The position numbers were made by a program, and so were the translations under genes. Below, in pieces: positions 1 to 64,000 of a DNA stretch of 64,000 bases. The notes below the pieces were generated by a model that was not told where the DNA came from, did no database searches, and saw only the letters and a program-made list of their open reading frames with translations. How positions within the stretch are numbered: the stretch's first letter is position 1; each line of letters starts with the position of its first letter. The stretch lies in contig NC_087079.1 in NCBI RefSeq assembly GCF_026151205.1, positions 5,289,230 through 5,353,229 of the forward strand. Direction: 5' to 3'. The DNA is from Bolinopsis microptera. Its lineage: Eukaryota; Ctenophora; Tentaculata; Lobata; Bolinopsidae.

Positions 1-1
1 T

Positions 2-730
2 AGAGATAGCGGATATAGTCACACCATCGATTATAAAACACCACCGCCTAAAAAGAGAAAGAGATCGCGGAAGAGGAACATCCTATGGTACAATCCCCCA
101 TTCAGTGCAAACGTTTCAACCAACATCGGAAGAAAGTTCTTCGCTCTTATCGATAAGCATTTCCCGAAAAACCTACCGTTACATAAAATCATCAATAGGA
201 ATACCGTGAAAATAAGCTATTGCTGCATGCCCAGTTTGGGAAGGATACTCAAAGGGCACAACAAATCAGTCCTAGAGAAACAATCTGAAAAGAAAAAAGC
301 TCCAGAAAAAGAGTGTAATTGCAGAGACGCCTCGAAGTGCCCCCTCAAAGGACAATGTCTGGCCAAATGCATAGTATACCAAGCAACCGTTAAAACGGCA
401 TCTAACAAGGAAACGGCCTATATTGGATTGACTGAAAACAGTTTTAAGACACGGTGGTACAATCATCGACAAAGTTTTAAGAATTCTAAGCACAGACTGA
501 GTACCGAGTTATCAAAATTGATATGGGACCTCAAGGAGAAGATGATTGAATATAGCATAGACTGGAAGATTATTACTAAATCGAAGAAATATAAGGCTGG
601 AGCGGGGCATTGTGGCCTCTGCTTAGACGAGAAACTATACATACTTAAAACCCCAGGCATTATTAATAAAAGATCAGAAATTATTTCTAAATGTAGGCAC
701 TCTAGGAAATTCTTAGTTAGACATATTTAG
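2..730 (+). mobile_element. Penelope-like retroelement, 3' fragment with GIY-YIG endonuclease
   Basis: The frame is open from base 2 to the TAG-ended ORF at 730, so the reading frame enters from outside the window. After a basic stretch (KKRKRSRKR) comes the linker seen between reverse transcriptase and endonuclease in Penelope-like elements (NILWYNPPFS, then NIGRKFFALIDKHFP, LHKIINRNTVKISYCCMP). A Cys-rich segment follows (CNCRDASKCPLKGQCLAKCIVYQA), then the GIY-YIG domain: YIGLTENSFKTRWYNH with the Arg, ELSKLIWDLK, and a C-terminal LCLDEKLYIL. These elements copy RNA into DNA and nick target DNA with this domain. Only the C-terminal part is present; the reverse transcriptase proper would lie left of base 1. 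Family placement is from motif recognition, not a search. Confidence 0.88.
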
Positions 731-2287
731 TTAGTATTTATTAGTTGTTAGGATTTGTAGTTATTTATATAGGTTTAGTAGTATTGAGTAATTGTTAATT
801 GTTAATTATAAAATTTGATAAAGGAGCACTGTGTTGTATTATGTTTGCCATTTTTATGTTAATTATGTCACTGAAGATTGCTTTTCAAACATGAAACTTA
901 TAGTTTGACAATTGCATAGTTTGCTTTGTACCGATATAATATATATATATATATATGTTTTTCCATATTTTTAAGAGTAATTACAATACTTTAGTATATA
1001 GGGTGGTGTCTGAGGTTAAAAACTCGTGCGCTGTGAAAGACGTTTGACCTTAACCATAATTATGGACATGTAGATTTGCGATCTTATATCATTGTACACA
1101 GCGATATAACTAAGTTGAAGTAAACAAATCGGATAGAAGAAAAACGGCCAGTAATGCAAAAAAGTGCGGTATTTATAGGTCGATTCTACATTCACCGCAC
1201 TTACATTCTGCCTCTGGCATGGCTGCAGATCTTAAGGGATGTAATCTGGCTCTCTGATGTATCATAAGCAAAGAATATTTACTAAAGATGACACCTTGGA
1301 CGCAGACTAGCCCTCTTGGATGGCAATCTCGCCATGAATGTATGTAAGAGCTAGAAAAGTGGCTGTAATTATAAAAGCGACTCTCTGTATCAGCTAAGAT
1401 TTTGGTTTATGCAAAAGCGCGGGCGCTACATTAGTGTTACTCTACACGTCCTGAAGAGCAGAATTTCCAACTCATAATTATATAGCTTATGTCTTAAGGT
1501 TGCTTTAACATAATTGACCTATAAATGCAGGAATATTGTGTTAAAGCGATCGGTTACGGAACATATTACATACTCCACTATAATCCATCTGAATCTAGAC
1601 ACGTAGACTATCACTAATAAAACCATACAAATGGTGCATCTCTTAACTTTAAAGTCTTACAAATTAAACATGTCAAGATAATCTACATTTATACACTAGT
1701 TTTGCAACTAACTGTCCTCAAATAAAATAGGACTGTAAAGTGTAAAATGAACAAATAAAAAGAAATGTAAGTGTCGCTTTATTCAAACGGAGTTCAAGTA
1801 TAAAAAGTAGAAGACGGGAATAAATCAGCAGCTGCACTACTCTAATCGCTTATATGGCATGATAGAGGTGACGACGTTATTGGTCGCTGACATTGACTGG
1901 CGTTATTACCATACATTACATATTATCTACACATATTCCTTTGTATTGGTCACATATGGATTATGTTGTAGCTCAGAATAATGCTTTTGCACAGAGAACA
2001 GCTAGTCGGCGGAATTAGCAGGATCACAAGGCTAAACTGATTGAGTAATAAGCGGAGCATAGCGAGGGATATGGTTTACATGTGATCAAGAGATATCATC
2101 TAGATCAATTTAGGACAATTACTGTCGAACTTTACGTAACCAATGCTGGAAAACATTTAAATATAAAAATCAGCGAATGCGTTTTAAGCCTGGCGATAAT
2201 GAGCTTGAAGCCAGGCAGAGCCCCGAGATCTGCTGGTCCGAATTTCTAAATCTCGTCACAAAATATCCTAATGTGTGATAACACCAG
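731..2287. other. Non-coding stretch upstream of first recognised exon
   Basis: AT-rich sequence with a short TA run near 940-956. I see no convincing gene. A possible short open piece at about 2175-2270 (contains RFKPGDNELEARQSPE) follows an AG and ends in TGA. It has no usable donor before the stop, so I did not call it an exon of the gene that starts at 2288. Confidence 0.4.
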
Positions 2288-2389
2288 GTAAAGTGGAAGA
2301 GCTAGGAGAAGATGCAATAGCTTCAGGGCACGCTTCCCCAGCTGGTTTTGATGTGGTCCAAGAGAGCGGATCTATACAGTCCCTGCCAG
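2288..2389 (+). CDS. BEACH-gene exon 1 (in window)
   Basis: Acceptor ACACCAG, donor CCAG|GTAAGA. Phase 1 in, phase 1 out. It encodes an acidic, low-complexity segment ([17 protein letters not shown]...). This is the first exon I can support; a start codon is not in it. Confidence 0.65.
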
Positions 2390-5300
2390 GTAAGATTCTT
2401 AAATCTTAGTCAAATTTATGATAAAGTTACGAGCACAACAAATCAGCGCAATCTTCTGCAATTTAAATCGATATTAAAGTATAGTATGTACATTGAATAA
2501 CAGGAGAAATGCATATAATGAGTTCCCAATGAGTTGCAAGGCTTGATAATATTAATGACTGATAATTGATAAAGCTAAATCCTTGCAATACCTAACCTTT
2601 AGAATGTGTAGATTGCACAGCTGTAGCTTGTTTACAATAGTGTTGTAAAAATCAACACCTATAAATTTTACGCCTGCCAAATAGTTTTAGAAGTAATTAG
2701 GAGAAATCGACTGCTGCAACACTTCTAATTAGTTATTGTAAATGTAAACACCAACGTCCAACTTGTATAGTAACGATCTAACAATAATTGTGTTCAGATG
2801 AGCCAGAAGCACAGATTAGCAACAATGATGAATCACATGGTAATTCATTTTTTCTCAGCCATTTTTGAGAAGACAAAACATTAGTCTGACTAAGATTAAA
2901 GACGATTTCATGGATTATAATTTATTTTTCGCTAAAGAAAAATTTGACTGAAGTATCTCCCATGTTTTGATAACTAAATTTCAGTGGAGAAGACCGAAAA
3001 TAGAGTTGCCAGATTCGTAATCCTCCTTGAAGAGATGTTAAGGGACTGTCCAACGAATCAAGAATCTTTACTAAGCACCAACGGATTTGCTGTTATCAGT
3101 GCACTTCTCATAAATGTACAAACATTTATCAAAACGTTACATTTGAATGAAAATGAGAGTAAAAACCCACCTCGACCTCGGGCGTGACGTTGCAGTTTGC
3201 CACCATCTTCGCCGATCAAAATAGTCGATCAAAAACTTTCATAAAATCTCGTAGTAATGACATTAAACGAAACGGTAGACCATTTATACCAAAAACGGCA
3301 ACCCCAATTGCTCCTTCATTAATTTTTTTCAGACACCTCCAGATGAATTGAATATGACATTGGTGAAGGCCCTACAATCTTTATGTCTGCTTCTGTCTTA
3401 CGATGTCAACCCAACTAATTCTAGTGACGAAGGTGATCATTGGGAAGTGTATTGCTTGTATGAACTATTCATTGTACTTAAATAGAGTTTATTTTCCAGC
3501 GTCGGGATTTATCGGAAATTTCTCCGGTTCTACTATTATACCTTAACGCTATTGAAAATATTATCGTTAGTTTTTTTATAAACTAACGATGGTTCTACTA
3601 CAATTCCAAGGTAGATATCTTACATCATAACGCTATTGAAATTGAAAATATTAATTAACGTCTAACGATAATATTATATTTTCAGCATACTCTCCTCTTC
3701 TACACGACATATACCAGCACATCTTGTTCAACTTTGAGCTGTGGTCAAAAGTGGATCATGAAGTGAGAATTGGTAAGTTGGCATGCAAAGCCTGTATTGG
3801 CGGGGTAGTGGGGAGGGGGGTTGGTTCGACGAAACCTTCGATATTTGTAAAAACTAGACTTGAATACTGGTAAAGCTAATCGTTGGAGTAAAGCCCCCTC
3901 AACTATGTAACATGATGAAACAAATTTAGTACAATGGTAATGTAATGGATAGGTATGGCAAAATATTCTTTGCTAATAGCGACGTTGCTATTTGCGCGAC
4001 TGAAATGCAATGAAAATGACCTGCCGAACATTGAAGTAAAATATTTTCTTGGAGAAATTCGAGTTTCTCTCATTTTCTTCTTGGACTAAGTGCTCACAAA
4101 GAAGGGCTTTGATGTTGATATCAAAAGGTATAATTATTTTACATAAAACTAAAAGAGCATAATTATTCTGTAAGTCGATGCTTTATAATATAAAATTCTA
4201 TTTTGGTATTTCGGTCATCATGTCTCACCACGGACATTTTCCGTACCATTTTGTCGAAGTCAAAACGATGGTAGGGATTAGGGAATAAAGAGTCGGGTTC
4301 AGATTTAAGAGACGACTCCGGGTGCCAGCAGGACAGCCACGCCCATATTTGGTCCAAATTATGCCAAATTATGCCAAATCATCTTAACATGCTTAAAACC
4401 CGGATTCCCCTGAACTCGTATATTAAGTTCCATCAAGATTGGACAAAAAATGACTGAGTTATGAGCCAAAAACCATATGCTAATATTTGGGCATACGCAC
4501 CAAATTTGATCGACTTTGGCCCATAAATTAAACAAAAATCAATATTTTCAATGAAACCAACTTTAAATAAAAGGTTAACATAAACAACACATCTTCTATC
4601 AGCTCAATATCTACCTAACTGTGGAGTGTGGATTCTGTGTTCAAATAATCGTAAAAAGTGAACAAAATCGCCCATATCTCAGTTCACGATATTCGCGAAA
4701 CTGATTTCGCTCAAAACAATAGAACTCAATAGGGTTTCAATATTTTTTCATGAAATTTTCAGAATCATCATAGAATTGCATGATGACCTTAAGTGTTTGA
4801 GTGGAATTTTGAGTTGGGCCTTTAACAAAATTTGGCGGCCAAATTCTGAAATTTGCCGGGCTTTGAGCATGTTAGGATGATTTTGGCATAATTTGGCACC
4901 GGTGGGCACCCGGAGTCCGGAACCCCCCAAAAGTTCGGCCACAGGTCTTAGTTTTCTGGTCAATTGCTGTCTCGATATCGAATTTCACAAGAAAATCAGG
5001 GTGAACCCCCCTTAATCAATTTTCTCAGCGTTTTCGAAAACACGTAAAATAGTTCGACACGTACTGTAGTTCGACAAACCCCAAATGTAAAGTTCGACTC
5101 TGTCGAACTAAAGTGCGCTACCTGTAGTAGTATAGTTCGACACGTACTAAAGTTAGACAGAGAACTGCGACTGGGCAATTACAACGAAACAAGTGCGTCC
5201 GTATGAACCGATTAAACCAACTTTTATCTTTTTTATTTTAAATATGCAGTCTGCACGCTTATGCAGCATTGAAATCGAATATTACTAGAACATGTCATGA

Positions 5301-8300
5301 CCTCTAAAGGAGTGAATATTACCAACATTACTACAACAATATAATAATTATAATAATTATATGGCCTAGGACACGTAACGTGCGATGACGTCAATGTAGA
5401 ATAATGCTGTGCAACAAAATTACAACATTCTAATAATGTAACTGACCAACTACAAAACCCACCGCGTTCAGAGTTCTTAATGTTCTGAGAGGTGCCGGTG
5501 ATGAGCGGTCACATACGCTATTTATTTGAAATAAACGCGCGAGCTGATTATAGAGGTAGCTGTCTACTCAAATTAACAAGAGATAAGCACAATCCACAGA
5601 ATGCCTGGCACTCCAAGCTCTCGTAAAATATTCTGCCTAAAAACTGTGCGTGCAGGATATAATACTGTCATATTCGGGAATAAACTGGACCCGATAATAA
5701 TCTCTAATATCAGCATGCGTCAATTACGATAAAAAATCTAGACAACATTCAGTCATTGTTTACGTCAACTCGACTAATGTACTTGCCTTCCGAGGAATTT
5801 TACTAATCTGCCTGGAATGCGTCCCAACTCACCTGTCACAACCATTAATTAAACCCTCTCCCCCTCAGCACACATTCGGTATCTTAGCGTGATAATAAAA
5901 GATAATCTACAACTTTCTCCTTTAATTAATTGATTATTTAATTAATCTCCCCCCTCAGCCCACATCCAGTATCTGAGCGTGATAATAAAGGATAATCTAC
6001 AACTGTGTCGCAGACTGTACGGAGTGCAGTTCATGTTGGACGCTGTTAGACTCTACTGTTCTAGCAATATAGAGCAGCCTGACACTGCGTGTGTCCTCAG
6101 ACGTGCCATATTTGGTGAGTTATTTTACCATATTTGGTGAGTTATTTTACCATGTTTGGTGAGTTATTTTACCATGTTTGGTGAGTTATTTTACCATATT
6201 TGGTGAGTTATTTTACCATATTTGGTGAGTTATTTTACCATGTTTGGTGAGTTATTTTACCATATTTGGTGAGTTATTTTACCATGTTTGGTGAGTTATT
6301 TTACCATATTTGGTGAGTTATTTTACCATATTTGGTGAGTTATTTTACCATATTTGGTGAGTTATTTTACCATGTTTGGTGAGTTATTTTACCATATTTG
6401 GTGAGTTATTTTACCATGTTTGGTTAGTTATTTTACCATGTTTGGTGAGTTATTTTACCATATTTGGTGAGTTTTTTTACCATGTTTGGTGAGTTGTTTC
6501 CCCATGTTTGGTGAGTTGTTTTCCCATGTTTGGTGAGTTGTTTTACCATATTTGGTGAGTTGTTTTACCATATTTGGTGAGTTATTTTATCATATTTGGT
6601 GAGTTATGTTACCATATTTGGTGATTTATTTTACCATGTTTGGTGAGATATTTTACCATGTTTGGTGAGTAGTTTTACCATATTTGGTGAGCTATTTTAC
6701 CATATTTGGTGAGTTATTTTACCATGTTTGGTGAGTTATTTTACCATATTTGGTGAGTTATTTTACCATGTTTGGTGAGTTATTTTACCATATTTGGTGA
6801 GTTATTTTACCATATTTGGTGAGTTATTTTACCATGTTTGGTGAGTTATTTTACCATATTTGGTGAGTTATTTTACCATGTTTGGTGAGTTATTTTACCA
6901 TATTTGGTGAGTTATTTTACCATATTTGGTGAGTTATTTTACCATGTTTGGTGAGTTGTTTTCCCATGTTTGGTGAGTTGTTTTCCCATGTTTGGTGAGT
7001 TGTTTTACCATATTTGGTGAGTTGTTTTACCATATTTGGTGAGTTATTTTATCATATTTGGTGAGTTATTTTACCATGTTTGGTGAGTTATTTTACCATA
7101 TTTGGTGAGTTATTTTACCATGTTTGGTGAGTTATTTTACCATATTTGGTGAGTTATTTTACCATATTTGGTGAGTTATTTTACCATATTTGGTGAGTTA
7201 TTTTACCATGTTTGGTGAGTTATTTTACCATATTTGGTGAGTTATTTTACCATGTTTGGTTAGTTATTTTACCATGTTTGGTGAGTTATTTTACCATATT
7301 TGGTGAGTTTTTTTACCATGTTTGGTGAGTTGTTTCCCCATGTTTGGTGAGTTGTTTTCCCATGTTTGGTGAGTTGTTTTACCATATTTGGTGAGTTGTT
7401 TTACCATATTTGGTGAGTTATTTTATCATATTTGGTGAGTTATGTTACCATATTTGGTGATTTATTTTACCATGTTTGGTGAGATATTTTACCATGTTTG
7501 GTGAGTAGTTTTACCATATTTGGTGAGCTATTTTACCATATTTGGTGAGTTATTTTACCATGTTTGGTGAGTTATTTTACCATATTTGGTGAGTTATTTT
7601 ACCATGTTTGGTGAGTTATTTTACCATATTTGGTGAGTTATTTTACCATATTTGGTGAGTTATTTTACCATGTTTGGTGAGTTATTTTACCATATTTGGT
7701 GAGTTATTTTACCATGTTTGGTGAGTTATTTTACCATATTTGGTGAGTTATTTTACCATATTTGGTGAGTTATTTTACCATGTTTGGTGAGTTGTTTTCC
7801 CATGTTTGGTGAGTTGTTTTCCCATGTTTGGTGAGTTGTTTTACCATATTTGGTGAGTTGTTTTACCATATTTGGTGAGTTATTTTATCATATTTGGTGA
7901 GTTATGTTACCATATTTGGTGATTTATTTTACCATGTTTGGTGAGATATTTTACCATGTTTGGTGAGTAGTTTTACCATATTTGGTGAGCTATTTTACCA
8001 TATTTGGTGAGTTATTTTACCATGTTTGGTGAGTTATTTTACCATATTTGGTGAGTTATTTTACCATATTTGGTGAGTTATTTTACCATATTTGGTGAGT
8101 TATTTTACCATATTTGGTGAGTTATTTTACCATGTTTCGTGAGTTATTTTACCATATTTGGTGAGTTATTTTACCATATTTGGTGAGTTATTTTACCATG
8201 TTTGGTGAGTTATTTTACCATATTTGGTGAGTTATTTTACCATATTTGGTGAGTTATTTTACCATGTTTGGTGAGTTATTTTACCATATTTGGTGAGTTA

Positions 8301-11300
8301 TTTTACCATGTTTGGTGAGTTATTTTACCATATTTGGTGAGTTATTTTACCATATTTGGTGAGTTTTTTTACCATGTTTGGTGAGTTGTTTTCCCATGTT
8401 TGGTGAGTTGTTTTCCCATGTTTGGTGAGTTGTTTTACCATATTTGGTGAATTGTTTTACCATATTTGGTGAGTTATTTTATCATATTTGGTGAGTTATG
8501 TTACCATATTTGGTGATTTATTTTACCATGTTTGGTGAGATATTTTACCATGTTTGGTGAGTAGTTTTACCATATTTGGTGAGCTATTTTACCATATTTG
8601 GTGAGTTATTTTACCATGTTTGGTGAGTTATTTTACCATATTTGGTGAGTTATTTTACCATATTTGGTGAGTTATTTTACCATATTTGGTGAGTTTTTTT
8701 ACCATGTTTGGTGAGTTGTTTTCCCATGTTTGGTGAGTTGTTTTCCCATGTTTGGTGAGTTGTTTTACCATATTTGGTGAGTTGTTTTACCATATTTGGT
8801 GAGTTATTTTATCATATTTGGTGAGTTATGTTACCATATTTGGTGATTTATTTTACCATGTTTGGTGAGATATTTTACCATGTTTGGTGAGTAGTTTTAC
8901 CATATTTGGTGAGCTATTTTACCATATTTGGTGAGTTATGTTACCATGTTTGGTGAGTTATTTTACCATATTTGGTGAGTTATTTTACCATATTTGGTGA
9001 GTTATTTTCCAATATTTGGTGAGCTATTTTACCATATTTGGTGAGTTATTTTACCATGTTTGGTGAGTTATTTTACCATGTTTGGTGAGTTTTTTTACTA
9101 TTTTTGGTTAGTTATTTTACCATGTTTGGTGAGTTGTTTTCCCATGTTTGGTGAGCTATTTTACCATATTTGGTGATTTATTTTACCATGTTTGGTGAGA
9201 TATTTTACCATGTTTGGTGAGTAGTTTTACCATATTTGGTGAGCTATTTTACCATATTTGGTGAGTTATTTTACCATGTTTGGTGAGTTATTTTACCATA
9301 TTTGGTGAGTTATTTTACCATATTTGGTGAGTTATTTTCCAATATTTGGTGAGCTATTTTACCATATTTGGTGAGTTATTTTACCATGTTTGGTGAGTTA
9401 TTTTACCATGCTTGGTGAGTTTTTTTACTATGTTTGGTTAGTTATTTTACCATGTTTGGTGAGTTGTTTTCCCATGTTTGGTGAGTTATTTTACCATGTT
9501 TGGTGAGTAGTTTTACCATATTTGGTGAGTTATTGCTAAAATTCGAGTATTTTTGCTGCGTCAGCAAGGCCCAGAAGGCTCCTCTCATAATCCAGTTAAC
9601 TAAAGATCTAAAATTTCTAACGGGTCTTTAAAATAATTCTTTGGTGCCATATTTGGTGCCATATTTGGTGCCATATCTGGTGAGTTGACTAGAGTATGTT
9701 ATATAATCTGTTACATATTAAGAATTATGCATCTATAACTTTATGTGTAATCGAAATGTTGAGCTGATGAAAGTGTTCTGGGGTGGAAGGATTTCCATAA
9801 CGACCACACGTGCCAACTATATAATTGCACTGCAGTTATGAATGCTGCATATCCAGTGAATTGTTGCTAGATGCAGTTAGTGGAAATTCTGTGGAACTTT
9901 CAGTATAATTATTAAAGTGGAATACTCGTTAACTCTAATCTGACTCCATAACTACTTCATAACTACCAATGTTTCTTTCTATCCAATAAGATGCCACCTC
10001 AATTTGCGAATCACCCTTTTTTTTGTGGGAAAAATTAGAGAAAAGTCGGACATGTTCAGAAAGATTTATCGAAAACTTTAGCTGTTGAAATATCGCTGAA
10101 TTGCTAATTTCACTCGCATTCTATGCACATCCGACTGTTCGTCAAGCAATATCGGATATTAATATGGAACACTAACTGTTACTATCTACTCAGGGTTCGT
10201 GAAGTTTTACATGAGACATGGTATCCAGGTAACGGAGGTCAAGTCTATTCTAGCTTTCATCGCAGTTACCCCAGATCTGGATCAGGTTAGACATAATTAA
10301 TTAATTAGACATAATTATATCAATATAATAAAACCCCGATATTCTGCGCACCTATTTACCACGGTCATTTCTTTTCCCCCAAACTCCGCGGTGAATCGGG
10401 ATTTTACTGTACTTAGTTAAATTCAATCCAGGTTCAAGATTGAGCAATCGAGAGACTTGGAAGTAGGGGCTTTGCACTTCCTCAAGCTAGTTTCATATCT
10501 ATCAACCTTATAACAATTTGAAATTGTAACAGAATAAAATCAGAATGATTTCCTACGCAGCGAACTGAATATCAGCTCTTCACAACTCTACACAACTCTA
10601 CCCACATCCATTCTGAGATATCTCATGAATTATTAAATGAGTAGACGACTAAACCAAAGAATTGGCTCTACTAAACTGTATACTGGAAACATTAAACAAC
10701 CGCCATCACTGACTGATTCCACTATAATTACTAAACTGCCCAGTGTATATAGGTACTCCTTCATAATAAAGTCGATTTCCAAGGATGGGAAGTACAGTAA
10801 TTGCCTCCCTAAAATAGCTTGTCTATAATGAAACCTGGAGACAATGCAGAGCCAACAAGGCAAACCAACAAGTGCACTAAGAGGCATGCGTACATAACAC
10901 TAATATCACTACACTCACGAACACTGTGCACTGTCACATACGAACTGCATAATGCCTAGATATTAACAATTTCACTACATTTACTCTTTCTGTAGAATTA
11001 GCTGCTCTGATTCACGGCAGATTTTAACCAGGTTTTATTTAAATCTTCTCATCAATAGTAATAATCTCAAGAGTGTGTTTCTGTCTGTCTGTCTGTCTGT
11101 GGGTAATTTCCGAACGGCTTTTGCATTTCAACTGCGATAGTGAAGTCCCGGCCGTAGGCACGGCCCGGGTTACACTAATATTCATATAACTTTAAAGACA
11201 TGTGGTTATGGGGATGAATAGCAAAATGGTCAAATCGGCAGTACAAACAAGTATTTCAACAGAAATGTAAGGGAGTTACTGCAGTGGACGAACAAAACCG

Positions 11301-14300
11301 TCCAGTGAGTGACGTGTTTACCTCCTCAAGTCTACCAATTAACAATATAATTTAATTTCAGTAGTACTATGTAATGGGATGGAAGTGCTTTAACCAGGTG
11401 TAGCCAGTCCACACCCTGACTCCATAATATGAAGGAATTGTTCTAATTCTGAATGAAAAGCTCGAATATGAGAGATTAAGATGCGCTATCAAAAAAATCA
11501 ACTTGAAACAGTACAAATCTGTTATACGTACTCCGGAATGACAATTTTGTGATAATTTATCAAAATAACGGTATTAATATATTTAATAAGATTGTACGTG
11601 ATAGCATGACCAGTACATGGTATCATTTTAAATTCATTTATCAAGCATATTCCTTTAATTAACATAATATGCATGATTAAGCTTTCCAATCATGCATAGC
11701 TTCATTTGATAATTATCCGAATATTCTGTCAATTGTCGGCGACCATAGAATACTGTATATGAATATTCTAGACAGCTTTCTTGGTTTAAACTAGAGTACA
11801 ATTCAAGCAAGCATTCGCAAATCGATTGACATACTTCTATATTTTATTTTACACACAGACTTAGTCCGGTAAACTGTGATACATGAATTCCCTTACCAAC
11901 CGCGCCTAGTCAAGAGAATGAAAAGCATAATCAATTAGCAGAAAGCTTAATCGATCAATTCATAAAACGTACAGGAAACTGAATAGAGCGTGTGGAAGCC
12001 ACAAGCTAGTTAACAACGATCTGCCTTCTATATAAGTATATACCATAACGCACTGTATTCGAGAGCATGCAGTGAGCTGTCTACCAACTACTAATGGAAC
12101 CATTACCGGGCAACCAATCACTGAGCAGCATAATACCCACGTGGGCTCGTCTCCACCACTCAGAGGGCTAGGAGTCTGCACGTGCTTGGCTTCTGTAGGA
12201 TATTGCCGCTGGGAGAGCATAGTAATGATGTAATTTGTACCTCGTGCAGTAAGATACGTCAAGATAACTACAATCTAACTAGTAGTTATCAACGATTGGT
12301 CAGGTACTAAAACTTTGATATTCCCACTTCTTTCTTATAATGTCCATTTATAACCCGCCAGTCACGGCTATAGTAAAACGTTGATTGATGCAGAGAAAGT
12401 ACCGTCTTATTATACTGCAGCAGCTATTCTGCTTGGAACAGCTCTTAATCTTAACACTGAGTAGATAAGATGCAAGTCGGATATAGATAGAATATCTCGA
12501 TATTGTGATTTACGGTTCTTTACCGATGGTTGAAATTCGTCATCTAGTGTCATCTAGCGCTAGATGTCTACTTTCCAAGGGTCGACCGAGGAATAGCGAT
12601 TTTTCCTCGGCCTCGGCCAACAAAATGAAACCTCGGTTGTCCTCGGCCTCAGTTTTATCAAAGCAAAATTTCCTCGGCCTCGACATCGGTCGCAAATCCT
12701 GCCCTCGGTCGACCCTTGCAGTACTTTCAACTATCGGCAATGATGATGATGAAAGCAAGCTTCTAAATTCGGGATAGCCTGTGGCAGGCAACACCCGATT
12801 CTAATGCTTCTACAGACCTACACAAGTGCAAGTAACCTAATTTAAATGCTGTGTGCATAGTTTCACTTAAAATTCAAGAAGTTTATCAGACAACTTTGCG
12901 TCAGCGAAAAACAAAACAATAACACATCTAACATCTCAATGCCTAATTGAGCAGATTTGTTTCAGATTCTTTACAATATCAGTCAATAAAGTTTTCAAAT
13001 ACATGTATTCTACGACCAACAGATATTATCGCACTACTCATTTGTTTATCATATCGTTGCAAAATCCCAGATCTACGGAGAAGCGTCGCTGGCTCACTCG
13101 GCATGGTCATTCGTTTCGTAACATCAGTATCTTTTGGCCACGCCTTGGTCATTTCAATGAACTAGATAATCGTCACACCTAGCTTGCAGTCTATGACTAG
13201 CACTTCATCCTATATCTACACAGAAGTTGCAGGTCTCTTATCGTCCGATCAGCAACTCGGAAACATTGTCCCAACACAAAGCATTCTCTAATTTTGCACT
13301 GGCCCCTACTTTTATTTTGACCCTACCGCAGTCTCATAGGTTTCCTAGTATTAGTAACTTAGTAATAATCTGGAGTGGAGTTTATTCCACTGTCCTCAGA
13401 CGTTGACATGGTCACAGTCTCTGTTGAAAAGACCTCCGTTTTTAAACTTATTTCCGAAAATGAGTCCTTAGTTATTGGAGCAGCTGATTCGGTTGTTCCT
13501 GTGGGTTGGGAACTCTGGGTACTCTGGCTGGCACCGGTTGATGAATCTGGGGGATTCACCCCTGAACCACTAGTTGATTCAGAAGGGTTCCGATTTGAAG
13601 AACTGGTGGGATAGTCACTTGTTTTAACAGCTGCCCTTGTTGAAGTGGGTGCTTGTTCAGTAGGTTTCTGACTTGGTGAGGTAGACTGAGGTCCTGGTGA
13701 TCCAGTTGAGTAGGATCCCTCTGAGTAAGATTCAGATTCTGGAGATGGGGGATCAGATTCTGGAGATGGGAGATCGGATCCCTCTGTAACTGTAAAGAGA
13801 GAGTTGGTGACGGCTCTGGATAAGCTGTCGTCCCGCAGCTGACGTGGCTCATCTGATACAGTGCTATCTGAAGTGCTATCTGAGGTTCCTGTAATGTAAC
13901 CCAAACTCCTGCCCTGAGGAGAACGGGGTTTATTTGTGGATAATTATCAAACTGATTTTATAGTATAAGTGTCATTTTGTCGTTAAATGTGTCGTCAATA
14001 TTGTCGTCATCTTGGAGTTTATTGGTGGTATCAGGTATGTGACAGTCACCTGGTAAGTTGCCTGTGAGCTGTCTGTCGGTGGTGTGCTACCTGATGTCCC
14101 ACTTCTTGTCAGAGTCGTACCGTCAGATGTAATACTCACCTCTGAGGAGGAAGACTGGAGTTCTGGTGTTGATATTACAGGAGCTCTGCTACTTTCTGAG
14201 CTTGTCTTCTTAATCTTGGGTGTTGTGAGTCTCTGGGTGGACGCAGAGGATGTGCTTGATGACACTGAATTTTCTGAAACAAGTTAAGGGTTCTAGAAGA

Positions 14301-17300
14301 TACAATATTACTAAATCAGAAACTAAACTTTCAGCCTTTTTTATCTATGATTTTAAAGGACGTCCTACCCAACACAATAACGAATTTTAAATTAAAAATG
14401 GGTCCACATACCAGTTACTACAGCAATAGTTGGAGTCAGTATTTCAGTCAGAGTATCAGTTGATGGACTCGATGACCCAGTCCCTGCTTCAGTTGATAAA
14501 CTTGCTGACCCTCTCTGTGGCTCAGTGGACGGAAGGTCTGATTTAGTAGCTGATTCTGTAGGAGCTCTAGGAACTACTTTCTGGGTACTTCCCGTGGTGA
14601 AGGCTCCCCCAAATTGCGTGGTTGATTCTGGCGAAGTTGCTGGATTCGTCGTTCCTTCGCCCTGTGAGAGGGTTTCTAATTATAATTCTTGCAGATGAAT
14701 ATACTTTTAAACGTTGTGTTCCTACTTTTGTCCTATCACTTTCTATCTTCAACTTTAAAGACCGATTAGCCTAAAGAATTCGGGGGTGGCTCAAAATGCA
14801 TATTAGTAACTATTCGAAGTTACAATTACTTCGCATAACTCGGATCTTGGCAGGTCTAAACTTTTCGGAACTGAGGTGCTGAAAGCTTAAAGAGAAAAAA
14901 TCTATGTATCCAGTTGACTCCAAGAAGTTAAGAAATCAAAAAATCGTAGTAAGGTGCATTGACTTATGTCATCTCTTCAAGAAATTTTGGAGTTTCATCA
15001 TGAAAGATAACCACAAATTCTGTGACACAAATGCCGAAGATGGATGTTGTATTGAATCTTTCTTTGGTTCCATTCAAGTAGTACATATTATATAGTAGGA
15101 CAATACAATAAAAAATACATTTTACTCTGATAATTTAGCTCCCATTGCATCTATTGATACCCGTATCGGATAAATGATAAATCAGAGTAATGTCTGATAA
15201 AAAAAGGAGACGGGCCACTTACAACTGAACACAATTCCTTGGTCCTGCATTGCAAAGCTGAATTAAAGTATCAATTATGACTGAATTAATTATGACTGGA
15301 GCTCTTTATTTATTTGGGTAAAGATCTGAAGTTGTTTGACGGTATTTTTAATCGAATATTGAGTGAAAATTGGAATGGATAAAAAGAGGGCAGAAAAATT
15401 GATCTAATTCATTTTATCAAATCAATTGAATTAAAAAATAGCACGACAAGTAATGTAAGGGTTCGACGAAGTAACCTCCCAAGAAGAACCCCTTTCTAGG
15501 ATAAACTAACCTCATCTAAAGTAACAGTAGCTGTAATAGTTACGCTCTCCGTCTCTGCGGACGCTGTTCTTACCATTAGGTTATCTAAACCGTCTTGTGT
15601 CATTGTACCTGTGATGGTTGTGTTAATGATCGCCTACTAAACCGTCCTGTGTCATTGTACCTGTGATGGTTGTGTTAATGATAGCCTAATAATTTGAGAT
15701 CTTGACCTTAATGTTATACATTATGATTTTTAAATATGAAACTATGTCACACAAAGTCAGGTAATATACGATAAGTTTAAAATTTGTGTTTAAGATTGTC
15801 CTTCCCCGGCTTTCCACAATCAAAATCCACAAAAAGCAAGACTTTCTTAACAACAGTTTTCAAACCTTTAGACAACTTGAACCTGTGAATTTAACCCGAG
15901 TAAGTATATTCTACGGACCTTTGCCCCAAGGGTTGGTGGTGGGACCCTTAGAGGGGTCCTTGTAACGGAGGCACTCCCGACGAGGGCAACAGGGGTCAGG
16001 ACTGTCAACTATTTCCACACAGTTCTCTAAGTCCGGGTTGTAGTAGGGTGAACACTTGGGGATACACCAGAAACCGTATCTGAGAGAGAGAGGAGATTTT
16101 AAAATATTTATTGTGGCGATTTTTCTTCACTGGAGAAGCGGTTATTGTGCCGTGAAAATAAGATGAATCGCTATATCAATCCTTTATAGATGGGGTCATT
16201 TATATCTGAAGTGACTTAAGAATATGATAGCCGGCCGTTATGGATCATTTAGCAGTAATTTGGTAGTCTACACCTTTATAGAGTAGTCGTCTAATGTCTA
16301 ATAGTCTCCTTTTGTAGTCTACACCTTTACACGTAGCATTGCATTAGTTCTAGTCTAGTACCTTCTCTAGAAGACTTCTACTAATTTTTAACAATCACCA
16401 AAATACGATTAAATTAAGGGATTCATTGGTTAAGGTCACTATTGATGTGACTATTGTCTCCTACAAATGCACTTTGCCTTAAACTGTCCCCTTTTATAGT
16501 CATATTTATAAGCTCCAGAAAAAGTGACAAATCGTATGCCCGCTGAAATTTCTTTGTCATATTGGATACAGTCATTACAGCTCAAGAATCTTTGAAGAGT
16601 CTTGGAGGATTGGAATTGGGAAAATAACGTTGGACAACGTTTCCCAGAATTGGGAAAATAACGTTAATCTCAACAATGGAATTAATTAAGCCGTTTTATC
16701 CAGTTTCATATCTATATCCCAATTTGTGGTTTACTACTCTACTACTATCATTAGAGACACGATTAGTGTAAACTTCAATCCCGGTTACTTTAAAACGTCC
16801 GTACGAAGCGATTTGAATTTTCCAAAACTTATTTGGGCCGGCAATTAGATTCTTCTGTTTTGAAAATAGGGCAAAATATTGGAGCCTGGTTGTCCGGGAT
16901 AAAATGGTGTGGGAGTATTAGTAGTTCTAAACCCGGACTTGTAGTTCTAAACCCGGACTTGCAGTTCTAAACCCGGAGTTGGATGTTTTACTGTAGTAAA
17001 ATGTGTTGCACGGTACAGACCCGGCACACTCACTATGTAACAAACTGTGTGGTACACACGGTACCTAGTACGTTATGTGGTACGGTACCTACATTTCCCA
17101 CACTGTTTTACTGTTATACTGTTAACTGTAGTACCTACCTATCACAAGTACATCTCCCACAGTCTAGATAAAACTGATGTCCCATAGCAACGTTCTTTTC
17201 ACTCCCCTTATCGTAACAAACTGAAAAGGGTCGGAGATTAAACACGGGTATTAACTAGAAAGAGGAAGTCGCGACTTTTTTATGTACCCTTCTCATAATG

Positions 17301-20300
17301 AATCTTTCGAGATTAATTCGGGTAATGAAAAAGTGACCAGAGATTGACGTTTGTGAAGCAAGGTCAGGTTTTCTTGAAGCGATAAATAATTTATTCAATT
17401 ATCATTATTATTAAGGGTATAATGATTTGTCTGACTAGGCTGTGGCGCTAAGAAGAACTGAACTGCAAGTACAAAACGTTTCAAAACCTTTTCAAAAACG
17501 TGAACGGGGGGGGGGGGTGGGGGGAGCCTTCAATACTTTCACACAACACAATTCAGCATTATAGTTACCCCTCTTCCCCAACAAACCTCCACGTTTAGAA
17601 CGGGTCCAGTCGACCCCATCAAAAGTGGGAATCTCCCTCTGAACACCTCTACCACCACTCTGTAGGTTAAACTCTGGGAGGGGTGCGGAGGAGACACCGT
17701 GGAGAAGGAGCAGGTATATGAGGAGCATCTGTTACAAACATATGGGGGTTGAGAAAGAGACAAAATATAAACCATGTAACAAGTGAAACTAACGGTTACG
17801 TTGTCAATATCAACTTGTCACGGTAAAATTTCATGAGTGATATCATTGTGGTTTAACAATACCAAATTAACAGATAGTTAAGACGAGATATTGTAAACAT
17901 GTGTTGCTCCCCCTGAAAAATATCAATTTCGGTTGGCTGGCCTACAGTCACGTGGGTAACGGTATTAAAAGTTTCAATATAAAATGCCCATTAAAAGTCC
18001 CTCGTAATCAAGTTACACAAACTACTCGGGGCACGGGCGAGGCTTATAACTTTAACAATAAAAGGAGCTCAAGAATTATCGGCCAGTGCATCAGAAATGA
18101 GTACTAACCTCAGCCCATAAAATATCACATGAAATATACATAAATACAGCCAGTACGGGGGATCAAGCACAGGTACGCGAAAGTGGGTGCAAATTACTAA
18201 ATTGTCAGAAAAATGTTCCTGAAATATTCAAAGCATATAATAGTTAGGCGATACTTACCACCCATGCCCTGGTAATCAAACGTTCAATTCATTTAATTTA
18301 TGTATGTCAGAGAAACTTCCCCGGGTATTCCGGCTTGGTAAACGTACTGCGGTTTCTTTTAAATTTAGTGTCCGTTACTCGGTACCACTTAGCACCGCCT
18401 GGGAGATCTCATTTCTGTCTGGTATTAAGGCTTATCATTGATGTAGATCCAAAGGGCAGACGACGGCAGAGAGTTGTTTGTAGAATGGAAAGATGTGTTC
18501 AGATGGTATGTTAATGGTATACTGGCAGACAACAAGGTGGAGGGTATGCAGCTATAAAATGGACATATTTATGCTAATTGGCTGCCAGTTATTGTTGCAA
18601 TTTTACGCAACTCGATACGAGGAAATCAGGCTTTTGACGAGTACCTGCTTTGTGGTAATGTGGCCTGGTCATTCGTTCAGCTAATACCATGCTTGTAAAG
18701 ATAGATAGAAGGAAGTTTCTGCATAATTCAAATGGTAATTTAAATTAGAGAGTAAAGTCATGTTATTCTGAATGCGGTTCAGATTTATCCTAACTAACCG
18801 GGATTTTTATGCCCTTACGATAAAACAAATTTTCCGGTTCAGGGTTATATCGTGACATTGAAAGTCAGACCTTGATTATTACTAAATAGATAATTACTAA
18901 ATAGTTCAAACAAATTCAAAGAATTCAATTAACGAATATCAGTAATTTCAAAAATATATAAAAAACTCCAACGATTAAAGATTATCAATATTGCAAATTA
19001 TATAAAACATTCCTGATATGTAATTGTAAGACAAAATAATTGTGCATTATTCTGTCTGCCCAACTAACCTGCAGCAAATTTACCGGAATTTCTAAGAAAA
19101 ATATTCCAGTAAATCAGACCTTTAATCACAGTGCTGACTGCTGGCAAGCATAACCGTCAACATTACACTCACTATACTATTTACCCCCTATACTATTATA
19201 CCCCCTTTACAGTTTTCAGGCATTAAGACTCACCGAAAGTAGTTCAGCAGGCATATTTTAAGTTCAAAACATTCTAATTGAATGTCAAAGATGTCAGGAA
19301 TAAGAAATAGTTATGTGGAGGTTTTTAAGAAATTTGCGCAAAATACGCGCCAGTACTGTTATACGAAACTCGGTAAAAAAACCCAAAATCGCCATATTTA
19401 GTGTCTTAAATAATATGTTAAAATTGAGTTAGAGATCTGAAACTTTGCAGGGCGTCTAGCCGTTGACCAAATCGACTGTAAACACATTTTCAAGTTTCAG
19501 GGGTATCAGGAAGTGGGTTTTCTGGAACCCCTGTTTTACAACAGATTGTCGTGAAGCTATATATATATATATGTATAGACGCTTTTGCAGTAAATTGTAG
19601 TCTACATTCAAGTGTCCGTAGATCGAAAAGTATAAAATTAAAAGATACAGTAATCGTTTACACTTCAGTTTACTTTATAATACAAAATAATTTAACGTCA
19701 TCATCACCACTTGATGACGTCATCAAGTTAACCGTTTTTAAAACTTGATTTTTGACAAAATAATAACTTTTCAAATCGATTTTACACCATTAAGGAGTAA
19801 TTTTATTCAAAATCTGAGGACATATTTAGATTAGATAATTGTTCAAGCATTCTGAAAAGCTATCGCAAAATTTTCCTATCTTGCTCCATCATAAAGATAT
19901 TCGCTATTAAAGTTAGTGCTTTTTTGAAGAATAATTTTATAAAAACACAAAAGCTGTGAATTAGTATTCTCTGGTGTTGGGCCTTCTCTTGGGTTGTGGA
20001 GCTCAATTTTGCTTCCTAAAGGTCTAAATTTTGTAATAGGCCAGTTTTTAAGTTGAAAATCGAAAAGTTGCACACGTGAGGACACGCCCAAATTGATAGA
20101 AAATTGCTAAAATCACTGAAAATTGCTATTTTCACGATTTTTATCAACTTTGGAGTTCCGTTGTGATCCTAGTTCTTTTTGAAATACAAAAATTTATGGT
20201 GATTCAATATTGTATGCGCACGCAACGTCCGCTCAAAGTTTGCACGTGCGAAAGGTGAGAATTTTGCTCATTCGTGATTTCGAATCAATTGTGCTTTCCC

Positions 20301-23300
20301 ACGACATTTATATGGCATTATATATGAATTTAATGCCAACTTGAATGAGTAAAAAGTGCCATATTCAGTCAGTTATCGATAGATATGCCTACCTAAACAC
20401 AATGAAATGTTTTCAAAGGTAAAGTTTCGAAATCGTTGAAATTACCTCCTTATTAATGAAGTTATGAGTTTACATTTCGGATTTCTAAATTATCCTGACA
20501 TGATAATCAAAAAGAGATGATATTTGACCAAAACCCATAATCATGGGTAGAGTGGACCGCAATAGTGTCTCTCTCTCCCAAACAAAAGGAAATGATATTA
20601 ATTTGAATAACCGTCCGCAAATGCAAATTCATACCGAGAATGAAATCGGTCGCTCGCTTTTCCCATTCATTAACAATTGTAATAGATTAAGAAGAACTAC
20701 CCGAAGGCAGCTGTATTCGGCAACAAAGATTCAATAAACAACAGCTAATTGGACACTAACTACCACCCTTATCCCGAAATACTAGGTATCGACCCGAAAG
20801 CAACCCAAAGAGATTTTACAGCATGTCATGGATATAATTAATTGAAACTTTATTACAATTCGTAAGCCGTGAATGAATGGGAAAAGCGAGCGACCGATTT
20901 CATTCTCGGTATCAATTTACATTTGCGGACGGTTATTCAAATTAATATCATTTCCTTTTGTTTGGGAGAGGGAGAGGGACACTGTTGTGGTCCACTCTAC
21001 CCATGATTATGGGTTTTGGTAAAATTTACTCCTGTAGTTAAGAAGTACCTCTTGCGGTACAACGAACTTTTAGGATAACATCGAAATCTTACTTATCATA
21101 GATAGTTAAACGAACAACAAATAAATTTCGAAATCATGTAACATAATTGTAGACTATTCCGAAGAAAGCGTAACCTGATCATTAACATAAAAATGAAGCA
21201 TAAGCTAGAGTAATAAAGTGTATTACTCTAGATTGTGCTTCGTTTTTAAGCTTGCTTACCAGTTACTGTTATTAGCAACACTGCTCATTTCACATCATAT
21301 TCATACTGACTCAGTATTACTGAGTGGGCTGGAATTCTCTGTGGAGTCATTACATAAACTTAAAGCCTTTCTAAAAAGCCCTATAAAACGTCTAAAGAGT
21401 AGATATACGGACCCGTTTCCTCCTAAATAGTGATCCCTGCTAGTAGGCGTTGCAATGTCTCTACGATACAAAATAGCAAAGATACGGATATCGAGACAAA
21501 AGTTAGCTTCAATCATCAGTCAGCAACAAGAATTCAACTATGTCGACCTAAAATAATTGTGGGGGTGTTAAACCTAAATTCCTAACGCTCTCTGAAAGTC
21601 AATAAGTATTGAAGGAGCATTTAAGGCTGGGCTGATAAAATATGTAGCGTTTAAAATTAAATGTATCAAATATGCAGCGTTTAAACTGAAATGTGGCAGA
21701 AGAATAAATGTAGCATATTAAAGCTGCAGACATTCATAACCCTCCAATATTGACAGGCTGTGAGTTACGGCTTGTATTTCACAGTACAAATACCTATGAA
21801 AATTGACACTGACGGATCTTTTTGATACATGTTTGCCGGTTGCAATTACAGAATTACGATAAAGTATCATAATCGACATTGACGTAAATTCTGTTTTTAA
21901 CGCATGTTCAGAGCAAAAATATTTCGAATTTTCGCTTCAAATGACAAAAACGTCTACTCAAGTATCGGAGCTTGAGTGTTTCGAAATTTCAGGGCTACTG
22001 TATCGCAAAGTTTCGATTTAAGAGACAAGAGCGTCTACTCAAGAATCAAATTTGACGTCGTATTATATAACAAAAGTTTCAATTATTAATTACAATAGTC
22101 TGATTTGGCAGTTATCATGCAAGAAATATCAATAAGCAAGAAAAACACATTTTAACCATAGAAAACATCTTCTTGTGTCAACAAGAAATTAATTTAATTG
22201 TAGCTCTTCACCTCTAAAGTTTCAATAAGTAAAACTGTGAAAACTTATTACCACAATAAATTAGTGATGCAAAGAAACATCAGCATGGGAAAAATCATTC
22301 TTGGAAAGTCATCAAATGGCCTTACTGCACTTCAAACGTATCAGCCAAAACCTGTCAACACTATCGAAGATCTCCCACTATTCGAGTCAGCTTTAAGACT
22401 GTTCCTCGACCAAGTTCCTGACAACAGCAGGCTGCACTGTTGTCTACAGCTACTCTGTTATAGACTGGAACCTCCAGTAGGGTGGTCTATGTACCATGTG
22501 CTGACCTTCTGGCTAAACCTCATCAAAGTATCAAAGCAAGTAAGTATAGCCAATAGATAAAGAGTAACACTAGTATATCAGTTGGCAGAACAAGCAAATA
22601 CACAGGTTCACAGAGAAAATACACAGTAAAAGTAAACAAACCTAAGTATACAACAAGTATGTACGATAAAACATGACTGGTAACCATGGTAACTGTGGTA
22701 AGTGTTCCTTCAGAGTGTAGATCCGTTACTTTTCAACAGCTGGTCGTTTAATTCATAGTTGAGAAAAACGCACTCCGCGAACTTTTAAAAGGTGCTGAAC
22801 TCCACGAACGTTTTTAAAGCTATTACCGAACTTTTGCCGGGCTTATTACCGAACTTTTGCCGGGCTTATTACCCACACTTAGTGTCACAGCAGGTTTCCT
22901 ACTTTATAATAATATTTACAAAGATTTATTTTCACAAGTGGTCGTTTAATTGACTCCAGAATGAATCCCAACCTATGAACAACTTAATGAACGACTTCAC
23001 GAACAACTGAATAAATCCTTAATTTAAAATGGATCCCGTATACCGTGAGAAATTAGATTAGCCTTATAAAGGCCGGTGGATGTTCCACGGTCACATAGGG
23101 CGGTTCCTTAATTTATTCAACTATTGACGAGGTTGTTTCCCACAACTAAATATAAATGACAGGCACACCTAGATGACATAAAGCATGACAAAAGATGACG
23201 GCAAAATAAACCGTGTCCCTAAAAGGAGACCTTTTTCTGCGACAAAGCAATTCCGTCATTTACGCGAACGTATAGACACAGCACCATTCACCCATGAAAC

Positions 23301-26300
23301 GCAGACTCAGCCTACGTCAAAAAAGTGTTTAAAAACACTCGTTTTTCAGGCGGCCACTTACCCTTACCGCTGACACTTCTAATCCAATTTGCTAATCTGG
23401 ACGGCTTTAGAAGGAACACATGTAGTAGTATATATGCAGACTGTTTGCACAATTTTCGGCAGTATCCAAGTAGCCCGTCATGTGTTCGCGAACAGGTGTG
23501 TTAGGGTTAGGGTTAGGGTTGGGGTTAGGGCTAACCCTAACCCTAGCCCTAGCCCTGTTCGGGATACTTGGATACCTAGAAGGAAAGATCAATATTCAAT
23601 AAGCAAGGGAAACACGATTTAACAATGGAAAACATATTCTTGTCTCCAAAAATTAATTGTTGTTGTATGTTTGGTTTGAGTACCGGGTAAAAGACCTTAA
23701 ATTCAAGAAACAAAAGATTATAAAATGCTTGTCTGTGAAATACTGGGTTATAATTTTTGTGATGAAATATTCATTAACATAGCACGCGACGGTAGTAATT
23801 AGGGAATAAAGGGGTTGTTAGGTGTTTTAGCGCTGATCAAAGCAGGTTAATTTCTCAACTTTTTAAAAGTTTAAGAGTGACAAATTTAGAAACCTACGTT
23901 TTATATTGGAGTAAATGTTCTTATCGTCACGAGCTTACGAGCTTCGAAATAATATCATAACTGTTCAATTTGCTCAGCAAAATTTTTTCTCTATTAGACT
24001 AGACAAACAGATTAGTATTTAAATTGTTTATCAAACCTTGGATCACAGTTTTTACTGAAAAATACCTATCTATGTGTAAAATCTTCCAATATAATTCACC
24101 TAAACTGTAATTTTAAAAAACTTGAACATAATATAATTGGTGTTGTTGTTCTCAATATCAGTCTCAAATTTCATATTCACTTCTGTGAAAATGTCCACTT
24201 GACTGACACTGACAGTTTTCATTTTCAGACTGTCAACGTGATCTTCTGGTTCCATCTTCTACCCATAAGAATATTTAATGAGAAGGTAGTCGTCAGGCAC
24301 TTCTCGCTCTTTTATACTCCATCTATTCTATCTTGTCCTGTAATATGACATCTTATTAAAGCTAAAGATAGAGTATATATTCCCAATTCCTCTCAAACCA
24401 ACCATGATCCGTGTTTCAAATAATGATCGGCCAAATTATTCTGCCAAATTTCTAATCTGCCAAATTTCTAATCTGCCAAATATTTGGGGATTGTATTATC
24501 ATTTTCTTTAAAAGTACGATGAAGTAAATATCCATTAACTTTAGTAACTTTGAATTCTAGGCTTGCTGTGACCTGAGGAAGAGGCGTTAACAAATCTTAA
24601 CATTTCCGGATAAAATTAAACGTCTACTTACAACCTTAAACCATAAACCATCCTTTAATATATCAAATGACCGTATTGTCTACTTGCTGAAGTAATGCTC
24701 GTTTAGCATAAACATTTAGTTTTAAGTTCATAGTATGACGTCATTTATGATATGTGTCAATAGTAAAAGCTTTCCTGTCACATCACAAGTACAAATACTG
24801 ACCTGAGCTGATGTACGGACAATATGCTCTGCTGAAGACATCACTCAATACACATCCTCAGCTTAAAGCCGTTAAATGAACTTTCCGCTATCAAATTCAG
24901 TTTGTTCTTTATAATGGCACTACACCAGGATTTGCCGGTTTTAATTGGGTTATTGGTGTTCCGTGGCAATGTGGTGCTATAATTAGATTGTAGCTGCCGT
25001 CAGTTAATTGATAGAGGTGCAAGAGGCGTGTAGATGGCGTGATAGTGACGAGTTGGGCGTTTTATCACACTTGAGATTATTCCTCACGTTGTGATTTGGG
25101 AGCGAAGCTTATTTTACAAAATTAGCAGCCGAAATGGATGCTCCAATGGGTGGCAGGGTGCGGCTAATTTGTGTGTCGCTATTTTCCGGTTCCTTACTCT
25201 CCCAAACAAAAACCATCAATTATTCAAATTTATCAGCACAGCTGCTTTCATCAATTCATCTGAAAGACCACAAACAAGAATGGCAAAATGACGTTTTTTC
25301 TATAAATTTCAGATAATAGAGTTTATAATAAAGATAAGATATATAGTGAGTAAAGATCAGGGATAAGATAAATGATTATCTGATAAGAGTAACTCCTTCA
25401 GAAACTAGAAGCTATAGAGCTGATAACAGTGCTAGTAGAAGTTCCGCCCACAAGTTTGCCTCTAGCAAGATGTCTAGCCTCGCAAGATGCTCAGGATCTG
25501 TTGGTAGGGCTGCTACATACCCCTTGTAATGAACTCAAGTCATCTCTCCTCAAGGTTAGTGTTAGTTTTGTATCTGTGAGCGTGTGGGTCTGAGAGGTGG
25601 GGTTTTTTTTTCTAAATTTCATTGAAGCTTCCGGGGTTTATACACAAATGGATTGCTTTTGAAAAACTAATTTCGAAAATATCCAAACGTCTCACAACTC
25701 CACCTCAACAACTCCGCCCTAACACCTCCCATTTTAACACCTCCCACCCTAAAACCTCCCACCCTAAGACCTCCCATCCTAACACCTCCCACCCTAACAC
25801 CTCCCACCCTAACAACTCCCACCCTAACACCTCCCACCTTAACACCTCCCACCCTAACACCACCCACCTTAACACCTCCCACCCTAACACCTCCCACCCT
25901 AACACCTCCCACCTTAACACCTCCCACCCTAACACCTCCCACCCTAACACCTCCCACCCTAACACCTCCCACCCTAACACCTCCCACCCTAACACCCCCA
26001 CCCTAACACCTCCCACCCTAACACCTCCCACCCTAACACCTCCCACCTTAACACCCTCCAGCTAGTACGAACAGTAGTAGACACGTGCTGTAAGAACAAG
26101 ATCCCGCTCCACTCCACCCAGCTGTGCTACGTAGGGGAGGCGGTGATGGCGTGCAGTATTGACGGTAACCCGGAGATAGTGAACGAGCTGCTGGCTACTG
26201 TCTCCATCGTCGTCAACAGTGCTACTGAACTTAGTGAGTTGTTTTATTGTACAAAGTGAGGTTGTGGGGGGAGGGGTGCAGTATAATAATATATAAACTA

Positions 26301-29300
26301 ATTACAAATATATTACATTTATTGAGGATGTAACAGGAGGTATATGTAGGGGGGGAGCCAAGTGGATATTTGTAGATATTTGGATAATGTCATCCACTTT
26401 TTTCGTGAATTATCCATTACAATAATCTACAAATATCTACATTTATCTACAAAAAATGTATATCTCAAATATGTGCCCAGAAATTGTACTGAATTTTTGG
26501 AGATAAATGTATAAATTTGTAGAATTTGTAGAATTTTCGTGAATTATCCATTGACAATAATCTACAAATATCTACATTTATCTACAAAAAATGTTATCTC
26601 AAATATGTGCCCAGAAATTCTACTGAATTTTTGGAGATAAATGTATAAATTTGTAGAATGTCATCCACTTTTTTCGTGGATTATCCATTCTACATTAATC
26701 TACAAATATCTACAAATATCCACTTGCCCCCCCCCCCCCCCCCCTATGTATAAAACAGTAATTTATTTTATTGAAACAATTATTTGATAAAACAATTTTT
26801 GTAATAAAGGGGTCATAATCCCCCTCCAGTTTCACTTTCTCGATATGGTTAGTTTTAATCGTTAAATTTCGTTACACCTCTCGGGTTTAGTGAACTGTTT
26901 AGTGTTTATCTCATCTAACTGCTGGTGGTTTGATTTGACCTCTCCGCAACATCTTACTATATATAAAGCGAGACGATATAATATGTTTATTTATATATCC
27001 GTACCATCAACCACGGCATCAACTTTAACGCGACTTTCCGCAAAAACGGTAAAAGATATACAACTTAAACTTTTTTGACTGGTTCAAATGCTTTAATGGC
27101 CATCAAATCAGCATGAATAAATAAAACATTGGCCATGGAATAAGAATTTTGGTGCCCACAATTTGGACACCCAAGTGGTGTCGAAAACGCGAATTAAATA
27201 TAAAATATGTAACAATTATTTTAGTCTCTTGAGTCTTGACACCACTTATGGGTCAGACGGGTTCCTGCTAGTGGTGGCAATGTGTTTACCGGTTGTAATT
27301 TTAACTACTGACTAATTAAAATCAGGTATCAGATAATTTAATGTAACGGTAGCTTTGAAAAAGCGCCAGAAAATAGCAATAGGTCTTATTGTGCTGTTAG
27401 AGATTTGAGAGATTTAAGATTATTACATTGACAAGTAACTTAGAAGGGAATACTTAGAACTTTTTAAAAATTCCCATAAAAATTTATATTTTGCTAAATG
27501 AAACAATGAGCTGTGGCGAGAGATTATAACCATTTCGAGATGAGAAACATTCAAACAATTTTTCAAATTATTGACAAATTTTGTAAAAAGGACTTTGAAT
27601 TTATTACTTAACAAATAAAAGTTAAAAGTTAACAAATACAATTTAAAATTAACACAACTAAATTTTCAGAAATACGATTCATGACAGACAAATAATTGTC
27701 AACCTTCTTTTTTCAGAATAGAAATAATTTCTGAGCTACAGTTCAATAATATCAAAAACTCAATCAATAGCATTGACCCATATTTTGGAATTTACTGCCG
27801 TAGTAACGTACGTAGTTAAAATATACGCGACGTACGCAGTTAAAATAGACGCAAAAATAACGTACGTAGTTAAAATATACGCAACTTAACTGCTCGAGGA
27901 AATTATCAGAGAAATTATAAACTATAGAGAAGCTACAAAGAAATTAACTACAGAAACCTACTTCATCATTTTATCTTTACAGAATAGGAAGTATCTCTCA
28001 AGTACAGAAAATGGGTTTAACAGAATCAAATGATCTTATTCACTCCTCAGTCTCATCACTGGGAATCAGTTCCTGTTCTTTTTGTTTCTTCAATGTTATA
28101 GTAGAGTGAAAATACCCATACCCAAAATACATCAAGACCCCAACAGCAAAGTAAGCAACAGTCATCAGATGTGCCATTACATTAAGGGAACTGAACAAAG
28201 CCAGATTGAGAAATATACCAATTGCTGGAATAAACGGTATTCCAGGACACACAAAACCAGGATTCTTCTGAGGCTGGATGTGGTAGGTCATCTTAATGTG
28301 GATCAGTATTAGAGTGTTTATCAACCCAAGTAATATCATTATTGGGAAACGAAATTTCCAGAAGGGCCATGAGCTTGGCCAGTAAATAAACGCGATGCAA
28401 ATTGTCGAACTAACTGTGAAAATACTCACCCAACTGATCACTTTCCACTCTTGATTTTCAATGTACCCAGAATCCTCACTGTCCTGCTGATCCCAAGATG
28501 TAAAAAGCTGATCTTCATTCATCATAACTTCGTTTTGAATAAGTCCCGAGGATTCATCAACAACTTCTTTTTGTTTAGAGTAAGAAATAATTATGAGAGT
28601 GAAGCAGACTGCTACAAAAGTAACCAATGCTCCTCCTGCGACCAGATGAATCAGAATCTCGTAGGAGAACACTATCGTAAAGAAAATTATCACAATTGTA
28701 GCGAAGACTGTTGCAATAATAGGTACTTTTGAGGACTCGGCCACCAAACCAATACAACTGAAAATCAATCCATCCTCAGATAGCACCATGAGCCCTCGAG
28801 CCAGTGTGGTAAGAGAGCACAAAGCTACACTTCCAGAAGCAAAAAGGATCGCTGCTGCGATAATGTACTTAGGGATTGTGAGCCCATGTGCCTGTAAGGA
28901 ACCAGGAATCCCCGTACTTTCGTTAAGGGTATACCAAGGTACCAGGTAGGAGATAGCAGCACTTACTAATAGATAAACTAGAACAGAAATTCCGAAGCTT
29001 AAACCTGTTGCAAGAGGGACGTCTCTTTTAGAATTCTTGGCTTCCGCTGAAAGGCTGACCACCGATTCGAAACCTGCGAAGGACATAATCACAACAGCCG
29101 CTCCAGTTACAACTCCTGAAAATCCATAAGGAAACACCCCTCCTCTTCCTGTTTCAGGGTCAGTGGAGTTGGTGAATGTCTTGCTACTGCCGTACATAAA
29201 TGAAATGATGCAGTACATGGCCAGAGAGATGAAACTAAATACCACTGTGAGGGTATTCACGATAGCGACCTGTTTGACTCCGATACAGTTGACGATACAA

Positions 29301-32300
29301 CAAAATAAGATTAAACCAATAGTCAACAAGTTGACATTTTCGGTTAAGTAATCCGGAAGAAAAGTACTAGCATACTCTACTTGAATTTTATGGGCGTTAC
29401 CCCCCAAGATAAACTTGTCGATATTCTGTCCAAATCCCACGGCCACCACGGCTACGGCCAATGCCATTTCTGTCATAATGAACGTTCCTACGAGTCCTGC
29501 AGCAAATTCTCCCAAAGCAGAGTACACGTACACATACGCGTTCCCAATACCTCTGTATCTAGCTCCCAAATCCATGTAAGCTAGAACAGTAAATATTAGA
29601 ACTGCTGCAGCTAAGAGATAAGAGACTACCAATCCTGGACCAGCAACCATCCTTATAACTCCTGGTGTCAAAATGAATATTCCTGCACCCACAATATGAG
29701 CCAATCCCTGCACTGTCAAATCGAAAATGTTCAGACATTTCTTTAAGTCCTGAGTTTGGAGTTCGGGGGAAGACTTCTGGACTAACCTCTCTAACAAAAA
29801 AGGAGGTTTACAATTGTAGTTTTCAACACAAGATTCCATGTAGTTTTCACAACAACAACCTGCCATAAAACTCCTGGGATATTTATTACTATATATCAGT
29901 TTCTGATAGTCATATTTCAGCTTAAATCAAAGTTAAGAGATTAAGCAGTGAACCTTCGGACGTAAACATAATAGAAAAAACAAATGTTCAATGTTCCTCT
30001 AATTACCTCGAAGAACAAACTTAATACATTCCAATGGTGGAATTTGAACAGTTTTCCTGGAAAATCTCTTACATGACAGACACGTTGATGATCAACACAC
30101 AAGGGTCTCGTACAAGGGTGCCGTACGCACAGATTAACAAGTACAATTATTATGTAAATTTATCAATTAAGCACATAAATTTAAATATGATAATTATTAA
30201 TTATGCGTCATATGAGGACTCATATATTTAGGTGTCTTGAGTCTGGCTACCATTATCTTGCTCTACACACTGCCCTACACCAAAGATAAAGATTAAAACC
30301 TCTTCATAGGGCTACCTTAACTCTACGCTAACTCGGGAACCAAAACATCTCACCAATTTAACAAAAATATGTCGCGTTACGCCGATCGATTACCACATTA
30401 TAGTAGTGTTTAGTAAAGTAATAAGTTTCAAGCCTTTGTTTATATATTAGATGCCTTGGACGTAAGGCTGAAAGAGGTGCAACGATGGTTCTAAAAAGAC
30501 TTAAGTGCGGTGGATGCAGAATCCTCTTTACTAATCGCAGCATTCATCGCTATCCGCACTTTCGGTTGTTTTACGAAATTTGCGAACCTTTTTATTCAAT
30601 TCTTCATAGCTTTGTCAATTCAAAAAGTTGGTACCAGGTTATTGCAGACTGCTGGGTTCAATGACATAATATTAACAGTCGATATGAATTATTATAGGTG
30701 ATCTTTAGTACAAAACAAGAGAGGGACTGATTTGCTGACCAGCCCTTTATCAACTCTCGACAATAATTTTCTTTCAAATATAACTACTTGACACCAAGAT
30801 TCTTGTTTTGTGCGTTTTCTTCCTTCGAATTGATCAAACATCGTTTAGTGTTTACTACTTTTTGTGAGGGTGACTGTAGTTTGTTCTGGCACTTCCTTTT
30901 TAATTTCAAGTAAGCGATTAAGGAAATTAATTAGCCTGATTGATTGTATCGCTGAGTGCTGACAAGTACCAAAACATTGTGCAACTTTCAAATCTGCTTA
31001 AGTAAACTTTGATCTCGTTTTCAGTAACCTTAAGTCACTCTGTGCCAGGCACTATATTTGCATACTAGCTGTATGAGGTTAGTCGTACGAGCCAGTGAGT
31101 TTTTACTTTGTATCATCATCCGAAGGCGTATTAATCAGCTGCTTAGTGATAATTGAATATTATAGTTATTTCAGGTATTATAGTTATAAATAAATGTATT
31201 ATTACGCAATAAACAACGTTCAAGGTCAATGTTTCGCACAGAGTTTCCCAAAAATGTATCACAGAATTTCTGCAGAAATTCTGTGATACATTTCCTTTAC
31301 CCTCATGAGCTTTTGTTCATATTGTGTTCGCGAAGGTATATTATAAAGTTATAATATAGATTAATTGTCTTAACAATTGGTCAATGTTCTCATTGTTCCA
31401 AATCACGTTAATAACAGATTAACTGATAACTAACCTTATGCATATCACATTTGACATCACATGTACATACGTATTATGTTATATCCTCATCTTTGCCTTT
31501 GTTCATAAGAGGGCCTCTGTGTATCGTCTTCTGACTGTTTGCAGTGTTCGGTTTTCCAGACATTGATTGGGGTGTCTAGTGGTTAACTTTATGTCTAGTG
31601 GTCTAAGTTTTTATATCTAAGTTTTAGGGAAGTTGGGAAGTTTTTGGCCGACAAAGTTACGTCAGCAGAGGAGTGGGTTAAGAAATGCTTGTGAAAGTGG
31701 ATTCCTGGAAACCAATTTTTCCACGGTTCATGCTACCCTGATCATTATGATCCTATTCCTAACCTTTTTTTTCGGTTTTCTGAAGTCTGTACCTAGTAGT
31801 ATAAGTACCTACCTCTCGATATACGATTCTTAAAGTTTTTTCCTGAAACTCCTTTTGTTCATGTTTCATGCTACTCAATCATGAGACTAATAAACAGCGA
31901 ACTATAACTCCATCATTTGATATGGTAACAAATGTTTCAATATCTAGTTTGATACAGTATCTTTTTTGTGTTTCAGTATCTTGTTTGTGTTCATTATATA
32001 GTTTCAATAAGCTTTCGAAAGAACCATATTTTATGTTAAGTGTGATATAGAATATAGATCTGAGATTAAATGTTTATAGATTAAATGGTTAACATAGTAA
32101 TTGACGGAAGTTTAATCTGGCGCTGTTTTGTTGCAATCCCCTCCTGATATACACAGACTGAAACAATAAGTACAACTATAATAGACGTATAATGCAGTAA
32201 TATGTGGTTGTACTTCATTAGAATCAAATTGAAAGGAGACTTCTACTTCGGGATTAGACAAGCTCAATTGCTAAATCAAAATAGCTTGACAATCAAAACT

Positions 32301-35300
32301 ATGTGTGCAGCGTTTTAACGTTATAATCGACATTTTTGTTTCGGCATTGTTTTGATATAGAGAGTCTCTATTAGCGACATTTACTGTACCGGAAGCGTTT
32401 CTCTACGTACCAAGATTCACATTCAACAATTTCAACAATTTCAACAATTTCAACAGTTTCAACAGTTTCAACAATAGATAAACGTTAACAACCGATATGT
32501 GGAATAGCAAATAGTTTACTAGGCATCACATCTATAAACACAATGGAAACAAAGAACACAAAAAACAAAGAAATGTGACTGAGCTCTCTATATTCGTTAA
32601 ATTGCGATAATATTGTGAACTGTCTGAATTATACAGTGTCTGATAGAACAAACAACGCTAAAACTTACATTAATACATTTGTTGAGGTAAAGTGAGGTTC
32701 AAGAGTTCTTCTATTTGAAATTGATAAACTTTTAAATTCCTATCAGTTTCATCTAAACATTTTATCTCTGGAGGGGGGTTCTTAAAACATATAAATGATA
32801 CGAAAAGTTGTGCTAAGATCTTATTTCTGGGTGTGGTTATTTGCACATGGTATTTCACTAGCATTTCCCAATTTTTGTCCTTTTTTGTCTTTTTTGTCCC
32901 GACACTACCCAGTTTTCTCAAACGGGAAACAACCCCCCCTCCCCCCCCCCCCCCCCCCCCCCGTGCACATGTAGTGTGTATTGTAACATGTGCCATCATA
33001 TGTCTACCCCCCCCCCCCCCCCCCGTGCACATGTAGTGTGTATTGTAACATGTGCCATCATATGTCTACCCCCCCCCCCCCCCCGTGCACATGTAGTGTG
33101 TATTGTAACATGTGCCATCATATGTCTACCCCCCCCCCCCCCCCCCCGTGCACATGTAGTGTGTATTGTAACATGTGCCAACATATGTCTACCTCTGTCG
33201 TATCCGAGAAAGTCTCCATCCTATTCTTATCCTATTGTTACTGAACCGGTCACTAATAATACTTTATACTTTGTACTTTATTTCCATGTTGTTAGTTGTT
33301 ACATGTTGATGTATTGATTTGATTCTTCTTTTATTTATAAAGCTTGTCCATGTGGTGATAGCCAATTCTATAAATAACGTGTCTGTTTTTATCTAACCCC
33401 ATTGTCTGTCTTAGCATATAATACATAGTACAGACAAATCTGCTTTTTTATGTCTTGCCTATCAAGCAACTTGCTATTTAACATCCTTTTTGAGGAAAAT
33501 GAGTTTGGAGAGGGGAGCACAAAAAGTTTAATTTTTTTGACAATTATAGAGTAAAGCAGGCTTTTTAAAACTTATAAATTCCCTCTTCTTCTTACTAGGG
33601 GGACCTTTCTTATCCTCTGTGGATGGATTTATTCTTGTGGACGTAAATAATAGGAAAAAAGAAGATTTTGTTAAGTGTAAAAAAGTGTAAAAAGGTGTAA
33701 AATATTGCAAAAAAGTTAAGTACACCACCCCCCCCCCCCCCCCCCTCCCCCCAGCTTTGTTCAAAATTTAACCAGCTTTGTTCAAATTGTAATTAGCTTT
33801 GTTCATGTCCCCTTAGTTTGGTTTGATCATTCGACATTCTGTGGACCGCTATTGTTTCTTTTTGCCCTTGTTAAATAATTGTTCTCCAGATTAGACTTGA
33901 CTACTTGAATTTAGGTACAGTAATGTTACACGGTCTTCTATATGGCTAGTGTATAAATGTGATTCCCCAGTGTCTGTTTTAGTGATAGTATAGTATAGTA
34001 CAGACAAATCCGATTAAAAATAGCTTTTCTATTTGTTGCCTTTCAAGCAGATTGAAATTACATCCTTTTTGAGAAAAAACAGTTTTTCCACGTGTCTCAA
34101 CTCTCAATCGATTTCAATCATTTTTGGCAGATTCAAATGTTGTTTTTTTTAATATTTATAATCAAATAAGGCAATTAATTTGAAAAATATTTTTTAAATG
34201 ATAGTAATAATCTCTCACTGCACTCCTAATAAAAATATTGATATGTCGTCTGACAAATTTTTGTGAAAACCGAACGTTTTGTGGGCTCCAATGGCCAGAT
34301 TATATTACTCAACATGGAAGAATGTCCTGTTTCTCTCATTAAATAACACAAAATTACTTCGTCGTGTATACTCAATCTATACAATATTGGTATGTAAAAT
34401 AGATACGTTCGAATAATCATTTTTCACTTTCTCTGCTAGCACTACGTGTTGGAAATATGACTACTGAAGCATTTATAGGAGTATAATGGCATCTTGCTTT
34501 GGCAACTACAACTGCAAGCCTCCTTCTTTCTTCGAGAGGCTATTCCAGAAATCTTCCCCCGAACTCCAAACTCAGGACTTAAAGAAATGTCTGAACATTT
34601 TCGATTTGACAGTGCAGGGATTGGCTCATATTGTGGGCGCGGGAATATTCATTTTGACACCAGGAGTTATAAGGATGGTTGCTGGTCCAGGATTGGTAGT
34701 CTCTTATCTCTTAGCTGCAGCAGTTCTAATATTTACTGTCCTAGCTTACATGGATTTGGGAGGTAGATACAGAGGTATTGGGAACGCGTATGTGTACGTA
34801 TACGCTGCTTTGGGAGAATTTGCTGCAGGACTTGTAGGAACGTTCATTATGACAGAAATGGCATTGGCCGTAGGCTTGGTGGCCGTGGGATTCGGGCAGA
34901 ATATGGACAAGTTTATCTGCGAGGGGAACGCTCATAAACTTCAAGTTGAGTATTCTAGCACTTTTCTTCCGGATTACTTAGCCGAAAATGTCAACTTGTT
35001 GGCTATTGCTTTGATGCTGTTTTGCTGTATCATAAACTGTATCGGAGTCAAACAGGTCGCTATCGTGAATACCCTCACAGTGGCATTTAGTTCCATCTCT
35101 CTGGCCATGTATTGCATCATTTCATGTATGTATGGCAGTAGCAAAACATTCGCCGACTCCACTGACCCTGAAACAGGAAGAGGAGGGGTGTTTCCTTATG
35201 GATTTTCAGGAGTTGTAACTGGAGCGGCTGTTGTGGTTGTTTCCTTTGCAGGTTTCGAATCGGTGGTCAGCCTTTCAGCGGAAGCCAAGAATTCTAAAAG

Positions 35301-38300
35301 AGACGTCCCTCTTGCAACAGGTTTAAGCTTCGGGATTTCTGTTCTAGTTTATCTATTAGTTAGTGCTGCTATCTCCTACCTGGTACCTTGGTATACCCTT
35401 AACGAAAGTACGGGGATTCCTGGCTCTTTGCAAGCGCACGGGCTCACAATCCCCAAGTTTATCATTGTAGCGGCGATCCTTTTTGCTTCTGGAAGTGTTG
35501 CTCTATGCTGCCTCACCACCCTAGCTCGAGGGCTCATGGTGCTCTCTGAGGATGGATTGATTTTCAGTTGCATTGGTTTGGTGGCCGAGTGCTCTAAGGT
35601 ACCTTTTATTGCAACAGTCTTCGCTACAGTTGTGATAATTTTCTTTACGATAGTGTTCTCCTACGAGATCCTAATTCATCTGTGTGCAGGAGGAGCATTG
35701 ATTACTTTTGTAGCAGTCTGCTTCACTCTCATAATTATTTCTTACTCTAAACAAAAGGAAGTTGTTGACGAATCCTCGGGACTTATTCAAAACGAAGTGA
35801 TGACTGAAGAACAGCCTTAACATCTTTGGATCAACAGGACAGTGAAATTCCCGGGGACATTGAAAATCAAGAGTGGAAAGTAATCAGTTGGATGACTATT
35901 TTCATATTTATTTCGACGATTTGCATCGCGTTTATTTACTGGCCAAGCTCATGGCCCTTCTGGAAAATTCGTCTCCCAATAATGATATTACTTGGGTTGA
36001 TAAACACTCTAATACTGATCCACATTAAGATGATCTACCACATCCAGCCTCAGAAGAATCCTGGTTTTGTGTGTCCTGGAATACCGTTTATTCCAGCAAT
36101 TGGTATATTTCTCAACCTGGCCTTGTTCAGTTCCCTTGATACAATGGCACATCTGATGACTGGTGCTTACTTTGCTGTTGGGGTCTTGATGTATTTTGGG
36201 TATGGGTATTTTCACTCTACTATAACATTGAAGAAACAAAAAGAACTAGAACTAATTTGGAGTGATGAGACTGAGGAAGATTTAAGCTAGTGATTAGATT
36301 CTGTTAAACTAATTTTCTGTACTTGAGAGATACTTCTTATTTTGTAAAGATAAAATGATGAAGTATGTTTCTGTAGTTAATTTCTCTGTAGCTTCTCTAT
36401 AGTTTATAATTTCTCTGGTATTTTCCTCGAGCAGTTAAGTTGCGTATATTTTAACTACGACAGTAAATTTCAAAATATGGGTCAATGCTATTGATTGAGT
36501 TTTTGATATTATTGAACAATAGCTTAGAAATTATTTCTCTTCTGTAAAATAAAGTTATTAACTATTTTTCTGAAAATTTTGTGTTCAAATTCACCGAAGT
36601 ACTAAATGTAAAGTCCTGTTTATAAAATGTATCAAAAAATTAAAAAAAGAAGATGTACTTCTCAATCTCGAAATCTCAGTAATGCAAGTCCCTTCAGTGA
36701 CCGGTGACCAACCATCAAAAACCCATTTTATCTGACTCGCAAAAAATCACATCAAAGCACTTAATCAATGAGGATTAAATGATGGTGTATTCAAAGAATT
36801 TCAATTGATTGATTTAGAAACTACTAGCAGGAACCCGTTTAAGACTAAAATAATTATTACCTATTTAATTCGCGTTTTTGACACCACTTGGGAGTCCAAA
36901 TTTTGGTCACTAAAATTCTTATTCCTTGGCCATTTTTTAATTTTTTATGCTGATTTGAAAAGCATAATTTGACCCATTCAAAAAAGTTTCAGTTGTATAT
37001 CTTTTACGGTTTTTGCGGTAAGTCGCATTAAAGTTGATGCCGTGGTGTCAGTAAAATGGCACGGATATATCCAATATCCATATATATAACAACGCTAAAA
37101 CTTACATTAACTAGCAGGAACCCGTCTAACCCTAAAGTGGTGTCAAGACTCAAGAGACTAAAATAATTATTACCTATTTAATTCGCGTTTTTGACACCAC
37201 TTGGGAGTCCAAATTTTGGTCACTAAAATTCTCATTCCTTGGCCATTTTTTAATTTTTCATGCTGATTTAAAAAGCATAAAAGCATTTGACCCATTCAAA
37301 AAAGTTTCAGTTGTATATCTTTTACGGTTTTTTCGGAAAGTCGCATTAAAGTTGATGCCGTGGTGTCAGTAAAATGGCACGGATATATCCATATATAAAC
37401 GGATTAAACGGATTAAACGTATTAAACGGATTAAACGTTAATTGGTCAAGAGAAGCCCTAACACTCCTGGCTTGACAATACAAGAATGAAATCATAACCT
37501 AGAAATCAGATACGAAAACCGTGAAAAAACAAATATCATAATTTAAGCTAAGTCTCTCGGGAAACGAAGTGAATCTATATTAACTAAGAATTTAGCAATC
37601 CCTTTTAAAAGCTTTGGTTGAGTGAATATGAGATCCATTCCCTCGAAGAGGTTGGTTTTAGCTTCAGGGCTAAGGCGGTCCCTGTTGTCTTGGTAGAGGG
37701 GGCAGGTTCTAAGCACATGAACCTCATCTTCAATTATGGGATCAAAGAAGGGTAACTCTGCCATGTAACAACGCTAAAACTTACATTAACTAGCAGGAAC
37801 CCGTCTAACTCTAAAGTGGTGTCAAGATTCAAGAGACTAAAATAATTATTACCTATTTAATTCGCGTTTTTGACACCACCTGGGGGTCCAAATGTTGGGC
37901 TCTTAAACTCCTATTTCTTGGCCAATTTTTTATTTTTTCATACTGATTTGAAGGCCATTAAAGCATTTGACCCAGTCAAAAAAGTTTCAGTTGTATATAT
38001 TTTACGGTTTTTGCGGAAAGTCGTGTTAAAGTTGATGCCGTGGTGTCAGTAAAATGGCACGGATAAATAAATATATATATATCGTCTCGCTTTATATATA
38101 GTAAGATACATTTGTTGAGGTAACGTGAGGAAGAGTTCTTCTATTTGAATTCCTATCAGTTTCATCTAAACATTTTATCTCTGGAGGGGGGTTCTTAAAA
38201 CATATAAATGATACGAAAAGTTGTGTTAATATCTTATTTCTGGGTGTGGTTATTTACAACTCCCTAGAGTACATGGTATTTCACTAGCATTTCCTAATTT

Positions 38301-41300
38301 TTGTCCTTTTTTGTCTTTTTTGTTCCGACACTACCCAGTTTTCCCAAACGGGTCTGTTTTATGTAACCCAATTGTCTGTCTTAGCATATAATACATAGTA
38401 CAGACAAATCTGCTTTTTTATGTCTTGCCTGTCAAGCAACTTGCTATTTAATATCCTTTTTGAGGAAAATAAGTTTGGAGAGGGGAGCATAAAAAGTTTA
38501 ATTTTTTTGATAATTATATATTAAAGCAGGCTTTTTAAAACTTAGAAATTCCCTCTTCTTCTTACTAACGGGACCTTTCTTGTCCTCTGTGGATGGATTT
38601 ATTCTTGTGGACGTAAATAATAGGAAAAAAGAAGATTTTAAAAAGATAATTTTGTTAAGTGTAAAAAAGTGTATAAAGGTGTAAAATAGTGCAAAAAAGT
38701 TTAGTGCACCACCCCCCGGCCCCCTGCATATTTAAGTTTAAATTTAGGAAAATCAAGGTTGTGGTGGAATATATTTGTGGTGGAATATATTTGTAGTGGA
38801 ATATATTTGCAGTGCAGCAATTCAAATTATAACCAGCTTTGTTCAAATTTTAACCAGCTTTGTTCAGATTGTAATTAGCTTTGTTCATGTCCTCTTAGTT
38901 TAGTTTGATCATTCGATATTCTGTGGACTGCTATTGTCTCTTCTTGCCCTTGTTAAATAATTATTCTCCAGTTTAGACTTGACAACTTGAATTTAGGTAC
39001 AGTAATGTTACCCGGTCTTCTATATGGCTAGTGTATAAATGTGATTCCCCAATGTCTGTTTTAGTGATAGTATAGTACAGACAAATCCGATTAAAAATCG
39101 CTTTTCTATTTGTTGCCTTTCAAGCAGATTGAAATTACATCCTTTTTAAGAATAATCAGTTTTTCCACGTGTCTCAACTCTCAATCGATTTCAATCATTT
39201 TTGGCAGATTCAAATGTTGTTTTTTTAAATAATTATAATCAAATAAGGCAATTAATTTGAAAAGCATTTTTTAAATGATAGTAATAATCTCTCACTACAT
39301 AAAAATATTAATATGTTGTCTCTCATTAAATAACACAAAATTACTTCGTCGTGTATATTCAATCTATACAATATATATATTATGTAAAATAGATACCGTC
39401 GAATAATCATTTTTCACTTTCTCTGCTAGCACTACGTGTTGGAAATATGACTACTGAAGTATTTACAGGAGCATAATGGCATCTTGCTTTGGCAACTACA
39501 ACTGCAAGCCTCCTTCTTTCTTCGAGAGGCTATTCCAGAAATCTTCCCCCGAACTCCAAACTCAGGACTTAAAGAAATGTCTGAACATTTTCGATTTGAC
39601 AGTGCAGGGATTGGCTCATATTGTGGGCGCAGGAATATTCATTTTGACACCAGGAGTTATAAGGATGGTTGCTGGTCCAGGATTGGTAGTCTCTTATCTC
39701 TTAGCTGCAGCAGTTCTAATATTTACTGTTCTAGCTTACATGGATTTGGGAGCTAGATACAGAGGTATTGGGAACGCGTATGTGTACGTGTACGCTGCTT
39801 TGGGAGAATTTGCTGCAGGACTCGTAGGAACGTTCATTATGACAGAAATGGCATTGGCCGTAGGCTTGGTGGCCGTGGGATTCGGGCAGAATATGGACAA
39901 GTTTATCTGCGAGGGGAACGCTCATAAACTTCAAGTTGAGTATTCTAGCACTTTTCTTCCGGATTACTTAGCCGAAAATGTCAACTTGTTGGCTATTGCT
40001 TTGATGCTGTTTTGCTGTATCATCAACTGTATCGGAGTCAAACAGGTCGCTATCGTGAATACCCTCACAGTGGCATTTAGTTCCATCTCTCTGGCCATGT
40101 ACTGCATCATTTCATTTGTGTATGGCAGTAGCAAGACATTCACCAACTCCACTGATCCTGAAACAGGAAGAGGAGGGGTGTTTCCTTATGGATTTTCAGG
40201 AGTTGTAACTGGAGCGGCTGTTGTGGTTACTTCCTTCACAGGTTTCGAATCGGTGGTCAGCCTTTCAGCGGAAGCCAAGAATTCTAAAAGAGACGTCCCT
40301 CTTGCAACAGGTTTAAGCTTCGGGATTTCTGTTCTAGTTTATCTATTAGTAAGTGCTGCTATCTCCTACCTGGTACCTTGGTATACCCTTAACGAAAGTA
40401 CGGGGATTCCTGGCTCTTTGCAAGCGCACGGTCTCACAATCCCCAAGTTTATCATTGTAGCAGCGATCCTTTTTGCTTCTGGAAGTGTTGCTCTATGCTG
40501 CCTCACCACCCTAGCTCGAGGGCTCATGGTGCTCTCTGAGGATGGATTGATTTTCAGTTGCATTGGTTTGGTGGCCGAGTGCTCTAAGGTACCTTTTATT
40601 GCAACAGTCTTCGCTACAGTTGTGATAATTTTCTTTACGATAGTGTTCTCCTACGAGATCCTTATTCATCTGTGTGCAGGAGGAGCATTGATTACTTTTG
40701 TAGCAGTCTGCTTCACTCTCATAATTATTTCTTACTCTAAACAAAAGGAAGTTGTTGATGAATCCTCGGGACTTATTCAAAACGAAGTGATGACTGAAGA
40801 ACAGCCTTCAACATCTTTGGATCAACAGGATAGTGAAATTCCCGGGGACATTGAAAATCAAGAGTGGAAAGTAATCAGTTGGATGACTATTTTCATATTT
40901 ATTTCGACGATTTGCATCGCGTTTATTTACTGGCCAAGCTCATGGCCCTTCTGGAAAATTCGTCTCCCAATAATGATATTACTTGGGTTGATAAACACTC
41001 TAATACTGATCCACATTAAGATGATCTACCACATCCAGCCTCAGAAGAATCCTGGTTTTGTGTGTCCTGGAATACCGTTTATTCCAGCAATTGGTATATT
41101 TCTCAACCTGGCTTTGTTCAGTTCCCTTGATACAATGGCGCATCTGATGACTGGTGCTTACTTTGCTGTTGGGGTCTTGATGTATTTTGGGTATGGGTAT
41201 TTTCACTCTACTATAACATTGAAGAAACAAAAAGAACTAGAACTAATTTGGAGTGATGAGACTGAGCAAGATTTAAGTTAATGATTAGATTCTGTTAAAC

Positions 41301-44300
41301 CAATTTTCTGTACTTGAGAGATACTTCCTATTTTGTAAAGATAAAATGATGAAGTATGTTTCTGTAATTAATTTCTCTGTAGCTTCTCTATAGTTTTTAA
41401 TTTCTCTGATATTTACCTCGGGCAGTTAAGTTGCGTATATTTTAACTACGACAGTAAATTCCAAAATATGGGTCAATGCTATTGATTGAGTTTTTGATAT
41501 TATTGAACTGTTGCTTAGAAATCATTTCTCTCCTGTATAATAAAGTTGTTAACTAATTTTTCTGAAAATGTTATGTTCAAATTCACCGAAGTACTAAATT
41601 TAAAGTCCTGTTTATAAAATGTATCAAAAAATTAAAAAAAGAAGATTTACTTCTCAATCTCGAAATCTCAGTAATGCAAGTCACTTCAGTGACCGGTGAC
41701 CAACCATCAAAAACCCATTTTATCTGACTCGCAAAAAATCACATCAAAGCACTTAATCGATGAGGATTAAATGATGGTGTATTCAAAGAATTTCAATTGA
41801 TTGATTTATAACGGCCAGGTAGCGCAGTTGGTTAAAACGCCAGCTTTGCAATCGTGAGGTTGCGGGTTCAAATCCCACTGTCTCATGGCCCTTCTGGAAA
41901 TTTCGTTTCCCAATAATGATAGCACTTGGGTTCATAAACACTCTAATACTGATCCACATTAAGATGACCTACCACATCCAGCTTCCGAATAATCCTGGTT
42001 TTGTATGTCCTGGAATACCGTTTATTCCAGCGATTGGTATATTTCTCAACCTGGCTTTGTTCAGCTCCCTTGATGCAATGGCACATCTGATGACTGGTGC
42101 CTCCTTTCTATACTTCCTATTTTGTAAAGATACAATGAATTATGATTCTGAAGTTAACTTCTCTGTAACTTCTCTATAGTTTATAATTTCTCTGATAATT
42201 TCCTCGGACAGTTAAGTTTTGTTTATTTTAACTGTGACAGTAAATTCCAAAATATGGGACAATGCTATTGATTAAGTTTTTGTCATTATTGAACTTTAAC
42301 TTGAAAATTATTCCTAATTTGTAACATAAAGTTATTCATTATTTTTTCTGTACTAAATTTAAAGTCCTATTTGTACAATTTATCAAAAAATTTAAAAAAG
42401 AAGATTTACTTCTCAATCTCGAAATCTCAGTAATGCAAGTCCCTTCAGTGACCGCTTTAAAATTATTTCTATTTTGTAAAAGAGAGTTACTAATAATTCT
42501 TCGTCTGTGAATAATATTTTGTTCTTAAGTCCTGTTTATAAAATGTATCAACATTTTTAAATGGTTTACTTCTCAATCTCGAAATCGGTTTAATCTCTCG
42601 CCAAAATTCACTGTTTCATCTTGCAAAATACAAAATATTTCAATGGATGGGAAACTGCGCAGAAATGATTTATCTTCATTGATGAAGGGCGACCAATAGA
42701 TCTTGAGATCCTGAAAAATTCATTTTTTCAAACGTTTCCCAACAACAAGATCACCTGCATTGGTCCTGAATCGCATAAATTATCCTCAAGCACTAAACTA
42801 TCTGGAAGGGGATTGTTTAAAACATAAAAGTGATACGAAAAGTTTGTTTATCAGGAGCTTTCAAAATACATGTGTAAACCGTCTTCAGCTAAATTGAACA
42901 GACTAAATTAAACAGACTAAATTATCTGTTTAGGCACTATACTACTTGCTATACTAGGTAGACAGCCAACCTAGACCTTGTTCAAAATTAAAATCTTTTC
43001 GACTTTTCAGATTATTCGGTATACAAAAGTCTCCGTCATACAATATATTATACAGTACATTGAATAAATATACTTTAGTTCTTCCTGTTTTCTAGAGTTT
43101 TAAGGTATTAATCATCGATGATTTGAGATGCCAACACTGCACTTTACTTTGCTCACTCATTTTAATATAAATTGGAATTTTTAAATTTTCAATTCGTGTT
43201 ATGATTAAAATGTAATATACTACATTAACAAGTACAACCCGAACTAAAAAAAATCGCCTTAGTGGAATTACCTTTCATTTTGTTGAACAGGGCAAATTAT
43301 TTTCCCTCATATCGTTTCTAAGAGCGATGAGGATCAAGGTCTTTTCTTTTTTCTTTTCAGTCAAGGTCTTACTAACCGGAACCACCAGGTCTAAAGAATG
43401 CCATCTTACACCGACTACTACAACTGTAAACCGCCTCCCTTGCTCGAACGGCTATTCCAGAAGTCTTCCCCCGAACACCAGGACCAAGACCTGAAGAAAT
43501 GTCTGAATATATTCGACCTGACAGTTCAGGGTGTGGCCCACATTGCTGGCACAAGTATCTTTATCCTGACTCCAGAGGTTGTAAAGCTGATAGCTGGACC
43601 AGGGACGGTGGTATCGTATCTGATATCTGCTTTTGTTCTGTTTTTCACTGTTCTAGCTTACATGGATTTGGGAGCTAGATACAGAGGTATTGGGAACGCG
43701 TATGTGTACGTGTACTCTGCTTTGGGAGAATTTGCTGCAGGACTTGTAGGAACGTTCATGATGACAGAGATTGCATTGACCTTGGCTCTGTATTCAGTAG
43801 GCTTTGGACAGAACTTGGATAGATATGTGATGGGGGGATACGCTCATGGCCTGCAAGTCAAGTATGCTGGAACCTTTCTCCCGGATTACTTAGCCGAGAA
43901 TGTCAACTTGATGGCTATAGCTCTGATTGTAGTGTGTTGTGTTATTAACTGTATCGGAGTTAAACAGGTGGCTATAACCAATATTATTTCAATATCCTAC
44001 GTTATCCTGGCTGACATTATGTACTGTATACTATCTCTGATATACGGAAGTAACAACACATTCGCCCACTCCACGGATCCTGATACTGGGAGGGGAGGAG
44101 TATTTCCTTATGGAGCTGCTGGTGTGGTTGCCGGGGCAGCGATCACTGTGGTTGCCTTCAATGGATTCGAAACAACAGTGTCTCTCTCAGCCGAGGCTAA
44201 GAACTCTAAAAGGGACGTCCCTCTGGCTGTGGCCCTGAGTTTCGCCATTTCCACCACGATATACGTATCAGTAACGCTAGCTATCGTCTACTTGGTACCA

Positions 44301-47300
44301 TGGTACAGCCTAGATGAGAGCACTGGGATGCCAGCTTCGCTAGATGCTCACGGTTTAACCGTACCCAAATACATTCTGATCGGGGCTATCATGTTAGCAG
44401 GTTTCAGTATTGCTCTGTGCTCTCTCACTACCATAGCTCGAGGACTGATGGTGTTCTCTAACGATGGGTTAATTCTGAGTTGTCTCAGTTTAGTGGCGGA
44501 CTGCTCTCAAGTGCCTGTAGTGGCCACCGTCACTGCTTCAGCTATAACCATTGTCTTCACCATCGTCTTCTCTTTCAAGCTACTTATACACATGGTATCA
44601 GGAGGAGCATTGTTGACTTTCTCAGCTGTGTGCTACACCCTTATCGTTATTTCTTACTCCAAACAAAAGGAAGTTGTTGATGAGTCCTCGGGTCTTGTTC
44701 AAAACGAAGTGGATAACCGATCATTCACCACGTCTGAGGCTCAAGTGACTCCAGGGTACGTTCACAATCAAGAGTGGAAGATAGTGGGATGGATGGCTTC
44801 TTTTTGTACCATCGTTACACTTTGCATCGTACTTATTTATGGGCCTAAATCCTGGTCTTTCTGGAAGGTTCGTCTGCCTATAATGATGGCACTGGGGTTT
44901 TTAAACATACTGATACTGAGCTACATCAAGCTGATTTATCATATTCAGCCCCAGAGGGACCCTGGTTTTGTTTGCCCCGGAATACCATTTGTCCCAGCTA
45001 CAGGGATAACACTGAACCTTGCCCTGTTCAGCGCTTTAGATTCAGCAGCCCATCTGATGACTATTGCTTACATTATAATTGGGATCTTCATCTATTTTGG
45101 GTATGGGTATTTTCACTCCACGATAACATTGAGTAAGAGAAAGGAACTGGAGTTAGCATCTGTCTCCGAACAGGATGAACATGATCAATGAAGTTTAATC
45201 CTATGAGAACTAGTAACGATTTTCCAGGAGATTTGTTTACAATACAATGATACACCTTCATGTTGTACGTATAATCGCCGAGTAAACACAAAAGGTTTAC
45301 AATCTTAGTCATCACTGAGAGAGGACTGGGACTATAGGGCGGGAGACTCTAGGGCGTGGAGAGATTTTTTAAACAGGGTTAGGTCTCTAGGGCGGTGGCA
45401 AAAAATCACAGAGTTGTTTTTAGTCAATTTTCTTTAAAATAACTAGCACCTATATGCTTATATGCTAATAGGACTATATATAAAGCGAGACGATATATAT
45501 TATATATGGATGGGTGGATCCGTACCATTTTACTGACACCACGGCATCAACTTTAACGTGACTTTCCACAAAAACCGTAAAATATATACAACCGAAACCT
45601 TTTTGACTGGGTCAAATGCTTTAATGGCCTCCAAATCAGCATGAAAAAATAAAAATTGGCCAAGAAATAGGAGTTTAAAGCCAAAAATTTGGACCCCCGA
45701 GTGGTGTCAAAAACGCGAATTAAATAGGTAATAATTATTTTAGTCTCTTGAGTCTTGACACCATTTTAGGGTTATACGGATTCCTGCTCGAAAACTTAAT
45801 AAAACAAAAATATTAACGTATAAAGTATTATACTAACTTCTAATAACATTAATATAGATTTTGTAATATTCCCTGATTATTGATAATAGTTACTTAACTT
45901 TATAGAACCATACAGTTTTGATTTATACTTTGTCACATATCCCCCCAATGTACAATGTAATAGTAAAACAACTAGGATTTATTAAACCATTTAAGTCAGC
46001 ATTGCGCTAATTGATATTTGATTTGAACCAGAAACTTCGTCCCCATCATAACATATCACATTAATTTTGATAAACGCCCCATGGTCGCTGAACTGGCAGG
46101 AAATATGAGAGGGGAAGGAAATGTTGTAGAGTATAAGGTAGGTGGGTCAGTGGGAGCAGGTGTGAAAACAGACTCACCAGGTGAGAAGGTGAGAGGAGCT
46201 GCAGGGCGAGGCTTGTGAGATTCTGGTAGGTGACTGGAGAAGGAACTGGGAGGTAAGCTGGAACTGGAAAGAAAGGGGTCATCGAAGTACAGAGGCTTTA
46301 CAAATGTGTGAGGCTTCACGAAAGGTAGAGGCTTAACAAAAATGGGTCCTCGAACACTATCTTTTTGAAAGAAAGTCGAAGCCTGACCGCTTTCATGAAA
46401 AAAACTTGAGTTATTCCGCTGATACAGTTTTTCGCCAGTATGAGTCATCTGATGGCTAACTATGAGTGAATTTTTGATTGAACTGTATGAACATTCTGAG
46501 CATTTATACGGTTTTTCACCGGTATGAGTCATCCGATGGTTAACTAGGTCTGATTTTTGGCTTGAACTGTAGGAAAATTCGGTGCATTTATATGGTTTTT
46601 CACCGGTCTGAGTCATCTGATGTCGAACCAGGGTTGATTTCCAGCCAGTACTAAAGGAACATTCAGAGCATTTATATGGTTTTTCACCTGTATGAGTCAT
46701 CTGATGGTTAAGCAAGTTTGATTTTTGGCTTGAACTGTAGGAACATTCAGAGCATTTATACGGTTTTCACCGGTATGAGTCATCTGATGTTGAATCAGGG
46801 TTGATTTCAAGCCAGTACTAAAGGAACATTCAGAGCATTTATACGGTTTTTCACCGGTATGAGTCTTCTGATGGCGAACTAAGTTTCCTTTTACGCTTGC
46901 ACTGTAGGAACATTCAGAGCATTTATACGGTTTTTCACCGTTATGAGTCATCTGATGATTAAGCAGGTTTGATTTTTGGCTTGAACTGAAGTAACATTTG
47001 GAGCATTTATACGGTTTTTCACCGGTATGAGTCCTCTGATGGTTAAGCAGGTTTGATTTTTGGCTTTAACTGTAGGAACATTCAGAGCATTTGTGTGGTT
47101 TTTCACCGGTATGAGTCATCTTATGGTTAAGCAGGTTTGTTTTTTGATTTGAACTGTAGGAACATTCAGAGCATTTATACGGTTTTTCACCGGTATGAGT
47201 CCTCTGATGTTTACTTAGGTTTGATTTTCGGCTTGAACTGTAGGAACATTCAGAGCATTTATACGGTTTTTGATTTTCACCGGTATGAGTCCGCTGATGC

Positions 47301-50300
47301 CAAACCAGTGTCGATTTTAGGCTTGAACTGTAGGAACAATCGGAGCATTTATACGGTTTTTCACCGGTATGAGTTTGCTGATGTGAAACTAAAGCTGTTT
47401 TTTGGTTTGCATTGTAGGAAAATTCGGAGCGAATGTAAGCATTTTCACTGGTATTAACCCACTGGTGGCAAGCTATTGCTGACTCCTGGTTGGGACAATC
47501 CAACTGAGAAACTGCATTTGAATACACTTCTGATTTAATAAGAAAATTATTTTCCTCCTTCTTAATCTCTGTCTTGATCAATTCTGGTGGAAAACTTTCT
47601 TCTTCCATCTTCATTTCATTTTTAACGTCTGGAACATTTTTCTGCTCCATTTCACTAATAAGTCAAGGACTGTACAAAACTAAATGTCAGTGTTTATTTG
47701 AAGAGCTTTTCGCTTTGTTTACATCTGACATCAGGCAGAAACAAGCTTATAAAAAGTGATGGTAGTAACCCAGAAAATAGAAAACAAACGAATGTGGTTA
47801 CCAAATTTGAAACAGGTTAACAAGGTATTCGGATAATGCTGATACTTATAAAGCTACATAAAGCTATTAAACTACGAAACTTAATGTTCTAAACATTTAC
47901 TAGAAGTGATCTCCAAACTAAAGCTTCAGTACAACTGTTAGTTTGAGCTTCGCACCATAGGTTTTAAATAACAGCAGTTCACTGTTCAGATGTTATATGA
48001 GCTAGCCTCTATGTGGTCCACAGGGCGGAGGAACAATACTGTGTGTGTATAATAAGTGTATAACTGCAAATTACATTGTCTAAAGCCAAATGTTTAACTT
48101 AAAAGTCTAAATTTCAATGAGGTTCAGGAATAGCGATCCAGCTTGAGGAGTAATTGATTTTCCAAGTTTCGCCCTCTTTTGTTCTTTTTCATTTATTGAT
48201 ATAAGTATAATTTGCCATCTGATAAAATGCATTACTAATGAAATTACTTGACAGTACATTTTTGTTGGAGGAAAAAATTGTTCTATATACTTTCTTTCGC
48301 ATGTTTTTGATGTTACGTCATAAAAAACTTTTGACCCTAAATATACAGTCATTATCACAATACACTGATGATGCAATACGGATTACGATAAATCATTCTA
48401 CACTAGAATGACTATTGCTTACATTATAATTGGGATCTTCATCTATTTTGGGTATGGGTATTTTCACTCCGCGATAACATTGAGTAAGAGAAAGGAACTG
48501 GAGTTAGCATCTGTCTCCGAACAGGATGAACCTGATCAATGAAGTTTAATCCTATGAGAACTAGTAACGATTTTCCAGGAGATTTGTTTACAATACAATG
48601 ATACACCTTCATGTTGTACGTATAATCGCCGAGTAAACACAAAAGGTTTACAATCTTAGTCATCACTGAGAGAGGACTGGGACTATAGGGCGGGAGACTC
48701 TAGGGCGTGGAGAGATTTTTTAAACAGGGTTAGGTCTCTAGGGCGGTGGCAAAAAATCACAGAGTTGTTTTTAGTCAATTTTCTTTAAAATAACTAGCAC
48801 CTATATGCTTATATGCTAATAGGACTATATATAAAGCGAGACGATATATATGGATGGGTGGATCCGTACCATTTTACTGACACCACGGCATCAACTTTAA
48901 CGTGACTTTCCACAAAAACCGTAAAATATATACAACCGAAACCTTTTTGACTGGGTCTTGACACCATTTTAGGGTTATACGGATTCCTGCTCGAAAACTT
49001 AATAAAACAAAAATATTAACGTATAAAGTATTATACTAACTTCTAATAACATTAATATAGATTTTGTAATATTCCCTGATTATTGATAATAGTTACTTAA
49101 CTTTATAGAACCATACAGTTTTGATTTATACTTTGTCACATATCCCCCCAATGTACAATGTAATAGTAAAACAACTAGGATTTATTAAACCATTTAAGTC
49201 AGCATTGCGCTAATTGATATTTGATTTGAACCAGAAACTTCGTCCCCATCATAACATATCACATAAATTTTGATAAACGCCCCATGGTCGCTGAACTGGC
49301 AGGAAATATGAGAGGGGAAGGAAATGTTGTAGAGTATAAGGTAGGTGGGACAGTGGGAGCAGGTGTGAAAACAGACTCACCAGGTGAGAAGGTGAGAGGA
49401 GCTGCAGGGCGAGGCTTGTGAGATTCTGGTAGGTGACTGGAGAAGGAACTGGGAGGTAAGCTGGAACTGGAAAGAAAGGGGTCATCGAAGTACAGAGGCT
49501 TTACAAATGTGAGAGGCTTCACGAAAGATAGAGGCTTAACAAAAATAGGTCCTCGAACACTATCTTTTTGAAAGAAAGTCGAAGCCTGACCACTTTCATG
49601 AAAAAAACTTGAGTTATTCCGCTGATACAGTTTTTCGCCAGTATGAGTCATCTGATGGCTAACTATGAGTGAATTTTTGATTGAACTGTATGAACATTCA
49701 GAGCATTTATACGGTTTTTCACCGGTATGAGTCATCCGATGGTTAACTAGGTCTGATTTTTGGCTTGAACTGTAGGAACATTCGGTGCATTTATATGGTT
49801 TTTCACCGGTATGAGTCATCTGATGTTTACTTAGGTCTGATTTTCGGATTGAACTGTAGGAACATTCGGAGCATTTATACGGTTTTTCACCGGTATGAGT
49901 CATCTGATGGCGAACTAAGAGTGAATTTTTGATTGAACTGTAGGAACATTCAGAGCATTTATACGGTTTTTCACCGGTCTGAGTCATCTGATGTCGAACC
50001 AGGGTTGATTTCCAGCCAGTACTAAAGGAACATTCAGAGCATTTATATGGTTTTTCACCGGTATGAGTCATCTGATGGTTAAGCAAGTTTGATTTTCGGC
50101 CTGAACTGTAGGAACATTCAGAGCATTTATACGGTTTTTCACCGGTATGAGTCATCTGATGTCGAATCAGGGTTGATTTCAAGCCAGTACTAAAGGAACA
50201 TTCAGAGCATTTATACGGTTTTTCACCGGTATGAGTCATCTGATGGCGAACTAAGAGTGAATTTTTGATTGAACTGTAGGAACATTCAGAGCATTTATAC

Positions 50301-53300
50301 GGTTTTTCACCAGTATGAGTCATCTGATGTCGAACCAGGGTTGATTTCCAGCCAGTACTAAAGGAACATTCAGAGCATTTATATGGTTTTTCACCGGTAT
50401 GAGTCATCTGATGGTTAAGCAAGTTTGATTTTCGGCTTGAACTGTAGGAACATTCAGAGTATTTATACGGTTTTTCACCGGTATGAGTCATCTGATGTCG
50501 AATCAGGGTTGATTTCAAGCCAGTACTAAAGGAACATTCAGAGCATTTATACGGTTTTTCACCGGTATGAGTCTTCTGATGGCGAACTAAGTTTCCTTTT
50601 ACGCTTGCACTGTAGGAACATTCAGAGCATTTATACGGTTTTTCACCGTTATGAGTCATCTGATGGTTAAGCAGGTTTGGTTTTAGGCTTGAACTGTAGG
50701 AACATTCAGAGCATTTGTGTGGTTTTTCACCGGTATGAGTCATCTTATGGTAAAGCAGGTTTGATTTTTGATTTGAACTGTAGGAACATTCAGAGCATTT
50801 ATACGGTTTTTCACCGGTATGAGTCCTCTGATGTCGAATCAGGTTTGATTTCCAGCCAGTACTAAAGGAACATTCATAGCATTTATACGGTTTTTCACCG
50901 GTATGACTCATCTGATGTTTACTTAGGTTTGATTTTCGGCTTGAACTGTAGGAACATTCAGAGCATTTATACGGTTTTTGATTTTCACCGGTATGAGTCC
51001 GCTGATGCCAAACCAGTGTTGATTTTAGGCTTGAACTGTAGGAACATTCGGAGCATTTATACGGTTTTTCACCGGTATGAGTTTGCTGATGTGAAACTAA
51101 AGCTGTTTTTTGGTTTGCATTGTAGGAAAATTCGGAGCGAATGTAAGCATTTTCACTGGTATTAACCCACTGGTGGCAAGCTATTGCTGACTCCTGGTTG
51201 GGACAATCCAACTGAGAAACTGCATTTGAATACACTTCTGATTTAATAAGAAAATTATCTTCCTCCTTCTTAATCTCTGTCATGATCAATTCTGGTGGAA
51301 AACTTTCTTCTTCCATCTTCATTTCATTTTTAACGTCTGGAACATTTTTCTGCTCCATTTCACTAATAAGTCAAGGACTGTACCAAACTAAATGTCAGTG
51401 CTTATTTGAAGAGCTTTTCGCTTTGTTTACATCTGACATCAGGCAGAAACAAGCTTATAAAAAGTGATGGTAGTAACCCAGAAAATAGAAAACAAACGAA
51501 TGTGGTTAACAAATTTGAAACAGGTTAACAAGGTATTCGGATAATGCTGATACTTATAAAGCTACATAAAGCTATTAAACTACGAAACGTAATGTTCTAA
51601 ACATTTACTAGAAGTGATCTCCAAACTAAAGCTTCAGTACAACTGTTAGTTTGAGCTTCGCACCATAGGTTTTAAATAACAACAGTTCACTGTTCAGATG
51701 TTATATGAGCTAGCCTCTATGTGGTCCACAGGGCGGAGGAACAATACTGTGTGTGTATAATAAGTGTATAACTGCAAATTACATTGTCTAAAGCCAAATG
51801 TTTAACTTAAAAGCCTAAATTTCAATGAGGTTCAGGAATAGCGATCCAGCTTGAGGAGTAATTGATTTTCCAAGTTTCGCCCTCTTTTGTTCTTTTTCAA
51901 GTATTGATATAAGTATAATTTGCCATCTGATAAAATGCATTACTAATGAAATTACTTGACAGTACATTTTTGTTGGAGGAAAAAATTGTTCTATATACTT
52001 TCTTTCGCATGTTTTTGATGTTACGTCATAAAAAACTTTTGACCCTAAATATACAGTAGTTATCACAATACAATGACGATGCAATACGGATTACGATAAA
52101 TCATTCTACACTAGAATGACTATTGCTTACATTATAATTGGGATCTTCATCTATTTTGGGTATGGGTATTTTCACTCCACGATAACATTGAGTAAGAGAA
52201 AGGAACTGGAGTTAGCATCTGTCTCCGAACAGGATGAACCTGATCAATGAAGTTTAATCCTATGAGAACTAGTAACGATTTTCCAGGAGATTTGTTTACA
52301 ATACAATGAAACACCTTCATGTTGTACGTATAATCGCCGAGTAAACACAAAAGGTTTACAATCTTAGTCATCACTGAGAGAGGACTGGGACTATAGGGCG
52401 GGAGACTCTAGGGCGTGGGGAGATTTTTTTAACAGGGTCAGGTCTTTAGGGCGGTGACAAAAAATCACAGAGTTGTTTTTAATCAATTTTCTTTAAAATG
52501 ACTAGCACATATATCAATATGGGACCCGTCCGATGTTGGATGTCCCTGTTTGCAAGGCTTGTTCTAACGATCAGTTCTTCCATTGGTTTCTGATACTTGC
52601 TTTTACTTGCTAGGCTAATTATGCTAAGGTCACTATGAGTTATGACCATCTCATCGTTATGACCATCTGCTCTGCCGAAGCCCGAAGGTGCTTGGCTTAA
52701 ACAGCTGTACAATATCGCCATTCGATTCTCCCACATCCTCTAAAATTACACAAATTTATATCGATAGATATGGATTTTATGATATGATTTAAAAAGGTAC
52801 AGTAAGTAAAAGTCTCCGCCCAAAATTGTTTATGTACAGGGTGTTTCAAAAGTCTGGTAGAATGTGGTGCGCTCTAAAATGTACATTAGTGGGCTAGTGT
52901 CTGTTTTCCAAATATTAGCACTTTTGCAGGCTAGACACTCTTTTGTCTTTAGAAATTGAAGAAATATCACGGTGATATTATATTTTTAGTTAGTCTTTGT
53001 TCGTAATGAGATTTAATTTGTTATAAAATATTGTACACCTTTATCACATGTTAGCTGTACATTGTACAATATACATACAATGTACAATGTACATTTTACT
53101 AACAAGTTGAAAACCTGAACACATTTTTAAAACTCACGCTTTGCATTCCTCTGTTTTTTAACGATAAACACATCTTTTGATAAGGCTAAATTCCACCTTT
53201 GTTCTGGAACAATTCATACTACACTCAGTTTCTTTTGATAGACCTCAGCTGTTTCCCACTCTATATAACTATATTACGGTAAACTATATTACGCAGTTTT

Positions 53301-56300
53301 AACGTTTCATCTCAAATCTACTGCTCATGTACATTGTACAATAGCGCTCGGAAATTCGGACAAGGATGACGTGTCATCATGACGTCATCATGACGTGTCC
53401 AGATACAGGGTCCGCAGATAGAAGTGGACCCTGAGTACGTACAAAATCACATCCTCCCTTTTCTGTGTATTCGTATTCTCGGTAGAAATCTCTACATAGT
53501 CTGTGATCTCAACTTCCAATTTCATCTGGAAAATCTAAGCCCGTTATTTCTTGCTCTTTAAAGTGTGTAACGCCCTCGCGAGAATAAAGATGCTATTCAG
53601 CTGCATGGTCCAGTATCTTTTTACTGCTGGTTTTCCTATCATGTTACCATTCACTCTTGTAGTGTAGTATCGAACGCTTCTGGACCGCTGTGACCGCTGC
53701 AACATTGCCTTCAAGCTGTATATATTTTATTAACGTTAGTACCACTATAGTACGTTAATTGACAACATCTGTTATATTTGTAAGAAAATCAGTTGAACGC
53801 TAATATCCTTCAAGCACTTTACACTTCGTTAGTGTTCTCCTTTGTTCATTTCATGTTTAATTCCTGTTTAATTCTACTATTTTTGATAAAGTCAATGCAC
53901 TGAATATACACACGAGTATTGAACGAATCAGGACAGGCCGTGTATTCCATGAGGACCGTCACGAATTTCACGGTATACATTTTCGTACTTTCCTTACTAC
54001 ATACGTTATTATTTCCTCTCGCTCTTTTCTGTACTATAGACTATATAATATGTAATATCCGGGAATATTGTTTATTAGTCGCATTGTTCATTGTTGTGAT
54101 GTTTAGAGTTCAACATTTTCTTTTACTGGTGGATTCGTGTAGTGTTGTTGAATCTCATGATTTGATAGTTCTTTCATTCAAATTTCTGATTGTTTCTGAA
54201 TAGACTCAGTGAAGACAGATTCTAATTTTCTTTTACCTGAAACAGCAGCTTTTTCCTTTGTCGCATGTACGGAATTAACAGAAATTTTGAACTCTTAACG
54301 TAGACTATAAATTATTACAAATTATTTTAGTATAATATAGTTATTAGTTTGTACTCCGCAAGCTATCACGGTGGGGCTGTAGTATAATTTACGGTTTGCT
54401 GAATATGTCACCATCACACTCGACTTCTTATACTTCTTGGAGAGATAACCAATGTCCTTGATTAACAGCCATCGGATGATGATAGGAATTTGGGCATCAG
54501 TATTTTTGCGTTGAAATAATGAGTGTATCAGGAATTTTGCGTAATGACAATTCGTAAATTAGCGTCTGATAATCCAACGTCAACAGGTCTTTGTGAGTGA
54601 ATTATAGAATTTTGTGACCGCTTCATTCCATGTTTCACCATTACAGTTAAGGTATAATATTATTGGACAATGCTTGTGTCTATTAGTATTAGAGTGTCAG
54701 TAAGTCTTTGTTTTTTAATAACAAAGCCGGGTCAACAGTATATAAAATTTAATATCTGCACGTCTTTATTGAGCAGTTGTTCTCTATTTCCCCATTGCTT
54801 TATTTCCAATCTCTCAATTATTACACGTATACACGTACAAATGTACTCGCCGCAACTCTCCGAGCGTCATTTAGAAGTTTCCTCTTTGGTCTGGGTCATT
54901 GATGTATTGGCTATCTCTCACCTTTTATCTTTTTAAGGTTTCTTGGATACCTAACATTGATGTATTGGCTATCTCTCACCTTTTATCGTTTTGACTTTGA
55001 GGTTTCTTAATTACCTAACATTGATGTATTGGCTATCTCTCACCTTTTATCGTTTTAAGGTTTCTTGAATACCTAATATTGTCTTAAAATAAAGTTCCGT
55101 ATTTCTATGAGCTTTATTGACGACGGGTGCTTCTACAGGTTGTTTCACAATCCTTGAAATTTGTAGATTATTTCATTGTGTAACCCATTCTTTCCTAGCC
55201 ATGCTTACACTTCATCACAAGCATCGACTTTAATGCTCTGGAGGACTGTGAATCACAAGGACTAACACAAAACAGGGACATACCAAGATCCACCATGTCA
55301 TCATGCAATGAAAACTACAACTGCAGACCACCTCCCTTCCTCGAGCGGATATTCCAAAAGTCAACCCCTGAAGATCAACCCCAGGACCTGAAGAAATGTC
55401 TGAACCTCTTCGACCTGACGGTTCAGGGGCTAGCGCACATAATCGGGACTGGCATCTTCATCATGACACCGGGTATAATAAAGATGATAGCTGGGCCTGG
55501 TATGGTGGTATCCTATCTCATAGCGGCAGCAGTCCTGGTTTTCACCGTCCTCTCTTACATGGACCTTGGAGCTAGGTTCAAAGGTATTGGGAACGCGTAT
55601 GTGTACGTATACGCTGCTTTGGGAGAGTTCGCTGCTGGACTTATTGGCATCTTCATACTCACCGAGCTTGCCCTGGGTCTTGCCCTGGTGTCCGTTGGGT
55701 TTGGTCAGAATGTAGAAATGTTTTTCCTGAATGGTCACGGTCGTAACCTCCACATCGAGTACTCGGGCTCGCATCTTATAAAATATTTCGCCCAGAACGT
55801 CAACATCATGGCAATCCTCCTGATCGTTATCTGCTGCTGTATAAACTGTGCAGGCATCAAGAAGGTAGTGTTCACTAACATTTTCACAGTGTCCTACAGC
55901 ATCTTAGCTCTGACCATGTACTGCATACTATCTCTGATATACGGAAGTAACAGCACATTCGCCCACTCCACGGATCCTGATACTGGGAGAGGAGGAGTAT
56001 TTCCTTATGGAGCTGCTGGTGTGATTACTGGAGCAGCAGTCACAGTGGTCTCTTACGGTGGGTTTGAAACAGTTGTGAGTCTCTCAGCGGAAGCTAACAA
56101 CTCTAAACGAGACGTTCCCCTGGCGATCGGACTGAGTTTTGGGTTAACAACTGTGATCTACGTGTCTGTTACCTTGGCTATCGTGTATCTTGCTCCTTGG
56201 TATAGCTTAGATGAAGGTACTGGCATACCGGGATCTTTAGAAGCGCACGATCTAACCATTCCAAAGCACATCATCATTGGAGCTATCATGATGGCGTCCG

Positions 56301-59300
56301 CTAGTCTTGTCTTGTGCACACTCACCACACTGGCACGAGGACTCATGGTCCTCTCTGAAGATGGGCTCATATTCAAATGTCTGAGTTGTGTGGCAGAGTG
56401 TACTAAAGTACCGATTGCTGCTACAGTCACCGCGGCAGGTATAACTATTGTCTTCACACTTGCCTTCTCCTACGAGATCTTGATTCATCTGGTATCCGGT
56501 GGAGCCTTGCTAACGTTCGCTGCCGTGTGCTACTGCCTCATCGTTATTTCCTACACCAGAACCACGAAACCTGTGACCGAATCTTCGAGGCTCATCGAAA
56601 ATGAAGTGCTGCCAAGCGAAGCAGAGTCAACAACATCATCACTAGATCTTGAGGAGACAGCAGGTTATATTCAACATCAGGAATGGAAGGTCGTGTTCTG
56701 GATGGCATCTTTCTGGAAACTTCTAGCGGTCGCTATAATCCTATTTTACTGGCCCACTGGTTGGGACTTCTGGCATGTTCGTGTGCCACTGATGGTACTC
56801 TTGGGGTTGATTAACATATCTATACTGTCGTACATCAAGTTTAACTACTACATCCAGCCTCAGACAGATCCTGGCTTTGTGTGTCCAGGAATACCGTTTG
56901 TGCCGGCCATGGGCATAACTCTGAATCTGGCCTTGTTCAGTGCGCTTGATTTATTAGCCCATTTGATGACTGTGGCATATTTTGCTGTTGGATTTGTGAT
57001 TTATTTTGGGTACGGGTATTTTCATTCAAGGATCACATTGAGGAAGCAGAAAGAGATGGAGATAAATTTTAATAATGAAACTCAAGAAATGAGAATGGAA
57101 TAGTCTTAAATTTTAATGCTAAATTAGATTTTAATATTAGAAATTTGTAGTACTCAATAGCGTAAAAATAATCCGATATCATTCCTTCACTCGAGTATTT
57201 CCGTGTTACAACAAATCTCTGTCAAGAATATTTATTGGTGAAAATAGCGAAAATTATTGTGAACGGTTTGTATCAAGAAAAGTACGGCTATTTGCCTTTA
57301 ATAAGTAGTACTATTTTCGATATCCCTCTTTTTACAATATCATACATAATACAATCAACAATAATAATTACTTAATATAATATAGTTATGCTGGATTTTG
57401 TGATTAAACATGGTTTCTTTTATGTTGATTTTCTGTTTTTGCATCTAAATTAATGTTTTGTAGCTTATACTTTGTTGCTTTCCTGAAGTGCGTCTATAAT
57501 TCGATTCATTTGTTCTGTAATATGTTATAATTATTTCCGGGAATTATATCCCCGAAAAGTCGTGAACACTGAGCACTGATAATATATCTCGAGACTGCCA
57601 TTCGCCTTGATGAGCAGTGCCAGAAGTTAATGAAAATAAATAACCGTAGCAATGAACAGCCAAGGTATTATTGTATTATAAACTACAAACTCCCTCACTC
57701 GTCGTGAAAAATTATTTAGTGGACATGAAGTTCTCTTCGACGTTCTGATCCGACAAAAAACCGCCCAGCTGATTACTTTCTGTGAATCTTCTCGGTCCGA
57801 GCTCAGTACTGATTTTACTGTATCCTCAACTGATCTAATCACTGCAGTGTTCATATCAACATGTTGAAAATGTTGAATATGCTGAATATGTTGCTGGTCT
57901 TTTGCAGCGGTCAGTTCTCCCTGTAAATACGTAACAATTCCCTCAGTAACTTCAATTTTAGATCTGAGTTTCTGATTCTGCCTCTCCAGCTGAATTATAT
58001 ACTGGCCCTGCCAGTTTACAATGTTCAACACGTTACTCAGTTTCTCAGCTAGGATATCCTTGGTGGTCTCCCGGCCCGTTGAAGAAGACGCGGTGACTCC
58101 CTGAACAAACTGAGTTTTAACCATCTGGAGAATCGACTTCACCCTCTCAGTTTCATCTTCATCCTTACCGGTACCCTCAATCATCAAAACAGTGGTCAAG
58201 TCCATAGTTCTTTATAGTCTCGAGTCTAGTCAGAAAAACTCAGAAACATTCGTGAAAGTATCACCAAATGAGACACAATAACGCTGCACATCACATGTCC
58301 ATAGTGTACACGATCAATAGTAGCTGCAGTACTACAGTAGATGAAGAATAGTCCTGCCCAACGAGTTGATACCTATCAAAGATAAGCCGACACTTATACA
58401 AGATCTGTAACAACGTATATAAAAGTTGAAATTTACGATGTGTGGCTAGTGGCTACCAAGTACCTACTATGCTGTGAGGTAAATCGAGAAATGATGGAGG
58501 CTAACTACCCCGGGGACTTTTATCTGTTTTTTGCTGTATGTTAATATAACATGCTGCTCGGTAATGGGTTAATTACTGATTTACTTGACTTAAGGCGGCT
58601 TCAGCCTCCGATTATTGATGCGCTGTCTCCATAGAACTCTACTAATGATGTTATAAAGATTTTGTTGGAACTTTTTAACTCATTCGTTGTCTGACTGTGG
58701 GAACTATTGATTTTTGATCTTCCATAGAACTCTATCCGCCATAAGTCCGCCCATTTCTCCAGTGTCGGCTATCAACATAAGTCATGGCTGGTCTTCCCCT
58801 ACTCCTCACCTCATGAGTTGGTTCCCAAAGTAGCAAGCGGTTTGCGAATAGTTCTGGGTGCCAGTGGATATGGCCTGCTAGTCGCATCCTGCGCTCTTGG
58901 ATCTTCATGGTTGCTATCGGTAGGTTGCCATAGACTTCTTTGTTGGTTTTGCGCTGCTTCCAGTCCACATTTAGTGCCATCCTTAGCATTCTAGTGTAAT
59001 AGCCATCAATGCGTTTCTTCAATTGCTCTGTCCACGTCCACGTTTCAGAACCATAATATAGAAGTATTGACTCCACAGTAGCAACAAATAGACGGATCTT
59101 TAGTCCTCTTCTAAGGTCAGACTTGCACATCTTCTTTAGCGTGTTGCAGGCTGCCCAAACCTTAGCTTTTCTGACCCACAGGTCCCTCTCTGTTGTTGCT
59201 ATCCATGCTCCAATGTATACAAAGTCTGTCACCTTTTCCAGCTGGTTTCCAGAACAGCTATCAAGACTACTCGCCTCCTCTGTCATGTTCAGTCACTTCA

Positions 59301-62300
59301 GAGTCATGAATTTAGTTTTAATGTCGTTCATGGCTAGCCCCACACTCAGTGCTGCGTTAATTAGATAATTAGGTATTGAACAGCAGCACTAACCAGACTA
59401 GTTCAACGGCTCAGAAAGTGACATGACTCCTGTTGATCACTAGTAGAAATTAGTAAAGCTATTAATAATTAGCAAAACAACCTGCCTTCGGTAACTGTTG
59501 GTAGGGAGCATCACGGCTCTCTGCATTTGTAGTTAAAAAGGCACCATCCAGATACAATTTTGTTCTAATGTGACCGCGAGATTATTCCCTGCGTTATTAA
59601 CTATTTAAAACAGCTGGAGGCTGACCAGATCTGATGAGCGGTCCAAAGTACGAACTGCAGCAGCAGGGCGCTTGCGTTGAACAAATAAACACTACGCCTA
59701 TTATGTAATTTCACAAGAAACTGCTTAGTTACGTTATATTAGAACATTGCGTGTCTCAACATAAACTATACATATCACAGTATCCACTTGATGATGTGAA
59801 AATTATACAATAAAATCGTATTAAAAAGATAACTATTATAATGATAACATGTTATCATTATAATAGTTATCTTTTTAATACGTTATAACAGATAAGACTG
59901 AAATATCCTTATAATGTAATAAATGCATCTAAAAACACTTCAATACGAGTACCTACCTCGATAAGAATTCGAATGAGCACTACAGTAACGCCCCCTCTAG
60001 TAACCAAAGTAACGCCCCCTCTAGCAACCAAAGTAACACCCCCTCCCCCCCCCCCCCCCCCCCTTTAGTAACCAAAGTAACTTCCCCTCTAGTAACCAAA
60101 GTACCCCGCCCCAACCCCATCCCCCCCCCCGGCTCCCTCTGTAACCAAAGTAACACCCCCCTCTCTTCAGACCAACTACCGGACATGTTGTTAATGCAGT
60201 CTCTAGTGCAGCTACTGCCCCTCTAGTAACCAAAGTGCCCCCCCCCCTCCCCCCCCCCCCCCCTCCCCCCCCCCCCCCCCCTAGTACCCAAAGTAACAAC
60301 CCTCTCTCTTCAGACCAACTACCGGACGTGTTGTTAATGCAGTCTCTAGTGCAGCTACTACCCCGGTTTGGTCTCACTACTCGCCTGCACGTGGTACAGG
60401 AGCTACTGGTACTCACTAGAACTAACCTAAAGTTGGGGGAACAGTACAGTTTACTACCTTCCTGGTACAACGCCGTACTCTGTCTTATGCTCGGTTAGTC
60501 ACGCTATGTCACGTGGTTAGTCACGTTATGTCACGTGGTTAGTCACGTTATGTCACGTGGTTAGTCACGTTATGTCACGCTATGTCACGTGGTTAGTCAC
60601 GTTATGTCACGTGGTTAGTCACGTTATGTCACGTGGTTAGTCACGCTATGTCACGTGGTAAGTCACGTTATGTCACGTGGTTAGTCACGCTATGTCACGT
60701 GGTTAGTCACGTTATGTCACGTGGTTAGTCACGTTCTGTCACGTGGTTAGTCACGTTATGTCACGTGGTTAGTCACGTTATGTCACGTGGTTAGTCACGT
60801 TATGTCACGTGGTTTAGTTAGTTACGTTATGTCACGTGGTAAGTCACGTTATGTCACGCGGTTAGTCACGTTATGTCACGTGGTTCAGTTAGTGTAGACA
60901 ATAGACATGACTCTCTTTGGTGAACATTTTTTATAAGTTGGCTAATTTCTTACCAATTTAATACCAGGTGTTTTGAAAGTTTAAACATGACTCTATTGGG
61001 TGTTTTGAAAATGTCTTATAAGTTGGCTAATTTCTTATAAATAAGCGTTAAAAATAATTTGGTGTATTTTTTTTCGAAATTTCAATAAAATTGAGAAAAA
61101 TTTCGAAAAATTCCATTTATTTCGAAAAATAAAGCCCCAATCGTTCTGAAACTATCATTCGCCTGCCATAAAGTGGCCATTGCGGTCATTTTGCACCCCC
61201 TATGGAGATCTCAAGACCTTCGGGAGCCGAATAACCAATATTAGGGGTGGGGCGTATGGGTTCCTGGAGAAAAATGACTATGAAAATTTTTGCCCAAAAG
61301 TTTCAGCTGGACGGTTTTTTTTTGTGGTTCCTGGGACTATGGACAACACATTCCTGTAGACAAACCTTTGTTACGAATTTGTTCACAGATTGACCCATAA
61401 ACAGCAATTCTTGCCCTAACTATTAGTCAACCTCCTCTTTAGCTGAAGTCATGAGCTGCAATAAATTGTTTTATTGATTTGTTAATTACATGATATTTGG
61501 TAAAAGTACACTGGATTAATCAGGAGGAGGGAGTGAGGAGGAGGGAGGACTACAAGAGCAACTATTTGTAACTATAATGGAGCTGCTACACACCATACTG
61601 TGGAGGTACTACGAGAAAGCAGGCTCCCTCACTAAGGACCAGATAGGAAGGATACTGCTTGCTGTTGATGAGCTGGAGAGCAAGATATTTAAAACTACTT
61701 CTGTTATCAAGATGAGGTAATTATTAGTAACCAGTTTAGTAACTATTGGTAACCAGTTTAGTAACTATTGGTAACCAGATTAGGGTTACTGTTAGTTACT
61801 AGGGTATCAGATTATTTGGGGTTTTGTAGGTTGCGATTCGAAAAGTTTGTTTCTATCTCTTATATCGTCAATTACAGTGATTTCTTCAATTCTTCTGGAT
61901 GAGAAACAAGATTTATGTATTATAAATGTTAATAAGATTTATAATTCAGTTCAACATTGAGTACGATAAAGTTAAAGTAGGTGGACATAGATATTCGTCT
62001 CATAAAATTCGTATGATACTATCGGTGTTACAGCAATCATTATCCAGTTTATTTCTTACTCTTCTTCTTTGCCTCTGATTGATTAATTATCAAAATTGAA
62101 AAAGGGCTGTGTTTGAGGGTTAGCCTGTGTGACCAGATGCTAAATAGTATACTGAAAAGAGTTTACTTTTTTGGGTTTCGTTACTTTTTAAATGTTTTTA
62201 GGGGGCTCCTCTCTTTAATCAACAGCAGTGATTTCATTAGTTTTTTTTCTAAAAAGGGCTTACGATTGACAATTTATTCCAACTTTGGGTGTTTTATATA

Positions 62301-64000: not shown

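Follow-up and report, generated by a model that had tools for sequence, protein, structure and literature searches.

A minisatellite of about 156 units spanning a predicted 5' splice site in a neurobeachin-type gene of Bolinopsis microptera, and similar arrays elsewhere in its genome

Two human VNTRs, in CBS and ABCA7, offer precedents for a tandem array placed on a 5' splice site. The 31-bp VNTR of CBS at exon 13-intron 13 (c.1444_1467+7) has 16-21 copies (PMC2630376; PMC5188458; PMC1395315), and higher unit number has been reported together with lower CBS activity (PMC5188458). We read the name c.1444_1467+7 as a unit of 24 exon and 7 intron nucleotides, so every unit should bring a donor. 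The 25-bp VNTR in intron 18 of ABCA7, with 12-427 copies, begins on the donor of exon 18, whose GT supplies its first two nucleotides; when one unit is retained the frame shifts, and longer arrays accompany increased skipping of exon 19 and reduced expression (PMC5954066). Related cases are human segmental-duplication genes, with internal tandem repeats at exon-intron boundaries and 27 intron modifications (PMC2812944), and UBC, where ubiquitin-encoding units carry tandem dual-specific splice sites, AG/GT (PMC10809524). Among the matches listed in a literature search for a class of 5'-splice-site minisatellites, we recognised none beyond these four, and the available portions of PMC3039753, PMC12783039 and PMC3549977 hold no precedent for such a class.

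The array described here lies in the ctenophore B. microptera, in a window of 64,000 nucleotides (contig NC_087079.1) to whose numbering all positions refer. A 22-bp minisatellite of 155 full units plus 19 nt occupies 6106..9534 on the + strand (TRF: period 22, 155.9 copies, 92% matches; unit table), array sizes and copy counts throughout being those of one assembly. Its start falls in the final 9 nt of a coding exon (5959..6114, +) belonging to a neurobeachin/NBEAL-type gene; this exon has a CAG acceptor and an open frame, terminates in phase 1 at ATATTTG/GTGAGT, and contributes to a Pfam DUF4704 match at 1.2e-23 across joined exons. We call it exon 6, a local number only. The array-bearing intron (6115..10193, +, 4079 bp) has phase-compatible exons at both ends, the next coding exon (10194..10285, +) starting in phase 1, which matches the end of exon 6, and ending in phase 0. 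Two smaller features are found nearby. Upstream, the start of exon 6 is duplicated in part, and this duplicate has a separate CAG acceptor (5869..5915, +; end approximate, by eye). At 9640..9690 (+) the sequence, a TRF row (9640-9682) and the scan reveal a small second cluster, in which about 3.6 copies of a 12-bp repeat made of the final 12 nt of exon 6 (GTGCCATATTTG) are followed by a donor-like GGTGAGTTGAC.

Unit one consists of 9 nt of exon and 13 nt of intron, and the unit table has GT at the donor position in 156/156 copies, the exact TTTGGTGAGT in 128 and GGTGAGT in 129. The exon-derived part is variable; its commonest change is CCATGTTTG replacing CCATATTTG, the G of this type of change being carried by 68 of the 155 full units. 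As in the CBS VNTR, the unit lies across an exon-intron boundary and includes the 5' splice site, but CBS represents one locus with 16-21 copies, whereas here there are about 156 copies and several arrays in one gene. As in ABCA7, the array begins on a 5' splice site, that of a homology-supported exon with a phase-compatible successor, although the published ABCA7 unit begins at GT and the unit here includes 9 exon nt. The segmental-duplication repeats resemble it in that minisatellite variation at boundaries changes splicing in those human genes (PMC2812944); they average some 4 copies of roughly 30 bp and are linked to new introns, in contrast to a pre-existing intron and a far larger array. 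UBC likewise has usable splice sites in a tandem array (PMC10809524), but its unit combines donor with acceptor and codes for ubiquitin, while the 22-bp unit has TG/GT and brings a stop. The bases preceding the donor GT are TG, in one copy TC and in 0/156 copies AG, and a dual-specific array of the UBC type was rejected. The published boundary VNTRs of CBS and ABCA7 overturn the suggestion, made in a sequence-only reading of this window, that no named element type covers the array.

The donor GTs run from 6115 to 9525, a difference of exactly 155 x 22. Marker variants reappear at spacings divisible by 22. Shifted by 38 units (836 bp), the array matches itself exactly over 853 bp, its longest such run, and all tested lags that are not multiples of 22 give less than 40% identity. 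On this internal pattern, amplification went by blocks of units. Our measurements agree with the sequence-only reading in the copy number of about 156, the donor spacing, the higher-order amplification and the position of the unit across an exon-intron boundary that looks real. The exact repeat of 853 bp, with its lag of 836 bp, is also the type of block that an assembler could duplicate, in which case the true array would be much shorter. However, further repeated blocks show other lags, several unit variants occur once, and arrays of the same kind are found in unrelated places; over-expansion in assembly is highly improbable. A dispersed satellite inserted at the donor was also considered and rejected, all 45 of 45 DNA matches of the 22-bp unit lying within the array in a genome search that passes over simple repeats and very common words.

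When the donors of copies 1-8 were compared, the first alone gave the original frame without a stop. An in-frame TGA spans the donor of copy 2 (TG/GTGA), and splicing there would therefore produce a +1 frameshift, open through exon 7; within these eight copies, the TGA enters the message only from copy 3 onward. The earlier expectation that read-through to the second unit brings an in-frame TGA thus needs amending, since it fails for copy 2 and holds from copy 3, while the broader expectation that wrong copies harm the message stands for the copies compared, through a frameshift or a stop.

Two functional roles can be weighed against the unit table. The copies could form a splicing device, acting as a splicing sink, a U1 sponge, a donor back-up or a length-tuned switch. 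Retention of GT throughout is in keeping with this, as is the relation of ABCA7 array length to exon 19 skipping and lower expression (PMC5954066). Yet the donor is kept no better than the rest of the unit: the donor columns (7 of 22) hold 6 of 18 minor alleles against 5.7 expected, so constraint is not visible, and chance would leave both GT columns unchanged about 18% of the time. We see no sign of selection on the donor columns in the alignment of units. One gene's intron is, moreover, a small load on U1. A device of this sort, part of which (sink, sponge or tunable switch) had been suggested from the sequence, is thus very unlikely. The second role is that of transcription-factor sites, with arrays serving as enhancers or factor sinks. 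The array has 79 perfect CC(A/T)6GG boxes (CCATATTTGG), which we take to be CArG-like, and the other donor-anchored arrays hold 63 CACGTG against 110 elsewhere in 274 kb, and 12 palindromes, which we take to be X-box-like, against 7 elsewhere. But the box derives from exon sequence and is broken by the G in 68/155 full units, and the motif is not constant between arrays; we give this role almost no credence.

The same gene contains further arrays on the + strand. A second donor-spanning array with a 22/44-bp unit (GGTTAGTCACGTTATGTCACGT) at 60493..60885 starts 1 nt inside exon 60314-60493; a 22-bp x 3 array at 61717..61783 starts with the first base of the intron that follows exon 61524-61716; and a 47-bp x 6.1 array at 63128..63416 starts 2 nt past the first base of the intron after exon 63002-63125. 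The gene model places another exon at 63893..64000 (+), extending beyond the window end to 64045; its last 8 nt are already part of a 23-bp x 74 array that covers 64038-65770 in the numbering of the window (L033:38-1770). Across the 22 introns modelled, 5/6 sizeable arrays have their start no more than 10 nt from a 5' splice site, a distance set after the arrays had been seen, against 0.16 expected, and 0/6 have their end that close to a 3' splice site. This 5' anchoring was reached in 0/300,000 permutations, and also in 0/300,000 when the array at 6106-9534 was left out (4/5); with arrays confined to their own introns, the figures were 0/300,000 for all six and 1/300,000 without that array.

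The 3' part of this neurobeachin-type gene looks intact, at least by sequence, as 17 joined exons have a terminal stop only, with PH_BEACH (1.1e-21), BEACH (1.6e-103) and DUF4800 (2.5e-29). Exons in the intervening 10.3-60.3 kb were not found, and its union with the 5' part in one gene is inferred. No neurobeachin domain appeared in 10290-40233 (three frames) or 40210-55192 (two of three frames), with stops as X; the only rows from these frames were permease, S-100 and, below the cut-off, extensin-like. A duplicate gene elsewhere was rejected, because a protein search with the 5' part gave six matches (E up to 0.001), all within this locus. A PDB search gave no match, and a 238-aa exon join scored against 0/757 candidate protein sequences, probably because the relatives are far longer.

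Arrays of this kind are not restricted to one gene. Three tandem copies of AGGTAAGT occur at 1,235 places genome-wide, counted per unit and not per array, against 11 for the reversed word (about 112-fold), all 11 in one array, whereas single words number 10,758 against 7,965 (1.35-fold); three tandem copies of GGTGAGT occur at 2,920 places against 889. Like arrays lie in ADAM-, sushi-, USP- and adhesion-GPCR-like genes, for which Pfam support is in part weak. The predicted adhesion-GPCR exons at 120659-123702, when joined, are open in none of three frames, so some predicted edges are wrong. With arrays at other splice sites, we appear to be dealing with a recurring kind of repeat, one with rare human counterparts, and not a one-off. 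The sequence-only reading overlooked that this gene and others bear more arrays anchored, on modelled exons, at 5' splice sites. It is this recurrence that seems new.

The arrays might instead owe their location to chance, a few happening to include a donor in a minisatellite-rich genome (74 in 274 kb) where 5' splice sites play no special part. Outside the gene, a crude exon finder, which retrieved only 13/22 exons exactly from the list for the gene it was trained on, placed 2/45 sizeable arrays at donors against 0.87 expected (P 0.22, not significant) and 3/153 TRF rows against 3.04; a stricter cut-off gave 0/45 against 0.40 and 1/153 against 1.42. An annotation-free test found donor-like sites at 5/102 array edges against 3.0 expected, with 6 at the control 3' edges (not significant), and 5 against 1.6 when an open, acceptor-bounded stretch was required upstream. 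Of the 12 tandem-donor arrays on C1/C2 whose start was reached, 4 open at the end of a sense exon and 8 do not. Both tests and the eight arrays agree with chance; the one-sided anchoring within the gene and the excess of the tandem over the single word do not, and on balance chance location is unlikely.

We favor, with a probability of about 0.7, a donor-spanning minisatellite that was amplified in blocks and is tolerated with its first donor working, as a member of a class recurring in this genome. A short tandem duplication would have taken in the final 9 exon nt and first 13 intron nt, and the duplicate would then have expanded within the intron through unequal exchange of unit blocks. The predicted exon-proximal donor at 6115 would stay in use and the 155 others leave with the intron, a later donor being used now and then to give a frameshift or a stop. 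It is use of the first donor that would let such minisatellites be tolerated, making the array nearly neutral and not selected. Under the same proposal, 5' splice sites would be favored starting points of minisatellites in this genome, through a bias in birth or retention. The sequence itself shows the anatomy of the array, the effects on frame and the recurrence with its statistics; first-donor use, near-neutrality and the bias are inferred. In its widest form, with 5' splice sites as preferred birthplaces or refuges genome-wide and acceptor-spanning duplications failing, we regard the proposal as evenly poised between true and false. Duplications of exon end and donor would arise again and again and expand into the intron, since the donor nearest the exon wins, and introns would thus grow from the 5' end.

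If the class is real, it would tie the origin of minisatellites to the 5' splice site, and the disease-related human arrays of CBS and ABCA7 would become cases of a general process. Such arrays would be natural tests, in normal genes, of how the spliceosome chooses among near-identical 5' splice sites, as many as 156 of them in competition, wrong choices carrying a frame-disrupting penalty. If the genome-wide preference is true, this genome would hold dozens of natural contests among near-identical donors.

TRF recovers the main array as a single block at 6106-9534 with a period of 22 bp and 155.9 copies, on the 5' splice site of exon 6 (5959-6114; window C8:5289230-5353229, in an assembly of 264.65 Mb and 232 contigs). 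Its units are CCATATTTGGTGAGTTATTTTA and 23 full-length variants. The donor-position GT is kept in 156/156 copies and GGTGAGT in 129/156, in agreement with the roughly 156 tandem copies counted in the sequence-only reading. The higher-order amplification proposed there is also borne out: blocks repeat at multiples of 22 bp, the longest exact run (853 bp) recurring 836 bp further along, and judged from the sequence this recurrence is the signature of block-wise unequal exchange. All 45 genome matches of a five-unit, 110-nt probe lie within the main array, in a search that passes over simple repeats and very common words. Across the 22 columns of the unit there are 18 minor alleles, which show no sign of selection on the donor columns: six fall in the seven donor columns, against 5.7 expected, and none in the two GT columns, an outcome that chance yields in ~18% of cases. 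The full set of GTs is thus no evidence for function.

The exons flanking the array encode a DUF4704 (neurobeachin/BDCP) stretch (E 1.2e-23). The phase is 1 both where exon 6 ends, at the first donor, and where exon 7 (10194-10285) starts, and splicing from the donor of copy 1 is predicted to restore the frame. The earlier expectation that any read-through to the second unit brings an in-frame TGA does not hold for unit 2, where the TGA straddles donor 2 and the frame is shifted; use of that donor would add 22 nt and leave the shifted frame open through exon 7. It does hold from copy 3, since the donors of copies 3-8 would include an in-frame TGA. Further along the + strand, 17 exons at 60314-71391 join with an open frame and a terminal stop, and this 3' part carries DUF4800 (2.5e-29), PH_BEACH (1.1e-21) and BEACH (1.6e-103) domains. 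We infer, rather than observe, that the 5' and 3' parts are one NBEAL-type gene, because its exons were not found between 10.3 and 60.3 kb and amino-acid permease matches lie there. These SLC7-like matches (~34.6-36.2 kb and ~41 kb, same strand, two separate C-terminal domains) would imply either that the gene has been rearranged or that one of its introns is very long and has other genes nested in it. For the exon that stops at 3115, the donor is a weak one and its assignment uncertain.

From a contiguous stretch of 273,930 bases containing the window, TRF returned 74 minisatellites (period 10-100, three or more copies, best row kept where rows overlap). GGTRAGT is present in the unit of two of the 74 and the reversed word in none. 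They are also the two longest of the 74. One is the main array; the other, at 64038-65770, has 74 copies of a 23-bp unit and starts within the final 8 nt of a further exon of the neurobeachin-type gene (..GAGAAG/GTAAGT). In the 22 introns modelled (6 in the 5' part, 16 in the 3' part), six arrays reach 2.5 copies and 60 bp. Counted from the first intron base, five of them start at -9, -1, 0, +2 and -8 nt, and the sixth lies 801 nt in. Five of six at the donor compares with 0.16 expected; five was reached in 0/200,000 and 0/300,000 permutations, with the 10-nt window chosen post hoc, when the arrays were already known. With the main array left out, the count is 4/5 (0/300,000); permutation within each array's own intron gave 0/300,000 for all six and 1/300,000 with the main array left out. 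When all TRF rows of period 10-150 are taken, 7/11 start at a donor. Array ends within 10 nt of the 3' splice site numbered 0/6 and 0/11 in the same 22 introns.

Three donor-anchored arrays, at 60493-60885, 64038-65770 (L033:38-1770, a downstream piece) and 112260-112448 (L037:8260-8448, another), share an intron start that reads GT(A/T)AGTCACGT(G), or nearly so, and are rich in CACGTG palindromes. A fourth, at 63128-63416, is made of GTAACCATAGTAAC, which we take to be an X-box-like palindrome. By eye, three exons of the neurobeachin-type gene are each closely preceded by a partial duplicate of an exon start that carries a separate CAG acceptor, at 5869-5915 (exon at 5959), 60171-60229 (exon at 60314) and L033 ~2695-2735, near 66700 (exon at 66857), all with approximate ends.

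The most likely course would begin with a tandem duplication across the donor, followed by growth of the array within the intron, the exon-proximal donor remaining in use. A duplication spanning the acceptor would instead place its false acceptor ahead of the true one, presumably to its disadvantage, which would explain why arrays lie at donors and why the acceptor-side copies seen by eye are one-off partial exon duplicates (5869, 60171, near 66700). Array starts may cluster at donors, rather than anywhere in introns, either because they arise more often at 5' splice sites or because they are better retained there.

Genome-wide, three copies of AGGTAAGT with spacers of 7-37 occur at 1,235 places (474 + 761) and the reversed word at 11, all in one array on contig C13 whose other strand reads ACAAG/GTAAGA; GGTGAGT three times gave 2,920 places against 889 for the control, and as places count units, these figures overstate array numbers. 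Single AGGTAAGT words stand at 10,758 versus 7,965 reversed. Counted as distinct arrays among the matches listed, GGTGAGT gave 10 on contig C1 to 11.64 Mb against 3 for the control (4 when a pair of clusters 1.4 kb from each other is not merged). Among 100 places listed, AGGTAAGT gave 7 in ~29 Mb, two of them sharing one unit, against one control array in 265 Mb. AGGTAAGT is also found at longer periods, at C1:428574-430927 (~54 bp x 43), C1:885211-885466 (~55 bp x 5) and C1:1164786-1174575 (~1,034 bp x 9).

A search for other minisatellites spanning an exon-intron boundary, an idea of the sequence-only reading, yielded further candidates in the same gene and on C1, at predicted exons. Thirteen tandem-donor arrays were examined, namely all 10 distinct among 100 GGTGAGT places listed and three of six further among 100 AGGTAAGT places listed. 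For the 12 whose start was reached, there were four sense exon ends, two starts apparently beside an opposite-strand exon (by eye) and six with no exon seen. Those four ends are all on C1, with exon shares estimated by eye. At an ADAM-like exon, where Reprolysin falls just short of the cut-off (6.1e-4) and a disintegrin-type tail is presumably present, the 44-bp unit has ~33 exon nt. A 34-bp unit with ~26 exon nt lies at a sushi-like exon that scores 0.022, short of the cut-off, and has a neighbour exon at 5.4e-5. The third exon is USP-like (UCH 0.017, likewise short of the cut-off), with ~7 exon nt in a 29-bp unit; the fourth, an open stretch that resembles an exon but has no Pfam match, has a 44-bp unit with ~40 exon nt. 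By eye, the sushi-like gene has a second donor-spanning array of about four copies (..CTGAAGTTATAG/GTGGGTCTCACTTTTAGAATTTGTA, ~455-615 of piece L057).

An adhesion-GPCR-like gene at ~110-126 kb in window numbering (GPS 1.9e-9, 7tm_2 1.5e-17) has its exons predicted by a crude exon finder, and two of them each have an array behind; exons 120659-123702 joined without an open frame, so some predicted edges must be in error. Past one predicted exon, which ends at 120795 and has no Pfam match, comes a 34-bp x 8 array, each unit with 26 exon and 8 intron nt. A 30-bp array starts at +4 behind the other, a TNFR-like exon (2.9e-5, short of the cut-off) that ends at 112255 and is itself followed by an LDLa exon (5.3e-9). 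A 94-bp x 14.7 array of this gene (114714-116092; L038:714-2092) starts, by eye, ~14 nt past a likely donor, ..CCTTGTTCCG/GTAGTGACG, just beyond the 10-nt window.

Broader tests for a donor preference were not significant. An annotation-free edge test found donor-like sites at 5/102 array edges against 3.0 expected, with 6 at 3' edges; requiring an open upstream stretch gave 5 against 1.6. Exon-finder tests outside the neurobeachin-type gene gave 2/45 against 0.87 (P 0.22) and 3/153 against 3.04, or 0/45 against 0.40 and 1/153 against 1.42 at a stricter cut-off, and are weak evidence in either direction, as the finder recovered 13/22 listed exons of its own training gene.

Other features lie within the window. 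Two arrays of 84-bp repeats on the minus strand, at 46422-47374 and 49625-51082, read by eye as C2H2 zinc fingers (CSECSY..HTGEKPY); their flanks, at 45330 and 48681, are alike, and the two are probably related zinc-finger genes. The segment at 4310-4925 looks MITE-like by eye, with inverted ends ACTCCGGGTGCC and GGGCACCCGGAGTCC, and contains one CCATATTTGG. An open frame on the + strand at the left edge (1-730) resembles by eye what we take to be the GIY-YIG end of a Penelope-like retroelement.

The nearest published relatives of the main array are the VNTRs of CBS (c.1444_1467+7, 16-21 units; PMC2630376, PMC5188458, PMC1395315) and ABCA7 (25 bp, 12-427 units), the latter with observed retention of one unit and, for longer arrays, increased skipping of exon 19 and reduced expression (PMC5954066). 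With these precedents, the suggestion that no named element type covers the main array has to be given up. The main array is a new and large example of a type already known, and what seems new is the recurrence of such arrays, within one gene and across the genome.
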